A stretch of 64,000 bases of DNA from NCBI RefSeq assembly GCF_019924635.1, contig NZ_CP065037.1, positions 930,001-994,000 on the forward strand, in the 5' to 3' direction. The notes under the pieces were generated by a model. That model searched no databases. It worked only from the letters and a program-made list of their open reading frames with translations, and was not told the DNA's origin. The DNA comes from Leifsonia sp. ZF2019. GTDB lineage: Bacteria > Actinomycetota > Actinomycetes > Actinomycetales > Microbacteriaceae. The position numbers and the translations under genes are program-made. Of this stretch, positions 1-64,000 are shown piece by piece. Numbering within the stretch: the stretch's first letter is position 1; the number at the start of each line of letters is the position of its first letter.

Positions 1-570
1 ACGGTGACCGTGCTCGTGCTGGGCGACGCGGCGGCCACCAGTGAGGTGCCCCTCCTCGATCTGGTGTCGGTGGCGACCGGGACGGGCGGCGGAGTCGTCG
101 TCGCCGTGATCGCGGCGATCGTCGTCACCGGGGTGTTCAACGCGTACCTCGCCGCGTTCTCCAAGCTGGGCGCGGCGATGGGACGTGACGGCGACCTCCC
201 GCGCTGGTTCGGTCGCGGTGTCGAGAACGGCGCGGTCGCCCGGCGCGGGCTGCTGCTCTCGACCGTGGTCATGGCCGCGTACTCGGTCGTGGTGCTGGCG
301 AGCGGCGACCTCGAGCCCTTCATCCTGGTGCACACGAGCATCGCGGCGGCGGTCTACGGTCTCGGCGTCGCGGCGGCCGTGGTCCTGCTGCCGCGCGGAT
401 CCGTCGGTTGGTGGATGGCGGTGCTGTCGTGCGTGTTCGCGGCGGGGCTGCTGCTCCTCGCCGGCTGGCATCTGGTGTTCCCGGCCGGCGTCGCACTCGT
501 CGCCGTCCTGGTCGGCCTGCTGTCGGCGCGCGCGGCGCGGGCGCGGCGGGCGGTGACGGGCGGGGTGTGA
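1..570 (+). CDS. APC-family amino acid permease, C-terminal part (5' truncated by the window)
   Basis: The reading frame is open from the first base, so the gene begins upstream of the window and only its last 189 codons are visible. The visible part is strongly hydrophobic, with about four to five membrane segments separated by short basic or Gly-rich loops. The stretch VFNAYLAAFSKLGAAMGRDG followed by DLPRWF resembles the late cytoplasmic loop of APC-superfamily amino-acid/polyamine permeases, where G-R-D-G-x-L-P is common. It ends in a short basic tail rich in Arg and Ala. The substrate cannot be told from this fragment. A LacI-type regulator follows on the same strand 82 bases downstream with its own promoter-like sequence, so no operon link is implied. 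Confidence 0.7.
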   Translation, partial: TVTVLVLGDAAATSEVPLLDLVSVATGTGGGVVVAVIAAIVVTGVFNAYLAAFSKLGAAMGRDGDLPRWFGRGVENGAVARRGLLLSTVVMAAYSVVVLASGDLEPFILVHTSIAAAVYGLGVAAAVVLLPRGSVGWWMAVLSCVFAAGLLLLAGWHLVFPAGVALVAVLVGLLSARAARARRAVTGGV

Positions 571-602
571 CGCGTCCGCCGGTCGCCCCCGGCACCATGA
601 CG

Positions 603-608
603 CATAAT
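603..608 (+). promoter_or_regulatory. Candidate -10 box for the LacI gene at 653
   Basis: CATAAT is the only AT-rich hexamer between the permease stop and the LacI start. A transcript from about position 615 would carry a short leader with the GGGGGAGG ribosome site at 643-650. No clear -35 is seen. Confidence 0.35.
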
Positions 609-652
609 TGGGGAAGCCGCGCCGGACCGGCGCACGTCCGAAGGGGGAGGCC

Positions 653-1693
653 GTGGCTGCTGACGCTGACGTGCCCGCCGACCGGCCGCACCCGCCGCGG
701 GCCGCGAGCATGCGCGACGTCGCCGCGCTCGCCGGGGTGTCGCACCAGACGGTCTCGCGCGTGCTCAACGGGCACGAGAGCATCCGTGACGCGACCCGGG
801 AGCGCGTGCAGCGCGCGATGGATGAGCTGAACTACCGGCCGAACCGTGCCGCGCGCGCCCTGGTCACCGCACGCTCGCGCACGATCGGCGTGCTCTCGAC
901 CTCCGCGGCGGCACTCTACGGGCCGGTCTCCAGCATCAACGCGATCCAGGACGCCGGGCGCGAGGCCGGGTACTACATCGCCGTCGCCCAGCTGGCCGAC
1001 CTGACGCCTGCCGGGATCGAGGCGGGAATCGACCACCTCCTCGCGCAGGCGGTCGAGGGCATCATCGTGATCGCGCCGCAGGAGGTCGTGCTCGAGCAGG
1101 TCGCCGCCGCGCGGATCGGCGTGCCGTACATCACCCTCCAGAGCGGCACGGCGAGCATCGATCGCGAGCTCTCGGTCGACCAGGTGGCGGGCGCGCGGGC
1201 GGCGACGCGCCACCTCATCGACCTCGGCCATCGCACGATCGCCCACCTCGCAGGGCCGCTCGAATGGTTCGAGGCGCAGGCGCGTCGCGCCGGCTACGAG
1301 CAGGAGCTCGCCGCAGCCGGGCTACCGGTACCGGTGGTGCTGCACGGCGACTGGACGGCCGAGTTCGGCTACCGGTCGTCCCTGCAGCTGCTCGCCGGTC
1401 GCGAGGTCACGGCGGTGTTCACTTCCAACGATCAGATGGCGCTCGGCGTGTACCACGCGGCGCACGAGCTCGGCCGTACCATCCCGGGCGACCTGAGCGT
1501 GGTCGGCTTCGACGACATCCCCGAGGCGGCGCACTTCTGGCCGCCGCTGACCACCGTGCTGCAGGACTTCACCGTGCTCGGCCGGGGAAGCGTCGAACGG
1601 CTGGTCGCCGAGATCGAGGGCGGTGCGGAGGCGACCGGGACGAGCATCCAGCCCGACCTGGTGGTGCGGGCCTCGACGGCGGCACCGCGCTGA
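653..1693 (+). CDS. LacI-family transcriptional regulator
   Basis: A sugar-responsive repressor of 346 residues. The N-terminus carries the LacI helix-turn-helix (MRDVAALAGVSHQTVSRVLN, near residues 18-37) and hinge (YRPNRAARAL), followed by a periplasmic-binding-protein-like effector domain ending with the usual VVGFDDIPEAAHFWPPLTTV motif. I chose GTG at 653 because the strong ribosome site GGGGGAGG (643-650) sits just before it; an in-frame TTG at 608 has none. It stands alone on the plus strand, with the soxR-like gene convergent 4 bases after its stop. The regulated genes are not obvious; the upstream permease and the downstream GH9 gene are both possible. The effector is unknown. Confidence 0.9.
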   Translation: MAADADVPADRPHPPRAASMRDVAALAGVSHQTVSRVLNGHESIRDATRERVQRAMDELNYRPNRAARALVTARSRTIGVLSTSAAALYGPVSSINAIQDAGREAGYYIAVAQLADLTPAGIEAGIDHLLAQAVEGIIVIAPQEVVLEQVAAARIGVPYITLQSGTASIDRELSVDQVAGARAATRHLIDLGHRTIAHLAGPLEWFEAQARRAGYEQELAAAGLPVPVVLHGDWTAEFGYRSSLQLLAGREVTAVFTSNDQMALGVYHAAHELGRTIPGDLSVVGFDDIPEAAHFWPPLTTVLQDFTVLGRGSVERLVAEIEGGAEATGTSIQPDLVVRASTAAPR

Positions 1694-1697
1694 GGGA

Positions 1698-2165
1698 TCA
1701 ACCCCCGGTCTCGTCGGCGTCGCCGTCCATCCAGCGGCGCGGCCCCGCGCCTTCGGCCGCCAGCTCGTCGGACGGGTTCTGCAGCGCACACGTGCGCAGG
1801 CTGAGGCAGCCGCAGCCCATGCAGCCGGTGAGGTCGTCGCGGAGGTGCTGGAGGTCACGGATGCGCTGGTCGAGTTCCGTGCGCCAGAGGCGGGACAGCC
1901 GCGCCCAGTCCTTCTTGGTGGGAGTCCGGCCCTCCGGGAGAGAGTCGAGGGCGGCCCGGATGTCGGCCAACGGCACGCCGACACGCTGCGAGACGCGCAC
2001 GAACGCGATGCGCCGCAGGACGTCGCGACGGTAGCGGCGCTGGTTACCCGCGGTGCGCTCGCTGGCGATGAGGCCCTGACGTTCGTAGAAGTGCAGGGTC
2101 GAGACGGCGACGCCGCTACGGGAGGCGACGTCGCCGACGCTCAGGATGGGTTCGGCGGGAGTCAT
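1698..2165 (-). CDS. soxR: SoxR-type redox-sensing MerR-family regulator
   Basis: A 155-residue MerR-family activator. The N-terminal winged helix starts LSVGDVASRSGVAVSTLHFY, which is the MerR signature, and is followed by a dimerisation helix. The C-terminal part contains CMGCGCLSLRTCAL, matching the C-x2-C-x-C-x5-C [2Fe-2S] cluster site that defines SoxR. Known SoxR proteins sense redox-cycling compounds by cluster oxidation and activate one or a few neighbouring promoters. The gene is divergent from an MFS transporter, with only 36 bases between the two start codons and a near-perfect sox box in that gap. In actinobacteria SoxR typically controls export or modification of redox-active metabolites rather than a superoxide regulon, and this layout fits that. 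Confidence 0.94.
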   Translation of the reverse strand: MTPAEPILSVGDVASRSGVAVSTLHFYERQGLIASERTAGNQRRYRRDVLRRIAFVRVSQRVGVPLADIRAALDSLPEGRTPTKKDWARLSRLWRTELDQRIRDLQHLRDDLTGCMGCGCLSLRTCALQNPSDELAAEGAGPRRWMDGDADETGG

Positions 2166-2195
2166 TGACCTCAACAATAGTTGAGGTTCTAAGCT
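2165..2195 (+). promoter_or_regulatory. SoxR-controlled promoter with sox box (2169-2186)
   Basis: CCTCAACAATAGTTGAGG at 2169-2186 is an 18-base palindrome whose arms CCTCAA/TTGAGG equal the classical sox-box arms. It lies between a -35 TTGACC (2165-2170) and a -10 TAAGCT (2190-2195). The spacer is 19 bases, the overlong spacing typical of promoters that MerR-family proteins activate by DNA twisting. Transcription would start at about 2202, the A of the transporter ATG. Confidence 0.9.
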
Positions 2196-2201
2196 CGGAC
2201 C

Positions 2202-3632
2202 ATGACCTCCCGCGACACGGACGCCGAACCCTTCGGCGCCCCGACTCACCTTGACACCACCGCCGTCGACACACCCGCCGACCGCTCTCCACCCGGCGGT
2301 GTGCTCAGCGCGCACTACCGCTGGGTCAGCATCGGCATGTGCCTGCTCATCATGCTGGCCGCCTTCGAGGCGCTCGCGGTGACCACCATCATGCCCACGG
2401 TGAGCCGGGAACTGGACGGCGCGTCCCTCTACGCCTTCGCGTTCGCCGGTCCGCTGGCGGTGAGCGTCGTCGGCATGGTGCTCGCGGGTGCGTGGTCCGA
2501 CCGGGGCAACCCGCGCTCGGCGATGTTCGCATCCGTCGTGTTCTTCTCCGTCGGCCTGCTCGTGGCCGGGACGGCGACGACGATGCCGCTCTTCGTCGCC
2601 GGCCGCCTGATCCACGGACTCGGCGGGGGCGCGCTCACCGTGTCGCTGTACGTGATCGTCGCGCGCGTCTACCCGCCGCGGCTGCATCCCCGTATCTTCG
2701 CCGGCTTCGCCGCCGCGTGGGTCGTCCCGTCGCTCATCGGGCCGCTGATCGCGGGGCTGCTCGCCGAGACGGTGGGCTGGCGGTGGGTCTTCCTCGGCGT
2801 CGTCGCGCTCGTCGTGCTGGCGATGCTGATGGTGGTCCCCGCCATGCGCGGCGTGCACGGTCCCGACGACGGGGCGGACCTGCCTCCGCGCGACCTCGGC
2901 CGCATCGGCTGGGCGGTGCTGGTCGCCGCGGCGGTGCTCGTGCTGACGCTCTCGGCCGAGGCGACCGGGCCCGTCCAGTGGATCCTGCCGCCGGTGGCCG
3001 CGGTCGTGGCCGTCGTCGCCATCCGGCCACTGCTCCCGCGCCGGACGCTGCGCGCCGCCCGCGGCCTCCCGAGCGTCATCCTGACCCGTTCGCTGGTGGC
3101 CGGGACCTTCTTCGCCGCCGAGGTGTACGTCCCGCTGCTGCTGGTGACGCAGTACGGGATGTCGGCGGCCCTCGCCGGGCTCGCGCTCACGGCCGCCGGG
3201 CTCAGCTGGGCGGCCGCCTCCTGGGCGCAAGGGCGCTTCGAAGGGATCTCCAACGGCACGGCCGCGTGGCTCGGCGCGCTCGGTCTGTCCATCGCGATCG
3301 GCTCATTGATCGCGACGGCCGCCCTCCACCTCCCGCCCGCGGTGGTCGTGGTCGGCTGGGCGTTCGCCGGGGCGGGGATGGGTGTGCTCTACCCGCGTCT
3401 CGGCGTGCTGACCCTCGAGTACTCGTCGCGCGACGACCAGGGGTTCAACAGCTCGGCCCTCTCGATCGCCGATTCGATCGGCTCCGCGATCTCGCTGGCG
3501 GCGACCGCGATCGTGTTCGCCGCGCTCGGAGCAGCGGCAGGCGGGGCGGTGCCGTTCGTCGGCGCGTTCGCCTTCACCGGCGTGCTGTGCGCACTGGCGT
3601 GGATGGTGGGGCCGCGTATCCTGCGGCGCTGA
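2202..3632 (+). CDS. MFS drug/metabolite exporter, SoxR-regulated
   Basis: A 476-residue major facilitator superfamily membrane protein with about 12-14 hydrophobic segments. The first membrane segment is GMCLLIMLAAFEALAVTTIM, and the loop between helices 2 and 3 is AGAWSDRGNPRSAMF, a motif-A variant. The N-terminal 40 residues are hydrophilic and cytosolic. This architecture fits the EmrB/QacA-like multidrug exporters. No Shine-Dalgarno precedes ATG 2202, and the promoter geometry places the transcription start at or next to this A, so the mRNA is probably leaderless. Control by the adjacent SoxR suggests efflux of redox-active toxins such as phenazines or quinones; that substrate is inference from regulation only. 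Confidence 0.88.
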   Translation: MTSRDTDAEPFGAPTHLDTTAVDTPADRSPPGGVLSAHYRWVSIGMCLLIMLAAFEALAVTTIMPTVSRELDGASLYAFAFAGPLAVSVVGMVLAGAWSDRGNPRSAMFASVVFFSVGLLVAGTATTMPLFVAGRLIHGLGGGALTVSLYVIVARVYPPRLHPRIFAGFAAAWVVPSLIGPLIAGLLAETVGWRWVFLGVVALVVLAMLMVVPAMRGVHGPDDGADLPPRDLGRIGWAVLVAAAVLVLTLSAEATGPVQWILPPVAAVVAVVAIRPLLPRRTLRAARGLPSVILTRSLVAGTFFAAEVYVPLLLVTQYGMSAALAGLALTAAGLSWAAASWAQGRFEGISNGTAAWLGALGLSIAIGSLIATAALHLPPAVVVVGWAFAGAGMGVLYPRLGVLTLEYSSRDDQGFNSSALSIADSIGSAISLAATAIVFAALGAAAGGAVPFVGAFAFTGVLCALAWMVGPRILRR

Positions 3633-3647
3633 CGACCCGCGTTCCGC

Positions 3648-3672
3648 TGGTATTGTTTTGGTACTAGTGGTA
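3648..3672 (+). promoter_or_regulatory. Candidate operator A (TGGTATTGTTTTGG) upstream of the GH9 gene
   Basis: TGGTATTGTTTTGG (3648-3661) runs into TACTAGTGGTAC. It matches 13 of 14 bases with the site at 6738-6751, and its right-hand GTGGTACGCAT recurs (reverse complement) at 19799-19809. TACTAG (3662-3667) could serve as the -10. I infer a shared regulator, probably one of the two GntR proteins at 17084 and 20886. Confidence 0.5.
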
Positions 3673-3694
3673 CGCATGTTGTCTGGAGGCGCGG

Positions 3695-5455
3695 ATGGAG
3701 ACGGTCGCGGGACCCGCTGTGCTGGTGAGCCAGCTCGGCTACAACGGGCGGGCGGACAAGGCGGCCGTCATCGTCGGACGCCGGGTCGCCGAGGCGCGGG
3801 TCGAGACCGTCGACGGCGACCCGGTCGACGTGCCGGTGCATATCGCCGGCGCTCCGGAGCCGGTCGCGCACTGGTCGGGAGCCCGCTACGCGCGGGTGGA
3901 GTTCAGCGGGCTCACCAGGCCGGGCCACTACCGCGTGATCGCCGAGGTCGACGGAGCGGACGTCGCGTCCGAACCGTTCGCCGTCGCGGCGGACCGCCTG
4001 CCGGGCCTCGTCGTCGCCGACATCACGGCGATGTTCCGTGCCCAGCGGTCGAGCGGCGAGATCGAGCGCAAAGACGCCGCCGCCCGCTTCTACGACGACG
4101 ACTCCGGGCGCACGGTCGACGCGCGCGGCGGCTGGCTCGACGCCTCCGGCGACTACAGCAAGTTCCTCAGCCATCTGACCTACACGCGCATGATGAGCCC
4201 GCAGCAGATCCCGCTCTGCGCCTGGGCGCTGCTGACCGCGGGCCGGGAGCTGCGCACGGCGCATCCCGCGTTCCGGACGAGCCAGTATCCGCGGCTGCGG
4301 GACGAGGGGCTCTTCGGTGCGGACTTCCTGGTGCGGTTCCAGGACCCGGCCGGGTTCTTCTACACCGGGATCTTCGACGCGCTGACCAAGCGGCTGGAGG
4401 AGCGGGTCATCACCGCCCCGCTGCAGGACAGCGTGCGGACACGGCGCTGGCAGGCGGCGTACCGGCACGGCGGCGGGCTCGCCATCGCGGCACTGGCCCT
4501 CGCCTCGACGGCGGACGAGGACGGCGACTACTCGCGCGACGCGTACTTCGACGCCGCCGAGCGCGGGTTCGACCACCTCGAGCGGCACAATCGCGAGTAC
4601 CTCTTCGACGGCGAGGAGTCGGCGATCGACGACTACTGCGCCCTGCTGGCCGCGGCCGAGCTCGCGCACGCGGCTTGGACGCGCGGCGGCGATGCGTCGC
4701 GGTTCGTCGCGGCGGCGCACGGGCGCGCGGCCGCGCTCGCCGGCCGCGTGCGGGCGGGGAAGACCGGTGCGTGGCTGGTCGGAGACGTGGAGGGGCGGCC
4801 GTTCTTCCACGCCGCCGAGCCCGGGCTCCCGGCCGTCGCGCTGCTGCGCTGGGCCGAGGTGCTGCGCGCCGGGGCTGCGGGCGACGTCGCGGGCGATCGC
4901 CTGACGGATGCGCCTGAGCAGGCGGCACGCGCCGAGGAGGTCGCGCTCACCGTCCTGAGCGGGATGCTCGAACGCACCGACGCGGTCGCGAACCCGTTCG
5001 GGTATCCCCGCCAGCGCATCCGACCGCTCAGCGGCGCCGACCGTGACGCGTTCTTCTTCCCGCACGAGAACGAGACCGGCTACTGGTGGCAGGGCGAGAA
5101 CGCGGGCATCTCGTCCCTCGCGTACGCGGCAACGGTCGCCTCCCGGCTCCCCGGGTGCGACGACGCGGCGCGCGAACGGCTGCGACGCCTCCACGCGGAC
5201 GTGATCGGCTGGGTGGGCGGCCTGAACCCGTTCGACGCGTGCATGCTCCAGGGCCGCGGACGCAACGGGGTCGAGTACTCGGCGGAGTATCAGAACACAC
5301 CGGGCGGCATCGTCAACGGGATCACCTCCGGCTGGGAGGACGAGGAGTCCATCGCCTTCCTGCCGGCCGAGGCGCCGGACGGCGAGGAGTGGCGCTGGGC
5401 GGAGCAGTGGATCCCGCACTCGGGATGGTTCCTCCTCGCCGTCTGCGCGGGCTGA
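3695..5455 (+). CDS. Glycoside hydrolase family 9-like protein, cytosolic
   Basis: A 586-residue protein with an N-terminal Ig-like domain (about 1-95; begins VLVSQLGYNGRADKAAVIVG, as in cellulase N-terminal Ig domains) and a GH9-type alpha/alpha barrel. The GH9 hallmark around the catalytic Asp pair is normally DAGD; here it reads GGWLDASGDYSKF, with one extra residue. The region FFFPHENETGYWWQGENAGI and the C-terminal EYQNTPGGIVNGITSGWEDE belong to the same fold, but I cannot assign the general acid with certainty. There is no signal peptide, so it should act on imported oligosaccharides. The GH9 family includes endoglucanases and exo-glucosaminidases; the substrate here is open. The ribosome site CTGGAGG lies 8 bases before the ATG. 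Confidence 0.78.
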   Translation: METVAGPAVLVSQLGYNGRADKAAVIVGRRVAEARVETVDGDPVDVPVHIAGAPEPVAHWSGARYARVEFSGLTRPGHYRVIAEVDGADVASEPFAVAADRLPGLVVADITAMFRAQRSSGEIERKDAAARFYDDDSGRTVDARGGWLDASGDYSKFLSHLTYTRMMSPQQIPLCAWALLTAGRELRTAHPAFRTSQYPRLRDEGLFGADFLVRFQDPAGFFYTGIFDALTKRLEERVITAPLQDSVRTRRWQAAYRHGGGLAIAALALASTADEDGDYSRDAYFDAAERGFDHLERHNREYLFDGEESAIDDYCALLAAAELAHAAWTRGGDASRFVAAAHGRAAALAGRVRAGKTGAWLVGDVEGRPFFHAAEPGLPAVALLRWAEVLRAGAAGDVAGDRLTDAPEQAARAEEVALTVLSGMLERTDAVANPFGYPRQRIRPLSGADRDAFFFPHENETGYWWQGENAGISSLAYAATVASRLPGCDDAARERLRRLHADVIGWVGGLNPFDACMLQGRGRNGVEYSAEYQNTPGGIVNGITSGWEDEESIAFLPAEAPDGEEWRWAEQWIPHSGWFLLAVCAG

Positions 5456-5493
5456 GCGGGCACGCCGGCCGGTCGCGATCGGGCGCCCGCCCG

Positions 5494-5551
5494 GCGATTT
5501 TGACCAGATGTCGCGAAAGGCGGCCTCTTTCAACACATTTGGTCCACATCG
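5494..5551. repeat. Imperfect palindrome, family of the 17865 element
   Basis: Arms 5494-5519 and 5526-5551 pair imperfectly over about 26 bases. The core GCGATTTTGACC...ATGTCGC matches GCGATTTGGACCGAATGTCG in the perfect palindrome at 17865-17925. It lies between the convergent GH9 and dehydrogenase genes and could terminate both, but it has no T-run. Confidence 0.6.
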
Positions 5552-5590
5552 GCGGAGGAAGGGGGCGGGGAGAAGCGGGACTGCGTGGGG

Positions 5591-6568
5591 TCAGGGTTCG
5601 ATGACGGCCTTGACGAAGCCGGGAGCGTGGGCTGCCATGAGGGCGTAAGCGGCGTCGACGCCGTCGAGGCCGAAGCGATGGGTCACGAGCGGGGCGAAGG
5701 TGAACCGGCGGTCGGCGACGTGGCGCAGCGCGTCGGTCATCGCCCGCATCACGCGGGGATGGTCGGGGCAGAAGCCGTTGACGACGGTGGCGCCCTTGTA
5801 CCAGAGCTCCATGTCGAAGGGGGCCGTCCCGGCGTGGTGGTAGCCGACGACGCACAGCGTTCCGAAGGGGCGGACCAGCGGGGAGGCGGTGGCGAGCCCG
5901 GGGGTGACTCCGGTGGCCTCGAGGACGACGTCGGCGCGCGGGTCGGCCGCGCCGCCCTCCGCCGCTGCGCCGCCGGAGCCCTCCGCTCGTCCGGTCTCCG
6001 CGTACGCCGCGACGTCGTCGGGGTGCAGCGCCACGTGTGCTCCGAGCGCCAGAGCGCGCTCCCGCGCCTCGGGATTGGGGTCGACGGCGATGATCGTGCG
6101 CGGGGCGCGGGTGCGCGCGAGCTGCAGCAGGCCGAGGCCCATGAACCCGAGGCCGATGATCGCGACGCGCGACCCGGCGGTTACCGGCGTGCGCGAGATC
6201 GCCTCCTCCAGGGTGGCGATGGGCTCGCCGATCGCGTGGGCGGGCTCTACGCCGGCAGGAACGGGGAGCAGCAGGTCGGCCTCCAGTACGGCGTGCGTGG
6301 CGAAGCCGGGACCGCCGAGCCCCGTGACCAGCTCGCCGTCCCGCCATCGGGACGCTCCCGGACCGGTGGCGACGACGCGGCCGGTGATCTCGTGTCCGAG
6401 GGCGATCGGGCCGTCGCCTGGGGCGGGTCCGTCACGCCAGGGCGTCAGGTCGGAGGTGCACACCCCGCTGGCGAGGATCTCGACGAGCACCTGCCCGGCG
6501 CCGGGCGCGGGGGTGGGGATCTCATCGATGCGGGAGGTGCGGGCGGAGACGACGCGGCTGATCAGCAT
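5591..6568 (-). CDS. Zinc-type alcohol dehydrogenase (medium-chain, MDR superfamily)
   Basis: A 325-residue medium-chain dehydrogenase. GVCTSD near residue 37 and GHEITG near residue 60 supply the catalytic zinc Cys and the His-Glu pair, and VAIIGLGFMGLGLLQLA is the Rossmann GxGxxG dinucleotide site. The structural-zinc lobe with four cysteines seen in classical enzymes is absent, as in many sugar-alcohol or threonine-type MDRs of shorter length. It is divergent from the Gfo/Idh operon at 6819, sharing a 250-base intergenic region that contains operator-like sequence, so it may be co-regulated and oxidise or reduce a sugar-derived intermediate. The loop at residues 199-215 (Gly/Ala/Glu-rich) is an insertion. 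Substrate unknown. Confidence 0.88.
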   Translation of the reverse strand: MLISRVVSARTSRIDEIPTPAPGAGQVLVEILASGVCTSDLTPWRDGPAPGDGPIALGHEITGRVVATGPGASRWRDGELVTGLGGPGFATHAVLEADLLLPVPAGVEPAHAIGEPIATLEEAISRTPVTAGSRVAIIGLGFMGLGLLQLARTRAPRTIIAVDPNPEARERALALGAHVALHPDDVAAYAETGRAEGSGGAAAEGGAADPRADVVLEATGVTPGLATASPLVRPFGTLCVVGYHHAGTAPFDMELWYKGATVVNGFCPDHPRVMRAMTDALRHVADRRFTFAPLVTHRFGLDGVDAAYALMAAHAPGFVKAVIEP

Positions 6569-6699
6569 GCGGTCAGTGTAGCCCTCGTGGTCGATTGTGG
6601 TTCTATGTGGATCGCTCCCGTATCCGGCGTGACGGCGCGATTCCGGCTTCCGCTCCGGCCTGCGGCATGTTTCGTCCGTGTGAAACCTCCTCCGCGCTC

Positions 6700-6757
6700 T
6701 TGTTACCGTGCGCTTTTCGTCTTAGTCTGGCATCGGGTGGTATTGATTTGGGATACC
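6700..6757 (+). promoter_or_regulatory. Promoter and candidate operator B of the 6819 operon
   Basis: TTGTTA (6700-6705) and TAGTCT (6723-6728) are separated by 17 bases and form a good sigma-A-type promoter with a start near 6735. Immediately downstream lies GGTATTGATTTGGGATACC (6739-6757), with inverted arms GGTAT/ATACC. It shares TGGTATTGWTTTGG with the site at 3648. A protein bound here would block early transcription. Confidence 0.6.
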
Positions 6758-6818
6758 GTTCGGTTCACCCGCCCGGCGCCGCACAGGGTGCCGGACGGCG
6801 CATTTCAAGGGAGAGTGT

Positions 6819-7901
6819 GTGGTGCAGACGTATTCCGCGGCGGTGGTCGCCGCCGGCGGCCAGGGCAGGGTCCATGCGGCCGCCTACCGCGCCGATCCCC
6901 GCGTGCGCCTGGCCGGGGTAGCCGACCCGGATCTCCCGGCGGCCGAGCGCCTGGCCGCCGAGCTCGACATCCCGCACGCCGGCGCCGATGCCGCGGCCAT
7001 GATCGCCGCGGTGCGGCCCGACATCGTGAGCGTCTGCACGCCGCCGCAGCACCGCCGCGCGGTGGTGGAGGCCGCGATCGATGCGGGTGTCCTCGCCGTC
7101 CACTGCGAGAAGCCGTTCGCCCTCACCTACGGGGACGCCGTCGCGATGACCCAGCGTGCGGCGGACGCGGGTGTCCAGCTGACCGTCAACCTGCAGCGTC
7201 GATTCGAGCCCGTGCACCGCTTCGCCCGTGCCCAGCTGGACGAAGGGATGATCGGCGAGCTGGTGACCATCGAGGGCTACTGCCCGAACCTTTTCGACTG
7301 GGGCAGCCACATCGTGGACCTCGCCCTGTTCTACCGCCACGACGCCCCGGCAGAATGGGTGCTCGCGCAGCACGACGTGAGCATCAACCGCTACGTCTAC
7401 GGCGCGTTCGTCGAGACCTCCTCGGTCACGCAGATCGCATGGGCCGACGGCGTCCGCGCGACGATCGCGACCGGCCGCGAGCCGGCCACGCCCGTCCTCA
7501 ACCGTGAGAACAACCTCGGGCTCATCCTGCAGGGCACCCGCGGGCGCATCGTCGTCAACGGCCAGGAGTGCGTCGTGCAGCGGTTCGGCGCCGACGGGAT
7601 GCGCTTCGCCTCCCCGTACGCCTCCGACCCCGCGGGCTGGGACCACGGGATCGACCCGGCCATCTTCGCGTGCACCGCGGAGGCGGTGGCCGACCTGGTG
7701 GACGCACTGGAGACCGGCGCGGAACCCGTACTCGCGGGCCGCCACGCCCTCGCCGGGGCCGAGATCGTGTTCGCCAGCTACGAGAGCGCACGATCCCGCG
7801 GTCGCGTGACGCTGCCGCTCCGGGTCTACGACAACGCCCTGACCGCAGGACTCGACGAAGGACTGTGGTCGCCGGTGGGCGAACTGCGGTCGACGTGGTG
7901 A
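6819..7901 (+). CDS. Gfo/Idh/MocA-family oxidoreductase
   Basis: A 360-residue NAD(P)-dependent sugar oxidoreductase. The N-terminal Rossmann domain begins AAVVAAGGQGRVHAAAYRAD, an unusual AAGGQG in place of the common GxGxxG. The family motif CEKPFALTYGDA holds the conserved EKP, and the C-terminal half is the alpha/beta substrate domain with the helix DWGSHIVDLALFY. Start GTG 6819 or GTG 6822 both follow the ribosome site AAGGGAGAG. It is the first gene of an operon running through a ThuA protein, an ABC importer, a second ThuA, an isomerase and an epimerase. ThuB of rhizobia belongs to this family and makes 3-keto-disaccharides together with ThuA, which is the best functional model here. 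Confidence 0.9.
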   Translation: MVQTYSAAVVAAGGQGRVHAAAYRADPRVRLAGVADPDLPAAERLAAELDIPHAGADAAAMIAAVRPDIVSVCTPPQHRRAVVEAAIDAGVLAVHCEKPFALTYGDAVAMTQRAADAGVQLTVNLQRRFEPVHRFARAQLDEGMIGELVTIEGYCPNLFDWGSHIVDLALFYRHDAPAEWVLAQHDVSINRYVYGAFVETSSVTQIAWADGVRATIATGREPATPVLNRENNLGLILQGTRGRIVVNGQECVVQRFGADGMRFASPYASDPAGWDHGIDPAIFACTAEAVADLVDALETGAEPVLAGRHALAGAEIVFASYESARSRGRVTLPLRVYDNALTAGLDEGLWSPVGELRSTW

Positions 7902-7912
7902 GGGAGCGCGTC

Positions 7913-8656
7913 ATGACGACGGCGACGGTCGTGCTCACGGGGGACGACGTGTACGAGGACCTCTTCGGCGCAGGCGTCGAGCTGCAGGGGCTGCTGGCCG
8001 CGGAGGGGCTCGCGACCCGCGTCAGGATCGGCACCGGATCCCTCGGCCGGGACGAGACCACCACCGACGTGCTGATCGCCCTCTACCGGGCGGCGGGCGA
8101 CCTGGGCCCACGGGAGCGCGCCGGACTGCGGGAGGCCGTGGCCGCCGGGGCCGGTCTGCTCGCGGTGCACTCCACCGCCTACTTCGACGACGGCGCCACC
8201 GCCGACGCGGAGCTCGCCGAGTTGATCGGCGCCCGCTACCTCGACCACGGCCCCCAGCCGCACGAGAGCCGGTACACCGTGCGGCTCGCGGAGCATCCCA
8301 TCACCGCGGGCGTCGAGCCGTTCGATCTGCAGCACGAGCACTACCGGCTGGCCGTGCGGCCCGGCTCCGACGTGCTCGCCTGGCGGGACGCTCCCTACGG
8401 GCGCGAGCCTCTCGTGACGGCGCACCGCTACGGGCAGGGCCGGGTCTGCTACCTCCAGTTCGGCCACGACCTGCGCGCCTGGGCGTCGAGCGGCGTCCGC
8501 GCGCTCGTCGCCGGCGCGGCCCGCTGGCTCGTCGCCCCGCCCGCCGCGGAACCGGTGCCCGCCGCCGTCCCGGCGGCCGCCGCACGCGGCCCCGGTGGCG
8601 CGCCCGACACCGCCCCCACCCGTCCGACCGAGACCGAGAGCAGCGACACCCCATGA
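7913..8656 (+). CDS. ThuA-like domain protein (trehalose-utilisation family)
   Basis: A 247-residue protein of the ThuA fold, related to class I glutamine amidotransferases but lacking their nucleophile elbow. Visible landmarks are the opening VVLTGDDVYEDLF, the central GAGLLAVHSTAYF, the HPITAGVEPFD motif and the late GRVCYLQFGHDLRAW. ThuA-type proteins act with Gfo/Idh oxidoreductases in keto-disaccharide catabolism; their exact reaction is still poorly defined. ATG 7913 has AGGGAG at 7901-7906. The last 35 residues are a Pro/Ala/Thr-rich tail outside the fold. The stop overlaps the next gene's ATG by 4 bases, which implies coupling with the importer. Confidence 0.85.
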   Translation: MTTATVVLTGDDVYEDLFGAGVELQGLLAAEGLATRVRIGTGSLGRDETTTDVLIALYRAAGDLGPRERAGLREAVAAGAGLLAVHSTAYFDDGATADAELAELIGARYLDHGPQPHESRYTVRLAEHPITAGVEPFDLQHEHYRLAVRPGSDVLAWRDAPYGREPLVTAHRYGQGRVCYLQFGHDLRAWASSGVRALVAGAARWLVAPPAAEPVPAAVPAAAARGPGGAPDTAPTRPTETESSDTP

Positions 8657-9627
8657 GAGTGCTCCTGAGACGAGCCGTCTTCTACCTGATCACCGCCTGG
8701 GCGGCGATCAGCCTCAACTTCCTGCTTCCGCGCATCATGCCGGGGAGCCCGGCCGACGCGTTGATCGCCAAGTTCCACGGCAAGCTGTCGCCGCAGGCGA
8801 TCGAGGCGCTGCGCGTGCTGTTCGGGCAGAGCGACGCGAGCCTCTGGCAGCAGTATCTCGACTACTGGAAGAACCTGTTCAGCGGCAACTTCGGCATCTC
8901 CTACGCGTACTACCCGACCCCTGTCGCCGACGTGCTCGCGAGCAGCATCGGCTGGACGCTGGTGCTCATCACGGTCTGCACGGTCCTCGGCTTCGTCATC
9001 GGCACCGGGCTCGGGATGATCGTCGGCTGGAGGCGCGGCAGCTGGCTCGACGGCCTCATCCCCGTGACCACGCTGCTGTCGAGCATCCCGTACTTCTGGT
9101 TCGCGATCTGCGTCGTGCTGGTCTTCTCGATCATCCTGCACTGGTTCCCGCTCTCCGGCGGCTACGCGGTGACCGAGACGATCGGCTGGAATCTCGGCTT
9201 CATCGGCAGCGCGACCTATTACGCGATCCTCCCGGCGCTCACGATCGTCGTCGCCTCCATCGGCGGCTGGCTGATCGGAATGCGCAACATGATGGTGACC
9301 ACGCTGAGTGAGGACTACGTGCGGCTCGCCGAGGCGAAGGGGCTGCCGAAACGGCGCGTGATGTTCACCTACGCCGCGCGCAACGCCATCCTGCCGTCGT
9401 TCTCGAGCTTCGCGATGTCGCTCGGCTTCGTGGTCGGCGGCTCCATCGTGACCGAGGTCGTCTTCAACTATCCGGGCATCGGCACCGTGCTGTTCAAGGC
9501 GGCGCAGGCGCAGGACTACCCGCTGATGCAGGGCATCTTCCTGGTCATCACCATCACGGTCCTGATCGCGAACATGCTCGCCGACCTCATGTACGTCTTC
9601 CTCGACCCCCGCACCCGAGAGAGCTGA
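8653..9627 (+). CDS. ABC transporter permease, DppB/OppB type
   Basis: A 324-residue inner-membrane permease of the oligopeptide-type importer family, with about six transmembrane helices. The opening LLRRAVFYLITAWAAISLNF is the standard first helix, RIMPGSPAD is the conserved periplasmic loop, and YVRLAEAKGLPKRRVMFTY contains the cytoplasmic EAA-like coupling helix that contacts the ATPase. In actinobacteria and Thermotogae this transporter class often imports beta-linked oligosaccharides rather than peptides, and the neighbouring glycoside genes favour that. The ATG overlaps the ThuA stop by 4 bases. It pairs with the fused permease/ATPase at 9639. Confidence 0.93.
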   Translation: MRVLLRRAVFYLITAWAAISLNFLLPRIMPGSPADALIAKFHGKLSPQAIEALRVLFGQSDASLWQQYLDYWKNLFSGNFGISYAYYPTPVADVLASSIGWTLVLITVCTVLGFVIGTGLGMIVGWRRGSWLDGLIPVTTLLSSIPYFWFAICVVLVFSIILHWFPLSGGYAVTETIGWNLGFIGSATYYAILPALTIVVASIGGWLIGMRNMMVTTLSEDYVRLAEAKGLPKRRVMFTYAARNAILPSFSSFAMSLGFVVGGSIVTEVVFNYPGIGTVLFKAAQAQDYPLMQGIFLVITITVLIANMLADLMYVFLDPRTRES

Positions 9628-9638
9628 GAGCGCAACCC

Positions 9639-11705
9639 ATGGCCATCACCACCGCCACCGTCGCCGAGGCCGAGTCCGGCGAGACGGACACCCCCACCTC
9701 CCGCTTCGCCTGGATGCGCGCCTTCCGGCGCCCCTGGACCCTCACGGGTGTCGTCATCGTCGCCGTGTTCTGCGTGCTCGCCATCATCGGCCCCTGGATC
9801 GCCCCGTACGACCCGTCGGCCGTCAGCAAGCAGACCCTGCAGCCGCCGAGCCCCGAGCATTGGCTGGGCACGACCCAGACCGGCCAGGACGTCTTCTCGC
9901 AGATGCTCTACGGCACGCAGATCTCGCTGCTCGTCGGCGTCGGCGCCGCGATCGTCGCCACCGTTCTGTCGGTGATCGTCGGCCTGGCCGCCGGGTATCT
10001 GGGCGGGCTGTCCGACGAGCTGCTGTCGCTGCTCGCCAACGTCTTCCTCGTCATCCCGGCGTTGCCGCTGACCGTCATCCTCGCCGCGTATCTGCCGAAG
10101 TCGGGTTCGATCGGGATCATCCTGGTCATCTCGATCACGGGATGGGCGTGGGGCGCGCGCGTGCTGCGCGCGCAGACCCTGTCGCTGCGCAAACGCGACT
10201 TCGTCGAGGCCGCCCGAGCGACCGGCGAGCGCACGTCGAGCATCATCTTCCGCGACATCTTCCCGAACCAGATCGCGGTGATCGCCGCCAGCTTCCTCGG
10301 CACGGTCACCGGCGCGATCCTGACCCAGGCCAGCCTGGCCTTCCTCGGGCTGACGAACGTGACCGAGTGGTCCTGGGGCACGATCCTGTACTGGGCGCAG
10401 GTGTCGAGCGCGATGCTGACCGGGTCGTGGTGGTGGTTCGTGCCGGCCGGCCTCGCGATCGCGTTGCTGGGCACCGGGCTGTCGCTGGTCAACTTCGGCA
10501 TCGACGAGTTCATCAACCCCCGGCTGCGCCAGGCGGGAATCGGAACGAAGAAGGCCCAGAAGGCGCAGGCGCGGGCACAGCGCGCGAAGACCGTCCGACG
10601 CCCGGCGCGCGTGCGCGGAGAGCGCCCGCCGCACCGGCCGTTCGACCCGGCGACCAGCGACGTGATCCTCCGGGTCGAGAACCTGCACGTGGACTATGTG
10701 GGGGAGTCGTCGGTGACGCCCGCGGTCAACGACGTCACACTGACGCTGCGCCGCGGCGAGGTGCTCGGCGTCGCCGGCGAGTCCGGCTCGGGCAAGTCGA
10801 CCCTGGCCTACGCCATCACCCGTCTGCACAAGCCGCCGGCGCAGATCACGAGCGGCCGGATGCTCTACACGAACCCGGACGGTTCGGTCACGGACATCCT
10901 CGCGATGAGCGACAACGACCTGCGGGACTTCCGTTGGGAGGAGCTGTCGATCGTCTTCCAGTCGGCGATGCACGCCCTGAACCCGGTGCTCACCGTGGGC
11001 GCCCAGATCGACGACGTGCTCCGCGCCCACCGGCCCGGGATGTCGCCGGCCGAGCGCGCGGCGCGGGTCGTGGAGCTGCTCGGGCTGGTCGGCATCCAGA
11101 CGGATCGCGTGAACGCGTACCCGCACGAGCTCTCCGGCGGCATGCGCCAGCGCGCCATGATCGCCGTCGGCCTCGCGCTCGATCCCGAGATCATCGTGAT
11201 GGACGAGCCCACCACCGCGCTCGACGTCGTGATCCAGCGCCAGATCATCGAGAAGATCATCGAGCTGAAGGACCGCCTCGGTTTCGCGGTCGTGTTCATC
11301 ACGCACGACCTGTCGCTGCTGATCGAGCTCTCGGACACCATCGCCGTCATGTACGCCGGGCGCGTGGTCGAGCTCGCGGACGCCGACGAGTTCTACCGCA
11401 ACCCGCGGCACCCGTACAGCCAGGGCCTGCTCGGGTCGTTTCCGACGCTCTCGGGCCCGAAGCGCGAGCTCGCGGGCATCCCGGGATCGCCGCCCGACCT
11501 GCGCCGGCTGCCCGCGGGATGCGCGTTCGCCGACCGTTGCCCGCTCGCGTTCGACCGCTGCCACGAGGTGGTGCCAGAGCTGCTGACGCTCGCCGGCCCC
11601 GCCGAGTGGCGGCAGACCGAGGCCGCGTGCCTTCTCTACGAGGGCGACGGCAGCGCCCCCGACCGCCCGGCCGACGCCGACACCCTGATGGAGGACGCCC
11701 GATGA
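9639..11705 (+). CDS. Fused ABC permease (DppC-type) and ATP-binding protein (DppD-type)
   Basis: A 688-residue fusion of two normally separate subunits. Residues about 1-300 form the second permease, with an N-terminal cytosolic stretch, about six membrane helices and the coupling motif [21 protein letters not shown] basic linker (about 300-340; [19 protein letters not shown]) leads into an ATPase with Walker [10 protein letters not shown] (about 380-388), signature LSGGMRQR (about 498), Walker B IIVMDEP (about 518) and the C-terminal oligopeptide-type zinc-finger-like tail [16 protein letters not shown]. Such DppC-DppD fusions occur in actinobacteria. The second ATPase follows with a 4-base overlap, so a full importer would have two different ATPase halves, one tethered to its permease. 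Confidence 0.92.
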
Positions 11706-12871
11706 CCACGATCGAGACCGCACCGGCGGCCGCCGACGAGCGGGCGGACGTCCCCGTGCTCGAGGCGCTCCACGTCACCAAGCACTTCCCCGCTCGCGGA
11801 CGGCTCTTCGCACGCGGACCCAAGCGCGTGGTGCACGCGGCGGACGACGTCTCCCTCGCGCTGCACGCCGGCCGGATCATGGCGCTCGTGGGCGAGTCCG
11901 GTTCGGGCAAGTCGACCTTCGCGCGCCTCCTGGCCCAGCTGCACCCGGTGACGAGCGGCGAGATCCGCTACCGCGGCACGCCCGTGCGTGTGAAGGGCGG
12001 CCGCTCACTGCGGGAGCACGTGAGCCACGTGCAGCTGATCCTGCAGGATCCGTTCGGCTCCTTCAACCCCGTCGCGACCATCGCCAGGACGCTGACGCGG
12101 GCCGTCCGCATCCACCATCCGAAAGCGTCGCCGAAGGAGCAGACGGCCCTCATCGACGACCTGCTGGGGCAGGTGAGCCTCCGGCCCGCACGACAGTTCA
12201 CCGAGAAGTATCCGCACGAGCTCTCCGGGGGCCAGCTGCAGCGCATCTCCATCGCGCGGGCGCTCGCGGCGAACCCCGACGTGTTCCTCGCGGACGAGCC
12301 GGTGTCGAGCCTCGACGTCTCCATCCGCCTCGGCGTGCTGAACCTGCTGCGGCGGCTCGTGGAGGAGCGCCGGGTCGCCCTCCTCTATGTGACGCACGAC
12401 ATCGCCTCCGCCCGCTACTTCGCCGAGGACACCAGCGTGATGTACGCCGGGCAGCTGGTGGAGGCCGGGCCCAGCGAGACGGTGACCCAGAAGGCCGCGC
12501 ACCCGTACACCCAGCTGCTCATCGCCTCCGCGCCCGACCCGTCCCGTCCGGACGACGAGCGTCCGCGCGACATCGGGCAGCCGCCGAGCCTCATCGATCC
12601 GCCCGCGGGCTGCCGGTTCCACCCTCGCTGCCCGTTCGCCATGGACCGGTGCCGTACCCAGGCCCCGCCCGCGTTCGCGCTCGAGGACGGCCAGTGGGCG
12701 AAGTGCTGGCTGTACGCCGACGACGCCGAGGCCATGGTCAAGCGCACCGAGAACGCGGCCGCCTACGGCCTGGGCCCCGTGCGCCCGGCCGGCCGCCGCC
12801 TCACCACCGGGCCGCATGCGGCCCCCGCAGACGCTCCACGCACAACCGAAACCAAGGGAGACCAGCAATGA
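11702..12871 (+). CDS. ABC transporter ATP-binding protein, DppF/OppF type
   Basis: A 389-residue cytosolic ATPase, the second nucleotide-binding subunit of the importer. It has Walker [14 protein letters not shown]-loop [12 protein letters not shown], signature [15 protein letters not shown], Walker [13 protein letters not shown] and the H-loop YVTHDI. The C-terminus carries the family tail [16 protein letters not shown]. The last 50 residues ([19 protein letters not shown]) are low complexity and exceed the usual family length. ATG 11702 overlaps the preceding stop; its own stop overlaps the ATG of the binding protein, so all importer genes are translationally coupled. Confidence 0.93.
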
Positions 12872-14526
12872 ATCGCAGAAGGTCCGTGCGCCGCGCCCTC
12901 ATCGGCGCGACGCTCGCCGCCTCGCTCGTCGTACCGCTCGCCGCCTGCTCGTCGAACGGTTCGAGCTCGGGCGACGGACTGATCCTCAACGTGGCGAGTC
13001 AGTCCGACAGCCTCACCCAGTCCTTCAACCCGTACCTGCCGAACACCGCGCAGGGCGCGACCTACACCAACCAGGGCGCAGGCGGCTTCATCTACGAGCC
13101 GCTCGTGCAGATCAACAACGTCGACATCGGCAAGGACATCCCGTGGCTCGCCAAGTCGTGGGAGTGGTCGAACGAGAACAAGACGCTGACCCTGCACCTG
13201 CAGAGCGGCGTGAAGTGGACGGACGGGCAGAAGTTCTCCGCCGACGACGTCGTCTTCACCTACGAGATGCTGAAGAAGTACCCGGCCCTGAACGTGGGCG
13301 GCGTCGACTTCGACACCATCACCGCGCCCGACGCGGACACCGTGGTGATGACCTTCACCGCGCCGTCGGAGACGAAGTTCACCTCGCTCGTCGGGGCCGC
13401 GATCGTCTCGAAGCACATCTGGTCGAAGGTCGGCGATCCGACCACCTACGTGGACAAGGATCCGGTCGGCACCGGACCGTTCGTGCTCGACAGCTTCTCG
13501 CCGCAGAGCTTCGTACTCAAGACGAACAAGGACTACTGGCAGGAGCCGGCCAAGATCGGCGGCATCCGGTTCATCCCCTACAAGGACAACCAGGGCCAGA
13601 CGAACGCGCTCGTGCAGGGACAGGCCGACTGGTCGGGCACGTACATCGCCGACGCCGAGAAGACCTACCTCTCCAAGAGCAAGGACAACCACTACTGGGC
13701 CCCGGTCGTGGGCTCGGACGGTCTCATCCCGAACCTGGAGAAGTGGCCGCTCAGCGACATCGCCGTGCGCCGCGCGATCAGCCTCGGCGTCGACCGTGCC
13801 CAGATCGGCGCCGCGACCGACTCGCCGCCGGCGACCAGCCAGACGGGTCTCCCGATGCCGGCCTTCGCGAGCGAGGTCGCACCCAAGTACAAAGACCTCG
13901 TCTTCAAGCAGGACAAGCCGGCCGCCGAGAAGCAGCTGACCGACGCCGGCTACACGAAGGGCTCCGACGGCTACTACGAGAAGGACGGCAAGAAGGTCGA
14001 GTTCTCGGTCAGCTTCCCCGCCTCGTACACCGACATCGCGGCCCGCGCCCAGGTGCTGGTCTCGCAGCTGAAGGACATCGGGATCAAGCTCGACATCGAC
14101 ACCACCTCGGTGAACGACATCAACAAGATCACCGCAGACGGCACATTCCAGTCCACGATCGGCTACCCGGTGGGTCCGGCGCCGCGCGCGTTCAACATCT
14201 ACGACTCGATGATGAACCCGAACAAGTACTACCCCCTGGGGCAGGCGACGCCGACCTTCGAGAACATCGAGCGCTTCAACGATCCGACCGCCAAGGCACT
14301 GTTCGCGCAGTACCCGCTGGCGACCACGGACGAGGAGCGCGCCGCGATCCTCGAGAAGCTCCAGGGCATCTGGATCGACCAGCTGCCGATGATCGTGATG
14401 TTCTACTGGGGCAACTACGGCGACTGGAGCAGCGCGAAGGTCACCGGCTGGCCGAGCGAGGACAACCCCTACTTCGCGCCCTACCCCAACCCGGTGGTGG
14501 CACTGAAGCTGAAGCCGGTCTCCTGA
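12868..14526 (+). CDS. ABC transporter substrate-binding lipoprotein, family 5
   Basis: A 552-residue extracellular solute-binding protein (SBP_bac_5). It begins with a basic n-region, a hydrophobic core LIGATLAASLVVPLA and the lipobox LAAC at about residue 27, so it is lipid-anchored outside the membrane. Family landmarks are GGFIYEPLVQ, the core VKWTDGQKFSADDVVFTYEM and DPVGTGPFVLDSFSP. Family 5 proteins bind peptides, nickel, opines or oligosaccharides such as cellobiose and xyloglucan fragments; the saccharide-processing context makes an oligosaccharide ligand likely, but that is inference. A GC-rich hairpin follows the stop and separates it from the second ThuA gene. Confidence 0.93.
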   Translation: MNRRRSVRRALIGATLAASLVVPLAACSSNGSSSGDGLILNVASQSDSLTQSFNPYLPNTAQGATYTNQGAGGFIYEPLVQINNVDIGKDIPWLAKSWEWSNENKTLTLHLQSGVKWTDGQKFSADDVVFTYEMLKKYPALNVGGVDFDTITAPDADTVVMTFTAPSETKFTSLVGAAIVSKHIWSKVGDPTTYVDKDPVGTGPFVLDSFSPQSFVLKTNKDYWQEPAKIGGIRFIPYKDNQGQTNALVQGQADWSGTYIADAEKTYLSKSKDNHYWAPVVGSDGLIPNLEKWPLSDIAVRRAISLGVDRAQIGAATDSPPATSQTGLPMPAFASEVAPKYKDLVFKQDKPAAEKQLTDAGYTKGSDGYYEKDGKKVEFSVSFPASYTDIAARAQVLVSQLKDIGIKLDIDTTSVNDINKITADGTFQSTIGYPVGPAPRAFNIYDSMMNPNKYYPLGQATPTFENIERFNDPTAKALFAQYPLATTDEERAAILEKLQGIWIDQLPMIVMFYWGNYGDWSSAKVTGWPSEDNPYFAPYPNPVVALKLKPVS

Positions 14527-14550
14527 CCCAGGAGCACCCGGAACGAGCGA

Positions 14551-14585
14551 CCGCGGGCGGGCCGGAGCGACCGGTCCGCCCGCGG
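14551..14585 (+). terminator. Intercistronic GC hairpin after the binding-protein gene
   Basis: Arms 14551-14563 and 14573-14585 pair over 13 bases with one mismatch around a 9-base loop. There is no T-run, so it is better read as an mRNA-stabilising or partial-termination hairpin that would raise binding-protein yield over the downstream genes. The same arrangement follows the binding-protein gene at 57086. Confidence 0.6.
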
Positions 14586-14607
14586 GCGCGGACAACGAGA
14601 AGACGAG

Positions 14608-15276
14608 ATGAGCCGAAACAGATCAGCACTCGTCGTCGTGAACGGCGACGACATCCACCACGACCTCCTCGCCGCCTCGCAGGTGTACCAGCAGCTGGGC
14701 ATCGAGGCGGGCCTCGTGACGCGGCGCGGGATGGGCATGAACCGCTTCATCGACGCGCGCCCCGAGACGGCCGACGCCGACACCTACCTGCTCTACACGT
14801 CCGGCGGCCAGTTCCCGACCGAGCAGCAGGAGGCGCTCGCCGCGGCCGTGCGCGCAGGCAAGGGCGTCGTGGGCATCCACGGCGCCAACATCCTCGGCTG
14901 GGACGGCGAAGGGCTCGACCCTGCCGATCGGCCGATGTTCGAGCTGCTCGGCAACCGGTACCTCTCCCACGGGCCGGGCCACCACGAGGGGCGGCACACG
15001 GTGGAGATCGTGGGCGCGCACCCGATCACCGCAGGGATCGGAGACTTCGAGCTCTTCGACGAGTACTACGAGTTCGAGCTCGCGGACGACGACGTGCAGG
15101 TCATCGCTCAGCGCCATCGTGCCGACGGCGAGGTGATCCCCGTCATGTACGCGCGGGAGGTCGGGGAGGGGCGGGTCGTCTACCTCGCCCTGGGCCACGA
15201 CCTGCGGGCGTGGGGAGAGCCTCCCGTGCGCGAGCTGGTGCGCCGGGCACTCCTGTGGACGGCGGGGGCCCTGTGA
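14608..15276 (+). CDS. ThuA-like domain protein
   Basis: A 222-residue ThuA-family protein and the second in this operon. It opens ALVVVNGDDIHHDLL, has the central glycine turn GKGVVGIHGANILGW, the pair HPITAGIGDFELFDEYYEF and the late EGRVVYLALGHDLRAWGEP. It shares this order with the 7913 protein but is diverged, so the two are probably specialised rather than recent copies. The ATG follows a weak AGAAGACGAG ribosome site. The stop overlaps the next GTG (GTGA), giving coupling with the isomerase. Its role is inferred to be in keto-sugar or glycoside processing from its Gfo/Idh and epimerase neighbours. Confidence 0.83.
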   Translation: MSRNRSALVVVNGDDIHHDLLAASQVYQQLGIEAGLVTRRGMGMNRFIDARPETADADTYLLYTSGGQFPTEQQEALAAAVRAGKGVVGIHGANILGWDGEGLDPADRPMFELLGNRYLSHGPGHHEGRHTVEIVGAHPITAGIGDFELFDEYYEFELADDDVQVIAQRHRADGEVIPVMYAREVGEGRVVYLALGHDLRAWGEPPVRELVRRALLWTAGAL

Positions 15277-16040
15277 GCGCGCCGATCGCCGTGATGGGGT
15301 ACACGATCCTCGAGCAGGCGCGGGCGGATCTGGAGGGGACCTTCGCCCGTGTCGCCGGCATCGGCTACCTCGGCGTCGAGACCTACGGGCTCGTGGAGGA
15401 GTACGGACCCGAACGGGTGCGCGCCGCCGCCGACGCGGCGGGACTCGCGATCACGAGCGCGCACACGCCGTTCCCGGCGGGAGAGGACGCCGAACGCCTG
15501 CTCGACGCGGCCGGGGCGCTCGGTGCCGGAACGCTGGTCTGGTCGATGGAGCGCGAGGAGTTCGACTCGCCCGAGACCATCGCGGCGGGGGTGCGCCGCG
15601 TCAACGAGGCGGCGGCGAACGCCGCCGAGCGCGGGATGGTCGTCGGCTACCACAATCACTTCGCCGAGTTCGCGAACCGTTTCGACGGGCGGCAGGCGTA
15701 CGACCTCCTGCTCGACCTGCTCGACCCCCGCGTCGTGATCGAGCTCGACGCCTACTGGGCCCGGATGGGCGGCGCCGACCCCGCCGAGGTGCTCACGCGT
15801 CTCGGCGACCGGGCGCGGCTCATCCACATCAAGGACGGCCCGGCGCAGAGCTACGAGGACGACGTGATGGTCCCGATCGGGGCGGGAGCGATGGATTGGC
15901 GGGGCATCCTCACCGCGCCCTCCGGACTCCGCTGGCACATCGTCGAGCTTGAGCGCCTCAGCGTCGACACGTTCGACGCCCTCGAGGAGTCGTACCGCCA
16001 CCTCGTCGGCTCCGGGCTCTCCGACGGGAGGACCGCATGA
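15273..16040 (+). CDS. Sugar phosphate isomerase/epimerase-like TIM-barrel protein
   Basis: A 255-residue protein of the xylose-isomerase-like/AP-endonuclease-2 TIM-barrel family. The metal-site residues of the family are visible in GYHNHFAEF, ELDAYWARMGG and LIHIKDG, together with a final VELERL strand. Members isomerise or epimerise sugars, dehydrate inosose, or carry out beta-elimination on 3-keto-glycosides; the last would fit the oxidoreductase and ThuA neighbours but is inference. GTG 15273 overlaps the ThuA stop and the stop overlaps the next ATG, so it is inside a coupled set. Confidence 0.85.
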   Translation: MSAPIAVMGYTILEQARADLEGTFARVAGIGYLGVETYGLVEEYGPERVRAAADAAGLAITSAHTPFPAGEDAERLLDAAGALGAGTLVWSMEREEFDSPETIAAGVRRVNEAAANAAERGMVVGYHNHFAEFANRFDGRQAYDLLLDLLDPRVVIELDAYWARMGGADPAEVLTRLGDRARLIHIKDGPAQSYEDDVMVPIGAGAMDWRGILTAPSGLRWHIVELERLSVDTFDALEESYRHLVGSGLSDGRTA

Positions 16041-17047
16041 GCGGCCGCATCCTGTTCCTCGGCGGCAACGGGATGATCGGCTCGGCCGCCGCGCGCGAGG
16101 CGGTCGCGCAGGGCGCCGAGCTGACGATCATCACGCGCTCGGCACCGCGACGGCCCGTGCCCGACGGCGTCCGGCTGCTCACCGGCGACGTGCGAGACCC
16201 TGCGGCGCTGGCCGGGCTTCTCGGCGACGAGCGCTGGGACGCGGTGGTCAACTGGGTCGCCTTCACCCCGGCCGACCTGGACGGACACGTCGAGTACTTC
16301 GGCGACCGCACCGGGCAGTACGTGTTCATCTCGACCTGCTCGGTGTTCGGCCGCCCCATCCCGCTGCTGCCGATCACGGAGTCGAGCCCGCGCCGTCAGC
16401 CCGTGTTCGGCTACGCCCGCGACAAGATCGCGTGCGAGCTGCACCTCGAGCAGGCCCATCGCGAGAGCGGCTTCCCGCTGACGATCGTGCGTCCCTTCCA
16501 CACCTACGACGAGACCACGGTGCCGCTCCTGTCGGGCTGGACCGCCGTCGAGCGGATGCGCGCGGGGGAGCCGGTCGTCGTGCACGGCGACGGCACCTCG
16601 CTGTGGACGCTCATGCACTCCGCCGACTTCGCGCGGGCGTTCGTGCCGCTGCTGGGGGAGGGGCACGCGATCGGCGAGAGTGTCAATGTCGTGAGCGGCG
16701 ACGTGCTGACATGGGACCAGATCCACCTCGAGCTCGCGCGGGCGGCCGGGGTGCGCGAGCCACTGCTCGTGCACCGGTCGAGCGAGTCGATCGCCGAGGA
16801 GATCCCCGGCTGGCGCGAGGTGCTCGAGCACGACTTCCGGCACACGATGCTCTTCGACACCACGAAGCTGCAGCGTCTCGTACCCGGGTTCGCGCCACGG
16901 GTGTCGTTCGCCGAGGGAGCGCGCCGGGTCGTCCGCCACCACGATGCGCACGACGGCGCGCGCGGGGTCGACGCCGAGCTCGGTGCGGCGTTCGACCGGC
17001 TCTCCGCCCGGGTCGCCGCAGGGCCTGACCGGTCACAAGTGGTATGA
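16037..17047 (+). CDS. NAD-dependent epimerase/dehydratase family protein
   Basis: A 336-residue extended short-chain dehydrogenase. The dinucleotide site is ILFLGGNGMIGSAAAREAV (GxxGxxG type) and the catalytic pair appears as YARDK (Y-x3-K) near residue 131, after the strand YVFISTCSVFG. The remainder forms a substrate domain typical of nucleotide-sugar or free-sugar epimerases and reductases. The annotation is to family only; a keto-sugar reductase or epimerase acting on products of the operon is plausible. The stop is only 36 bases before the GntR start, so that regulator could be made from the same transcript as well as its own. Confidence 0.85.
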   Translation: MSGRILFLGGNGMIGSAAAREAVAQGAELTIITRSAPRRPVPDGVRLLTGDVRDPAALAGLLGDERWDAVVNWVAFTPADLDGHVEYFGDRTGQYVFISTCSVFGRPIPLLPITESSPRRQPVFGYARDKIACELHLEQAHRESGFPLTIVRPFHTYDETTVPLLSGWTAVERMRAGEPVVVHGDGTSLWTLMHSADFARAFVPLLGEGHAIGESVNVVSGDVLTWDQIHLELARAAGVREPLLVHRSSESIAEEIPGWREVLEHDFRHTMLFDTTKLQRLVPGFAPRVSFAEGARRVVRHHDAHDGARGVDAELGAAFDRLSARVAAGPDRSQVV

Positions 17048-17053
17048 ATGAGG
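17040..17053 (+). promoter_or_regulatory. Candidate operator D before the GntR gene
   Basis: TGGTATGAATGAGG matches 10 of 14 bases of TGGTATTGATTTGG. It lies 30 bases before the chosen GTG of the GntR gene and could serve autoregulation. It is the weakest of the four sites. Confidence 0.3.
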
Positions 17054-17083
17054 CACGCGATCGGCAAGGGGAGGGTATCGACT

Positions 17084-17857
17084 GTGACGCAGCCGGAGAC
17101 GCTCGGGGGTAACGCGGTCGCCGCGATCAGGCCGGACTACCCCGAGCCACTGTGGATCCAGGTGATCACCCTGATCAACAACGAGATCGCTTCGGGCGTG
17201 CTCAAACCGGGGATGCGCCTCCCCCCGGAGCGGGAGCTCTGCCAGCAACTGTCGATCTCCCGGGTGACGCTGCGCAAGGCGCTGAGCCAGCTTGTCGAGG
17301 ACGGCGTGCTGAGCGCCTCCCACGGCCGCGGCTGGTACGTCGCCCAGGCGCCCGCCGTCGGCAAGGACTTCCCGAACAGCCTGGAGTCGTTCACCGAGAC
17401 CGCCGCCCGGATGGGGCTCGCCCCGTCCTCGCGCGTGCTCCGCGCCGAGGCGAAGCCCGCCACCCTCGACGAGGCCGAGGAGCTGGGCGTCGCCCCGGGC
17501 ACCCCCCTGTTCCACCTGGAGCGGGTGCGTCTGCTCGACGACGTGCCGATCGCGGTCGACGTGACGAGGATGCCCGCCGCGCTCGCCCCCTCGCTCGAAT
17601 CGGTCGACTTCTCGACGGCGTCGTTCTACGAGGCGCTCGCCGAGGCCGGGGTGGAGCCCCTGCGGGCGGACGCGACGATCGAGGCGCGCGAGAGCACGGC
17701 CTCCATCGGGGAGCACCTCGGGCTGGAGGTCGGCAAGCCCGTGCTGGTGATGCGCCAGGTCGCCGTCGACGACAGCGAGCATCCCCTGTTCGTCTCGACG
17801 ATCACGTACGCGGGCGAGCGCTACCGCCTGCGCACCAACTTCGCGCGCGCCCGCTAG
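17084..17857 (+). CDS. GntR-family (HutC subfamily) transcriptional regulator
   Basis: A 257-residue regulator. Residues about 20-90 form the GntR winged helix (RLPPERELCQQLSISRVTLR, then LVEDGVLSASHGRGWYV), and the rest is a UTRA effector-binding domain ending YAGERYRLRTNFA. I prefer GTG 17084 over the upstream ATG 17048 because AAGGGGAGG (17066-17074) lies 9 bases before it, and because the resulting MTQPE start matches the MTQTPE start of its paralogue at 20886. The two proteins are similar along their whole length (shared PEPLW, NSLESF and HGRGWYV), so they arose by duplication and may recognise the same TGGTATTGWTTTGG operators. The effector is probably a phosphorylated or keto sugar. 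Confidence 0.93.
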   Translation: MTQPETLGGNAVAAIRPDYPEPLWIQVITLINNEIASGVLKPGMRLPPERELCQQLSISRVTLRKALSQLVEDGVLSASHGRGWYVAQAPAVGKDFPNSLESFTETAARMGLAPSSRVLRAEAKPATLDEAEELGVAPGTPLFHLERVRLLDDVPIAVDVTRMPAALAPSLESVDFSTASFYEALAEAGVEPLRADATIEARESTASIGEHLGLEVGKPVLVMRQVAVDDSEHPLFVSTITYAGERYRLRTNFARAR

Positions 17858-17864
17858 CCTGCAG

Positions 17865-17925
17865 CGCGATTTGGACCGAATGTCGCTTCTGGGCGACGTT
17901 GACGCGACATTCGGTCCAAATCGCG
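17865..17925. repeat. Perfect 22-base palindromic element
   Basis: Arms 17865-17886 and 17904-17925 are exact reverse complements with a 17-base loop. The core is GCGATTTGGACCGAATGTCG. It follows the GntR stop by 7 bases. A degenerate relative lies at 5494-5551. No T-run follows, so a role as a plain intrinsic terminator is uncertain; a dispersed extragenic palindrome is the simpler reading. Confidence 0.85.
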
Positions 17926-17961
17926 AGCAGTAGTGTCGACACGTCGTCGAGAGGAGACATC

Positions 17962-18681
17962 ATGTCCGGACCAGCCGAGGCGAAGACCGCTCACCGCAAT
18001 GTCCTGATCATTGGAGCCTCGCGCGGTCTCGGGGAGGCGATCGTCGAGACCTACGTCGAGCGGGGCGCCCGGGTCGTCGCGACGGTCAGGAACGACGCCC
18101 CGTCGCCTCTCCGCGACTTCGTCGACTCCACCGACGGGGGCGTCAGGATCGAGCAGGTCGACATCGCGGAGCCGGAACAGATCGACGCGCTCCGGGCCCG
18201 GCTGTCCGGCGAGGTGTTCGACCTGCTCTTCGTGGTCGCCGGCCTGTCGCTCGCCCCGGCCGACGCCGTCGGTGCGGACATCGACGTGCGGGACTTCGAC
18301 AGGATGATGGAGACCAACGTCCTGGGGGTCATGCGCGCGGTCGAGCGACTGCAGGACCTCGTGGACCCGGGAGGCACGATCGCGGTGATGTCCTCGGGTC
18401 AGGGCAGCGTCTCCAACAACACCACGGGAGGCTTCGACGTCTACCGGGCGACGAAGGCGGCGCTCAACCAGATGTTCCGGAGCTATGCGGCCCGCCACGC
18501 GGATGAGCGGCGGTCACTGCTGCTCCTGGCGCCGGGGTGGGTCAGAACCAGCCTGGGCGGGGAGAACGCCATGCTCGAGATCGGCGAGAGCATCCCCCCG
18601 CTCGTCGACACGATCGATGCGCAGCGCGGCACACCCGGCCTCCGATTCCTCGACCGTCACGGCAACGACGTGCCGTGGTGA
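17962..18681 (+). CDS. Short-chain dehydrogenase/reductase (SDR)
   Basis: A 239-residue classical SDR. The cofactor site is NVLIIGASRGLGEAIVETY (GxSxGxG), followed by FVVAGLSL in place of the usual NNAG, and the catalytic motif YRATK (Tyr-x3-Lys) with a Ser in VMSSGQGSVSNN upstream. ATG 17962 follows GAGGAGA. It faces a second, unrelated SDR on the minus strand, with only 4 bases between their stops. The substrate is unknown; CsgA-like carbonyl reductases have this length and layout. Confidence 0.87.
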   Translation: MSGPAEAKTAHRNVLIIGASRGLGEAIVETYVERGARVVATVRNDAPSPLRDFVDSTDGGVRIEQVDIAEPEQIDALRARLSGEVFDLLFVVAGLSLAPADAVGADIDVRDFDRMMETNVLGVMRAVERLQDLVDPGGTIAVMSSGQGSVSNNTTGGFDVYRATKAALNQMFRSYAARHADERRSLLLLAPGWVRTSLGGENAMLEIGESIPPLVDTIDAQRGTPGLRFLDRHGNDVPW

Positions 18682-18685
18682 CCTG

Positions 18686-19390
18686 TCACCCGGCGGCGAA
18701 CGGAGGCACCGGCTCGGCGGATGCTGCTTTCGCCGCGCGGGACATGTCGTCGATGAGCACCTCTTGGGCGCCCGAGGCGATGGCGGACAGGGCGTCCGCG
18801 GCGACCTCGCGCGGGCTGAGCTTCCGACCAGGGAAGGCCGCCATCATGTCGGTGTCGATGAAGCCGGCGTGGATGGCGGTCACCTGGACGCCGCGCGGGC
18901 CGAGCTCGGCCCGCATGTTGTTCGTCAGAGAGAGCGCGGCGGCCTTCGAGACCGCGTAGGCCAGGTTGCCCGGGCCGGCGAGCCACGAGCCGGCCGAGAG
19001 CATGTTGGCGATGATCCCGCCTCTGTTCTCGACGAGCCGGGGCGCGAAGGCGGCGCTCACCGTCAGCGTCCCCACGAGGTTGGTCCGGATCACGGAGTCG
19101 ACGACGTCGACGACGCCCTCGTCGAAGAGGGAGGCCCGTCGGTGGATGCCGGCGTTGTTGATCACCATCGTCACGTCGGACAGCCGCTCCGCGAGCGCGG
19201 CGACCTGGTCGCGGTCCGTCACGTCCAGCCGCACGGGCGTGACGCCGCGACTCCGCACGGTCTCGGGGTCGCGTGCCGCGGCGTACACCTTCTTCGCCCC
19301 GAGCTCCACGAGCACATCCGCGAACGCCGCGCCCACCCCCCGATTCGCTCCCGTGACGAGCACGGTCATGTCGTCGTAGACGTCTCTCAT
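18686..19390 (-). CDS. Short-chain dehydrogenase/reductase (SDR)
   Basis: A 234-residue SDR with VLVTGANRGVGAAFADVLVE as cofactor site, VINNAGIHR, the Ser in ANMLSAGSWL and the catalytic YAVSK. Start ATG 19390 has AGGAGG (minus strand, 19396-19401) 5 bases upstream; an internal ATG at 19369 is weaker. The two SDRs differ clearly in sequence, so this is not a recent duplication. It lies next to a broken binding-protein gene in the same orientation. Substrate unknown. Confidence 0.87.
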   Translation of the reverse strand: MRDVYDDMTVLVTGANRGVGAAFADVLVELGAKKVYAAARDPETVRSRGVTPVRLDVTDRDQVAALAERLSDVTMVINNAGIHRRASLFDEGVVDVVDSVIRTNLVGTLTVSAAFAPRLVENRGGIIANMLSAGSWLAGPGNLAYAVSKAAALSLTNNMRAELGPRGVQVTAIHAGFIDTDMMAAFPGRKLSPREVAADALSAIASGAQEVLIDDMSRAAKAASAEPVPPFAAG

Positions 19391-19489
19391 CTCAGCCTCC
19401 TCGGCTCTGTCTCGATGATGACGCCGGCCGCTGTCAGGGCGCTTGCGTGGCTCTTACACGGTTCTGTCGCGGACCGGACAGCGTCCTCG

Positions 19490-19649
19490 TCACACGCCCG
19501 CCAGCAGCTCCTGCACGGCGGCGTCCTCCGCGCGCGCCCACGCCCAGGGCCGTTCGTCCGCGGGCCCCGGCGCCGCTGCCGGAGCAGCCGGTCACGGCGA
19601 GCGTGGTCGTCGCCAGGATCGCGAGCCCCGCAGCAACGCGCTTCTTCAT
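19490..19649 (-). pseudogene. Remnant of a sugar ABC substrate-binding lipoprotein gene (internal deletion)
   Basis: From ATG 19649 the minus strand encodes MKKRVAAGLAILATTTLAV followed by TGCSGSG, a complete lipoprotein signal with lipobox. The frame then loses meaning. In the next frame the segment just before the TGA at 19492-19490 reads WARAEDAAVQELLAGV, which looks like the C-terminal tail of family-1 sugar-binding proteins. The start and this stop are in different frames. I infer that about 400 codons were deleted between the two ends. It stands divergent from the amine-oxidase operon, a place where a dedicated importer would be expected. Confidence 0.7.
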
Positions 19650-19789
19650 CGACGCGCGTGGTTGCACTGCGGTTCTCCTCGGTGTTCGGGGACCTCGGTG
19701 TTCGGGGGACGGATCGAGCGGGAGCATACATAGAGGTACTTGGAGGTAGCAAGAGGTATTTTGCCTCTGCAAGTATTCCGCGATTGATA

Positions 19790-19819
19790 TAGACCAAATG
19801 CGTACCACATGGCTACTAT
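19790..19819 (+). promoter_or_regulatory. Promoter and candidate operator C of the 19849 operon
   Basis: TAGACC (19790-19795) and TACTAT (19814-19819) with an 18-base spacer form a reasonable promoter, with a start near 19826. The spacer contains CCAAATGCGTACCA (19794-19807), whose reverse complement matches TGGTATTGATTTGG at 11 of 14 bases and whose GTGGTACGCAT also occurs at 3668-3678. Repeated GGTA words upstream (19728-19780) may be extra half-sites. Confidence 0.5.
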
Positions 19820-19848
19820 GACTAACACCACCGCCCACAGGAGGAAAT

Positions 19849-20889
19849 GTGATTCGAGTCGGTCTTCTCGGTTCCGGTTTCATCGCCGACACCTACGCGG
19901 ACGCCCTGCAAGACGTCCGCGGAGCCGAGATCGTCGCCGCCTACTCCCGCGATCTCGGCCGCGCCGAAGCCTTCGCGGAGAAGTGGGGCCCCATCGCCCG
20001 GCAGTACGACGACATGGCAGCGCTCTGCGCCGACCCGGAGATCGACCTCGTCGTGATCGCGCTCCCGAACGAGGCGCACGTGGAGGCGGTGCGGATCGCC
20101 GCCGAGGCAGGCAAGGGCATCGTGTGCACCAAGCCGCTCGCCCGCACGGGAGCCGAAGCCGCCGAGATCGTCCGCATCGTGCGAGAGACCGGCGTCTGGC
20201 ACGGCTACGCGGAGAGCTCCGTCTTCTCTCCCAACATCGCGAAGGCGCACCAGATGGTCACCGCCGGCGCTATCGGCGAGCCGCTGACCATGCGGGCCCG
20301 GGAGGCACACTCCGGCCCGCACGCCGCGCACTTCTGGGACGCCGAGACGGCGGGAGGCGGCGCCCTGCTCGACATGGGCTGCCACACCGTCGAGTCGGCC
20401 CGCCACTTCTTCGGCAAGGACAACCAGGTCACCGAGGTCTTCGCCTGGGGCGCGACCATGGTCCACTCCGACAAGACCGCAGGTGAGGACACCGCCATCG
20501 CACTCCTGAAGTTCGCCGGCGGCCAGCTGGCGCAGATCGAGTCCTCGTGGATCGAGAAGGGCGGCATGCAACTGCGCCACGAACTGGTCGGAACGGCCGG
20601 GCGCCTGGTCACCGACACCTCCCACACCCCGGTGTGGGGCTTCATCGAGAACCCGGCCGGCTACCTCGTCGAGAAGGCCGACGCCGAGACCGGTTGGGTG
20701 TACCCGGTTCCGGAGGAGGCCCGCGCCTACGGCTTCAGCCAGGAGATGCGCCACTTCGTCGAGCGCTTCGCCGCCGGCGCGACTCCGGACGAGACCTTCG
20801 ACGATGGTTTCGTCGTCAACTGCATCCTCGACGCCTGTTACACCTCGATGCGCACCGGCGTCTGGGAGACGGTGAGCCTCGAGCGATGA
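19849..20889 (+). CDS. Gfo/Idh/MocA-family oxidoreductase
   Basis: A 346-residue NAD(P)-dependent oxidoreductase, first gene of the long coupled operon. It opens VIRVGLLGSGFIADTYADAL (Rossmann GxGxxA), has TKPLARTGAEAAEI with the family Lys-Pro, and the substrate-domain helix GGGALLDMGCHTVESARHFF with the conserved Asp and His. GTG 19849 is preceded by AGGAGG (19839-19844). The family acts on sugars, inositols or their keto forms. The stop overlaps the next ATG by 4 bases, so the regulator that follows is made with it. Confidence 0.92.
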   Translation: MIRVGLLGSGFIADTYADALQDVRGAEIVAAYSRDLGRAEAFAEKWGPIARQYDDMAALCADPEIDLVVIALPNEAHVEAVRIAAEAGKGIVCTKPLARTGAEAAEIVRIVRETGVWHGYAESSVFSPNIAKAHQMVTAGAIGEPLTMRAREAHSGPHAAHFWDAETAGGGALLDMGCHTVESARHFFGKDNQVTEVFAWGATMVHSDKTAGEDTAIALLKFAGGQLAQIESSWIEKGGMQLRHELVGTAGRLVTDTSHTPVWGFIENPAGYLVEKADAETGWVYPVPEEARAYGFSQEMRHFVERFAAGATPDETFDDGFVVNCILDACYTSMRTGVWETVSLER

Positions 20890-21686
20890 CGCAGACACCA
20901 GAGGCGGCGGCGCCCGGACTGGCCCTCGGCCAGCCGGGCGTCCGCACGGATCATCCCGAGCCCCTGTGGGTGCAGGCGGCCGACTCCGTGCGCGAGCGGA
21001 TCGCGAGCGGTGAGCTGCGCTCCGGCAGCCGGCTCCCTCCCGAGCGCGAGCTCTGCCGGCTGCTCGGCATCAGCCGCGTGACCCTCCGTAAGGCTCTCCA
21101 GGCGCTGGTCGAAGACGGCGCGCTCGCCTCCTCGCACGGGCGCGGCTGGTATGTCTCGGGCGGCGCGGACACGCGCAACGAGTGGCCGAACAGCCTCGAG
21201 TCGTTCAGCGAGACGGCCGAGCGGATGGGGCTGGAGGCCACCTCGCGCGTGCTCCAGGCGCGCATCGCGCCCTCGACCATCGACGACGCCGAGCTGCTCG
21301 GCATCGCACCCGGCCTTCCGCTGTTCCGGCTCGGCCGGGTGCGGATGCTCGGCGGCGTGCCGATCGCCCTCGACTGGGCGCTCATCCCGGCCGCGCTGCT
21401 CCCGGACGCCGACGCGCACGACTTCGCGACCGCCTCCCTCTACGAGGCGCTGACCGCGGCGGGCAACGAGCTCGCCAACGCCGAGACCACCATCGAGGCT
21501 CGGGAGGCCGGGCCCGACATCGCCGCGCAGCTCGGCGTCGAGGCGGGCACTCCCACGCTCGTCATGCACCAGGTGGTGCGCAACCGCTCGGAGCGCGCCG
21601 TGCTCGCCTCCACCGTGCAGTACGCGGGAGACCGCTACCGTCTGCGCACCTACTTCGCCCGCCACAACCGAACGGAGACACCGTGA
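20886..21686 (+). CDS. GntR-family (HutC subfamily) transcriptional regulator
   Basis: A 266-residue paralogue of the 17084 regulator. The winged helix is RLPPERELCRLLGISRVTLR, followed by HGRGWYVSGG, and the UTRA domain ends YAGDRYRLRTYFARH. It is embedded as second gene of a catabolic operon, coupled on both sides by 4-base overlaps, which predicts that the operon controls the level of its own regulator. With its paralogue it is the best candidate to bind the TGGTATTGWTTTGG sites. The effector may be the operon's substrate or a phosphorylated intermediate. Confidence 0.93.
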   Translation: MTQTPEAAAPGLALGQPGVRTDHPEPLWVQAADSVRERIASGELRSGSRLPPERELCRLLGISRVTLRKALQALVEDGALASSHGRGWYVSGGADTRNEWPNSLESFSETAERMGLEATSRVLQARIAPSTIDDAELLGIAPGLPLFRLGRVRMLGGVPIALDWALIPAALLPDADAHDFATASLYEALTAAGNELANAETTIEAREAGPDIAAQLGVEAGTPTLVMHQVVRNRSERAVLASTVQYAGDRYRLRTYFARHNRTETP

Positions 21687-23707
21687 CCGCCACCGCCACG
21701 CCCGCGACGACGACCGTCGCCGCCGCCCTCGCCTCCCTCCGCCCGGAGGAGGTGGACGCCGCGCGGGCGATCCTCCAGCGCGAGGGTCTGCTCGGGCCCG
21801 ACACGCACGTGTCGTACTTCGGTCTGCTGGAGCAGGACAAGCGGACGCTGCTCGCTCCGGGCACCGCGCCCGCGCCGCGCCGCTTCCGCGCCATGCTCGT
21901 CGACCTGGCCTCCGGCGCCTCCCACGACGCCGTCGTCTGCCCGGCGGAGGACCGCCTGGTCTCGGCCGTCGAGCTCGACCCCGCCGACGGGCAGGTGCCC
22001 GTCGTGCTCGCCGAGTTCGGCCTGGTCGAGGAGATCGTGCACCAGGACGAGCGCTGGCTCGCCGCGATGGCCAAGCGCGGCCTCACCGACCTCTCGACGC
22101 TGCGGGTCAACCCCCTCTCGGCGGGCGTGCTCGCACCGGAGGAGGCCGGGCGCCGCATCCAGCGCTGCTTCACCTTCGTGCAGAAGACCCCGGACGACCT
22201 CGGCTGGGCGCACCCCGTGGACGGCGTCACCGTGATGGTCGACGTCGTCACGCGGGAGGTGCTCGACGTGATCGACTACGTCGAGTTCCCGGTGCCGGAG
22301 GAGGACGGCAACTTCCACCTCCCGGAGTGGGTCGGCACGCCGCCGCGCGCGGGGCTGAAGCCGATCGAGATCACCCAGCCGGAGGGGCCGAGCTTCACCG
22401 TCGACGAGGACGGCGTGCTGTCCTGGGCGGGCTGGGAGCTCCAGGTGTCGTTCGACCAGCGCGAAGGACTCGTCTTCCACAACGTCTCGATCGACGACGA
22501 TGGCGTGCAGCGCCCGGTGCTCTACCGCGCCTCCATCGCCGAGATGATGGTGCCGTACGGCGATCCGAGCCCGCAGCGCTGGTTCCAGAACTTCTTCGAC
22601 TGCGGCGAGTACCTGCTCGGCGGCTTCGCCAACTCGCTGGAGCTGGGTTGCGACTGCGTCGGCGACATCACCTACCTGGATGCCACGCTGGCCGACAACG
22701 CGGGGAACGTGCGCGTGATCCCGCAGGCCATCTGCATCCACGAGGAGGACACCGGGATCCTCTGGAAGCACTTCGACAACTGGAACGGTTCGAGCGACTC
22801 CCGCCGCAACCGGCGCCTCGTGGTCAGCTTCTTCGTCACCGTCGGCAACTACGACTACGGCTTGTACTTCTCCCTCGACGGCGCGATCGAGCTGGAGGTC
22901 AAGGCGACGGGCGTCGTCTTCACCTCGGCGTACCCCGGGCCGGGCTACGCGTACGCCTCCGAGCTCGCGCCGGGCCTCGGTGCTCCGTACCACCAGCACC
23001 TGTTCTCCGCCCGCCTCGACATGATGGTCGACGGACTCGGCAACAGCGTCGATGAGCTGGAGGCGGCCCTCGTGCCGCGGGGCCCGGCGAACCCCACGGG
23101 CACCGGGATCACTCAGACCGTCGTCCGCCTTCGCACCGAGAAGGAGGCGCAGCGGATGGCCGACAACGCGCGCGGCCGCGTCTGGCTGGTGTCGAACCCG
23201 CACGTCCAGAACCGCCTCGGCCGCGACGTGGGCTACGTGCTCTATCCGGAGGGACAGCCGGCGCTGCTGGCGGATGAGGAGTCCGACATCCACGCCCGCG
23301 CGACCTACTCGGCCAAGCACCTGTGGGTGACGCCGTACGAGCCCGCCGAACTCTATCCGGCCGGTGACTTCGTGAACATGCACCCGGGAGGCGCGGGTCT
23401 GCCCGCGTGGACGGCTGCGGACCGCCCGGTCGAGGACGCCGACATCGTGCTCTGGCACACCTTCGGCCTCACGCACTTCCCCCGTATCGAGGACTGGCCG
23501 ATCATGCCCGTCGACACGGCCGGCTTCGTGCTGAAGCCGCACGGGTTCTTCGGCGCGAACCCGACGATGGACATCCCGGAATCGGTGGGCGACCACTGCG
23601 CGCCCGGTCACCACGAGCACGGCGGCCACCACGATCATGCCGCGCACGAGGCCCTCGGCGCGCACGAGGCGCCGGTCGGCCACGAGAGCGAAGGGCACGG
23701 AGCATGA
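21683..23707 (+). CDS. Copper/topaquinone primary-amine oxidase with His-rich C-terminal tail
   Basis: A 674-residue copper amine oxidase, which converts R-CH2-NH2 plus O2 and water to aldehyde, ammonia and H2O2. The cofactor precursor tyrosine lies in TVGNYDYG (Tyr390, motif T-x-x-N-Y-D/E). The catalytic base Asp is in FDCGEY (Asp306). Copper ligands are HQH (His437, His439) plus a His in GLTHFPRIEDWPIMP. The length fits bacterial enzymes such as that of Arthrobacter globiformis. No signal peptide is seen. The C-terminus after HGFFGANPTMDIP is an extra 40-residue tail with over a dozen His (HHEHGGHHDH and similar), perhaps for metal capture. It is coupled to sugar genes on both sides, an unusual context. 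Confidence 0.96.
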   Translation: MTATATPATTTVAAALASLRPEEVDAARAILQREGLLGPDTHVSYFGLLEQDKRTLLAPGTAPAPRRFRAMLVDLASGASHDAVVCPAEDRLVSAVELDPADGQVPVVLAEFGLVEEIVHQDERWLAAMAKRGLTDLSTLRVNPLSAGVLAPEEAGRRIQRCFTFVQKTPDDLGWAHPVDGVTVMVDVVTREVLDVIDYVEFPVPEEDGNFHLPEWVGTPPRAGLKPIEITQPEGPSFTVDEDGVLSWAGWELQVSFDQREGLVFHNVSIDDDGVQRPVLYRASIAEMMVPYGDPSPQRWFQNFFDCGEYLLGGFANSLELGCDCVGDITYLDATLADNAGNVRVIPQAICIHEEDTGILWKHFDNWNGSSDSRRNRRLVVSFFVTVGNYDYGLYFSLDGAIELEVKATGVVFTSAYPGPGYAYASELAPGLGAPYHQHLFSARLDMMVDGLGNSVDELEAALVPRGPANPTGTGITQTVVRLRTEKEAQRMADNARGRVWLVSNPHVQNRLGRDVGYVLYPEGQPALLADEESDIHARATYSAKHLWVTPYEPAELYPAGDFVNMHPGGAGLPAWTAADRPVEDADIVLWHTFGLTHFPRIEDWPIMPVDTAGFVLKPHGFFGANPTMDIPESVGDHCAPGHHEHGGHHDHAAHEALGAHEAPVGHESEGHGA

Positions 23708-24408
23708 GCCTCGGCATCCAGCTGTACAGCGTCCGCGACGACATCGGGCCGGAGGCGCTCCCCGGCACCCTGGCGAGACTCGCCGGCTACGGCTTCACCC
23801 ACGCGGAGCCCTACGACATCCTGAGCGACACCGAGGGGCTGAACGCCGCCCTCGACGCGGCCGGTCTCCAGACGGACACTGCGCACGCCAAGATTACGGA
23901 GCTCGACCGCGACCGGGTGCTCGACGCCGCCGAGCGGCTCGGGATCGGGACGGTCATCGTGCCCTTTGTGGCGCCCGCGAGCATCGCGGAGCGCGACGGC
24001 GTGCTCGCCCTGGCCGACGCGATCAACGCCATCGTGCCGGTCGCCGCAGATCGGGGGATCCGCCTCGGCTATCACAACCACGACTTCGAGTTCGCGCAGC
24101 GCATCGGCGAGCGGACGGCCTACGACGTGCTCGTCGACGCCCTCGACCCGGCCGTCGTGCTGGAGCTCGACACGTACTGGGCCGCCGTCGGGGGTGAGGA
24201 TGTGCTGGCCCTTCTGCCGAAGCTCGGCGATCGCGTGCGCTACCTGCACGTGAAGGAGGAGGGCACGAACCCGTTCGACGTCGCCGAGGCGGTCGGGCTC
24301 GCGGGCTCGTTGGAGCTGCCGGTGGTGGAGGTGGTCGTGCACGAGGGCGACGTCTTCCCGTTGATCGAGCGGAACGCCGCCTTCTTCCGCGGGCTGGTGC
24401 GCGCATGA
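23704..24408 (+). CDS. Sugar phosphate isomerase/epimerase-like TIM-barrel protein
   Basis: A 234-residue TIM-barrel protein of the xylose-isomerase-like family. It opens LGIQLYSVRDDIG, a frequent family start, and shows the metal-site strands GYHNHDFEF, ELDTYWAAVGGEDV, YLHVKEEG and VVEVVVHEGD. Its homologues isomerise or epimerise sugars or process 3-keto-glycosides. It is coupled by 4-base overlaps to the amine oxidase upstream and the Gfo/Idh enzyme downstream. It differs clearly from the 15273 and 35464 proteins. Confidence 0.86.
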   Translation: MSLGIQLYSVRDDIGPEALPGTLARLAGYGFTHAEPYDILSDTEGLNAALDAAGLQTDTAHAKITELDRDRVLDAAERLGIGTVIVPFVAPASIAERDGVLALADAINAIVPVAADRGIRLGYHNHDFEFAQRIGERTAYDVLVDALDPAVVLELDTYWAAVGGEDVLALLPKLGDRVRYLHVKEEGTNPFDVAEAVGLAGSLELPVVEVVVHEGDVFPLIERNAAFFRGLVRA

Positions 24409-25583
24409 GCGGCGCCGTCGTCCCGACCGGCGTCGGGATCGTCGGGGCGGGCAACATCTCCGATGAGTACCTGCGCTCCCTGGCGACGTACCCGGACGTG
24501 CGCGTCGTCGCCATCGCCGACCTGGACCCGGATCGGGCGCGAGCGCAGGCCGAGCGTTTCGGCGTGCCGGTCGCGACGACGGTCGACCCGCTCCTCGCCC
24601 GCGAGGACGTGGAGATCGTGGTCAACCTGACGATCCCCGCCGCGCACGCCGAGGTGGCCCTCGCGGCCATCGCGGCCGGCAAGCATGTGTGGGGCGAGAA
24701 GCCGCTCACGCTCGATCTGGCGAGCGCCCGCGAGGTGCTCGATGCGGCCCGTGCCGCCGGGGTGGTGGTCGCGAACGCGCCCGACACCATCCTGGGCGAG
24801 GGCATCCAGAACGCGCACCGGCTGCTCGCGGATGGCGCCGTCGGCGCGCCGCGCACGCTGCTCACACTGATGCAGGGCCCGGGACCGGACTCCTGGCACC
24901 CTCGGCCGCAGTTCCTGTTCGCGCGCGGGGCCGGGCCGCTGTTCGACATCGGCCCGTACTACGTGAGCACCATGATCCAGCTGCTCGGCCCGATCGCCTC
25001 GGTCCAGGCCGTCGGACAGCGACCGCGCGCCGAACGCGTCGTCGGCTCCGGGCCGGACGCGGGAGCGCGGTTCCCGGTCGAGGTGGATACGCACCTCAGC
25101 GTGCTGACGCGTTTCGCCTCCGGCGTGGTCGGGACCTCCGTCTACAGCTTCGACTCGCCGCGCCGCCGTCAGGCCTTCGAGATCACCGGCGCCGACGGCG
25201 TGCTGGAGGTCCCGGTCAGCGGCTTCGACGGCCCGACCCGCGTGCTCGCCGGCGACGACCGGGAGACCGACTGGGTCGAGGTCGCGCCTCCCGGCGTGCA
25301 CCGCGAACGGGGCGTCGGAGTGCTCGAGCTCGCCCGCGCTCTGCGTGCGGGACGGCCGCCTCGCGCGTCGGGGGAGCTGGCATTCCACGCCCTGGAGGTC
25401 ATGCTCGCCATCGAACGGTCGGCGGCCACCGGCGCCGCCGTCGCGATCGGGAGCACCGCCCCCACCGTCGAGCCACTGCCGGCCGACTGGGATCCGACGG
25501 CATCGACGGCATCGACGGCCGGCGGGTCCGCACCATCCACGCCGGAGGGCGACCTCCCGGCATCAGCAAGGGGAGTCCGATGA
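24405..25583 (+). CDS. Gfo/Idh/MocA-family oxidoreductase
   Basis: A 392-residue oxidoreductase, second of its family in this operon. The Rossmann start is GVGIVGAGNISDEYLRSLA, the family motif is GEKPLTLDLASAREVL, and the substrate-domain motif is GPLFDIGPYYVSTMIQL. It is closest in feel to the 51421 protein (both have VGNIS/AGNIS, APDT-LG-GIQ and GPLFD-GPYY). The C-terminal 40 residues (TASTASTAGG-type) are low complexity. Substrate unknown; oxidation or reduction of a sugar ring carbon is the family role. Confidence 0.91.
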   Translation: MSGAVVPTGVGIVGAGNISDEYLRSLATYPDVRVVAIADLDPDRARAQAERFGVPVATTVDPLLAREDVEIVVNLTIPAAHAEVALAAIAAGKHVWGEKPLTLDLASAREVLDAARAAGVVVANAPDTILGEGIQNAHRLLADGAVGAPRTLLTLMQGPGPDSWHPRPQFLFARGAGPLFDIGPYYVSTMIQLLGPIASVQAVGQRPRAERVVGSGPDAGARFPVEVDTHLSVLTRFASGVVGTSVYSFDSPRRRQAFEITGADGVLEVPVSGFDGPTRVLAGDDRETDWVEVAPPGVHRERGVGVLELARALRAGRPPRASGELAFHALEVMLAIERSAATGAAVAIGSTAPTVEPLPADWDPTASTASTAGGSAPSTPEGDLPASARGVR

Positions 25584-26599
25584 ACGGGTACATCACTTTC
25601 GCGTCCGCCCGCGCGACGCAGGCCGAGGAGCTGGGGCGCGCGATCCCGCTGATCGCCGACCAGGTGGGCGCACGCGCCGGGCTCGGGCAGCTCACCGGCC
25701 CCGGCCCGATCTTCGTGGGCATCGGTGCCAGCCTCGCCGCGGCCTGCGCCCCGGTGTGGGCGCTGCGCTCGCGCGGCATCCACTCGTGGCGGCTGGGCGC
25801 GGGGGACTACCCGCTGCCGTTCCCCGAGAGCGTGCACCCGATCGTCGGGATCTCGCAGAGCGGGCGCAGCGCCGAGACGCTCGCCGTGCTCGAATCGGTG
25901 CCGGAGGAGCTGCGGTTCGCGGTCGTGAACAGCGAGCCGTCGCCGATCGGTCGCATCGCCTCCACCCTCACCCTGGGCAACCTGGCCGACAGCTACGCCT
26001 CGACCCTCGGTTACACGGCCACGGTCGCCGCACTCGGCATGCTCGCCGACAGCTGGCAGGGCGGCGCCCCCGACCCCGGCTGGTCCACCCTCGCCGCCCG
26101 GTTCGCGGAGGCGGAGGACCGCCTCGCCGCGCCGGTCACGGCCCTGGCCGAGCTGTTCGCGACCGTCTCGTCGAGCGACTTCGTCGGTGCCGGCCCCGCG
26201 GTCGGCTCCGCGGAGGCGGGAGCCCTGCTCTTCCGTGAAGTGGCGCGCATCCCCGCCACCGGCATGAGCACCCGCCAGTACTTGCACGGCTCGATGGAGT
26301 CGGCGGGCGACGGCGTGCACGTGGTCTTCGGCGACAGCCGCGAGCTCGACCTCGCCACGACGCTCGCCGATGCCGGCCATCACGTCGTCCTGATCACGGG
26401 CGAGGAGATCACCGGCTCGCGCACGCTCCACCCGGTGCGGCTGCCCAAGCTGCCCGCCCCGCAGCGCGCCATCCTCGAAGCGCTCGTGATGCAGCTCCTC
26501 GTCGGCGCCGTCGCGGACGTGCGCGGCGTGGACATCGAGGAGTTCGTGTTCCACAACGCGGACACGAAGGTCCCCGTGGACGCGGGGGGCGCGGCATGA
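25580..26599 (+). CDS. SIS-domain sugar isomerase/deaminase-like protein
   Basis: A 339-residue protein with two SIS (sugar isomerase) domains. The first carries IFVGIGASLAAACAPVWALR and the phosphosugar-binding GISQSGRSAETLAVLE; the second carries FVGAGPAVGSAEAGALLFRE and STRQYLHGSMESAGDG. This is the layout of the isomerase half of glucosamine-6-phosphate synthase and of AgaS-type amino-sugar deaminase/isomerases. No glutaminase domain is present, which favours a catabolic deaminase/isomerase. In this operon, with a sugar-kinase-like gene just downstream, an amino-sugar phosphate is a credible substrate. That is inference. It is coupled at both ends. Confidence 0.87.
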   Translation: MNGYITFASARATQAEELGRAIPLIADQVGARAGLGQLTGPGPIFVGIGASLAAACAPVWALRSRGIHSWRLGAGDYPLPFPESVHPIVGISQSGRSAETLAVLESVPEELRFAVVNSEPSPIGRIASTLTLGNLADSYASTLGYTATVAALGMLADSWQGGAPDPGWSTLAARFAEAEDRLAAPVTALAELFATVSSSDFVGAGPAVGSAEAGALLFREVARIPATGMSTRQYLHGSMESAGDGVHVVFGDSRELDLATTLADAGHHVVLITGEEITGSRTLHPVRLPKLPAPQRAILEALVMQLLVGAVADVRGVDIEEFVFHNADTKVPVDAGGAA

Positions 26600-26670
26600 C
26601 GGGGGCGGAATTGATCGTGGGCTTGCATGCCCCTGTTGGTCGCTGCCACCCAGCGGGAGGCGCGTCATGA
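26596..26670 (+). CDS. Micro-ORF 1 (24 codons), tandem copy of the kinase 5' end
   Basis: ATG 26596 overlaps the SIS stop (ATGA) and the ORF ends at TGA 26668-26670, itself overlapping the next ATG. The peptide starts MTGAELIVGL, identical to the first ten residues of the kinase at 26735, then diverges to HAPVGRCHPAGGAS. The GCGGGAGG encoding Ala-Gly-Gly near its end is the ribosome site for the next ORF. Whether the peptide has a function or simply passes ribosomes on is unknown. Confidence 0.5.
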   Translation: MTGAELIVGLHAPVGRCHPAGGAS

Positions 26671-26738
26671 GAGGCACTTTGATCGTGGGCTTGGATGCCC
26701 CTGTGCGGCGCTGCCACCAAGCGGGAGGCCTGTCGTGA
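26667..26738 (+). CDS. Micro-ORF 2 (23 codons), second tandem copy
   Basis: ATG 26667 overlaps the stop of micro-ORF 1 and the ORF ends at TGA 26736-26738, overlapping the kinase GTG. The peptide is MRGTLIVGLDAPVRRCHQAG plus GLS. It shares LIVGL, AP-V-RCH and AGG with micro-ORF 1 although the DNA has diverged. Length differences of the repeat are 3 bases, so the reading frame relation between copies is preserved. Confidence 0.5.
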   Translation: MRGTLIVGLDAPVRRCHQAGGLS

Positions 26739-27631
26739 CGGGGGCGGAATTGATCGTGGGCTTGGATGCCGGAGGCACCAAGCTCGGCGTGCGCGCGGAG
26801 GCCCTTGACGGCTCGCGCGTCGTCGACGTCGCCCTGCCGGCGGAGGAATGGAGCGCTTCGCCGGCGGGCGATGCCGCTCGGTGGTTGCACGCGCGCATCC
26901 GGCGCGTGCTCCCCGAGGGCTCGACCGTCGCCGCTCTCGGGGTCGGCGCCCAGGGGCTCGATACCGAGGAGCACGCCCGCGAGCTGCAGGAGGAGCTCGG
27001 CGGGCTCGGCTACCGGGCCGCCGTGGTGAACGACGCCCAGCTGCTCGTCCCGGCCGCCGGGTTGCAGTCCGGCATCGGTGTGATCGCGGGCACGGGCTCC
27101 ATCGCGGTCGGCTCCGACGCGTCCGGTCGCACCCTCTTCGCCGGGGGATGGGGCTGGGTGCTCGGCGACGAGGGCGGGGCGCCCGCCATCGTGCGCGAAG
27201 CCACCGTCGCCGCCCTGCGCGCGGACGACGAAGGCGCCCCGGACGACGGACTGCTCTCCGCGCTCGTGCGCGCCTTCGGGGTCGACGCGGCTCCGGCGCT
27301 GGCGCGCGCCGTGAACGACGATCCGACGCCCGAGAACTGGGGGCCGCGCGCGGTCGCCGTGTTCGCCGCGGCGGATGCGGGCTCGGTGCTGGCGGTCGGC
27401 GTGATCGAGAGCGCCGGGCAGAACCTTGCCGCTCTGGTGGACCGCCTCGTCGCGCGCGGCGCTGCGGGGTCCGACGTCGTCGTGGCCGGGAGCGTCTTCG
27501 TGCACCAGCCGCGGCTCCTCGCCGCTTTCACGCGAGCCCTCGACGCGACCCGGCCGGGACTCGCCGTCGTGCCGTTGACGGACGCCCCGGTCGCCGGAGC
27601 CGTCGAGCTGGCGCGCCGCCTGGTCGCCTGA
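26735..27631 (+). CDS. BadF/BcrA/N-acetylglucosamine-kinase-type ATPase (sugar kinase)
   Basis: A 298-residue actin-fold (ASKHA) kinase. The first phosphate loop is LIVGLDAGGTKLGVRAE, the second is GVIAGTGSIAVGSDASG, followed by GGWGWVLGDEGGAPAIVREA, the standard layout of N-acetylglucosamine/glucosamine kinases of the BcrAD_BadFG group. It would phosphorylate a free (amino) sugar in the cytosol and so feed the SIS protein. GTG 26735 overlaps the stop of micro-ORF 2. The start is the third copy of a tandem cassette, which leaves no doubt about its position. Confidence 0.9.
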   Translation: MTGAELIVGLDAGGTKLGVRAEALDGSRVVDVALPAEEWSASPAGDAARWLHARIRRVLPEGSTVAALGVGAQGLDTEEHARELQEELGGLGYRAAVVNDAQLLVPAAGLQSGIGVIAGTGSIAVGSDASGRTLFAGGWGWVLGDEGGAPAIVREATVAALRADDEGAPDDGLLSALVRAFGVDAAPALARAVNDDPTPENWGPRAVAVFAAADAGSVLAVGVIESAGQNLAALVDRLVARGAAGSDVVVAGSVFVHQPRLLAAFTRALDATRPGLAVVPLTDAPVAGAVELARRLVA

Positions 27632-27704
27632 GCTCCCTCCGGCGGCCGAGTGCCGCCTCCCCAACCGTCCCGAACCCAGCCACGTAGAACAAAGGAGTCA
27701 GCAC

Positions 27705-29081
27705 ATGGCCATCGCCACCGTCAATCCCGCCACCGGCGAGACCCTCACGACCTTCGAGCCGCACACGCCCGAGCAGCTGGAGGGGATCCTCGCCGCTGCG
27801 GAGGCCGCCTACCGGCAACTCGCCGCGACCACGTTCGAGGAGCGCGCCGCGTGGATGCACGCCGCCGCGGACCTCCTGGATGCCGAGCTCGACGAGGTCG
27901 CCGCCCTCGTGACCACCGAGATGGGCAAGACCATCGGAACCGCGAAGTACGAGGTCGCCAAGTCGGCCCGCGGCATGCGGTGGTACGCCGACCACGCCGC
28001 CATGTACCTGGCCGACGAGCACCCCGTCGCCGCGGGGGATGTCGGGGCGTCCGCCGTGAGCGTGCGTTACCAGCCGATCGGCACCGTGCTCGCGGTGATG
28101 CCGTGGAACTACCCCTTCTGGCAGGTCGTCCGGTTCGCCGCGCCCGCACTCATGGCCGGCAACACCGGCATCCTGAAGCACGCGTCGAGCGTGCCGCAGA
28201 GCGCCCTCTACCTGGGCTCGCTGTTCGAGCGCGCCGGATTCCCGGCGGGTGCGTTCCAGACGGTGCTGGTCGAGGGCGGTGCGGTCGCTCCGTTGATCGA
28301 CGACCGCCGCATCCGCGCCGTGACCCTGACCGGTTCCGTGGGCGCGGGGTCCGCAGTGGCGGAGGCGGCCGGGCGCAACATCAAGAAGTCGGTGCTCGAG
28401 CTCGGCGGCACGGACGTCTTCGTCGTCATGCCGTCCGCCGATATCGCGGCCGCCGCGACGGCGGGAGTGAACGCGCGCGTCCAGAACTCCGGGCAGAGCT
28501 GCATCGCGGCCAAGCGCTACTACGTGCACGCCGACGTCTACGACGCTTTCGAGGAGGCCTTCGTCGCCGGGATGCGCGCCCAGGTGACGGGAGACCCGTT
28601 CGACGAGGCGACCTCTTTCGGTCCGCTCGCGACCGAGCAGGTGCGCCGCGACACGCACGAACTGGTGGCCGACGCCATCGCCAAGGGCGCGACCGTGCTG
28701 ACGGGTGGCGAGCTGCCGGACGGCCCCGGCTGGTTCTACCCGGCGACGGTGCTGCGCGACGTGACCCCCGAGATGCGCATCTTCCGCGAAGAGTGCTTCG
28801 GGCCGGTCGCCTGCCTGTACGCGGTCTCCTCTGCCGAGGAGGCGATCGAGCGCTCCAACGACTCCGAGTTCGGCCTCAGCTCGAGCGTCTGGACGAACGA
28901 CGACGCCGAGGCCGACGCCTTCCAGAACGGCATCGACGCGGGCGGCGTCTTCGTCAACGGGCTGACGGCCTCGTTCCCGCAGCTGCCGTTCGGCGGAGTG
29001 AAGGACTCCGGCTACGGCCGCGAGCTGTCCGCGCTGGGCATTCGCGAGTTCACCAACGTGAAGACGGTCTGGCGGGCGTGA
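27705..29081 (+). CDS. NAD(P)-dependent aldehyde dehydrogenase (succinate-semialdehyde type)
   Basis: A 458-residue aldehyde dehydrogenase. The nucleophile is Cys266 in NSGQSCIAAKR and the general base is Glu232 in VLELGGTDVF; PWNYPFWQ and TGSVGAG are the cofactor-site motifs. The length and N-terminus (AIATVNPATGETLTTFEPHT) fit GabD-like enzymes. It lies 73 bases after the kinase with its own AAAGGAG ribosome site. In the same cluster an amine oxidase makes an aldehyde, so this enzyme is well placed to oxidise that product to an acid. That pairing is inference from context. Confidence 0.94.
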   Translation: MAIATVNPATGETLTTFEPHTPEQLEGILAAAEAAYRQLAATTFEERAAWMHAAADLLDAELDEVAALVTTEMGKTIGTAKYEVAKSARGMRWYADHAAMYLADEHPVAAGDVGASAVSVRYQPIGTVLAVMPWNYPFWQVVRFAAPALMAGNTGILKHASSVPQSALYLGSLFERAGFPAGAFQTVLVEGGAVAPLIDDRRIRAVTLTGSVGAGSAVAEAAGRNIKKSVLELGGTDVFVVMPSADIAAAATAGVNARVQNSGQSCIAAKRYYVHADVYDAFEEAFVAGMRAQVTGDPFDEATSFGPLATEQVRRDTHELVADAIAKGATVLTGGELPDGPGWFYPATVLRDVTPEMRIFREECFGPVACLYAVSSAEEAIERSNDSEFGLSSSVWTNDDAEADAFQNGIDAGGVFVNGLTASFPQLPFGGVKDSGYGRELSALGIREFTNVKTVWRA

Positions 29082-29596
29082 CCGCGGCAGCGGGACGGGA
29101 GGGCGGAGCGCGTGCCCCGCACCTCCCGCTCGGCAGGCGTCTGCTCATCGGACGGCACGGTCTGCTCATCGCGCTGGCGCACGAGCTGCCTCCTGCGGCG
29201 GCGATGGTGTGGGCGTGCGCCGCGGGAAGCGCGGCCGCTCTGTGCGGCGCAGCAATCGCGCTCGCCGTTCTGTCCTGCGTGTACGCCCGGGCGGCGCGGA
29301 CGTCGGCGTGGGCGCGCGAGCACGTCGTCGATCTGTGGGCCATGCTGCTCGCGATGGTGGGAGCAGCCTTCGCCGCGACGACATCCGTGCCTGCGCCCGG
29401 CTCCGGGGCTTCCGTCACCCACCACCATCTCGGCGGGAGCCTCGCCACGGAAGCACTCGCCGGTGCGCTCATCGCGGGCGCCGTGTGCGGCTGGCTCGTC
29501 GCGCGCATCCTGCTCGCCCGGCGGGTGGTGCGCCCGCACACGCTCGTCTCGGCGGTCGCCTGCGGTGGGATGCTCGCCGTCATGGCCGTGATGTGA
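29078..29596 (+). CDS. Small integral membrane protein, unknown function
   Basis: A 172-residue protein whose GTG overlaps the aldehyde dehydrogenase stop (GTGA). It has four hydrophobic segments: AAAMVWACAAGSAAALCGAA, the following IALAVLSCVYA, LWAMLLAMVGAAFAATTS and two near the C-terminus (ALAGALIAGAVCGWLVA, LVSAVACGGMLAVMAVM). A THHHLGG motif lies between the two halves. I do not recognise the family. Coupling to the aldehyde dehydrogenase suggests it belongs to the operon, but no role can be stated. Confidence 0.7.
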   Translation: MTAAAGREGGARAPHLPLGRRLLIGRHGLLIALAHELPPAAAMVWACAAGSAAALCGAAIALAVLSCVYARAARTSAWAREHVVDLWAMLLAMVGAAFAATTSVPAPGSGASVTHHHLGGSLATEALAGALIAGAVCGWLVARILLARRVVRPHTLVSAVACGGMLAVMAVM

Positions 29597-29637
29597 CAGC
29601 GCCGCGCCACGCCTCGCCCCGCCGACCGGTACGCCGG

Positions 29638-29643
29638 TAGGTT
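29638..29643 (+). promoter_or_regulatory. -10 box for a probably leaderless LacI mRNA
   Basis: TAGGTT (29638-29643) is 6 bases before GTG 29650, and no ribosome site precedes the start. This spacing puts the transcription start on the start codon. Confidence 0.5.
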
Positions 29644-29649
29644 GGGCGT

Positions 29650-30630
29650 GTGAGCGAGAACGCCCCCACCCTGTCCGATGTCGCCGCGCACGCGGGGGTC
29701 TCGCTCGCGACCGCGTCCCGCGCCCTCAACGGCAGCGCGCGCAAGGTGAACCCGGAGCTGCAGGAGCGCGTCCTCGCCTCCGCCCGGCACCTCGGTTACA
29801 GCGCCAACGTGCAGGCGCAGGCCGTCGCCCGGGGCACCAGCAACCTCGTCGCGCTCGTGGTGGGCGACATCGCCGACCCGTACTTCGCCGCCATCTCGTC
29901 CGGTGTCGTCCGGGTGGCGGACGAGCGCGGGCTGGTGGTGACGATCACCGCGACCGGTCCCTACGCGGGCCCGGACTCGACGGCGCGCGAGGAGGCCGCG
30001 CTCGACGCTCTGCGCGGACAGCGACCGCGTGCCGTCGTCCTCGCCGGCAGTCGCGTCGCGGATGCGGAGACGCGGGTCGGCGACCCCGACCGCGTGGCCG
30101 TCATCGGGTCCGGTGCGCCCGGGCTTCGGACCGTCGACGTGGACAACCGCGGCGGTGCGGCGGCGCTCGCGACATCGCTGCGCGGGCTCGGCTACGCGGA
30201 TGTCGCCATCCTCGCCGGCCCGGGGGAGCTCATCACGGTGCGCGACCGTGTCGAGGGCTTCCGCTCGGTGGTCCCCTCCGCCACGGTCGTGCACGCCGCT
30301 TTCACGCGCGAGGGCGGCCACCGGGCCATGACGGAGCTGCTCGCGTCGGGCGCTCGGCCCGACGGCGTCTTCGCCGTCAGCGACGTCATGGCCATCGGGG
30401 CGATGGCCGCGCTGCGGGAGGCCGGGATTGCGCCCGGTGCCGACATCGGCGTCGCGGGCTTCGACGACATCCCCCTCGTGGCGGACGTGACGCCAGCCCT
30501 CACCTCCGTGTCCCTGCCGCTCGCGGACCTCGGCGCCCGCGCGCTCGAGCTGGCCCTCGCCGACGAGGCCGCTCCCGCGGCGCCCGTCCCCGCCGAGGTC
30601 CGCCTCCGCGCCTCCACCCCGCGCCGCTGA
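29650..30630 (+). CDS. LacI-family transcriptional regulator
   Basis: A 326-residue LacI repressor. The DNA-binding helices are LSDVAAHAGVSLATASRALN and the hinge is YSANVQAQAVARG. The effector domain ends VAGFDDIPLVADVTPALTSV. The second helix has LATASRALN, with Ala instead of the common Val. Three AAGCGCTT sites nearby (31497, 31597, 33088), each beside a gene of the ThuA/MFS/DUF993 set, are the expected LacI-type operators, so this protein is the likely local repressor of that set. The effector is unknown. Confidence 0.92.
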   Translation: MSENAPTLSDVAAHAGVSLATASRALNGSARKVNPELQERVLASARHLGYSANVQAQAVARGTSNLVALVVGDIADPYFAAISSGVVRVADERGLVVTITATGPYAGPDSTAREEAALDALRGQRPRAVVLAGSRVADAETRVGDPDRVAVIGSGAPGLRTVDVDNRGGAAALATSLRGLGYADVAILAGPGELITVRDRVEGFRSVVPSATVVHAAFTREGGHRAMTELLASGARPDGVFAVSDVMAIGAMAALREAGIAPGADIGVAGFDDIPLVADVTPALTSVSLPLADLGARALELALADEAAPAAPVPAEVRLRASTPRR

Positions 30631-30660
30631 GCTGGGTCGTCGCGCCGGCTCTACAGTGCA

Positions 30661-30719
30661 CAGAGGGGTCGCATTCCGTCGTTCCGACGACGCCGAAGCG
30701 GCAGAATGCGACCCCCCTG
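30661..30719. repeat. Palindromic element between convergent LacI and ThuA genes
   Basis: Arms 30661-30676 and 30704-30719 pair at 15 of 16 bases (GGGGTCGCATTC/GAATGCGACCCC). The loop holds a small CGTCG/CGACG stem. It may act as a two-way terminator, though without a T-run. Confidence 0.7.
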
Positions 30720-30721
30720 CG

Positions 30722-30797
30722 GCGCCGGGCGCGTGTCGGTGCCGGGCGCGTGTCGGCGCCGGGCGCGTGTCGGTGCCGGGCGCGCGTCGGCGCCCGG
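30722..30797. repeat. 17-base tandem repeat, four copies plus a partial
   Basis: The unit is GCGCCGGGCGCGTGTCG. Copies 2 and 4 have T at position 2, so the array alternates GCGCC and GTGCC, suggesting growth by duplication of a 34-base dimer. It sits just after the palindrome and ends 5 bases before the ThuA stop. Confidence 0.9.
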
Positions 30798-30802
30798 TCG
30801 GC

Positions 30803-31471
30803 TCAGGAGAGGAGCCAGCCGGTGGCGCGGGCGAGGATCTCGCGGTGGGTCGGCGCGTCGTACGACGCCGCGTCGTGACCGAGGGCGTCGTAGAAGACTT
30901 TCGCGTCGCCGTACCGCCGCGTCCACATCAGGGGATGCTCCCGACCGTCGTGCGCGTGGGAGGCCAGGGCGACGACCGCGGGATCGACGCGGAGATCGGT
31001 GTACCGCTCGTCGTCGACGGTGAAGTCGTCCAGCCCGGCGACGATCTCGTCCCGCTCCGGATGCACCAGGATCGTCGCGCGCCCGTAGTCCGGGTGGAAC
31101 GTCGTGCCGCGCACCCACACCCCGCCGAGGATCGCCTCCCACTCGGGCACGCCCCGCAGCGACGTCGAGCTGACGTGCGAGACGAGCAGCGGCCGCCCGC
31201 GGCCCAGGTGGGCGAGCAGCCCCTCGCGTCCCGCGGCTTCCGCTTCGGGGTCCGGGGTGCCGGTGTGCGCGGGGTCCCCGATGTTGAGCACCAGGAGGTC
31301 GGGGTCGCGCTCGCGGGCGACGAGGGCGGCCATGCGCGCGTCGACCTCGCCCGAAATCTCCATGTCCAGGCCCTGCCCGCGCAGGACGTCGGCCAGTCGG
31401 GCCGACGTCTCGGCAAAGGGGTGCCAGGGGTCGGCGTAGCGGCCGGAGCCGGTCAGGATGAGCGCGCGCAT
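30803..31471 (-). CDS. ThuA-like domain protein
   Basis: A 222-residue ThuA-family protein, the third of four in the window. It opens MRALILTGSGRYADPWHPF, contains DLLVLNIGD, PLLVSHVSSTSLRGVPEWEAI, a HPERDEIVAGLDDF segment in place of the usual HPITAG, and WTRRYGDAKVFYDALGHD near the end. Start ATG 31471 follows GAGAGGA on the minus strand. It is divergent from the MFS transporter, with a LacI-type box (31497-31507) just upstream, so both sides are probably repressed by the same LacI protein. It lies apart from the Gfo/Idh gene it presumably works with (33144). Confidence 0.85.
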   Translation of the reverse strand: MRALILTGSGRYADPWHPFAETSARLADVLRGQGLDMEISGEVDARMAALVARERDPDLLVLNIGDPAHTGTPDPEAEAAGREGLLAHLGRGRPLLVSHVSSTSLRGVPEWEAILGGVWVRGTTFHPDYGRATILVHPERDEIVAGLDDFTVDDERYTDLRVDPAVVALASHAHDGREHPLMWTRRYGDAKVFYDALGHDAASYDAPTHREILARATGWLLS

Positions 31472-31496
31472 GGAGTCCTCTCGGTCACCGCGATGG

Positions 31497-31507
31497 TAAG
31501 CGCTCTC
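31497..31507. promoter_or_regulatory. LacI-type operator 1 (TAAGCGCTCTC)
   Basis: TAAGCGCT is the centre of the CcpA/LacI-type palindrome. It lies 26 bases before the ThuA start on the minus strand. Confidence 0.6.
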
Positions 31508-31558
31508 CGCCGCGGATGCCAACGCCGCGCGCGCCCGGGACCCGGGAGCCGGGCCGGG

Positions 31559-31609
31559 TTGACACGCGCGTTCTCAGGTCTACGGTGACCATCCGGCAAG
31601 CGCTTTCTC
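31559..31609 (+). promoter_or_regulatory. Promoter with LacI-type operator 2 for the MFS gene
   Basis: TTGACA (31559-31564) and TACGGT (31581-31586) with a 16-base spacer predict a start near 31593. CAAGCGCTTTCTC (31597-31609) follows directly, a classic roadblock position for a LacI repressor. Confidence 0.72.
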
Positions 31610-31649
31610 GCGCGTTGCCGCCGATCACCGACGATCGTGAGGAGAAACC

Positions 31650-32924
31650 GTGTCCGACGCCGCCGTCGCCTCCACGCGCCTGAGCCCCGATCAGCGCAAC
31701 GCGTTCGCCGCGTCCCTGCTGGGCTGGATGATGGACGCCTTCGACTACTTCATCATCGTGCTCGTCTACGCCGACATCGGCGCCGAATTCGGTGTCCCGC
31801 TCGAGCAGATGGCCTTCCTGACCACCATCACGCTCGTCATGCGGCCGGTCGGCGCGTACCTCTTCGGCCTGTGGGCCGACCGGGTCGGGCGGCGCATCCC
31901 GCTGATCGCCGACGTCTGCTTCTACTCGGTGGTCGGCTTCCTCTGCGCGTTCGCGCCGAACTTCACGGTGCTGTTCATCCTTCGCCTGCTGTACGGCATC
32001 GGGATGGGCGGCGAGTGGGGACTCGGCGCCGCCCTCACGATGGAGAAGGTCCCGCGCACCCGGCGCGGACTGTACTCGGGAATCCTCCAGGCCGGCTACT
32101 CGGCCGGGTACCTGCTCGCCGCGCTCGCGTTCCTGCTGGTCCACTCCGTCTTCGGTCTGAGCTGGCGCTGGCTCTTCGCGCTCAGCATCCTGCCGGCGCT
32201 CATCTCCCTCATCATCCGGTCGCGGGTGCGCGAGTCCGAGGTGTGGGAGACGACGCGTGACAAGCTGCGGGCGAGCGGGAGCTCGATCCGCCGGGTGTTC
32301 TTCGACGGGAAGGTGCTTCGCCGGTTCGTCTACCTCGTGCTCCTGATGGCGGCCTTCAACTGGATGAGTCACGGCACGCAGGACATCTACCCGACCTTCC
32401 TCAAAGCGACCGACAACGGCGGGGCGGGCCTGGATGCCGCGGCGGCCGGGTGGATCGCCGTCGTGTACAACGTGGGTGCGATCATCGGGTGCATCGTGCT
32501 CGGCTCGCTGTCGGATCGCTGGGGGCGCAGGGCGACCATCATTCTCGGGGCAGCGCTGACGCTCCCGATCATCCCGATCTTCGCGTTCTCGACGACGGCC
32601 GGGATGCTGTGCCTGGGCTCCGCGCTCATCCAGTTCACGACGCAGGGGGCGTGGGGTGCGATCCCGGCGCACCTCAACGAGATGTCGCCGAACGCGATCC
32701 GCGGCTTCTACCCGGGCGTGACGTACCAGCTGGGCAATGTCATCGCGGCCTTCAACCTGCCGATCCAGCAGGCGCTCGCGCCGCAGTGGGGCTACCCGTG
32801 GGCGATGGCCTCCACCGTCGGGATGGCGGCGGTCGCGGTCATCCTGCTCACGGCATTCGGCAAACAGGCCCACGCCGTCTCGTTCACCGCCGAGAGTGCG
32901 CAGGAGGCCCCGGCGGCCGGGTGA
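31650..32924 (+). CDS. MFS proton symporter, sialate/carboxylate (SHS) type
   Basis: A 424-residue major-facilitator importer with 12 predicted membrane helices. FDYFIIVLVYADIGAEFGVP, the motif-A loop GLWADRVGRRIPL, and LYGIGMGGEWGLGAALTMEK are characteristic of the NanT/JEN1 (sialate:proton symporter) group. Family members carry organic acids or acidic sugars. GTG 31650 has GAGGAGA 5 bases upstream. With the Gfo/Idh, DUF993 and TIM-barrel genes that follow, an acidic sugar or sugar acid is a reasonable substrate guess; a neutral sugar cannot be excluded. Expression should be controlled by the 29650 LacI protein through the operator just before it. Confidence 0.9.
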   Translation: MSDAAVASTRLSPDQRNAFAASLLGWMMDAFDYFIIVLVYADIGAEFGVPLEQMAFLTTITLVMRPVGAYLFGLWADRVGRRIPLIADVCFYSVVGFLCAFAPNFTVLFILRLLYGIGMGGEWGLGAALTMEKVPRTRRGLYSGILQAGYSAGYLLAALAFLLVHSVFGLSWRWLFALSILPALISLIIRSRVRESEVWETTRDKLRASGSSIRRVFFDGKVLRRFVYLVLLMAAFNWMSHGTQDIYPTFLKATDNGGAGLDAAAAGWIAVVYNVGAIIGCIVLGSLSDRWGRRATIILGAALTLPIIPIFAFSTTAGMLCLGSALIQFTTQGAWGAIPAHLNEMSPNAIRGFYPGVTYQLGNVIAAFNLPIQQALAPQWGYPWAMASTVGMAAVAVILLTAFGKQAHAVSFTAESAQEAPAAG

Positions 32925-32952
32925 GGCGCGCCCCGCCCCCCACCTCACCGGG

Positions 32953-33015
32953 CGCCGAGGTTCACGACGTTGTGCCCATTCGGCGCTCATGACCGCAACG
33001 ACGTGAACCTCGGCG
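32953..33015. repeat. Palindromic element, family 2 copy a
   Basis: Arms 32953-32972 and 32996-33015 pair at 19 of 20 bases (core CCGAGGTTCACGACGTTG). The loop CCATTCGGCGCTCATGAC aligns with the reverse complement of the loop at 39180-39202, so the two are one repeat family. It lies after the MFS stop. Confidence 0.85.
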
Positions 33016-33087
33016 AGGGGAGGGGCGAGGGGAGGGTGGGGAGACAGCGAGGGTTGCGCGGTGGCGGGGGTGCGGGGTACCGTCGGG

Positions 33088-33099
33088 TAAGCGCTTTCC
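33088..33099. promoter_or_regulatory. LacI-type operator 3 (TAAGCGCTTTCC)
   Basis: Shares AAGCGCTTTC with operator 2. It lies 45 bases before the Gfo/Idh start, so the 33144 operon probably has its own repressed promoter in addition to read-through from the MFS gene. Confidence 0.65.
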
Positions 33100-33143
33100 T
33101 GACGGATCGGGCGGGCACCTCGCATGAGCACAAAGGAGTACAC

Positions 33144-34304
33144 GTGTCGTCGATCGGCATCATCATGAACGGCGTCTCCGGGCGCATGGGCTACCGGCAG
33201 CACCTGGTGCGGTCGATCCTCGCCATCCGGGAACAGGGCGGCGTGCTGCTCTCCGACGGCACGCGCGTGCAGGTCGAGCCGATCCTGGTCGGGCGCAGCG
33301 AGGAGAAGCTGGCCGAGCTGGCGCGGCGCCACGGCATCGAGCACTACACGACCGACCTCGACGCGGCATTGGCGGACGACCGCTGGCAGATCTACGCCGA
33401 CTTCCTCGTCACCAAGGCGCGCAGCACGGCGATCCGCAGGGCCATCGCGGCAGGCAAGGCGATCTACACCGAGAAGCCGACCGCCGAGTCGTTCGAGGAG
33501 GCGCTCGAGCTCGCCCGCCTGGCCGAGGAGGCCGGCATCAAGAACGGCGTCGTGCACGACAAGCTCTACCTGCCCGGGATGCGCAAGCTCAAGCGCCTCA
33601 TCGACTCCGGCTTCTTCGGCCGCATCCTTTCGGTGCGCGGCGAGTTCGGATATTGGGTGTTCGAGGGCGACTGGCAGGCGGCGCAGCGCCCCAGCTGGAA
33701 CTACCGCGCGGAAGACGGCGGCGGCATCGTCGTCGACATGTTCCCGCACTGGAGCTACGTGCTCGAGAACCTCTTCGGCCGGGTGGAGTCGGTGTACGCG
33801 CAGGCGGTCACCGAGATCCCCGAGCGCGTCGACGAGCAGGGCCACCCGTATGCCGCGACCGCGGATGACGCCGCCTACGCGATCTTCCAGCTCGCCGGCG
33901 GCGTGACCGCGCAGCTCAACTCCAGCTGGACGACGCGCGTGAACCGCGACGAGCTGGTCGAGTTCCAGGTGGACGGTACCCACGGCAGCGCGGTCGTCGG
34001 CCTGTTCGGCTGCAAGATCCAGCCGCGCAACGCGACGCCCAAGCCGGTCTGGAACCCCGACCTCGCCGACGAGCACGACTACGACGGCGATTGGATCGAG
34101 TCCCCGGCCAACGAGGTGTTCGAGAACGGCTTCAAGACGCAGTGGGAGGAGTTCCTCCGCCACGTGCTCGAGGACGCCCCCAACCGCTTCGACTTCCTCG
34201 CCGGCGCCCGCGGCGTGCAGCTGGCCGAGGAGGGACTGCGTTCGTCGCGCGAGGGCCGCCGCATCGACCTCGCCCCGGTGCGCTTGCCCGAGGTGGCCCG
34301 ATGA
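33144..34304 (+). CDS. Gfo/Idh/MocA-family oxidoreductase
   Basis: A 386-residue oxidoreductase. It opens SIGIIMNGVSGRMGYRQHLV, where the glycine loop resembles that of dihydrodipicolinate reductase (GxxGRMG). It has YTEKPTAESFEEAL with the family EKP, and GGGIVVDMFPHWSYVLENLF with the conserved Asp and His. GTG 33144 follows AAAGGAG (33132-33138). It is coupled by a 4-base overlap to the DUF993 gene. This subtype occurs with DUF993 proteins in other genomes; the substrate is not established. Confidence 0.9.
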   Translation: MSSIGIIMNGVSGRMGYRQHLVRSILAIREQGGVLLSDGTRVQVEPILVGRSEEKLAELARRHGIEHYTTDLDAALADDRWQIYADFLVTKARSTAIRRAIAAGKAIYTEKPTAESFEEALELARLAEEAGIKNGVVHDKLYLPGMRKLKRLIDSGFFGRILSVRGEFGYWVFEGDWQAAQRPSWNYRAEDGGGIVVDMFPHWSYVLENLFGRVESVYAQAVTEIPERVDEQGHPYAATADDAAYAIFQLAGGVTAQLNSSWTTRVNRDELVEFQVDGTHGSAVVGLFGCKIQPRNATPKPVWNPDLADEHDYDGDWIESPANEVFENGFKTQWEEFLRHVLEDAPNRFDFLAGARGVQLAEEGLRSSREGRRIDLAPVRLPEVAR

Positions 34305-35467
34305 CGACCGCCGCCGACGTCGCCGTGCGCGCCGTCCCCCTTCTGAACTCCGACGGCACGACCTCCGCCACCGACCTCCGCGCCCCGGACGCCGCCGAGC
34401 GCCCAGAGGCCCCGCTGCGTTCGCGAGTCGCCTACGCGGCCGCACACGTCATCCCGAAGCCGTGGGCCGACAACGTGCCCGGCGCGCCCGCCGAGATCGA
34501 CTGGGACGCGACGCTCGCCTTCCGCCGTCACGTCTACGGCTGGGGCCTCGGCGTCGCGGACGCGATGGACACCGCCCAGCGCAACATGGGCCTGGATGCG
34601 TCGGCGACGCGCGAGCTCATCACGCGCAGTGCGGCCGAGGCGCGCGCCGTCGGCGGCTCCGTCGTCGCGGGCGTGAACACCGACCACGTGGACGAGCCGG
34701 TCATCCCGCTCGGCGCCGTGATCGACGCCTATGTCGAGCAGTTGCACTTCACCGAGGATGCGGGGGCCGGTGTCGTGCTCATGGCGAGTCGCCACCTCGC
34801 CCGCGCCGCGCAGTCCCCGGCAGACTACGAGCGCGTGTACCGCGAGGTGCTCGCCGCGGCCGGCGCCCCCGTCGTGCTGCACTGGCTCGGCGAGGCGTTC
34901 GATCCGGCGCTCGCGGGCTACTTCGGCGACGCGGACACCGTGCTGCGCATCATCGAGGCCGGCGGCGACAAGGTCGCGGGCATCAAGATGAGCCTCCTCG
35001 ACGCCGACGCCGAGGTCGCGCTGCGCTCCCGCCTGCCCGAGGGCGTGCGGATGTTCACCGGAGACGACTTCAACTACGTCGGCCTGATCGAGGGCGACGG
35101 CGACGTGCACTCGGACGCGCTGCTCGGCGCGTTCGCGGCTCTTGCCCCGAGCGCGTCCGCCGCGATCCGTGCTCTCGACGCCGGGGATGCGGCCCGCTAC
35201 CGGAGCATCCTCGGCCCGACAGAGGCACTCTCCCGGCAGATCTTCGCGGCGCCGACCTACTACTACAAGACCGGCGTCGCGTTCCTCTCCTGGCTCAACG
35301 GCCACCAGGACTCCTTCACGATGGTGGGCGGCCTCCACGCGGCGCGCAGCCTCCCGCACCTGTCGGAGATCGTGCGGCTGGCGGCGGCGTGCGGCGCCCT
35401 CGAACGGCCGGACCTGGCCGCGCAGCGCTGGACCGACCTCCTGCACCTGAACGGGGTGGACGCGTGA
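34301..35467 (+). CDS. DUF993 (dihydrodipicolinate synthase-like) family protein
   Basis: A 388-residue protein with a TIM-barrel reminiscent of the DapA/NAL aldolase group. VVAGVNTDHVDEPVIPLGAV is the early strand region, GAPVVLHWLGEAFDPALAGY is a DUF993 landmark, and VAGIKMSLLDA holds a lysine at the position where class I aldolases form a Schiff base. The N-terminal 40 residues are extra. Coupling between a Gfo/Idh enzyme and a TIM-barrel isomerase suggests it cleaves or condenses an oxidised sugar, with the glycerate kinase gene nearby as a possible next step. The assignment to DUF993 is firm; the reaction is inference. Confidence 0.87.
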   Translation: MTTAADVAVRAVPLLNSDGTTSATDLRAPDAAERPEAPLRSRVAYAAAHVIPKPWADNVPGAPAEIDWDATLAFRRHVYGWGLGVADAMDTAQRNMGLDASATRELITRSAAEARAVGGSVVAGVNTDHVDEPVIPLGAVIDAYVEQLHFTEDAGAGVVLMASRHLARAAQSPADYERVYREVLAAAGAPVVLHWLGEAFDPALAGYFGDADTVLRIIEAGGDKVAGIKMSLLDADAEVALRSRLPEGVRMFTGDDFNYVGLIEGDGDVHSDALLGAFAALAPSASAAIRALDAGDAARYRSILGPTEALSRQIFAAPTYYYKTGVAFLSWLNGHQDSFTMVGGLHAARSLPHLSEIVRLAAACGALERPDLAAQRWTDLLHLNGVDA

Positions 35468-36357
35468 ACGCTCCCGGGGGCGCCGTGCCGCCGCGGCTGT
35501 CGATCAACCAGGCGACCATCAAATACGCGAGCCTGGCCGACGCCCTGCGGATCACGGCGGACGCGGGCGTCGAAGCGATCGGCCTGTGGCGAGAACCGGT
35601 GGCGGAGGTGGGGCTCGCGGAGGCGGAGCGGATGGTCGGCGGCAGCGGCCTCCGCGTGTCGAGCCTCTGCCGGGGCGGGTTCTTCACCGTGCCCGAGGGC
35701 CCGGACCGGCGTGCCGCCCTGGACGAGAACCGCCGCGCGATCGAGGAGACGGCGGCGCTCGCCGCGGCCGGCGCTCCCGGATCCGCCCCGGTGCTCGTGC
35801 TCGTCGCCGGCGGCCTTCCCGCCGGGTCGACCGACCTCGTCGGCGCACGCGCCCGCGTCGCCGACGCGCTCTCCGAGCTCGAGCCCGACGCCCGCGCCGC
35901 CGGGGTGACTCTCGCGATCGAGCCGCTGCACCCGATGTACGCGGCCGATCGTGCGGTCGTCTCGACGCTCGGCCAGGCGCTCGACCTCGCCGAGCCGTTT
36001 CCGACGGCCTCCGTCGGCGTGGTGGTGGACACGTTCCACATCTGGTGGGACCCGCAGGTGCTCGACCAGATCGCGCGCGCCGGGGCGGCGGGACGCATCG
36101 CGAGCTACCAGGTCTGCGACTTCCTCACGCCGATCCCTGCGGACGCCCTCCTCGCCCGCGGAATGATGGGGGACGGTCACGTCGACTTCGCCTCGCTCAC
36201 CGGGGCCGTGGACGCCGCGGGCTACGCGGGCGATGTCGAAGTCGAGATCTTCAACGCCGAGATCTGGGCGGCCGACCCCGTGGAGGTCGTCGACCGCACC
36301 GTGCGGGCGTTCGAGCGCAGCGTCCCGGCGCGGGATGCGCCGGCGCGATCGCGGTGA
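35464..36357 (+). CDS. Sugar phosphate isomerase/epimerase-like TIM-barrel protein
   Basis: A 297-residue xylose-isomerase-like TIM barrel. LSINQATIKYASLADALRIT is the first strand-helix unit, TLAIEPLHPMYAADRAVVST carries the metal Glu and His, VVVDTFHIWWDP the Asp and His, and MMGDGHVDFASLTGAVDAAG the late Gly-Asp-Gly. It is one of several such proteins in the window but the longest. GTG 35464 overlaps the DUF993 stop. It probably isomerises the sugar acid or keto sugar handled by the neighbouring enzymes. Confidence 0.86.
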   Translation: MNAPGGAVPPRLSINQATIKYASLADALRITADAGVEAIGLWREPVAEVGLAEAERMVGGSGLRVSSLCRGGFFTVPEGPDRRAALDENRRAIEETAALAAAGAPGSAPVLVLVAGGLPAGSTDLVGARARVADALSELEPDARAAGVTLAIEPLHPMYAADRAVVSTLGQALDLAEPFPTASVGVVVDTFHIWWDPQVLDQIARAGAAGRIASYQVCDFLTPIPADALLARGMMGDGHVDFASLTGAVDAAGYAGDVEVEIFNAEIWAADPVEVVDRTVRAFERSVPARDAPARSR

Positions 36358-36393
36358 TCGTTCGGGCGGCTGTCCTCCCGCGGCAGCCTGTGA

Positions 36394-36399
36394 CAGGGT
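36394..36399 (+). promoter_or_regulatory. Possible -10 for the glycerate kinase gene
   Basis: CAGGGT is 7 bases before GTG 36407 and there is no clear ribosome site. The sequence CAGGGTGGGCGACGTG resembles TAGGTTGGGCGTG before the LacI gene at 29650, so a leaderless transcript is possible. Confidence 0.35.
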
Positions 36400-36406
36400 G
36401 GGCGAC

Positions 36407-37576
36407 GTGACCGCCCTGACCGTCGTCATCGCCCCCGACTCGTTCAAGGGCTCCGCGTCGGCCGCCGAGGTCGCCGCGGCGCTCGCCGCCGGATGGGCGG
36501 AGGTGCGGCCCGGTGACGAGGTCGTCCTCGCTCCGACCGCGGACGGAGGCGAGGGGACGTCGGACGCGTTCGCCGCGGCCGTCCCCGGCTCCGTCCGACA
36601 CCCGGTGCGCGTGCTCGGCCCGTCCGGCGACCTCGTGGACGCCTCCTGGCTGGAGCTGCCCGACGGCAGCGCCGTGGTCGAGCTCGCCGAGACCAGCGGC
36701 CTCGGGCTGCTGCGCGCTCCCGCGCCGTTCGACGCCCACACGATCGGGTTCGGCCAGGCGATCGCCGCCGCCGTGGACGCGGGCACCACCTCCCTGCTGC
36801 TGGCGATCGGCGGCAGCGCCTCGACCGACGGGGGAGCGGGGGTGCTCACGGCCCTCGGCGCCCGCCTCCTCGACGGTGCGGGGACGGACATCGCCCCCGG
36901 CAACCGCGGCCTGGCCGCCCTGGTGCGCGCGGACCTGACCGGGATGCGTCCGCTTCCTCCCGGCGGCGCGCGCATCCTCAGCGACGTCACGAACCCGCTG
37001 CTCGGTCCGCGGGGTGCAGCCGCGGTCTTCGGCCCGCAGAAGGGTGCGAACCCGCAGGACGTCCTGCAGCTCGATGCGGGGCTGGCGAGGTTCGCGGAGG
37101 TGCTCGACGCGGCAGCGGTGCCGGGTGCGCGTGCGAGTGGCCGGCTGAGCGATGTCGGCCGCGGCGACGCCGGGGTCCGTGCGAGGGAGGTCTCGGCCGA
37201 CGACCGGGGCACCGGCGCGGCGGGCGGCACCGGTTTCGGCCTCCGCATCTGGGGCGCCGACATGACCGCGGGAGCGCCGGCCGTCGCGGACGCGCTCGGC
37301 CTGCCCGCGCGCATCGCCTCTGCCGACCTCGTCATCACGGGCGAGGGACGCTACGACAGCCAGTCCGCGTCCGGCAAGGCGCCCGAGCATGTGGCCGAGC
37401 TGGCGCGCCGCGCCGGTGTCCCCGTGCTGCTCGCGGCCGGTGCGATCGCCGCCGAACCGACCGGCTTCGCCGACACGGTCGCGCTCGCCGACCTCGCCGG
37501 GGGCTCCGCCGCCGCGATCGCGGACCCGCTCCGCTGGGCCCGTGCCGCCGGCGCCGCGCTCGCCTCCCGCACCTGA
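36407..37576 (+). CDS. Glycerate kinase (GK-I/GarK family)
   Basis: A 389-residue kinase making 2- or 3-phosphoglycerate from D-glycerate and ATP. Family landmarks are VVIAPDSFKGSASAAEVA at the start, LAIGGSASTDGGAGVL, the GADMTAGAPAV region and LVITGEGRYDSQSASGKAPE. Residues about 250-275 hold a Gly/Arg/Asp-rich loop longer than usual. It follows the isomerase gene by 49 bases on the same strand. As the exit of an aldol-cleavage pathway it would connect the DUF993 cluster to glycolysis; that link is inferred from position. Confidence 0.93.
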   Translation: MTALTVVIAPDSFKGSASAAEVAAALAAGWAEVRPGDEVVLAPTADGGEGTSDAFAAAVPGSVRHPVRVLGPSGDLVDASWLELPDGSAVVELAETSGLGLLRAPAPFDAHTIGFGQAIAAAVDAGTTSLLLAIGGSASTDGGAGVLTALGARLLDGAGTDIAPGNRGLAALVRADLTGMRPLPPGGARILSDVTNPLLGPRGAAAVFGPQKGANPQDVLQLDAGLARFAEVLDAAAVPGARASGRLSDVGRGDAGVRAREVSADDRGTGAAGGTGFGLRIWGADMTAGAPAVADALGLPARIASADLVITGEGRYDSQSASGKAPEHVAELARRAGVPVLLAAGAIAAEPTGFADTVALADLAGGSAAAIADPLRWARAAGAALASRT

Positions 37577-37600
37577 GCCGCTCGCTCCGACCCGGCCCGC

Positions 37601-37698
37601 CGCAGCAATTCCGGAGATCTGCGCGAGTCAGCCCACATCCACCGTTCGAACGGACAACTGAGCGGCGTGCCGCAGATCAGCTCCGGAGTTGCCCTGCG
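37601..37698. repeat. Palindromic element between convergent glycerate kinase and xylB
   Basis: Arms 37601-37624 and 37671-37698 pair around GCAAYTCCGGAG and ATCTGCG with a 3-base bulge. A second palindrome CCGTTCGAACGG lies in the loop (37642-37653). It occupies the space where a two-way terminator would be expected. Confidence 0.7.
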
Positions 37699-37705
37699 GC
37701 ACCCG

Positions 37706-39139
37706 CTACGGCCGCGCCGCCGCGTACTGCTCGCGGATCACCGCACGCGTGTCGACCGGCAGCGGCGCCGCGGCCTCCACCGGCCACGTGGGGCGCGCAC
37801 CGGTCAGCACCCATGCCGCCTGCACCGCGCCGCCGTCGGCGACGTACTCGCCAGGGGCCGGGACGACGACGGGGGCGTCGAAGACCTGCGCGGCGACGGC
37901 GGCCACCGCCGGGTTCTGGGCCGCACCCCCGATCAGCAGGATGCGCTGCTCGGTCACTCCGACCCCGCGCACGGCGTCGAGGCCGTCGGCGAGTCCGCAC
38001 AGCATCCCCTCGATGGCCGCGCGGGCGAGGTTGGCGGGGGTGGTGGAGGCGAGGGTGAGCCCGTGGATGCCCGCCGTCGCGTCCGGGAGGTTGGGGGTGC
38101 GTTCGCCTTCGAAGTACGGGACGAGCACCACGCCTCCCGCACCCGGCTCGGCCGTGAGGGCCAGCTCGGCGAGCCCGTCGTGGTCGACGCCGAGGAGGCG
38201 GGCGATGGCGTCGAGCACGCGGGCCGCGTTGAGGGTCGCGATGAGGGGGAGGGAGAGTCCGCTCGCGTCGGCGAAGCCGGCGACGGTGCCCGAGTCGTCG
38301 GAGACGGGTGAGTCGGTGACGGCGAAGACGGTGCCGCTGGTGCCGATGGAGACGACGACGTCGCCGTCCGCCGCGCCCAGCCCCAGCGCCGCCCCCGCGT
38401 TGTCTCCGGCTCCGGGCCCGACGAGCACACCGGACGGGGTCCGTCCCGCAGCCTCGCCCGGCCCCAGCACCCGCGGCAGCACGACCGCGTCGGCGGACCC
38501 GGGCGTCCCCGCCTCGCGGCCCGGCCGGCCGAGCGCCCGCTCGAACAGCTCAAGGTCGTAGGCGCCGTGGGCCGCGCTCCAATAGGCCGTCCCGCTCGCG
38601 TCGGAGCGGTCGGTGGTCAGAGACTCCAGATCCGGTCCCAGCGGGCTCTCGTCCGCGGGCCCGTAGCCGCGCAGCCGCCAGGTCAGCCAGTCGTGGGGGA
38701 GGGCGACGGCGGCGACGCGCGCGGCGTTCTCCGGTTCGGCGTCCCGCAGCCAGCGGAGCTTCGTCGCGGTGAAGGATGCGACCGGCACGACGCCCACGCG
38801 CGACGCGTAGGCGGGGGCCCCGACCTCCGCGATCAGGTCCCGGGCGGCCTGCGCGGACCGGGTGTCGTTCCAGAGCAGCGCGTCGCGCACCACCCGGCCG
38901 GAGGCATCCAGCGCCACCATTCCGTGCTGCTGGCCGGCGACCGAGATCGCGGCGACGTCGTCGAGCCCGCCTGCGGCCTCCAGGGCGACGGTCAGCGCCT
39001 CCCACCACGCGGCCGGCGCGACCTCGGTGCCGTCGGGATGCGCGGCCCGGCCGCTGCGCACGAGGGTGCCGGTCTCCAGGTCGCGCACGACCACCTTGCA
39101 GCTCTGGGTCGAGGAGTCGACGCCGGCGACGAGAGTCAC
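37706..39139 (-). CDS. xylB: Xylulokinase
   Basis: A 477-residue FGGY-family kinase that phosphorylates D-xylulose. [20 protein letters not shown] is the N-terminal phosphate loop, [14 protein letters not shown] contains the xylulokinase-typical [20 protein letters not shown] the substrate Asp, and [13 protein letters not shown] the second phosphate loop. I chose GTG 39139, giving [11 protein letters not shown]; 11 further codons upstream stay open but lack a better start. Directly upstream on the same strand is xylA, separated by a palindromic element. With XylA it forms the isomerase pathway to xylulose-5-phosphate. Confidence 0.95.
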
Positions 39140-39162
39140 GTCACTGTGTCCTAACGATCGAT

Positions 39163-39219
39163 CGAGGTGCACGTCGTGGTCGTCATCCGCGGGGAATGAG
39201 CGCCACGACGTGCACCTCG
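39163..39219. repeat. Palindromic element, family 2 copy b
   Basis: Arms 39163-39179 and 39203-39219 are exact reverse complements (CGAGGTGCACGTCGTGG). Its reverse-complemented loop aligns with that of copy a at 32953-33015. It lies between xylA and xylB and could set their mRNA ratio. Confidence 0.88.
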
Positions 39220-39237
39220 GTGGTCAAACGAGGGGGG

Positions 39238-40428
39238 TCAGCGGGCGTTGAGGAGATGCTCCAGCGCCAGCTGCTGCAGGCGCACGAAGCCGAAGCCCTT
39301 GCCGCCGAAGTACGCGCTCGCGTCGAAGTCCTCGTACGCGCTGCGGTCGGCGAGCAGGTCGTCGTAGCTCTCGCCGGCGCCGAGCGTCGTCTCCGACAGC
39401 TCGGTCACGCGTGCCGCCTGCAGCGCCTCCTGCACCTCGGGGTCGGCGCGGAAGGCCGCGGCCCGCTCCTTGAGAAGGAGGTAGGTGCGCATGTTGGCGG
39501 CGGCGGAGTCCCACACGCCCGAGGCGTCCTCGGTGCGCGACGGCTTGTAGTCGAAGTGGCGCGGGCCGTCGTAGGCCTGGCCGCCGTTCGGGCCGCCGTT
39601 CTCGAGCAGGTCGACGAGCGCGAAGGCGTTCTGGAGGTCGCCGTGGCCGAACACGAGGTCCTGGTCGTACTTGATGCCGCGCTGGCCGTTGAGGTCGATG
39701 TGGTAGAGCTTGCCGTGGTACAGCGCCTGCGCGATGCCGGCGGCGAAGTTCAGGCCCGCCATCTGCTCGTGGCCGACCTCGGGGTTGAGGCCGACGAGCT
39801 CCGGGCGCTCCAGCGAGTTGATGAAGGCGAGCGCGTGGCCGACGGTGGGCAGCAGGATGTCGCCGCGCGGCTCGTTCGGCTTCGGCTCGATGGCGAAGCG
39901 GATGTCGTAGCCCTTGTCGGTGACGTAGTCGCCGAGCAGGTTGACGGCCTCGCGGTAGCGCTCGAGAGCGGCGCCGATGTTCTTGGCCGAGTCGTACTCG
40001 GCGCCCTCGCGGCCTCCCCACATCACGAACGTCTTGGCGCCCAGCTCAGCGGCGAGGTCGAGGTTGCGGAGCACCTTGCGCAGCGCGAAGCGGCGCACGG
40101 CGCGGTCGTTGGAGGTGAAGCCGCCGTCCTTGAACACCGGCGCGCTGAAGAGGTTGGTGGTGACCATCGGCACGATGACGCCGGTGTCGGCGAGGACCTG
40201 CTTGAGGCGGTCGATCTGCTTCTGCCGCTCGGCGTCGGTGGAGCCGAACGCGAAGAGGTCGTCGTCGTGGAAGGTGAGGCCGTAGGCGCCGAGCTCGCTG
40301 AGCTTGGTCACCGCCTCGACCACGTCGAGCTGGGGGCGGGTGGGGCCGCCGAACGGGTCGGTGCCGTTGTAGCCGATCGTCCACAGTCCGAACGAGAACT
40401 TGTCGGCGCGGGTGGGGGTGAGGCTCAT
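39238..40428 (-). CDS. xylA: Xylose isomerase
   Basis: A 396-residue class I (actinobacterial) xylose isomerase, converting D-xylose to D-xylulose. The N-terminus [20 protein letters not shown] continues [14 protein letters not shown], as in Streptomyces and Arthrobacter enzymes. The catalytic His-Asp pair is in [11 protein letters not shown], and metal sites are in [13 protein letters not shown] and [16 protein letters not shown]. Start ATG 40428 has AAGGAAAG 8 bases before it on the minus strand; an in-frame codon at 40446 is less likely. An AT-rich promoter with a ROK-type operator lies upstream (40460-40481), so xylAB can be expressed apart from the transporter genes. Confidence 0.97.
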
Positions 40429-40459
40429 GGTTCTGCTTTCCTTCAACGTCGTCGGTGAT

Positions 40460-40481
40460 TTGTTGTTTCGATAAACTTATA
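40460..40481 (-). promoter_or_regulatory. xylA promoter -10 and ROK/XylR-type operator
   Basis: On the minus strand TATAAG (40481-40476) is a good -10, overlapping AGTTTATCGAAACAACAA (40477-40460). This sequence aligns with the reverse complement of the sites at 56917 and 57004 (AGTTTGCGAACACAACAA), which flank the promoter of the alpha-xyloside operon. The common sequence argues for one ROK repressor of the XylR kind. Confidence 0.68.
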
Positions 40482-42806
40482 TCAGGAGATCGCGTCGGCC
40501 GCGACCCCGATGCGCTCGATCGCGACCGGCACGATCCGGGCATCGGACGCGGAGACGACGTGGAGGTCGCCCGTGATCGTGAGGGTAGCGCTCGTCTCGC
40601 GCTCAGCACAGGAGGGACCGACCCACAGCTCGATCGCCCCCGGCTCGACGACGCGCCGGAGCGACCGGTCGCTGAACGCGAGGCGGGCGGTCGGAACGTC
40701 GAACCGTACCTCCGCCTCCTCGCCCGTATCGAGATCCACGCGGGCGTACGCGAGCAGCTGCGCCACCGGCCGGGTCACGCTCGCCTGCACGTCGCGGGCG
40801 TAGAGCTGCACCACATCCGACCCGCCCCGGTCGCCGGTGTTGGCGACGCGGACGCGCGCGGTGAACGTGCCGCCCGCCTCCACCTCGGCGTCGACGGTCA
40901 GCTCCGCGCGGGAGAACGACGTGTACGAGAGCCCGTGGCCGAACGGCAGCACCGGCGTGCTGTCGGCACTCGTGATCTCGTTCGGGCCGCCGAGCAGCGG
41001 GTGGAGGTAAGAGTAAGGCTGGGCGCCGGCGGAGCGCGGCAGCGAGACCGGGAGCCGCCCGCTGGGCGACACCGCGCCGGACAGGACGCGGGCGACAGCG
41101 GCCGCCCCCTCCTCGCCCGGGAAGAACGACTGGAGCACGGCGGCCGGCGCCGTCGGGCCGTCGACCGCCCAGGCGAGAGCGTACGGCCGGCCCGAGAGCA
41201 CGACGACGACCACCGGCGTCCCCGTGCGCACGACCTCCTCGACCAGCTCGCGCTGCACGCCGGGGAGCTCGAGGCTCTCCACGTCGTTGCCCTCGCCGAC
41301 GGTGCCGCGCCCGAAGAGCCCCGCACGGTCTCCGACCACCACGATCGCGACGTCGGCGGTCTGCGCGGCGGCGACCGCGGCCGGGATGCCGGTGCGGTCG
41401 TCGCCCTCCACCGCGCAGCCGCTCTCGTGCACGATCCGGGCGTGCGGGAACTCCGTGCGCAGACCCGCGAGCACCGACGGGATCTCGAACCCGAGCGGGA
41501 ACTCGGGGTGGTGCGCGAGCACGTGATTGGCGAAGGAGTAGCAGCCCATCAGGGCTTCCGGCCCGTCCGCGTTGGGGCCGACGACGGCGATCCGGCCGGG
41601 GGCCGGCGCGAGCGGCAGCGTCCCGTCGTTGGTCAGCAGCACCAGGGACTCCTCCGCCAGGCGGCGCGCGACGGCGCGGTGGGCGGGGCTGTCGATGTCG
41701 ATCTCGGCGGGAGGCGTGTCGAACGTGGCGTCGAGCAGTCCGAGCTCCTCCTTCTGGGACAGCACGCGCAGCACGGCCCGGTCGACGAGGCCCTCGTCGA
41801 CCGCACCCGAGCGCACCGCATCGGCAAGCGGTTCGAGGTAGGCGTCACCGGTCGGCAGCTCGACGTCGATGCCCGCCGCGAGGGCGAGCGCCGCCGCCTC
41901 GCCCAGATCGCCGGCGACGCCGTGCATCGTGTGGAGGAAGGCGACGGAGAAGTAGTCGGCGACGACGGCGCCGTCGAAGCCCCACTCCTCGCGCAGCACA
42001 CCGGTCAGGTACTCGGGGTTCGCCGCGGTAGGGATGCCGTCGATCTCGGCATACGAGTTCATGACCGAGCGCACGCCGCCGTCCCGCACCGCCATCTCGA
42101 ACGGGGGGAGCAGCACATCGCGCAGCTCGCGCGGCCCGGCGTGCACGGGGGCGTGGTTGCGGCCCGACTGAGAGGCGGAGTAGCCGACGAAGTGCTTCAG
42201 CGTCGCGTGCACGCCGGCATCCTGCAGCCCCCGGACGAACGCGGTCCCGATCGTGCCGACCACGTACGGGTCCTCGGAGATGCACTCGTCGACCCGGCCC
42301 CAGCGGGGATCCCGCACCACGTCGAGCACCGGCGCGAGGCCCTGGTGGATGCCGAGGGAGCGCATCGACCCGCCGATCAGTCCGGCCATCTCTTCCACCA
42401 GCTCCGGGTCGAACGACGCCCCCCAGGCGAGCGGCGTCGGGAAGGTCGCGGCCTTCCACGCGGCCAGGCCGGTGAGGCACTCCTCGTGCACGAGCGCCGG
42501 GATGCCGAGGCGGGTGCCCTGCACCAGCCGGCGCTGCTCGTTCCACAGCCAGGCGGCACGCTCGGCGGGATCGACGGGCCGCGTGCCGTAGACGCGTGTG
42601 AGGTGTCCGATGCCGTGCGCGGTCACGTCCTCGTAACGGCCGGGGTTGCCCATCTCGCCGGCCATCGGGGCGACGAGCTCGTCGCCCTTGTCGACCCAGT
42701 ACCCCACCAGCTGCGCCAGCTTCTCGTCGAGGGTCATCTCCGCGTGCAGCAGGCGGACCCGCTCCGACACGGTCGGGAGCGTGGTTTCGCTCATGGAATC
42801 ACTCAC
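40482..42806 (-). CDS. Glycoside hydrolase family 3 (beta-xylosidase/beta-glucosidase)
   Basis: A 774-residue GH3 enzyme without a signal peptide. The first domain has DEKLAQLVGYWVDKG, the substrate-binding KHFVGYSASQSGRNHAPV, and the nucleophile Asp284 in GAVVADYFSVAF. A second alpha/beta domain carries VVGPNADGPEALMGCYS, and the C-terminal fibronectin-III-like domain begins at about residue 640 (VRVANTGDRGGSDVVQLYAR). Linkage to xylA and xylB favours beta-xylosidase activity on imported xylo-oligosaccharides. GTG 42806 and ATG 42794 are both possible starts; the former sits better behind GAGAG. It follows the transporter genes in the same transcript by 21 bases. Confidence 0.92.
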   Translation of the reverse strand: MSDSMSETTLPTVSERVRLLHAEMTLDEKLAQLVGYWVDKGDELVAPMAGEMGNPGRYEDVTAHGIGHLTRVYGTRPVDPAERAAWLWNEQRRLVQGTRLGIPALVHEECLTGLAAWKAATFPTPLAWGASFDPELVEEMAGLIGGSMRSLGIHQGLAPVLDVVRDPRWGRVDECISEDPYVVGTIGTAFVRGLQDAGVHATLKHFVGYSASQSGRNHAPVHAGPRELRDVLLPPFEMAVRDGGVRSVMNSYAEIDGIPTAANPEYLTGVLREEWGFDGAVVADYFSVAFLHTMHGVAGDLGEAAALALAAGIDVELPTGDAYLEPLADAVRSGAVDEGLVDRAVLRVLSQKEELGLLDATFDTPPAEIDIDSPAHRAVARRLAEESLVLLTNDGTLPLAPAPGRIAVVGPNADGPEALMGCYSFANHVLAHHPEFPLGFEIPSVLAGLRTEFPHARIVHESGCAVEGDDRTGIPAAVAAAQTADVAIVVVGDRAGLFGRGTVGEGNDVESLELPGVQRELVEEVVRTGTPVVVVVLSGRPYALAWAVDGPTAPAAVLQSFFPGEEGAAAVARVLSGAVSPSGRLPVSLPRSAGAQPYSYLHPLLGGPNEITSADSTPVLPFGHGLSYTSFSRAELTVDAEVEAGGTFTARVRVANTGDRGGSDVVQLYARDVQASVTRPVAQLLAYARVDLDTGEEAEVRFDVPTARLAFSDRSLRRVVEPGAIELWVGPSCAERETSATLTITGDLHVVSASDARIVPVAIERIGVAADAIS

Positions 42807-42827
42807 AGTTCTCTCGCGGGCGAGGGG

Positions 42828-43712
42828 TCAGCCCTTGACCGCGCCGGTCAGGCCGCCGACGATCCGGCGTTCGAACAGGCTGAAGAAGATCAGGGCCGGG
42901 ATCATGGACAGGGAGGTGAAGGCGAGCACCTTCGCGGTGTCGACGGAGTACTGCGACGAGAACGCCTGCACTCCGAGCGGCAGCGTGAACGTCGCCTCGT
43001 TGTTGAGGATGAACAGGGGGAGGAGGTAGCTGTTCCAGCTGCCGATGAAGGCCAGGATGCCCGTCGTGATCACGCCGGGCAGCGACAGCCGCAGTACCAT
43101 CCGGAAGAAGAACCCGAGCCGGCTGCAGCCGTCGATGAAGGCGGCCTCCTGGATCTCGTCGGGGATCGCGCGCAGGAACGGCACCAGGATGATGATCGTC
43201 GTGGGCAGGGCGAACGCGATCTGGGGGATGATGACGCCCCCGAGCGAGTTCATCAGCCCGAGGTTGCGCACCACGATGTACAGCGGGGTGATGGCGACCG
43301 TGATCGGGAACATCAGTCCGGCGGCGAACAGGGCGTAGAGCACCCCGCGCCCGCGGAAGCTGTAGCGGGCGAGGACGTAGCTCGCCATCAGCCCCAGCGC
43401 GACCGCGCCGATCGTCGTCGCCAGGGCGGCGATCGTGGAGTTGAGCACCTGGCCCCAGAAGACGCTGCCGCCGAGCACGCCGAGGTAGTTCTGGACGTTC
43501 CACGGGTTCGGGAGGCCGGCCGGGTCGACCGTGATCTGGGAGTTGGTGCGGAAGCCGCCGAGGATGATGTAGGCGATCGGCACCAGCATGAGCGCGATCA
43601 CGACCAGGGCGATGAAGTACACCGCGGGCGACCCCCACGGGAGCGACTGCCGCTGCGCTTTGCGCTGGGCGCGGGAGGGGCGGGTCGGGCGGGATGCGGT
43701 GAGCGCGGTCAT
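42828..43712 (-). CDS. Carbohydrate ABC transporter permease, MalG type
   Basis: A 294-residue inner-membrane permease with six predicted helices. The coupling helix is EIQEAAFIDGCSRLGFFFRM, the EAA motif. The opening is basic and cytosolic (RPSRAQRKAQRQSLPWG). The ATG overlaps the MalF-type permease stop by 4 bases. The stop is followed by the GH3 gene. No ATPase gene lies in this operon, so the importer probably uses a shared MsiK-like ATPase encoded elsewhere, as is usual in actinobacteria. Confidence 0.94.
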   Translation of the reverse strand: MTALTASRPTRPSRAQRKAQRQSLPWGSPAVYFIALVVIALMLVPIAYIILGGFRTNSQITVDPAGLPNPWNVQNYLGVLGGSVFWGQVLNSTIAALATTIGAVALGLMASYVLARYSFRGRGVLYALFAAGLMFPITVAITPLYIVVRNLGLMNSLGGVIIPQIAFALPTTIIILVPFLRAIPDEIQEAAFIDGCSRLGFFFRMVLRLSLPGVITTGILAFIGSWNSYLLPLFILNNEATFTLPLGVQAFSSQYSVDTAKVLAFTSLSMIPALIFFSLFERRIVGGLTGAVKG

Positions 43713-44755
43713 CGCGCCTTCCTTCCGGTTCGGGGGGCCTTCGCCGGCTCCGTGAGCGCGCCGGCGGTGTCGCGGCGGAGCACGAAGCGCTGGTAGACCA
43801 GGGCGACGATGAGCGAGATGAGGAAGATCACGACCGCGACCGCGTTGCCGTAGCCGTAGTTGCCGGCGTTGCGGCCGTTGGCCACCATGTAGGTCGCCAT
43901 CGTCGAGGTGCCCGCGGTGGAGGCCACGTACTGTCCCCAGATGATGTAGACGAGGTCGAAGAGCTGCAGCGCGCCGATGATCGAGAGGAACGCCCAGATG
44001 CGCAGGGTCGGCCCGAGCAGCGGCAGCGTGATCCGGCGCTGGATCTGCCAGTAGGACGCCCCGTCGAGCGCCGCCGCCTCGTAGAGCTCCTCCGGCACGC
44101 CCTGCAGACCGGCCAGGAAGAGGATGACCGCGAAGCCCACGTACTTCCAGGTCAGGATGCCCATCAGGGTCCAGATGGCGATGTTCGGGTCGGACAGCCA
44201 GTCGTGGGCGAGGGCGCCGAGCCCCAGGTTCTCGAGCGCCCCGTTGAGTGCGCCGTTGGTCTGGAGCATGAGGCTCCATCCCGTCCCGACCACCACCTCC
44301 GAGATGACGTAGGGCACGAAGATCAGCACGCGGATGAGGGACTGCCCGCGCATCCGGCGATTCAGCAGCAGGGCGAGCAGGATGGCGATCGGCCCCTGCA
44401 GGACGAGCGACATGACGACGATGAAGGCGTTGTGCCCGAGGGCCTGGAGGAAGGCGGGGTCGGTCAGGATGACGACGTAGTTCTGGAGGCCGACGAAGTC
44501 CGTGGGCGGTCCGTAGCCCGCCCAGCGGTAGAAGCCGTAGTACGCCGCCATCACGACCGGGAAGATCACGAAGGCGAGGAAGACGAGGACGGCCGGGCCG
44601 GCCAGCAGGGCGATCTCCGCCCGGCCGGCCCAGCCCAGTCCGCGTCGGCGGCGGCGCGGCGACAGCGGGGGCGCCGCGATCGCGTCGCCCCCGCTGTGCT
44701 GCGCGAGATCCGCCTGCGGCAGGAGTGCCGAGGGTGTCTCGCGGGTGTTGCTCAC
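43709..44755 (-). CDS. Carbohydrate ABC transporter permease, MalF type
   Basis: A 348-residue permease. The long cytosolic N-terminus (about 45 residues, ending PPLSPRRRRRGLGWAGRAE) precedes six helices. The EAA coupling motif is ELYEAAALDGASYWQIQRRI. I chose GTG 44755 (VSNTRETPS), 10 bases after the binding-protein stop with GAGGA in front of it; the frame is open further upstream but would overlap the preceding gene. It pairs with the 42828 permease to form the membrane channel of the xyloside importer. Confidence 0.93.
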   Translation of the reverse strand: MSNTRETPSALLPQADLAQHSGGDAIAAPPLSPRRRRRGLGWAGRAEIALLAGPAVLVFLAFVIFPVVMAAYYGFYRWAGYGPPTDFVGLQNYVVILTDPAFLQALGHNAFIVVMSLVLQGPIAILLALLLNRRMRGQSLIRVLIFVPYVISEVVVGTGWSLMLQTNGALNGALENLGLGALAHDWLSDPNIAIWTLMGILTWKYVGFAVILFLAGLQGVPEELYEAAALDGASYWQIQRRITLPLLGPTLRIWAFLSIIGALQLFDLVYIIWGQYVASTAGTSTMATYMVANGRNAGNYGYGNAVAVVIFLISLIVALVYQRFVLRRDTAGALTEPAKAPRTGRKAR

Positions 44756-44765
44756 GGGTCGGTCC

Positions 44766-46052
44766 TCAGCCCTTCTTGGCGGCGTCGTTCGCGGCCTGGA
44801 TGAGGCCCTTCGCGTCGCTCTTGCCCGCAAGCATGTCGACGACCGCCACGTTGAGCGCGTTGCCGATGTTCTGGCCCAGGACCGTGTCCAGCCACTGCGA
44901 GACGAACGGGGCTTTGTTGTAGACGGCGAGCACGTCCTGCAGGTAGGGCTCGGTGACCGCCTTCTGCGCCTCGGTGTTGACCGGCGGAGCGTTGAAGGCC
45001 TTGTAGTAGTCGGTCTGGACCGGGGTGGTCGCCAGGTAGTTCAGGAAGTCGGCGCACTCCTTCGGGGCCTTGACCGAGCAGGAGTAGCCGTCGACGCCGC
45101 CCATGATCGATCCCGGCTCGCCCTTTCCGCCCTGCACCTCGGGGAACGGGTAGAAACCGAGGTCGGGAAGCGGCTTCTGGTCCGGGGTGAGCGAGGCGAT
45201 CACTCCCGGGTCCCAGGCGCCCATGAGCTCCATGCCCGCCTTGTGGTTGGCGAGCAGGCCCGCCGAGCTGGAGGCCCCCTGCTGGGCGGAGGTCGTCAGG
45301 AAGCCGTCGTTGAACGGCTTGGTGTCGGAGAAGTTCTGCAGGTCCTCGGCGGCCTTCAGCCAGCACGAGTCCGAGAAGCTCTTCGAGTCGGCCGTCTTCT
45401 CCATCGTCGCCGGGGCGCACTCGCGCAGCGCGAACCAGTAGAACCAGTGGGCGGCGGGCCAGGCGTCCTTCGCGCCGAGGGCGATCGGGGCCACACCGGT
45501 CGCCTTGAGCTTGCTGACGTCGCTGTTGAGGTCGTCGATCGTGGCGGGAGCCTCGGTGATCCCGGCCGCGCTGAAGAGGTCCTTGCTGTACCAGAGGCCG
45601 CCGGGCAGGACGGCGATGGGCATGGCCCACACCTTGTCCTGGTACGTCTCCGACTTGAACGACCCCTCGGAGATGACCTTCTTGGTGTCGGCCGACACCT
45701 TGTTGGTGATGTCCATCAGCTGGCCGGCCTGGACCATGGCCGCCATCTTGCCGCCGCCGCGCTGCAGGAAGATGTCCGGCGCGTCACCCGAGTTGAGCGC
45801 GGTCTGCAGCTTGCCGTCGAGGTCCTCGTTCTGGATGGCCTGGATCTTGATGGTGACGTTGGGGTTCTCCTTCTCGAACCCGGCGACCGCGGTCTTCCAG
45901 AACTCCTGACCGGGACCGGTCGTCGAGTTCTGCCAGAGGGTCATGCTGACCTTGCCGCCGCCGGCGTCGTCGGACGTGCCGCTGCAGCCGCTCAGCGCGA
46001 GCGCGCCGACCGCGACGACCGAAGCCCCGATGAGGAGTCTCTTCGCTTTCAT
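44766..46052 (-). CDS. Sugar ABC transporter substrate-binding lipoprotein, family 1
   Basis: A 428-residue lipoprotein. MKAKRLLIGASVVAVGALAL is the signal, followed by the lipobox LSGC at about residue 23. The mature part opens VSMTLWQNSTTGPGQEFWKT, the normal start of SBP_bac_1 proteins. RECAPATMEK and DSCWLKAAED hold two cysteines that could form a disulphide in the extracytoplasmic domain. It is the first gene of the minus-strand operon that continues with two permeases, GH3, xylA and xylB, so a xylo-oligosaccharide is the likely ligand. Its promoter region faces the divergent LacI gene. Confidence 0.94.
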   Translation of the reverse strand: MKAKRLLIGASVVAVGALALSGCSGTSDDAGGGKVSMTLWQNSTTGPGQEFWKTAVAGFEKENPNVTIKIQAIQNEDLDGKLQTALNSGDAPDIFLQRGGGKMAAMVQAGQLMDITNKVSADTKKVISEGSFKSETYQDKVWAMPIAVLPGGLWYSKDLFSAAGITEAPATIDDLNSDVSKLKATGVAPIALGAKDAWPAAHWFYWFALRECAPATMEKTADSKSFSDSCWLKAAEDLQNFSDTKPFNDGFLTTSAQQGASSSAGLLANHKAGMELMGAWDPGVIASLTPDQKPLPDLGFYPFPEVQGGKGEPGSIMGGVDGYSCSVKAPKECADFLNYLATTPVQTDYYKAFNAPPVNTEAQKAVTEPYLQDVLAVYNKAPFVSQWLDTVLGQNIGNALNVAVVDMLAGKSDAKGLIQAANDAAKKG

Positions 46053-46167
46053 GTGATTCCAACCCGTTCTCTTCGTTGAGTGACGCCGCAGGGAGGGCGC
46101 CGTGGTGGTGTCAGGGGTCCGGGAGGGCATCCCGGCGGTCCTCAGTGTGACAATCGGCCGGAGGGGT

Positions 46168-46197
46168 GTCAAACGTTTTCAATATCGTTTTCAAGCG
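46168..46197. promoter_or_regulatory. Tandem LacI-type operators in the 46052/46225 divergent region
   Basis: GTCAAACGTTTTCAA (46168-46182) and ATATCGTTTTCAAGCG (46182-46197) share CGTTTTCAA on a 17-base pitch. AAACGTTT is the standard LacI-family palindrome centre. Binding here would control both the importer operon and the LacI gene. Confidence 0.7.
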
Positions 46198-46210
46198 CCG
46201 TTTCCGATGC

Positions 46211-46216
46211 TAGGCT
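46211..46216 (+). promoter_or_regulatory. -10 of a probably leaderless LacI mRNA
   Basis: TAGGCT ends 8 bases before ATG 46225, and no ribosome site is visible. Confidence 0.5.
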
Positions 46217-46224
46217 CGCGCTCC

Positions 46225-47220
46225 ATGAGCCGACCAACGATCAACGACGTCGCCGCTGCGGCGGGCGTCTCGGTCGCGACGGTGTCCAAGGCGGTGAACG
46301 GCCGGTACGGCGTGGCCGTCGCCACCGTCGAGCGCGTCCTGCAGGTGGTCGAGGAGCTCGGCTACGAGTCCAGCCTGGTCGCGAGCAGCATGCGCTCGCG
46401 GCAGACCGGCGTCATCGGCGTCCTCGTGGCGGACTTCGAGCCGTTCAGCGCGGAGATCCTCAAAGGGGTCGGCGCGGCTCTGCACGACTCGCGGTACGAC
46501 CTCCTGGCGTACAGCGGATCGCGTCAGCTCTCGCCCGAGGGGTGGGAGCGCCGTTCGCTCAGCCGGCTGAGCGGCACGCTGATCGACGGGGTCATCATGG
46601 TGACGCCGACGGTGGTGAACGTCTCGGCCGACGTCCCGATCGTCGCGATCGACCCGCACACGGGCCGGGCGGACCTCCCGACCGTGGAGTCGGACAGCTT
46701 CGGCGGCGCGCGGCACGCGACCCGCTTCCTCGCCGGGCTCGGGCACCGGCGCATCGGCTTCGTCGCCGGCCGGCCCGACCTGCGCTCCTCGAGTCTGCGC
46801 GACGCCGGCTACCGCCACGCTCTGGCGGAGTCCGGCCTCCCGTTCGACCCGGAGCTCGTGGCCGTGGGGCGCTACGAGCAGGACACGGGTCGCGGCGCCG
46901 CGAAGCGGCTCCTCACCGGACCCGACCGGCCGACGGCCGTCTTCGCTGCCAACGACCTGTCGGCGATCGCCGTGCTGGACGTCGCCGCCGAACTCGGCCT
47001 CAGCGTCCCGGGAGACCTCTCGGTCGTCGGCTTCGACGATGTCCCGGAGGCCGCCCAGTCGTCGCCGCCGCTCACCACTGTGCGCCAGCCCATCCAGCAG
47101 CTCGGCGCGGCCGCGGTATCGCTGCTGACCGCCCTGCTCGCGGGCGAGGAGCCGGAGAAGACCCACCTGGTGCTGCCGACCCGCCTGATCGAGCGGGGCA
47201 CGACCGCGCCGCCGCGCTGA
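46225..47220 (+). CDS. LacI-family transcriptional regulator of the xyloside operon
   Basis: A 331-residue LacI repressor. The DNA-binding part TINDVAAAAGVSVATVSKAV and the hinge ESSLVASSMRSRQTG are typical. The effector domain ends SVVGFDDVPEAAQSSPPLTT. It is divergent from the family-1 binding-protein gene, with tandem AAACGTTT-type operators between. It is therefore the expected local repressor of the importer-GH3-xylAB operon and of itself, relieved by xylobiose, xylose or a related sugar. Confidence 0.93.
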   Translation: MSRPTINDVAAAAGVSVATVSKAVNGRYGVAVATVERVLQVVEELGYESSLVASSMRSRQTGVIGVLVADFEPFSAEILKGVGAALHDSRYDLLAYSGSRQLSPEGWERRSLSRLSGTLIDGVIMVTPTVVNVSADVPIVAIDPHTGRADLPTVESDSFGGARHATRFLAGLGHRRIGFVAGRPDLRSSSLRDAGYRHALAESGLPFDPELVAVGRYEQDTGRGAAKRLLTGPDRPTAVFAANDLSAIAVLDVAAELGLSVPGDLSVVGFDDVPEAAQSSPPLTTVRQPIQQLGAAAVSLLTALLAGEEPEKTHLVLPTRLIERGTTAPPR

Positions 47221-47296
47221 CCCGCCGCCTTTCCGCCTTGCGACCGTGCGACCGCGGCGCCTTGGGACATTCGCGGTGCGGCGCCGCGGCGCGTTC

Positions 47297-47381
47297 GTCC
47301 CGAACCGCAGCGGTCACGGCTGCGAGTGTCCCGAACCGCAGCGGTCACGGCCCCGGGTGTCCCGAGCCGCAGCCGTAGCGG
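47297..47381. repeat. 31-base tandem repeat, two full copies plus a diverged third
   Basis: The copies start at 47297, 47328 and 47359 with GTCCCGAACCGCAGCGGTCA; the third has base changes and is shorter. Just before it (47250-47270) lies an imperfect inverted copy (GCGACCGCGGCGCCTTGGGAC). It fills the space between convergent LacI and esterase genes. Confidence 0.85.
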
Positions 47382-47406
47382 CCACCGTCGGCGCGCGCGA
47401 GGCGCG

Positions 47407-48390
47407 TCAGCGCGCGAAGCGCTCCGCGAGCCAGCGGGCCTGCTTCTCCCAGTGGCGGGTGCCGCCCCCCTCGTGGTCGTTGAAGGCGTACACCTCGATC
47501 GTGCGGTCCGCCGAGGCGAGGTGGTTGTAGGCGGCGAATGTCGTCGAGGGCGGCACGATCGTGTCCATCAGGCCGACCGAGAAGAGGGCGGGCGCGTGGA
47601 TGCGGCGGGCGAAGTTGACCCCGTCGAAATACGACAGTGTGCGGAAGACATCGTCCACGCGGTCGCGATGCACCGACAGGTACTGCGCCAGCTCGACGAA
47701 CGGTCCGTCGGCCGCGACGTCCGCACCGCGACGGTACGCGCACAGGAAGGCGACGTCCGGCAGCACCGCGTTCACGCCCTCCGCGAGCGCCCCGGCCGCG
47801 ATCGCGATTCCGCCGCCCTGGCTGCCGCCGGTCACGGCGAGGAGCGACCGGTCGACGAACGGCAGCTCGCGGGCGGCGTCGACGGCCCGCACCGCGTCGG
47901 TGAACACGCGCCGGTAGTAGTAGTCGTCGGGGTTCTCGACGCCCCGGGTCATGAAGCCGGGGACGGCCGGTCCGGCGCCGTGCGGGTCGGCGGTCGCGCC
48001 TCCCGAGCCCCAGCGGCTGCCCTGGCCGCGCGTGTCCACCATCACGTGGACGTAACCCGCGAGCGCCCACAGGGTGTTGTCGCCGGGAAGCCCGCGGCCG
48101 CCGCCGTAGCCCTGATACTGCACGACGGCGGGGAGCGGGCCGTCGGCCTCCTTCGGACGCGTCACCCAGGCCTTCACCGGCTCCCCGCCGAAGCCCGGAA
48201 AGGTGAAGTCCTCGACGATCAGCTGCGTGATGGGCGTCTCGGCGGGCACGAGCACGGCCTCTCCGCCTGCGGCCCGCGCCTCCGCCAGAGTCTTCGTCCA
48301 GAACGCGTCGAAGTCGGCCGGCTGCTCGACCTCCGGGCGATAGGCGAGCAGCTCGGCATGGGTGAGGTCGGTGAGAGGCATGGCCGACAT
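47407..48390 (-). CDS. Acetyl xylan esterase/cephalosporin-C deacetylase-like (CE7, AXE1)
   Basis: A 327-residue alpha/beta hydrolase of carbohydrate esterase family 7. The early RGQGSRWGSGGATADPHG is the CE7 signature RGQG, the nucleophile Ser190 is in VTGGSQGGGIAI (GxSQG), the Asp is in LMDTIVPPSTTFAAYNH and the His in FNDHEGGGTRHW. It should remove acetyl groups from imported acetylated xylo-oligosaccharides. There is no signal peptide, as in other CE7 enzymes. Start ATG 48390 or 48381. The divergent LacI gene begins 17 bases away, so the two genes must have overlapping promoters. Confidence 0.93.
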   Translation of the reverse strand: MSAMPLTDLTHAELLAYRPEVEQPADFDAFWTKTLAEARAAGGEAVLVPAETPITQLIVEDFTFPGFGGEPVKAWVTRPKEADGPLPAVVQYQGYGGGRGLPGDNTLWALAGYVHVMVDTRGQGSRWGSGGATADPHGAGPAVPGFMTRGVENPDDYYYRRVFTDAVRAVDAARELPFVDRSLLAVTGGSQGGGIAIAAGALAEGVNAVLPDVAFLCAYRRGADVAADGPFVELAQYLSVHRDRVDDVFRTLSYFDGVNFARRIHAPALFSVGLMDTIVPPSTTFAAYNHLASADRTIEVYAFNDHEGGGTRHWEKQARWLAERFAR

Positions 48391-48407
48391 TGTGGCACAG
48401 TGACGGC

Positions 48408-49442
48408 ATGCCCGATCGCACGTCCCCCGCCTCCGCGCGTCCCACCCTCGAGGCGATCGCGCAGGAGGCGTCCGTCTCGCTCTCGACCGTCTCGAAAGTG
48501 CTGAACGGCCGCCCCGGGGTCTCCGCCGCGACCCGGGATCGCGTCGAGCGCCTCCTGCACCGCTCCGGCTACGCCCGCCGCGGTCTCGACCCCGAGCGCG
48601 GAGGGATGGTGGAGGTGGTGGTCGAGAACATCCAGAGCGAGTGGTCCATCGAGATCCTCCGCGGGGTGGAGCGCATCACCCGCGAGAACGGGCTGGTGCT
48701 CGCGCTCAGCGTGCTCGGCGACCACCACGGCGTCGGCGACGAGTGGATCGCGGGCGTACTGCAGCGCAAGCCGCTCGCGGTCGTGCTGCAGTTCTCCCAC
48801 CTCACTGCGACGCACCGCAGGCAGCTGCGCACCCGCAACATCCCCGTGGTCGTCGTCGATCCCGCGGGCGACCCGCCCGCGGACATGGCGGCCGTCGGCG
48901 CGACCAACTGGGCGGGCGGTGTCGCCGCCACCCGGCACCTCCTCGCCCTCGGCCACACCCGCATCGCGTGCGTCTCCGGCCCGACGGAGCTGATGTGCTC
49001 GCGCGCGAGGACCGCCGGGTACCAGTCGGCGCTCGCCGAGGCCGGGATCGCGTTCGACCCGGCCCTGACCGCGGTCGGCCGGTTCGGCCAGGCCGACGGG
49101 GAGCGCGCGGGCCGTCGCCTGCTGAGCCTCCCGGACCGCCCGACGGCCATCGTCGCCGCCAACGACATGCAGGCGCTCGGCGTCTACGACGCGGCCGCGG
49201 CGCTCGGGCTCCGCATCCCGGAAGACGTCTCCGTCGTCGGCTTCGACGACGTGCGGCCGGCGCTCTGGGCGCGTCCGCCTCTCACGACGGTGCGGCAGCC
49301 GCTGCAGGAGATGGCCGAGGAGGCGACCCGGCTGGCGCTGCGGATGCGCACAGGCGAGGCCGAGGCCACACGGATCGAGCTCGCGACCTCGTTCGTGGAG
49401 CGCAGTTCGACCGCGGCTCCCGCGGGCCGCCCCGCGGCGTGA
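48408..49442 (+). CDS. LacI-family transcriptional regulator
   Basis: A 344-residue LacI repressor with the HTH LEAIAQEASVSLSTVSKVLN and hinge YARRGLDPERGG, which is shorter and less conserved than usual. The effector domain ends SVVGFDDVRPALWARPPLTT. No ribosome site precedes ATG 48408, and a CACAGT box lies 6 bases upstream. It probably controls the divergent esterase and the Gfo/Idh-ThuA-Gfo/Idh set that follows, where GAAAGTTTTC (49448-49457) is an operator-like palindrome. Confidence 0.91.
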   Translation: MPDRTSPASARPTLEAIAQEASVSLSTVSKVLNGRPGVSAATRDRVERLLHRSGYARRGLDPERGGMVEVVVENIQSEWSIEILRGVERITRENGLVLALSVLGDHHGVGDEWIAGVLQRKPLAVVLQFSHLTATHRRQLRTRNIPVVVVDPAGDPPADMAAVGATNWAGGVAATRHLLALGHTRIACVSGPTELMCSRARTAGYQSALAEAGIAFDPALTAVGRFGQADGERAGRRLLSLPDRPTAIVAANDMQALGVYDAAAALGLRIPEDVSVVGFDDVRPALWARPPLTTVRQPLQEMAEEATRLALRMRTGEAEATRIELATSFVERSSTAAPAGRPAA

Positions 49443-49446
49443 TCCG

Positions 49447-49458
49447 CGAAAGTTTTCC
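49447..49458. promoter_or_regulatory. LacI-type operator-like palindrome CGAAAGTTTTCC
   Basis: The core GAAA-GT-TTTC is palindromic. It lies 77 bases before the Gfo/Idh start and 5 after the LacI stop. Confidence 0.45.
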
Positions 49459-49533
49459 AATCGGTCCGCGGTAACTTGCGGGCCCGATCCGCCCGCCGTT
49501 AGCGTCGCCACGACGGAGCGAAGGAGCAGCGCG

Positions 49534-50721
49534 ATGACGGACGCGGCGGGCCGCCTGCGGGTGGCGATGGTCGGCTACGGGTTCATGGGAGCCGCTCATT
49601 CGCAGGGCTGGCGGGTCGCTCCGCGATTCTTCGACCTGCCCGTCGAGCCGGTCATGAGCACCATCGTCGGGCGCGATGCCGGACGGGTGGAGGCAGCCCG
49701 GCAGCGGTTCGGCTGGGAACGGTCGGAGACCGACTGGCGCCGCGTGATCGACGACCCGGAGATCGACGTCGTCGACATCTGCTCGCCCGGCGCCTCGCAC
49801 GCGCAGATCGCGATCGCCGCCCTCGACGCCGGCAAGCACGTGCTGTGCGAGAAGCCGCTGGCCAACACCGTCGGCGAGGCGGAGGCCATGGTCGCCGCCG
49901 CCGAACGTGCGGCCCTTCGCGGCGAGCGCTCGATGGTGGGCTTCAGTTACCGCCGCGTGCCGGCCATCGGTTTCGCCCGGCGTCTGATCGCCGACGGCCG
50001 GCTCGGCGACATCCGGCAGCTGCGCGCCCTCTACCTGCAGGACTGGCTCACCGACGAGGAGGGCCCGATGACCTGGCGGCTCGACAAGGAGCAGGCGGGC
50101 TCGGGGTCGCTCGGCGACATCGGCGCGCACGCGATCGACCTGGTCGAGCATCTGACGGGCTCGCGGGTCGCGAGCGTCTCCGGTACGCTCGCGACCTTCG
50201 TGGAGGAGCGCCCGCTCCTGGGCGAGACCGTCGGGCTGTCGGGCACGGCGTCGGAGGAGCGCGGGCGGGTGACCGTCGACGACGCCGCCTGGTTCACGGC
50301 ACGCCTGGAGGGCGGGGCCGCCGCGGGGGCGATCGGCGCGTTCGAGGCGACCCGGTACGCCACCGGGCGCAAGAACGCGCTGCGGATCGAGCTCTCCGGC
50401 TCGCGCGGCGCGATCGCGTTCGACCTGGAGGCGATGAACGAGCTGCAGTTCTACGACGCGACCGCGCCGGCCGGCGAGCAGGGCTTCACCCGCATCCTCG
50501 TGACGGAGCCCGAGCACCCGTACATGGCGAACTGGTGGCCGACCGGGCACGCGATCGGCTACGAGCACGCCTTCACCCACCAGGTCGTCGACGTCGTCAC
50601 AGCCATAGCCACGGGCAGGGATCCCGAACCGTCGTTCGCGGACGGCCTCCGCATCCAGCGCGTCCTCGACGCCGTCACCCGCAGCGCCGCCTCCGGCAGC
50701 GCCTGGACCCCGACCGCGTAA
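49534..50721 (+). CDS. Gfo/Idh/MocA-family oxidoreductase
   Basis: A 395-residue oxidoreductase. The N-terminus VAMVGYGFMGAAHSQGWRVA is the Rossmann loop (GxGxMG), CEKPLANTVGEAEAMVAAAE holds the EKP motif, and SGSLGDIGAHAIDLVEHLTG the conserved Asp and His of the substrate site. ATG 49534 follows GGAGCGAAGGAG. This subgroup has a longer C-terminal domain. Its neighbours are a ThuA protein and another Gfo/Idh enzyme, so it probably acts in the same keto-sugar pathway. Confidence 0.92.
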   Translation: MTDAAGRLRVAMVGYGFMGAAHSQGWRVAPRFFDLPVEPVMSTIVGRDAGRVEAARQRFGWERSETDWRRVIDDPEIDVVDICSPGASHAQIAIAALDAGKHVLCEKPLANTVGEAEAMVAAAERAALRGERSMVGFSYRRVPAIGFARRLIADGRLGDIRQLRALYLQDWLTDEEGPMTWRLDKEQAGSGSLGDIGAHAIDLVEHLTGSRVASVSGTLATFVEERPLLGETVGLSGTASEERGRVTVDDAAWFTARLEGGAAAGAIGAFEATRYATGRKNALRIELSGSRGAIAFDLEAMNELQFYDATAPAGEQGFTRILVTEPEHPYMANWWPTGHAIGYEHAFTHQVVDVVTAIATGRDPEPSFADGLRIQRVLDAVTRSAASGSAWTPTA

Positions 50722-50743
50722 CCCGCGGCGCACGGAAGGAACC

Positions 50744-51436
50744 ATGACCAAGCAGGCCCTCGTCGTCCGCGGCGGCTGGGACGGGCATATGCCCGTCGAG
50801 ACCACGGACCTCTTCCTCCCCTTCCTGGAGACGAACGGGTTCACCGTGCGCGTCGAGGAGGCGCCCGCCGTGTACGCCGACGCGGCGTTCATGGACACCG
50901 TCGACCTCGTCCTCCAGATCAACACCATGAGCACGATCGAGCCGGCGGAGCTGGCCGGGCTGCAGCGCGCGGTGCTGAACGGCACGGGCCTGGCGGGGTG
51001 GCACGGCGGCATCGCCGACAGCTATCGCGACAGCGCCGACTACCTCCACATGATCGGCGGCCAGTTCGCCCACCACGCGGGCAAGGATCCGGCCGAGCGC
51101 ACCGGCGCCCAGGACGACAACTACATCCCCTACACCGTGCACATCACGGAGCTCGGGCGTACGCATCCCATCACCGCGGGCATCGACGACTTCGATCTGG
51201 TCACCGAGCAGTACTGGGTGCTCTCCGACGAGTACAACGACGTGCTGGCCACGACCACGCAGGAGGTGCGGCCGTGGGACGCGTGGAACCGTCCGGTGAC
51301 CGCGCCCGCGATCTGGACCCGCCAGTGGGGCGAGGGACGCGTGTTCGTCTCCGCGCCCGGGCACCGGTTGGAGGTCGTCGCGAGCGAGCCCGTCCGCACC
51401 ATCATCGAGAGGGGCCTGCTGTGGGCCGCCCGCTGA
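50744..51436 (+). CDS. ThuA-like domain protein
   Basis: A 230-residue ThuA-family protein, the fourth in the window. It opens KQALVVRGGWDGHMPVETTD, has LAGWHGGIADSYRDSADY, HPITAGIDDFDLVTEQYW and the late WGEGRVFVSAPGHRLEV. This variant (RGGWDGH start and WHGG centre) forms a subgroup distinct from the 7913 and 14608 proteins. It follows the Gfo/Idh gene by 22 bases with AAGGAA as ribosome site, and its 3' end overlaps the next gene by 16 bases. Confidence 0.87.
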   Translation: MTKQALVVRGGWDGHMPVETTDLFLPFLETNGFTVRVEEAPAVYADAAFMDTVDLVLQINTMSTIEPAELAGLQRAVLNGTGLAGWHGGIADSYRDSADYLHMIGGQFAHHAGKDPAERTGAQDDNYIPYTVHITELGRTHPITAGIDDFDLVTEQYWVLSDEYNDVLATTTQEVRPWDAWNRPVTAPAIWTRQWGEGRVFVSAPGHRLEVVASEPVRTIIERGLLWAAR

Positions 51437-52518
51437 CCGTCGGCGTCATCGGCGTCGGGAACATCAGCGCCCAGTACTTCGCCGAGTTCCCGAAGCTCCC
51501 CGGCCTGCGGCTGGCGGCGGTCGCCGACCTCGACGTCGCCCGCGCCGCGGCGGTGGGGGAGGCGCAGGGCGTCCGCGGCGTCTCCGTCGACGATCTGCTC
51601 GCGGATCCGCGCATCGACGCCGTGCTCAACCTGACCGTCCCGCAGGCGCATGCCGAGGTCGCCCTCCGCGTGCTCGACGCCGGCAAGCACGTCTACGGTG
51701 AGAAGCCCCTCGCCCTCACGACCGCCGAGGCCGCGCCCGTGCTCGCGCGCGCGGCCGAGCGCGGGCTGCGCGTCGGCAGCGCACCGGACACCGTGCTCGG
51801 CACCGGCATCCAGACGGCGCGCGCCGTCATCGATGCGGGTCGCATCGGCGACCCCGTCGCGGCCGCGGTCGCCTGGAGCGCCCCCGGCCACGAGCTCTGG
51901 CATCCCGCCCCCGCGTTCTACTACCAGCCGGGCGGCGGCCCGCTGTTCGACATGGGCCCGTACTACCTGACCAGCCTGGTCACCTTCTTCGGCCCGGTCG
52001 TGCGCGTCTCCGGCGTCGCCGGCCGTTCCGCCCGTGAGCGCACCGTCGCGACCGGCCCCCTCGCCGGAACACCCGTCCCGGTGGATGTCGACACCCATGT
52101 GACCGCCATCCTGGAGCACGCTTCCGGGGCCGTATCGACCGTCACGGTCTCGTTCGAGGTGTGGGCGACCCGCCTGCCGCTGTTCGAGGTGCACGGCACC
52201 GCCGGGAGCATCGCCGTGCCGGACCCCAACCGGTTCTCCGACCCGGTGCTCGTCGCGACCGCCGACGACCGCACGTTCCGGGAGGTGTCCGTCGCCGCCG
52301 GCTATCCGGACGCGGGACGCGGCGTCGGCCTGGCGGACATGGCCCGCGCGATCGACACCGACCGCCCGCACCGGGCCTCCGGCGACCTGGCCTTCCACGT
52401 GCTCGACATCATGGAATCCATCCTGACCGCTGGCCGCGCGCACGCGGTCGTGGAGGTGACGTCGACGGTGGAGCGGCCGGAGGCCGTGCCGCCGGGGGAG
52501 CGTCCGGACACCTGGTGA
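51421..52518 (+). CDS. Gfo/Idh/MocA-family oxidoreductase
   Basis: A 365-residue oxidoreductase that starts at GTG 51421, inside the end of the ThuA gene. The Rossmann loop is VGVIGVGNISAQYFAEFPKL, the family motif is GEKPLALTTAEAAPVL, and the substrate-domain segment is GPLFDMGPYYLTSLVTFFGP. It resembles the 24405 enzyme over the whole length (APDTVLGTGIQTAR versus APDTILGEGIQNAH), so the two are paralogues working in different operons. Substrate unknown. Confidence 0.91.
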   Translation: MGRPLTVGVIGVGNISAQYFAEFPKLPGLRLAAVADLDVARAAAVGEAQGVRGVSVDDLLADPRIDAVLNLTVPQAHAEVALRVLDAGKHVYGEKPLALTTAEAAPVLARAAERGLRVGSAPDTVLGTGIQTARAVIDAGRIGDPVAAAVAWSAPGHELWHPAPAFYYQPGGGPLFDMGPYYLTSLVTFFGPVVRVSGVAGRSARERTVATGPLAGTPVPVDVDTHVTAILEHASGAVSTVTVSFEVWATRLPLFEVHGTAGSIAVPDPNRFSDPVLVATADDRTFREVSVAAGYPDAGRGVGLADMARAIDTDRPHRASGDLAFHVLDIMESILTAGRAHAVVEVTSTVERPEAVPPGERPDTW

Positions 52519-52545
52519 CGACTCCCGTCGGACCAACGCGGCTGA

Positions 52546-53904
52546 TCAGTCGCCTCCGATGCGGACCTGCCCCCGGATCCACTGTCCGACGTCCCCGCCG
52601 ACACCGTCGAGCACCGACAGATGGGTGGCACCCGGGACGATCGAGGTCGTCAGAAGGCGCTGCGGGGCGGCGTGTGCGAAGGCGGCCACCCGCGCCGGGT
52701 CGAAGACCTCGTCGCGCGAGCCGATCCACACGCCGACGGGGTGGCGGAGACGGCTCAGGATCCCGCGCGCGTCGGTGACGTTCTGGCCGATCGCCATGGC
52801 CGCGGTGTAGCGGGGGATGAGCCCGGAGCGTACCTGTGCGGGCGTGTAGGCGAACGCGACGGCGTCCCGGTGTGCATCGACCAGCCCGTTGCTGAGGGTG
52901 GCCGCGACGAGCGGGGGCTGGCAGACCGTGGCGAAGTTCGACGCGTCGGCGACCGACTCCGTGCCGGAGTGGAGGCCGAAGTCGGGTGCGACGAGCACGT
53001 ATCCACGCACCCGGGAACCGAGTGACGCCGCGCTGTTGAGCACGATCCCCGCGCCGGCCGAGTGGCCGCCGACGAACACCGGCAGGCCGGGATGCGCCCG
53101 GGACGCGACGCCGACCGCGGTCGAGGTGTCCGAGACCAGCTGACCGGGGGACGGGGTGTCGCCGCGCGGGCCACCGGAGGCGCCGTGGCCGCGGACATCG
53201 AACAGATAGGCGGCGACGCCGCTCTCGGCCAGAGCGTGTCCGAAGCCCAGGTATCCGAGCGTGCTGTTCGCACCCGAGCCGTGGAAGAAGACGAGCGAGG
53301 CGATCGGATGGGCGGGTGCGAACGCGTAGTAGGCCAGCCGTGTGCCGTCGGTCGCCCGCGCCGTCCCGGACGGTCGCATCCCTGCGCCGCTGCTCGGACC
53401 GGTCGACGAGACGTCCAGCCCGCTCGCGCTGACACGGGGGAAGGAGCAGGGGGCGCTCACGGCCGCTGCGCCCGCTGCGGTCATGCCGGCGAGCACGATG
53501 ACGGTGACCCCGACCGCCCCGCCGAGGCGCCGGGCACCGAAGGCGGGCGGTGTCCACCGGCGGCCGGCTGCGGGAATCAGCGCGAGAATCGCCGACGCCA
53601 CTCCGAGGGCGGCGGGGACGGATCCCGCCGCGCCGCCGCCGACGGCCAGGTGGATGACTCCTGCCGTGAGGGCGGAGACGGCGGCCGAGCCGATCCACCA
53701 CCGCCCGGACCGCCCGGGACGGCGCTGCAGGATCACCCCGACCCAGAACAGCACTGCGGCCCCGAGCAGGATCCCGCCGGCGACGGGCAGGCCGGCGGAG
53801 GCCCAGGGACCGACATCGGCGATACCGACGGCAAGGGCGATGGCGCCGGCGACGGTGGCGAGAACGCGGGAGGCGGAGACGGAAACCGGAATGCGGGAGG
53901 ACAT
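52546..53904 (-). CDS. Membrane-anchored alpha/beta hydrolase (lysophospholipase-like)
   Basis: A 452-residue protein. The first 155 residues contain four hydrophobic segments (for example VLATVAGAIALAVGIADVG and LGVASAILALIPAAG), and the rest is an alpha/beta hydrolase. The oxyanion region is VFFHGSGANS, the nucleophile Ser282 lies in GGHSAGAGIVL, the Asp in WIGSRDEVFDPA and the His in PGATHLSVLDG. This matches the monoacylglycerol lipase/lysophospholipase group. The catalytic domain is probably on the outside face if four helices are present, but topology is not certain. It is not obviously linked to the sugar genes. Confidence 0.87.
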   Translation of the reverse strand: MSSRIPVSVSASRVLATVAGAIALAVGIADVGPWASAGLPVAGGILLGAAVLFWVGVILQRRPGRSGRWWIGSAAVSALTAGVIHLAVGGGAAGSVPAALGVASAILALIPAAGRRWTPPAFGARRLGGAVGVTVIVLAGMTAAGAAAVSAPCSFPRVSASGLDVSSTGPSSGAGMRPSGTARATDGTRLAYYAFAPAHPIASLVFFHGSGANSTLGYLGFGHALAESGVAAYLFDVRGHGASGGPRGDTPSPGQLVSDTSTAVGVASRAHPGLPVFVGGHSAGAGIVLNSAASLGSRVRGYVLVAPDFGLHSGTESVADASNFATVCQPPLVAATLSNGLVDAHRDAVAFAYTPAQVRSGLIPRYTAAMAIGQNVTDARGILSRLRHPVGVWIGSRDEVFDPARVAAFAHAAPQRLLTTSIVPGATHLSVLDGVGGDVGQWIRGQVRIGGD

Positions 53905-54101
53905 GCCTTCACGCTAAGAACGCCCGGCCGCGATCGGATCGACCCGTGAGTGGACCCGAGGTGGAGATCCGGCCTCCGCTGAGGTTCGCCCCCGCGCTGT
54001 TCGACGCACCGGGGAACGGAGCCTTCGCCGCACATCCATTTCGCGGAGGCCCGCCTTCGACGATGGAGATGCGGGCGCTCTGTGCAGGTCCGGCTCGACC
54101 G

Positions 54102-54836
54102 TCAGCGGGTCGCGTCGACGGCGGTCGTCGCCACCCACGGTCCGCTCCACCAGCCGCGCCAGCCCAGCGGAGCGGTCGTCACGGTGAGGCCCGCGGCGCG
54201 GAGGTCATCGGCGTATTCGCCGGCGCGGCGGATGTCGGCGATGACGATGCGACCGCCGGGCGCAAGGACCCGCACAGCCTCTCCGATCGCCCGGCGGCGT
54301 GCCTCGCGAGTCTGGATGTTGTGGATCGCGAGGCTCGCGGTCACCAGCTCGAAGGAGCCATCGGGATAGGGGAGCTCGGTCATGTCCCCGGTCTCGAACC
54401 GGACTCGATCCTCGACGCCGTTGACCGCCGCGTTGGCCTGAGCTGCGGTGAGCGTGTTGCCGGACTGGTCGACCGAGCGCCAGAGGTCGATGCCCGTCAC
54501 GGTCATCCCCGGGAACCGCAGCGCGGCCATGATCGAGACAGTGCCGTGCCCGCATCCCACGTCGAGGATGGAGGCGCCGGGAGGAAGCGTCACCCGGTCG
54601 AGAAGCCCGTCCCAGAGTATGAACTTGCCGCGCAGCGAGGTGTGCCAATAGAGCACCGCGCCCGCCGCCGAGGCCACCGTGACCAGACCGAGGATCACGA
54701 CCACCCACCACCAGGCTTCCCAGAGCGTGGCGGCAGCGACGGTGAGCGCCGCGTAGACGACGGTGTAGCCCACCCACATCCACGGCACCCACGGGGCATC
54801 GATGCCATAGTCGCCGTGCGGTCTCTGCGTCGCCAT
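54102..54836 (-). CDS. Class I SAM-dependent methyltransferase with N-terminal membrane helices
   Basis: A 244-residue protein. Two hydrophobic helices (MWVGYTVVYAALTVAAATLW and WWWVVVILGLVTVASAAGAV) precede a methyltransferase domain with motif I ILDVGCGHGTVSIMAAL, an acidic loop TGIDLW, and post-motif LVTASLAIHNI. The anchor suggests a membrane-associated or lipid substrate, which I cannot name. It is divergent from a PadR-type regulator with an operator in the 49-base gap, and AGGAGGG precedes its ATG on the minus strand. Confidence 0.88.
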   Translation of the reverse strand: MATQRPHGDYGIDAPWVPWMWVGYTVVYAALTVAAATLWEAWWWVVVILGLVTVASAAGAVLYWHTSLRGKFILWDGLLDRVTLPPGASILDVGCGHGTVSIMAALRFPGMTVTGIDLWRSVDQSGNTLTAAQANAAVNGVEDRVRFETGDMTELPYPDGSFELVTASLAIHNIQTREARRRAIGEAVRVLAPGGRIVIADIRRAGEYADDLRAAGLTVTTAPLGWRGWWSGPWVATTAVDATR

Positions 54837-54847
54837 CCGAACCCTCC

Positions 54848-54863
54848 TACTATAGTTTTAGTA
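54848..54863. promoter_or_regulatory. PadR-type operator TACTATAGTTTTAGTA
   Basis: A 16-base palindrome with arms TACTA/TAGTA, the spaced palindrome usual for PadR-family proteins, lying between the divergent methyltransferase and PadR genes. It is unusually AT-rich for this genome. Confidence 0.7.
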
Positions 54864-54885
54864 AGTGTAGAAGGAGGAAGCGGGG

Positions 54886-55440
54886 ATGTCGAGACGGAGC
54901 ACACGCCTGATGGTGCTGGGTGTCGTCGCTTACCGGAATCCGATCAGTGGGTACGGGATCGAGAAGACCCTCGACGAGTGGGCCGTCTCTCGATGGACCA
55001 CGATCGCACCGGCATCGATCTACCAGCAGCTCCGCACCCTCACTGCCCAGGGTGCTGTCGAGCCCGTGGCGGGCTCGCGCGGGCGAGCCGCCGAGCACCG
55101 TTGCACTCCCGCCGGGCACGAGCAGCTGCGCCGGCTCCTGCTCGAGCTGCTCCACGAGCGCGACTTCCGCCCGATGAGCCTGCTTCCGCTGCTCTACTTC
55201 ACCCCCAGCCTGACCAGCGAGGAGCTGGACGCGGGACTCGCCTCCCGCATCCGGCTCCTCGACCAAGCACTCGAGAGCGAGGATGCGATGATCGCTCGCT
55301 CGGAGGAGCTCGGCCCCTCGCATGTGACCGAGATCTTCCGGCTCACCTGGCGCGGCCTCCGCGCCGACCGGGACTGGTGCGCGGAATACCGCGCTCGCCT
55401 CCGCGCAAACCACTCAGGAAGTCGCACTTCCGACCCGTGA
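54886..55440 (+). CDS. PadR-family transcriptional regulator
   Basis: A 184-residue PadR protein. The N-terminal winged helix is LMVLGVVAYRNPISGYGIEK, with the following SIYQQLRTLTAQGAVEPVAG and the wing AEHRCTPAGHEQL. The C-terminal half is helical (dimerisation). ATG 54886 follows GAAGGAGG at 54870-54877. Its neighbour is a methyltransferase with a TACTATAGTTTTAGTA operator between them, the usual design of a PadR repressor beside one target. Confidence 0.9.
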   Translation: MSRRSTRLMVLGVVAYRNPISGYGIEKTLDEWAVSRWTTIAPASIYQQLRTLTAQGAVEPVAGSRGRAAEHRCTPAGHEQLRRLLLELLHERDFRPMSLLPLLYFTPSLTSEELDAGLASRIRLLDQALESEDAMIARSEELGPSHVTEIFRLTWRGLRADRDWCAEYRARLRANHSGSRTSDP

Positions 55441-55639
55441 CGAGCTCGCATTCCCGCTACCGCTCGAGAAGCGGCAACGATCCCCATCGTGTCGTGTCTG
55501 CCGTGAGCGGCGCGTCCACCCGCGATCGGGCGGCGCCCAGACCATGTGGGCCGTTCGGCCATCCGGAGAGCCGACCAGATGCAGCCGACCAGGAGGCAGC
55601 GCGCAGGACGACGTCGCATCTGCGACCTCCGCGCGGGGC

Positions 55640-55645
55640 TATTGT
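55640..55645 (+). promoter_or_regulatory. -10 of a probably leaderless ROK mRNA
   Basis: TATTGT ends 6 bases before ATG 55652, and no ribosome site is present. The 210 bases upstream (55441-55651) otherwise show nothing I can assign. Confidence 0.45.
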
Positions 55646-55651
55646 CGGATC

Positions 55652-56875
55652 ATGTCGTCGCCCTCCGAGCTCAGCACCGTGCGGCACGCCACGGGCGGCG
55701 CGACGGACGCGCTACGGCGGAACAATCTGGCGACCGTCCTCGGGCTCGTGCATCGGGAGGGGGCGCTCTCCCGCAGCGACCTGACGCGCCTGACCGGGCT
55801 CAACCGGTCGACCGTCGGCGACCTGGTCGGTGAGCTGGCGGCGCTCGGGCTGGTGGTCGTGGACGAGTCACCCGCTTCCGTCGCCGAGCCGGGTGTGCGT
55901 GCGGCCCGCGGGCGGCCGAGCCCGCTCGTCCGCGTCTCCGACCAGGTGGCGGCGGTGGCCGTGAACCCGGAGGTCGACGCCGTCATCATCGGGCTGGTCG
56001 GGCTGGGCGGGCGGGTGCTCAAGCGCATCCGGGTCGAGACTGCGTCCGCGCGGAGCGTGGGGGAGACGGTCGGCCTGGCGTCGGCGGGCATCGCGGGGAT
56101 GCTCGCGGGGGAGACGGGGATTCGGGTCGCCGGCATCGGCGTCGCCGTGCCCGGTCAGGTGCGGCTCTCCGACGGCATGGTGCGGGAGGCCACCCACTTC
56201 GGCTGGGTCGACGAGCCGCTGGCCGCCATGCTGGGGGAGTCGACGGGGCTTCGGGTGTGGGCGGCCAACGCCGCCGTCCTCGGGCTCCGGGCCGAGAGCG
56301 CGTTCGGAGCCGGGCGCGGGATCGACGATCTCGTCTACATGATCGGCGGTGCCTCGGGCATCGGTGGCGGCGGGATCAGCGGCGGCCGCTTGCTCACCGG
56401 GGCCTCCGGCTACGCGGGCGAGTTCGGTCACACGTTCGTCCGCTCCGACGGGCGCGCGTGCCCCTGCGGTGCGCGCGGATGCCTCGAGGCGGAGGTCACG
56501 CAGGCCGAACTGCTCGCCGCGGTGGGCCTCGACTCCGCGCAGGCCGCAGAGCTGGCCGATCGACTGATCGCGACCGATGACCCTGTCGCGCGCGCGGTCG
56601 TGGAACGGCAGTACGAATCCCTCCGCATCGCGACCCGCAGCGCCGTCAACGTCTTCAACCCGTCCGTCGTCGTGCTCGGCGGATTCCTCGCCGCGTTGTA
56701 CCGGGGAGCTCAGGCGCACGGCGCGCCCGACGTGCTCGGCGACGTGATCCACTCGTCGCGGGACGGCGTCGCCGTGACCGAGGCGTTGCTCGGCACCGAC
56801 CAGATGCTGATCGGCGCCGCCGAGCTCGTGTTCGCCGAGCTCATCGCGGACCCGGCGCGCGCGCTCGCCGCGTAG
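55652..56875 (+). CDS. ROK-family transcriptional regulator (XylR/NagC type)
   Basis: A 407-residue ROK repressor. Residues about 15-75 form a winged helix (TVLGLVHREGALSRSDLTRL, TGLNRSTVGDLVGELAALGL). The kinase-like ROK domain carries DDLVYMIGGASGIGGGGISG and the zinc/ROK signature GHTFVRSDGRACPCGARGCL, with the His and CxCGxxGC intact. The start ATG 55652 is preceded by TATTGT at -12 to -7. It stands before the alpha-xyloside transport operon, whose promoter carries two ROK-type sites, and is its probable repressor. A second ROK gene closes the cluster at 62582. Confidence 0.93.
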   Translation: MSSPSELSTVRHATGGATDALRRNNLATVLGLVHREGALSRSDLTRLTGLNRSTVGDLVGELAALGLVVVDESPASVAEPGVRAARGRPSPLVRVSDQVAAVAVNPEVDAVIIGLVGLGGRVLKRIRVETASARSVGETVGLASAGIAGMLAGETGIRVAGIGVAVPGQVRLSDGMVREATHFGWVDEPLAAMLGESTGLRVWAANAAVLGLRAESAFGAGRGIDDLVYMIGGASGIGGGGISGGRLLTGASGYAGEFGHTFVRSDGRACPCGARGCLEAEVTQAELLAAVGLDSAQAAELADRLIATDDPVARAVVERQYESLRIATRSAVNVFNPSVVVLGGFLAALYRGAQAHGAPDVLGDVIHSSRDGVAVTEALLGTDQMLIGAAELVFAELIADPARALAA

Positions 56876-56916
56876 TCTTGGCGCCTCCCGGCCCGGGCTC
56901 ACCCACTGGGCTTCCA

Positions 56917-56936
56917 TTGTTGTGTTCGCAAACTAA
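56917..56936. promoter_or_regulatory. ROK-type operator 1 of the alpha-xyloside operon
   Basis: TTGTTGTGTTCGCAAACTAA. It aligns with TTGTTGTTTCGATAAACT upstream of xylA and with the site at 57004. It is about 65 bases upstream of the -35 of this operon. Confidence 0.65.
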
Positions 56937-56979
56937 TCGGTTTCCTTTGCGTTGCTTGGTATCCGGCGAAGAAATCTGC

Positions 56980-57025
56980 TTGCAATCTCCTGCACCGTCG
57001 TTTATGTTGTGTTCGTCAACAAAAT
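56980..57025 (+). promoter_or_regulatory. Promoter and ROK-type operator 2 of the alpha-xyloside operon
   Basis: TTGCAA (56980-56985), a 17-base spacer and TATGTT (57003-57008) give a strong promoter with a start near 57015. The operator ATGTTGTGTTCGTCAACA (57004-57021) overlaps the -10, so binding would occlude RNA polymerase. Confidence 0.72.
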
Positions 57026-57085
57026 GCATCGGAGTGGCTGCGAGACCTGCAGACGCGCGTCCACTCCACTACAAGGAGGTAAACG

Positions 57086-58396
57086 ATGCGCACGAGGCAC
57101 CTCGCACTGGGCGCCGCTCTCGCCGCCGGTGCACTGCTGCTGGCGGGCTGCTCCGGCACGTCCGACGCCGGCTCGGACAGCACCGACGGAACCGGCAAGA
57201 CCCTCACCCTCTGGCACTACGAGGGCGAGGACTCCGCGATGGGCAAGGCCTGGAACCAGGCCATCGCCGACTTCGAGAAGGAGACGGGAGCGAAGGTGAA
57301 ATTCGAGGCGAAAGCCTTCGAGCAGATCCGCTCCACCGCCTCCCAGGTCCTCAACTCCAACGAGGCCCCGGACATCCTCGAGTACAACAAGGGCAACGCG
57401 ACCGCCGGCCTGCTGGCCAGCCAGGGCCTGCTCACCAACCTCGACGACGCCGTGAAGAAGTACGGCTGGGACACGAAGCTCGCATCGAGCCTCCAGACCA
57501 CCGCCAAGTATGACGATAAGGGCATCATGGGGTCGGGTTCCTGGTACGGCATCCCGAACTACGGCGAGTACGTCGAGGTCTACTACAACAAGGACATGTT
57601 CGCGAAGTACGGCATCGAGGTGCCGAAGACGCAGGACGAGTTCGTCGCCGCGCTGCAGAAGTTCAAGGACAACGGCATCACCCCGCTCGCGGAGTCGGCG
57701 GCCGAATACCCGCTCGGCCAGCTCTGGTACCAGCTCGCGCTGACCAAGGCCGACCGCTCCTTCGTCGACGACTACCAGCTCTACAAGGGCAAGGTCGACT
57801 GGCAGGGCAGCGAGCTCGCGTACGCGACGAAGACCGTCGACGACTGGGTGCAGAAGGGCTACATCTCGAAGGACGCCTCCGGGCTGAAGGCGGAGGACGC
57901 CGGGACCGCGTTCATCGCGGGCAAGTACCCGATCTTCTTCTCCGGCAGCTGGTGGTACGGCCGGTTCCAGTCCGAGATCACGAACTACGACTGGGGCACC
58001 TTCCTCTACCCGGGAACGAAGATGTCGCCCGGCTCGGCCGGCAACATGTGGGTCATCCCCGAGAACGCCAAGAACAAGGGGCTCGCCGAGAAGTTCATCG
58101 ACATCACGATGAGCGACAAGATCCAGGCCCTCATCGGCAACAACGGCGGCGTGCCCGTCGCGGCGAAGACCAGCGACATCACCGACGAGAAGTCGAAGGA
58201 GCTGATCGCCAACTTCAACACCCTCACCGGGGAGGACGGCATCGCCTTCTACCCCGACTGGCCCACCCCGACCTTCTACGACCAGCTGAACGCCGGTCTG
58301 CAGGAGCTCATCAACGGGACGAAGGACCCGGCCGCCGTCAACAAGGAGCTCGGCAGCGAGTACCAGGACGGCGTCGACCAGATCGTCAACCAGTAA
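57086..58396 (+). CDS. Sugar ABC transporter substrate-binding lipoprotein, family 1
   Basis: A 436-residue lipoprotein. HLALGAALAAGALLLAGC gives the signal and lipobox (Cys at about residue 22), and the mature protein opens TLTLWHYEGEDSAMGKAWNQ. Family 1 proteins bind mono- and oligosaccharides. Mid-protein GSGSWYGIPNYGEYVEVYYN and late TFLYPGTKMSPGSAGNMWVI fit that family. It heads the operon with two permeases and an alpha-xylosidase, so an alpha-xylosylated oligosaccharide such as isoprimeverose or a xyloglucan fragment is the likely ligand. The ribosome site is AAGGAGG, 7 bases before the ATG. Confidence 0.94.
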   Translation: MRTRHLALGAALAAGALLLAGCSGTSDAGSDSTDGTGKTLTLWHYEGEDSAMGKAWNQAIADFEKETGAKVKFEAKAFEQIRSTASQVLNSNEAPDILEYNKGNATAGLLASQGLLTNLDDAVKKYGWDTKLASSLQTTAKYDDKGIMGSGSWYGIPNYGEYVEVYYNKDMFAKYGIEVPKTQDEFVAALQKFKDNGITPLAESAAEYPLGQLWYQLALTKADRSFVDDYQLYKGKVDWQGSELAYATKTVDDWVQKGYISKDASGLKAEDAGTAFIAGKYPIFFSGSWWYGRFQSEITNYDWGTFLYPGTKMSPGSAGNMWVIPENAKNKGLAEKFIDITMSDKIQALIGNNGGVPVAAKTSDITDEKSKELIANFNTLTGEDGIAFYPDWPTPTFYDQLNAGLQELINGTKDPAAVNKELGSEYQDGVDQIVNQ

Positions 58397-58400
58397 CCCT

Positions 58401-58443
58401 CCGCGCAGGCCGGCCGTCGCGACAGGGCGGCCGGCCCGCGCGG
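58401..58443 (+). terminator. Intercistronic GC hairpin after the binding-protein gene
   Basis: Arms 58401-58416 and 58428-58443 pair at 15 of 16 bases with an 11-base loop and no T-run. It parallels the hairpin at 14551-14585 and probably stabilises the upstream mRNA or partly terminates, giving more binding protein than permease. Confidence 0.7.
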
Positions 58444-58463
58444 CCCACAGCAAGGAGCAACGC

Positions 58464-59420
58464 ATGGTCGCAGTCGACGTGCGCGCGGCGTCGCGGAAGC
58501 GCGGCGGAGACTCGCTGCTGCCGAGCAGCGGCCGCGGATCGTTCTGGTGGTACCTGCTGCCGGGGTTCGTCCTGCTCGCGGTGATCGTCCTGATCCCGCT
58601 GGTCTGGAACGTCTACCTCAGCTTCACGAGCTACCGCGGCATCCGCCCGCCCAAGTTCATCGGCGTCAGCAACTGGGTGCGCCTGTTCGGCGACGACAAG
58701 TTCTGGACGTCGTTCGGCAACTCGATCGCCATGATCGTCGCGATGGTGGTCATCCCCACCCTCCTCGGCCTCATCCTGGCCGCGATGCTGTTCGACCTCG
58801 TCGGCAAGAAGTTCGGCGGGAGGCTCGCGAGCTTCCTACGGGCGACCTACTACCTGCCGCAGATCCTGCCGGTGGTCATCGCGGCCATCGTGATCGGCTG
58901 GATCCTGCGGCCCGACAACGGCGCGCTCAACACCATCCTCGCCGCGATCGGGCTGGGCGACCTCCAGCACAACTGGCTGGGCAGCCCGGACACCGCGCTC
59001 GCGTCGATCATGGCCGTCATGGTCTGGGTGCAGCTCGGCTACCCGATCGTCATCTTCATGGCCGCCCTGCAGCGCGTCGACCCCGAGCTGTACGAGGCGG
59101 CGGAGCTGGACGGCGCCAACTGGTTCCAGCGGTTCCGCGCCATCACCGTCTCGATCATCCGCCCGGAGATCTTCGTCGTCACCCTCACCTGCACCATCGC
59201 GGCGCTGAAGGTGTTCGGCCCGGTCTACACCCTCACCCGCGGCGGCCCGGGCACCGCGACCATGGTGCCGAGCTACTACTCCTACAGCGAGTTCTTCCAG
59301 AGCCAGCAGGTGGGATACGGCGCCACGATCGCGACCGCGTTGACCGTGGTCATCGTCGCCGTCGCCATCCTCTTCATCGTCGCCCAGAACCGGGCGGAGC
59401 GCCGGGAGAACGAGAGCTGA
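58464..59420 (+). CDS. Carbohydrate ABC transporter permease, MalF type
   Basis: A 318-residue permease with six helices. The N-terminus SFWWYLLPGFVLLAVIVLIP contains helix 1, and the EAA coupling motif is ELYEAAELDGANWFQRFRAI. The stop overlaps the next ATG (TGATG). ATG 58464 follows AAGGAGCAACGC. Like the xylose operon, no ATPase is encoded here. Confidence 0.94.
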   Translation: MVAVDVRAASRKRGGDSLLPSSGRGSFWWYLLPGFVLLAVIVLIPLVWNVYLSFTSYRGIRPPKFIGVSNWVRLFGDDKFWTSFGNSIAMIVAMVVIPTLLGLILAAMLFDLVGKKFGGRLASFLRATYYLPQILPVVIAAIVIGWILRPDNGALNTILAAIGLGDLQHNWLGSPDTALASIMAVMVWVQLGYPIVIFMAALQRVDPELYEAAELDGANWFQRFRAITVSIIRPEIFVVTLTCTIAALKVFGPVYTLTRGGPGTATMVPSYYSYSEFFQSQQVGYGATIATALTVVIVAVAILFIVAQNRAERRENES

Positions 59421-60319
59421 TGTCCACCACCATCGAACGCCGCCGCACCGGCGCCCCGACCTCCGCCGCCCCGCGCAAGCTCAAGCGGCAGAAGCCCAAG
59501 AAGACCGTGACCGACTGGGTGATCCTCGTGGTCGCCATCGGCATCGGCATCGGGATCGCGTTCCCGTTCCTGCTCATCGTGATCAACTCGTTCAAGAGCC
59601 CGGCCGACTACAACTCCGGCGGCCCCCTCCAGCTCCCGACGTCGTTCTACACGGACGGCATCGTGAACTTCTGGAACCGCGTCAACTTCCCCGAGAAGCT
59701 CTGGAACTCGATCTTCATCTCGGGCGTGGTCTCGATCCTCGCCGTGGTCATCTCGGTGCTCAACGCCTACGCGCTCGGCATCGGCCGGGTGAAGGCGCGC
59801 ACCTGGATCATCGTGCTCTTCCTGCTCGCGAACATGCTGCCCCAGGAGGCGCTGCTCTACCCGCTCTACTACATGTTCAAGCAGGTCGGCCTCTACGACA
59901 ACGTGTGGAGCGTCATCATCATCTTCACGGTGATCCAGAGCGCGTTCGGAACCTACCTGCTCTCCAGCGTCTACGGCACGTTCCCCAAGGAGGTTCTGGA
60001 GGCGGCGTCGCTCGACGGCGCCGGACGCTGGCGGATCCTCTGGCGGGTCGTCGTTCCGATCTCGCGGCCGACGCTGAGCGTGCTCCTGATCTTCTTCTTC
60101 ATCTGGACGTGGAACGAGTTCCTCATCCCGCTGACGTTCCTGGTCTCCAACGACAACCAGACCGTGCCCGTCGCGATCAGCGCGCTGCAGGGCGACCGGC
60201 TGATGGACGTGACCACCACCTCCGCGTCGGCGCTCCTCGGCCTCATCCCCACCCTCGTCTTCTTCCTCATCTTCCAGCGCACCCTCACCCGGGGCATCAC
60301 AGCAGGAGCAGTCAAGTAG
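59420..60319 (+). CDS. Carbohydrate ABC transporter permease, MalG type
   Basis: A 299-residue permease with a 35-residue basic cytosolic start (RKLKRQKPKKTVTDWVILVV) and six helices. The coupling motif is VLEAASLDGAGRWRILWRVV. The last codons GITAGAVK are the usual MalG-type C-terminus. The ATG shares its A with the upstream stop, and the alpha-xylosidase gene starts 2 bases after its stop, so the three genes are translationally linked. Confidence 0.94.
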   Translation: MSTTIERRRTGAPTSAAPRKLKRQKPKKTVTDWVILVVAIGIGIGIAFPFLLIVINSFKSPADYNSGGPLQLPTSFYTDGIVNFWNRVNFPEKLWNSIFISGVVSILAVVISVLNAYALGIGRVKARTWIIVLFLLANMLPQEALLYPLYYMFKQVGLYDNVWSVIIIFTVIQSAFGTYLLSSVYGTFPKEVLEAASLDGAGRWRILWRVVVPISRPTLSVLLIFFFIWTWNEFLIPLTFLVSNDNQTVPVAISALQGDRLMDVTTTSASALLGLIPTLVFFLIFQRTLTRGITAGAVK

Positions 60320-60321
60320 CA

Positions 60322-62565
60322 ATGAAGTTCACCGATGGTTTCTGGCAGCTCCGCGACGGCGTCACGCCCGTCTACGCCCAGGAGGCGTACGACGTGACCG
60401 CCGGCGACGGAACGGTCACGATCACCGCGCCCGGCAAAGTCATCGAGCGCCGCGGCGACACCCTCAACCGCCCCACTCTCACGGTCACCCTCCACTCGCC
60501 GCTGCCGAATGTCATCGGCGTGCGCGTGGAGCACTGGCAGGGCGCGGCGTCCGGCCCGGCGTTCGCGCTCGCCGCCGAGTCGGGCCACGCCGAGGTCGCG
60601 GTCGACGACGAGGGCGGGACGCTGCGCAGTGGCGACCTCGTCGCGACGATCCGCCGCGGCGCGCCCTGGTCGCTGACGTTCTCCGCCGGGGACCGTGTGC
60701 TCACCTCCAGCGGGCACAAGTCGCTGGCACACATGACCGTCACCGGTGAGGGCGCATACATGCACGAGCAGCTGGCGCTCGGCGTCGGCGAGCTGGTCTA
60801 CGGGCTGGGGGAGCGGTTCGGGCCGCTGGTGAAGAACGGGCAGACCGTCGACATCTGGAACGCCGACGGCGGCACCTCCAGCGAGCAGGCCTACAAGAAC
60901 GTCCCGTTCTATCTGACCAACCGCGGCTACGGCGTGCTGGTGAACCACCCCGGGCACGTCTCGTACGAGATCGGATCGGAATCGGTGGAGCGCGTGCAGT
61001 TCTCCGTGCCGGGGGAGAGCCTCGAATACTTCGTGATCCACGGTGCGACGCCCAAGGACATCCTGGAACGGTACACGGCACTGACCGGCCGCCCCGCCTC
61101 CGTGCCCGCCTGGTCGTACGGGCTGTGGCTCTCGACGAGCTTCACCACGTCGTACGACGAGGCGACCGTCACCTCCTTCATCGACGGGATGGCCGAGCGC
61201 GACCTCCCCCTCTCGGTGTTCCACTTCGACTGCTTCTGGATGCGCGAGTTCAACTGGTGCGACTTCGAGTGGGACCCGCGCACCTTCCCCGACCCGGAGG
61301 GGATGCTGGCCCGTCTGCACTCGAAGGATCTGCGCGTCTGCGTGTGGATCAACCCGTACATCGGGCAGCGCTCGCCGCTCTTCGCGGAGGCCGCGGCCGC
61401 CGGCTACCTCGTGAAGCGGCCGGACGGCTCCGCCTGGCAGTGGGACCTGTGGCAGGCCGGGATGGGCCTCGTCGACTTCACGAACCCGGAGGCGACCCGC
61501 TGGTACCAGGACCACCTGCGTCGGCTCGTCGCCCAGGGCGTCGACTGCTTCAAGACCGACTTCGGCGAGCGCATCCCGCTCGAGGTCGAGTACTTCGACG
61601 GCTCCTCGCCGGAGCGCATGCACAACTACTACACGCAGCTCTACAACGAGGCGGTCTTCGCCGTGCTGCAGGAGGCGCGCGGGGCCGGGGACGCGGTGCT
61701 GTTCGCCCGGTCGGCGACCACGGGCGGCCAGACCATGCCGGTGCACTGGGGCGGCGACAACACGTCCTCGTACGAGTCGATGGCCGAGACCCTCCGTGGC
61801 GGGCTCTCGCTCGCGTTCAGCGGGTTCGGCTTCTGGAGCCACGACATCGGCGGCTTCGAGGGGACGCCGGACCCGGGCGTCTTCAAGCGCTGGACCGCGT
61901 TCGGGCTCCTGTCGAGCCATTCCCGGCTGCATGGCAGCGACTCGGTGCGGGTGCCATGGGCATTCGACGAGGAGGCGGTGGAGGTCACGCGCCGCTTCAC
62001 GAAGCTGAAGCTGCGCCTCATGCCGTACCTGTACGCCGCGGGGCGGGAGGCCGTGCTGCGGGGCACGCCCGTCATGCGGCCGCTGCAGCTCGAGTTCCCC
62101 GGCGATCCCGCCGTCGACCACCTCGACCGGCAGTACCTCCTCGGCCCCGATCTCCTCGTCGCGCCTGTGTTCTCGCCGGCCGATGTGGAGTTCTACCTGC
62201 CCGCGGGCACGTGGACCTCGCTGCTGACCGGAGAGCGCGTCGAGGGCGGAGCGTGGCGGCGCGAGACCCACGCCTTCGACAGCCTCCCGCTCTATGTGCG
62301 CGAAGGGGCCGTGCTGCCGCTCGGCGGCCGCGACGACCGGCCGGACTACGACTACCGGGAGGGCCTGACCCTGGCCGCCTACCCCGGACCGGACGGCGAG
62401 CGCGCGGTCACCGTGACGACTCCCGATGGCGAGACCGCGGAGTACGTCGTCACGCGCGCAGGGGAGGGACTGTTGGCCTCCGGTCCGGCCTCGCACCCGT
62501 TCACGCTGAGGGATGTCGCCACCGGCCGCAGCGTCGTGTCCAGCGGGGGTCGCGCCGAGCTGTAA
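60322..62565 (+). CDS. yicI: Alpha-xylosidase, glycoside hydrolase family 31 (YicI type)
   Basis: A 747-residue GH31 enzyme that removes alpha-linked xylose from the non-reducing end. The N-terminal beta-sandwich (MKFTDGFWQLRDGVTPVYAQ) is characteristic of YicI. The nucleophile Asp413 is in DCFKTDFGERIPLEVEY and the general acid Asp479 in HWGGDNTSSYESM. These lie three residues before the positions of the E. coli enzyme (416 and 482), with the same surrounding sequence. HFDCFWMREFNWCDFEWDP is the YicI-type substrate loop. It has no signal peptide. It directly follows the importer and so should act on the imported alpha-xyloside; the released xylose would enter XylA. Confidence 0.97.
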   Translation: MKFTDGFWQLRDGVTPVYAQEAYDVTAGDGTVTITAPGKVIERRGDTLNRPTLTVTLHSPLPNVIGVRVEHWQGAASGPAFALAAESGHAEVAVDDEGGTLRSGDLVATIRRGAPWSLTFSAGDRVLTSSGHKSLAHMTVTGEGAYMHEQLALGVGELVYGLGERFGPLVKNGQTVDIWNADGGTSSEQAYKNVPFYLTNRGYGVLVNHPGHVSYEIGSESVERVQFSVPGESLEYFVIHGATPKDILERYTALTGRPASVPAWSYGLWLSTSFTTSYDEATVTSFIDGMAERDLPLSVFHFDCFWMREFNWCDFEWDPRTFPDPEGMLARLHSKDLRVCVWINPYIGQRSPLFAEAAAAGYLVKRPDGSAWQWDLWQAGMGLVDFTNPEATRWYQDHLRRLVAQGVDCFKTDFGERIPLEVEYFDGSSPERMHNYYTQLYNEAVFAVLQEARGAGDAVLFARSATTGGQTMPVHWGGDNTSSYESMAETLRGGLSLAFSGFGFWSHDIGGFEGTPDPGVFKRWTAFGLLSSHSRLHGSDSVRVPWAFDEEAVEVTRRFTKLKLRLMPYLYAAGREAVLRGTPVMRPLQLEFPGDPAVDHLDRQYLLGPDLLVAPVFSPADVEFYLPAGTWTSLLTGERVEGGAWRRETHAFDSLPLYVREGAVLPLGGRDDRPDYDYREGLTLAAYPGPDGERAVTVTTPDGETAEYVVTRAGEGLLASGPASHPFTLRDVATGRSVVSSGGRAEL

Positions 62566-62571
62566 TACAGT
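62566..62571 (+). promoter_or_regulatory. -10 of a short-leader ROK mRNA
   Basis: TACAGT begins inside the stop codon region of the xylosidase gene and ends 10 bases before ATG 62582. No ribosome site is present. Confidence 0.45.
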
Positions 62572-62581
62572 ACTCGGGACC

Positions 62582-63766
62582 ATGAACGGCAAGACGACGG
62601 CGGGGACGAACCTCGACACGGTGCGGCGGCACAACCTCGCCGTGGTGCTCGGGATGGTCCACCGTGACGGTCCGCAGGCCCGGTCCGCCCTGACCCAGGC
62701 GACGGGCCTGAACCGGTCGACCACCGGGGCGCTCGTCGCGGAGCTGGTCGAGTACGGGCTCGTGCGCGAGCGCGAGCCCGAGACCAGCAACCGCGTCGGG
62801 CGGCCGTCGCCGGTCGTCGTCGCGGACGGCCGTGTCGTGGCGCTCGCCGTCAATCCCGAGATCGACGCGGTGACCGTCGGCATCGTCGGGCTCGACGGGG
62901 TAGTGCACCGGCGGGTCCGTTTCCCCACCGGGCACGTGCCGACCGCGCAGGAGGCCGTAGCGGTCGCCGCCGCGGTGATCGACGGGCTGCGCCCCGACCT
63001 GGCCGCAGCCTCCCGTGTCGTCGGCATCGGTGTCGCCGTCCCCGGTCTCGTGCGGGAGGAGGACGGCGTGGTGCGGCTCGCTCCGCACCTCGAGTGGGCG
63101 GAGGAGCCGTTCGCCGCGGAGCTCTCCGCCGCCACCGGCTACCCCGTGCTGGCCGCCAACGACGCGAGCCTGGGCGCCAACGCCGAGCGCCTGTTCGGCG
63201 CCGGGCGCGGAGCCTCCGACCTCGTCTATCTCAACGGCGGAGCCTCCGGCATCGGAGCGGGCGTGATCGTCGGCGGTGTGCCGCTCACCGGCATCAGCGG
63301 CTATGCCGGCGAGCTCGGGCACACGCTCGTCAACTCGTCCGGCGTGCGCTGCCACTGCGGCGCGATCGGCTGCCTGGAGACGGAGGTCAGTCAGCGCGCT
63401 CTGCTCGCCGTTCTCGGCATGGAGGCCGCGGACGGCGAGGAGCTCGCGCGCGCACTCGCGGGGGCCGTCGCCTCGGGTGATGCTGCGGTGACCGCGGAGG
63501 TGGACCGCCAGGTCGACTACCTCGCCACGGCCCTGCGCAACGCGACCAATGTCTTCGCGCCCGAGCGGATCGTGCTCGGCGGCTTCCTCGGCGCGCTGCA
63601 CGCTCTCGCACCCGAGCGCCTGGCCGCTCTCGTCGCAGAGCAGGCGCTGGCCGCGTCCGCCGAGCGCCTGCAGATCGTGCGCGCCGGGCTCGGCGGCGAC
63701 ATCCTGATGATCGGCGCCGCCGAGCTCGCCTTCGCGCCCCTCCTCGCCGCGCCTTCCCCGCGCTGA
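62582..63766 (+). CDS. ROK-family transcriptional regulator (second in cluster)
   Basis: A 394-residue ROK regulator. The winged helix is LAVVLGMVHRDGPQARSALT plus ATGLNRSTTGALVAELVEYG. The ROK domain has SDLVYLNGGASGIGAGVIVG and the zinc motif GHTLVNSSGVRCHCGAIGCL. It resembles the 55652 protein in every block, so the cluster is bracketed by two paralogous ROK regulators, either of which could bind the AACACAACAA-type sites. It starts 16 bases after the xylosidase stop with its own -10-like TACAGT, and may be co-transcribed with the operon. Confidence 0.92.
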   Translation: MNGKTTAGTNLDTVRRHNLAVVLGMVHRDGPQARSALTQATGLNRSTTGALVAELVEYGLVREREPETSNRVGRPSPVVVADGRVVALAVNPEIDAVTVGIVGLDGVVHRRVRFPTGHVPTAQEAVAVAAAVIDGLRPDLAAASRVVGIGVAVPGLVREEDGVVRLAPHLEWAEEPFAAELSAATGYPVLAANDASLGANAERLFGAGRGASDLVYLNGGASGIGAGVIVGGVPLTGISGYAGELGHTLVNSSGVRCHCGAIGCLETEVSQRALLAVLGMEAADGEELARALAGAVASGDAAVTAEVDRQVDYLATALRNATNVFAPERIVLGGFLGALHALAPERLAALVAEQALAASAERLQIVRAGLGGDILMIGAAELAFAPLLAAPSPR

Positions 63767-63820
63767 TCGATGGCCGCCCGTCATCGACGCGGCCGATTGT
63801 CGGCCGTCTCGCGTCCGCGT

Positions 63821-63868
63821 ACCCCACATTGGGCCGTCTCGGAGGCGGTGGACCCCGGAATGTGGGGG
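63821..63868. repeat. Palindrome ACCCCACATT/AATGTGGGGG after the ROK gene
   Basis: Arms 63821-63830 and 63859-63868 with a 28-base loop. It is placed as a terminator for the ROK gene but has no T-run. The surrounding bases repeat GGCCGTCTC three times (63802, 63832 and, with changes, 63841). Confidence 0.55.
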
Positions 63869-63901
63869 ATGTGCACGGTAACATTCGGTGGCCGACTGCG
63901 A

Positions 63902-64000
63902 TAGGATGAGTGGTGTCCCGGAGTCGAATCGATTCGACACTCGGCGCCGATCGGACACCCGGCACCGCGTGAACTCGACGCGGTGCTTCTTCGTGCGGTG
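63902..64000 (+). promoter_or_regulatory. Promoter-like box and structured leader at the window end
   Basis: TAGGAT (63902-63907) could be a -10. Downstream come a perfect 16-base palindrome GTCGAATCGATTCGAC (63923-63938), flanked by GTGTCC and GGACAC, and a hairpin GCACCGCGT/ACGCGGTGC (63962-63970, 63978-63986) followed by TTCTTC. The order start, stem, terminator-like hairpin suggests an attenuated leader of a gene beyond the window. An open frame from ATG 63906 also runs to the end. Confidence 0.4.

Follow-up and report, generated by a model that had tools for sequence, protein, structure and literature searches.

The operon at positions 19849 to 29596 of the window, the 64,000-nucleotide stretch of Leifsonia sp. 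ZF2019 DNA analysed here, may form the core of a catabolic pathway with two arms, whose substrate would carry a polar primary amine as well as a glucosamine-type sugar, a tentative reading that we hold at somewhat under even confidence. Soil actinobacteria, like one or more rhizobia, have amino-sugar genes beside amine genes, a pairing that suggests a nutrient pathway not described so far, and among the titles and abstract openings searched we found no paper that brings amino-sugar, aminoglycoside or SIS genes together with an amine oxidase.

All eight junctions that the sequence-only reading had listed as 4-nt overlaps were confirmed from the ORF coordinates, and family profiles bore out the gene names it had proposed (Gfo/Idh, GntR-UTRA, copper amine oxidase or CuAO, AP_endonuc_2 TIM barrel, a second Gfo/Idh, SIS, BadF kinase and aldehyde dehydrogenase or ALDH; Table 1). 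The ALDH gene starts 73 nt past the kinase stop, and its own stop overlaps by 4 nt the membrane protein gene that had been described as coupled to it. Genes of the amine and sugar arms are interleaved within one overlapped array. These overlaps are not due to chance, because relatives show them too, if not at all junctions: among same-strand neighbours they were found at SIS-kinase (28/37), Gfo1-GntR (22/25), CuAO-TIM (15/16), TIM-Gfo2 (15/19) and Gfo2-SIS (16/18), and more rarely at GntR-CuAO (5/26), CuAO-SIS (4/20) and Gfo1-CuAO (1/7).

Table 1. Features of the amine oxidase/SIS locus and its upstream genes (positions in the window).
Feature	Position	Strand	Basis
GH9 exo-glycosidase relative	3695..5455	+	Pfam GH9; best solved relatives 5dgq/6gdt/3h7l
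Gfo/Idh oxidoreductase, head of upstream transport genes	6819..7901	+	Pfam
ThuA-like protein	7865..8656	+	Pfam PF06283
Opp-type ABC transporter (permease 8659-9627; permease-ATPase 9639-11705; ATPase 11702-12871)	8659..12871	+	Pfam
SBP_bac_5 substrate-binding protein	12886..14526	+	best solved relatives include 1zty
ThuA-like (14638-15276), TIM barrel (15273-16040), NAD-dependent epimerase family (16037-17047)	14638..17047	+	Pfam
Second GntR-UTRA regulator (paralogue)	17048..17857	+	Pfam
Candidate operator TGATATAGACCA, 5' of Gfo1	19785..19796	+	motif match
Gfo1, core-set Gfo/Idh dehydrogenase	19849..20889	+	Pfam; NCBIfam best IolG, below cut-off
GntR-UTRA (HutC-type) regulator	20886..21686	+	family profiles
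CuAO, separate AGAO-like subfamily	21683..23707	+	PRK11504 / NF008559
TIM-barrel isomerase/epimerase family (AP_endonuc_2)	23704..24408	+	family profile
Gfo2, second Gfo/Idh dehydrogenase	24405..25583	+	family profile
SIS sugar-phosphate isomerase/deaminase	25580..26599	+	family profile; AF2 pLDDT 92.3; GlmS/deaminase-like fold
Tandem partial copies of kinase start region, holding both micro-ORFs	26582..26770	+	repeat analysis
BadF/NagK-like sugar kinase	26735..27631	+	PF01869
Aldehyde dehydrogenase AldH (ALDH)	27705..29081	+	NF042989, 895 bits (cut-off 800)
Small DUF5134-like membrane protein, associated with CuAO genes	29078..29596	+	AF2: five helices, pLDDT 82.9

The two micro-ORFs, previously counted as operon members, are not genes: they lie inside a tandem array of the SIS-stop/kinase-start region (period 68, 2.7 copies, unit lengths of 71 and 68 nt), and since they are tandem copies they were also ruled out as regulatory peptides. 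Among related loci, L004 carries an additional copy, 92 nt long, and L005 none. Unit lengths of 71, 68 and 92 nt are all 2 modulo 3, and every copy therefore recreates the 4-nt overlap.

The idea of a joint pathway depended on close relatives keeping the oxidase in place, and they do: CuAO lies at the cluster in 38 of the 39 SIS loci that could be assessed, the window among them (L020, cut by a contig end, was left out; the L034 genome is without CuAO). In L035 about 11 kb separate it from the SIS gene, and in L042 it is in two frames. A kinase relative is present in 40/40 loci, L017 having only a diverged, non-adjacent one and L028, whose kinase start is cut by a contig end, being judged by eye. 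The CuAO-SIS distance correlation is r=0.84 (n=36), and a minimal set of Gfo1, CuAO, SIS and kinase is found in L025, L026, L028, L040 and L041. Many loci come from related species (L020 and L022 are one genome), and some of their genes are split or truncated because they were called by our own codon-usage ORF script. In 299 Microbacteriaceae genomes, surveyed on a basis other than SIS, the CuAO subfamily occurs in 10, SIS in 10 and both in 8 (hypergeometric P 1.4e-12 on the assumption of independent genomes, which does not hold). In a class sample of 394 genomes (E limit 1e-200) the subfamily occurs in 2, the window's genome and L117, which carries the full core; in both surveys, scoring was limited to a few candidates from each genome. 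Sinorhizobium sp. B11 carries Gfo1 (72.7%), GntR (56%), SIS (53%) and kinase (55%) beside an ALDH and a CuAO that is only 40% identical and no closer to the cluster subfamily than to AGAO; the sugar genes keep amine-oxidase company even with a non-orthologous oxidase. Relatives of Gfo1 on Chloroflexota and Bacteroidota plasmids (40-45%) lie in other contexts, with no annotated amine oxidase within 7 kb.

The window CuAO belongs to the AGAO-type family (PRK11504 / NF008559, 809 bits, cut-off 651) and scores 721 bits against 1rjo. The cofactor Tyr, base Asp and three Cu-binding His are present in 44/44 cluster-type and 23/23 other CuAO sequences; the window copy is without two residues near the cofactor tyrosine. 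The channel of the phenethylamine type (Y296, W293) is absent from all 44 cluster-type sequences (39 distinct, mainly since some genomes were entered twice), which have F296 and F293; the other CuAOs have Y296 and W293 in 23/23 each. Position 292 is W and 135 is N in 42/44 cluster-type sequences and 358 is N in 39/44; the altered positions are each held by 39-44 of the 44. Cyclic imines, considered as substrates with iminosugars in mind (cf. HarA, PMC6345859), found no evidence here.

The small membrane protein gave no PDB match at E <= 0.001. Of 25 membrane proteins neighbouring CuAO, 8 match DUF5134 (Pfam PF17197) at E <= 1, with 4.2e-05 as the best value; the protein of the window is not one of them, and DUF5134 was not mentioned in the literature searched. 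A profile built from 25 sequences lying in loci on which it was then run (L113 and L114 included) hit 50 loci, 25 of them outside the training set; of these 25, L094 occupies the genomic position of training locus L115. It found no match in nine short cluster-type loci with flanks of about 1.5 kb (L079-L087), nor in four oxidase loci outside Microbacteriaceae (L118-L121).

The system probably takes in upstream genes as far as the transporter at 8659; it may even reach the GH9 gene at 3695, which is possibly a separate operon. Among solved structures, the SBP_bac_5 protein scores best, at 192 bits, against 1zty, a chitin-oligosaccharide binding protein of Vibrio, and the next kind reaches 135. 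The GH9 protein aligns with its best solved relatives over about 530 residues at 389-377 bits, a sequence relation to the VC0615/PBPRA0520 structures, and its family recurs near the cluster in 8/40 loci; for GH9 exo-glucosaminidases, PMC6096475 reports that no structural basis was found for a preference of GlcN over Glc. The ThuA-like/TIM-barrel/epimerase set also precedes the core in Streptomyces and Actinacidiphila loci. The CUT1 binding protein of L039 has mixed sugar binders as best relatives, with no single substrate picked out.

Could the two arms be independent modules, kept together and co-regulated because a free amine and amino sugars or glycosides come from the same debris, with no single conjugate? 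This is possible, if doubtful. CuAO, ALDH, the membrane partner and sometimes an amine permease would form one module, and ABC transporter, kinase, SIS and GH9 the other. Each is indeed found alone (L109 and L110 as against L111 and L112), and the earlier view of amine oxidase plus ALDH as a unit of its own is supported by L109 and L110, where the pair stands near APC permeases and without sugar genes. Amine transporters adjoin the oxidase in Sinorhizobium, and an APC permease occurs in L021 and L024. In L014, L023, L027, L029 (357 bits, below the curated cut-off of 382), L031 and L110 the island has an ethanolamine-type permease close by, accompanied in 5/6 by a GlnA-like gene (L027 is cut), and the cluster content is as in PMC6529630. 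However, the ethanolamine-type neighbours are probably one ancestral neighbourhood, and ethanolamine as the amine was kept as a lead only. Against independent modules, the window CuAO sits mid-way in an overlapped operon, most SIS+CuAO loci have a sugar-type transporter only, and Gfo1 accompanies both arms in 35/39 loci.

The SIS protein has a two-SIS fold with conserved Glu and His and the phosphate motif SQSG, as in GlmS and GlcN6P deaminases, to which its model is nearest in fold comparison (Z mostly 32-37); E220, H236, S92, S94 and G95 are invariant in 37/37 sequences, and we take E220/H236 to map onto GlmS E488/H504. The kinase belongs to the BadF family (PF01869, 52.6 bits over 31.5). 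That the two act on an amino-sugar phosphate, as the sequence-only reading had it, is favoured by the predicted fold, short of proof. An Amadori-type route, in which the kinase phosphorylates a fructosyl-amine, a SIS deglycase frees the primary amine and CuAO and ALDH consume it, would use all four enzymes in one line; among the 120 SIS relatives listed, many carry the JGI label 'fructoselysine-6-P-deglycase FrlB-like', and the third best solved SIS relative by sequence is 3knz (28.6 bits), possibly part of a Salmonella glucoselysine system. Amadori (FrlB/FraB) systems use a PfkB-type kinase, unlike the BadF kinase of the window, and their SIS fold appears somewhat less close than the GlmS types; we consider this route unlikely. 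Less likely still, and very improbable, is that CuAO acts on the sugar itself, turning an aminoglycoside-like 6-aminomethyl sugar into a 6-aldehyde that Gfo1 reduces before phosphorylation and SIS. It would give the minimal set a job, and among solved structures Gfo1 comes closest to 6jw6 (127 bits) and 6nor (100 bits), probably KanD2 of kanamycin and GenD2 of gentamicin biosynthesis. The KanD2 likeness is not specific, because the IolG model scores higher (146 bits), and both ALDH and the lone CuAO-ALDH pairs are left unexplained.

Under the preferred two-arm reading, an ABC transporter, of Opp type in the window and of CUT1 type in relatives, would import a disaccharide-sized glycoside, as the relatives of the binding proteins suggest. 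Gfo1 would oxidise a ring hydroxyl, in some genomes with Gfo2, the TIM barrel and ThuA as helpers, and GH9, where present, may cleave a beta-glucosaminyl or glucosyl bond. The BadF kinase would phosphorylate the freed amino sugar, and SIS, to judge from its fold, would turn the 6-phosphate into a glycolytic ketose phosphate by deamination or isomerisation. The topaquinone CuAO, apparently cytosolic, would by its enzyme class convert R-CH2-NH2 to aldehyde, ammonia and hydrogen peroxide, and the ALDH likewise the aldehyde to the acid. The small membrane protein, from its association with CuAO, may supply or handle copper for it. The GntR repressor would turn the set on at a TGGTATAGACCA-like site; the TGATATAGACCA site has 1 match in the window against 0.38 expected (at least one in 29/100 shuffles), and the candidate operator stands in the same place in L004, L005, L006 and L008.

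More speculatively, and rather doubtfully, this would be a so far undescribed bacterial route that breaks down a natural glucosamine-amine conjugate (e.g. a polar aminoalkyl glucosaminide) by an intracellular topaquinone oxidase with a channel remodelled for the conjugate. It would have arisen on two occasions, in actinobacteria and in Sinorhizobium, with a different oxidase each time, and in Microbacteriaceae with a DUF5134-like membrane protein serving CuAOs more widely. If true, this implies a nutrient used by soil and plant-associated bacteria yet without a name, gives a separate topaquinone oxidase subfamily a metabolic role and makes a genetic test at operon scale possible. The CuAO-linked membrane protein opens copper loading of amine oxidases to direct testing.

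The cluster CuAO shares with AGAO, the Arthrobacter phenylethylamine oxidase, the cofactor tyrosine, base Asp and three Cu His, but differs in its channel positions and its place in a sugar operon. The Streptomyces GlnA4 ethanolamine cluster, as described in PMC6529630, runs on gamma-glutamylation, and 'amine oxidase' occurs 0 times in that main text; its set of permease, GS-like, amidotransferase, ALDH and SDR genes stands beside the L110 CuAO, and parts of it in five SIS loci. Such GlnA4-type genes are a neighbour of the CuAO cluster, not part of it. Compared with the Shewanella NagK/NagB-II glucosamine pathway, the window proteins fall far below both curated cut-offs (SIS against glucosamine-6-phosphate deaminase NF046059, 31.3 bits, cut-off 430; kinase against N-acetylglucosamine kinase NF046058, 41.6 bits, cut-off 370). 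The Vibrio chitobiose operon combines an Opp-type transporter, GH9 and a BadF kinase, and the window's Opp-type binding protein and GH9 are nearest the Vibrio/Photobacterium ones, whereas here CuAO, ALDH and Gfo/Idh are added and GH9 is confined to the 8 loci of 40.

The cluster around the copper amine oxidase (CuAO) is real and conserved. ORF coordinates confirm the 4-nt overlaps that the sequence-only reading had claimed from the first Gfo/Idh dehydrogenase (Gfo1) through the kinase, and likewise the aldehyde dehydrogenase and coupled membrane protein that it had placed after the kinase; a LacI regulator gene comes next. The two micro-ORFs, which it had listed as genes of the operon, did not hold up: they are copies, in a tandem array, of the junction between the SIS (sugar-phosphate isomerase/deaminase family) stop and the kinase start, a junction contained in each array copy, and the peptides they encode repeat the kinase N terminus. 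Array units measure 71 and 68 nt in the window, while among related Leifsonia loci L004, with its tandem copies at 11010-11111, has one additional copy of 92 nt and L005 none; as all these lengths are 2 modulo 3, the 4-nt overlap is restored with each copy. The micro-ORFs are a by-product of tandem duplication with translational coupling retained, not genes.

Features of the window, with families assigned by Pfam and NCBIfam
Feature	Position	Strand	Remark
GH9	3695-5455	+	nearest relatives are exo-acting GH9 enzymes
Gfo/Idh	6819-7901	+	upstream set
ThuA	7865-8656	+	upstream set
Opp-type ABC transporter	8659-12871	+	upstream set
SBP_bac_5	12886-14526	+	upstream set
ThuA, TIM barrel, epimerase, second GntR	after SBP_bac_5, up to 17857	+	upstream set
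Short-chain dehydrogenase-like	17962-18681	+	
Short-chain dehydrogenase-like	18686-19390	-	recognised by eye
Gfo1	19849-20889	+	core
GntR	20886-21686	+	core
CuAO	21683-23707	+	core
TIM-barrel isomerase/epimerase	23704-24408	+	core
Gfo2 (second Gfo/Idh)	24405-25583	+	core
SIS	25580-26599	+	core
Tandem array	26582-26770		period 68, 2.7 copies
Kinase (BadF/NagK-like)	26735-27631	+	core; linked to SIS via two short ORFs
Aldehyde dehydrogenase (ALDH)	27705-29081	+	starts 73 nt past kinase stop
Small membrane gene	29078-29596	+	overlaps ALDH stop
Gfo/Idh, DUF993, TIM barrel, glycerate-kinase family	33144-37576		downstream

Used as the query against the genome collection, the SIS protein retrieved 39 loci, 40 with the window, from Leifsonia, Streptomyces, Actinacidiphila, Asanoa, Kutzneria, Agromyces, Microbacterium, Herbiconiux and others. 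Of the 40, 36 had a called CuAO-family gene; in L042 the gene is split over two frames, and in L035 it lies in two pieces about 1.2 kb beyond the fetched stretch, with some 11 kb between it and SIS. Leaving aside L020, which starts at a contig end, CuAO is present in 38 of 39 assessable loci, being absent from the whole genome only in L034, so that relatives do keep the amine oxidase at the cluster, as the joint-pathway idea of the sequence-only reading requires. Gfo1 occurs in 35 of 39 loci (not in L029, L030, L034 and L042) and a kinase relative in all 40, counting a diverged, non-adjacent copy in L017 and one in L028 that is cut by the contig end after its start and was judged by eye. Of the 40 loci, 20 have the close ALDH family; a different one lies 3' of the kinase in L010, L032 and L033, and a minimal operon of Gfo1, CuAO, SIS and kinase occurs in L025, L026, L028, L040 and L041. 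Pairwise protein distances correlate at r = 0.84 for CuAO and SIS (36 loci), 0.58 for SIS and kinase and 0.62 for CuAO and kinase.

Among 299 Microbacteriaceae genomes, the cluster-type CuAO subfamily (at least 69% identical; next best 58%) and the SIS type (at least 56%; next best 38%) are each found in 10 and together in 8, with a hypergeometric P of 1.4e-12 that is not a true probability because the genomes are related. At an E limit of 1e-200, the subfamily occurred only in the window's own genome in an order sample of 297, and in two genomes of a class sample of 394, the second (L117) with the full core. Two CuAO-only genomes of one genus (L109, L110) carry CuAO-ALDH together with the small membrane gene, and an APC-type permease lies close by; two SIS-only genomes, also of one genus (L111, L112), carry SIS-kinase with GH9 and CUT1-type genes. 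In these last two, SIS-kinase adjoins RidA-like, D-aminoacylase-like amidohydrolase, hydroxyaspartate-aldolase-like and ABC transporter genes, which may give the sugar arm a different nitrogen partner.

The cluster is probably one metabolic unit. The strongest evidence for functional pairing is a non-orthologous oxidase beside the same sugar genes, found in one record, the Sinorhizobium sp. B11 megaplasmid (L122, plasmid p1). There a CUT1 transporter, Gfo1, GntR, SIS and kinase stand together (identity to the window 72.7% for Gfo1, 55.7% for GntR, 53.3% for SIS, 55.4% for the kinase and 43.3% for ALDH), and convergent to them are ALDH, DUF2182, a primary-amine oxidase and a polyamine-type ABC transporter. 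This oxidase is 39.7% identical to the window CuAO against 41.5% to the Arthrobacter phenylethylamine oxidase (AGAO), and hence belongs to another subfamily. Its separate amine transporter also fits a reading with two nutrients. The remaining two plasmid records examined for SIS, from Klebsiella (L123) and Mesorhizobium (L124), hold distant SIS-kinase pairs and no annotated amine oxidase; in the former, SIS, PfkB kinase and amino-acid ABC transporter genes that form an Amadori-like set (L123 14717-18864) lie near the SIS-BadF kinase pair.

No signal peptide was seen by eye in the CuAO. The catalytic Tyr and Asp and the copper-binding His residues (AGAO 382, 298, 431, 433, 592) are kept in 44/44 subfamily sequences (39 distinct) and 23/23 others. 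In the channel, the subfamily has Phe rather than Tyr at 296, Phe rather than Trp at 293, Asn (42/44) rather than Val/Ala at 135, and Asn (39/44) rather than mostly Leu/Met (17/23) at 358. These differences speak against amines of the phenethylamine type as substrates and favour something more polar. Six loci have an ethanolamine-type permease close to the island, five of them also with a GlnA-like gene, possibly through shared ancestry. Just past the cofactor tyrosine, two residues present in 66 of 67 compared sequences are missing from the window CuAO, which may reflect a sequencing error or a partial loss.

The small membrane protein, divergent and His/Met-bearing, is associated with oxidase genes: its profile matches 24 of 39 cluster loci and 19 of 21 loci (L089-L106 and L108, among L088-L108) of other AGAO-type oxidases in Microbacteriaceae, and it adjoins both other oxidases of the window's genome (L113 7385-7918, L114 10511-10969), which belonged to the profile's training set. 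The profile did not find it in the nine fetched oxidase-free loci (L034, L073-L078, L111, L112), in cluster loci of Streptomyces, Actinacidiphila, Asanoa and the like, or in four oxidase loci outside Microbacteriaceae (L118-L121). From this association and the His/Met content we infer a putative role in copper supply to the oxidase. Eight of 25 members match DUF5134, on which no paper was found in the literature searched, and the predicted model has five helices and no match in the PDB. In L122, the DUF2182 membrane protein sits between ALDH and the non-orthologous oxidase, at the DUF5134-like protein's place.

In Streptomyces and Actinacidiphila loci, Opp, ThuA, TIM and epimerase genes of matching families come immediately before the core, and their counterparts in the window's upstream set are therefore probably part of the system. 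In the window, two convergent dehydrogenase-like genes separate the upstream set from the core, neither in a family common to at least four of the 40 loci. Transporter type varies, CUT1-type in 18 loci and Opp-type in others; in the Leifsonia loci closest to the window (L004-L008) the upstream position is taken by a divergent Opp-type set whose binding protein is from a different family. Downstream, the Gfo/Idh, DUF993 and TIM-barrel families recur in 9, 7 and 6 of 40 loci, and that gene set may be a separate cluster of 3-keto-glycoside type.

The window's binding protein is closest to a Vibrio chitin-oligosaccharide binding protein (192 bits, against 135 for the next kind), and its GH9, a family present in 8 of 40 loci, to exo-acting enzymes of Vibrio and Photobacterium; PMC6096475 reports better glucosaminidase than glucosidase activity for VC0615 and PBPRA0520. 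The window has a single TGGTATAGACCA-like site, about 65 nt 5' of Gfo1 (0.38 are expected in the window, and 29 of 100 shuffles have one); a candidate site occurs at the equivalent position in L004, L005, L006 and L008, and not in L007. It resembles the binding sites of DasR and other HutC-type regulators. The combination of cluster genes was not found in literature searches directed at amine oxidase with amino-sugar, aminoglycoside or SIS terms; its enzymes are all of known kinds.
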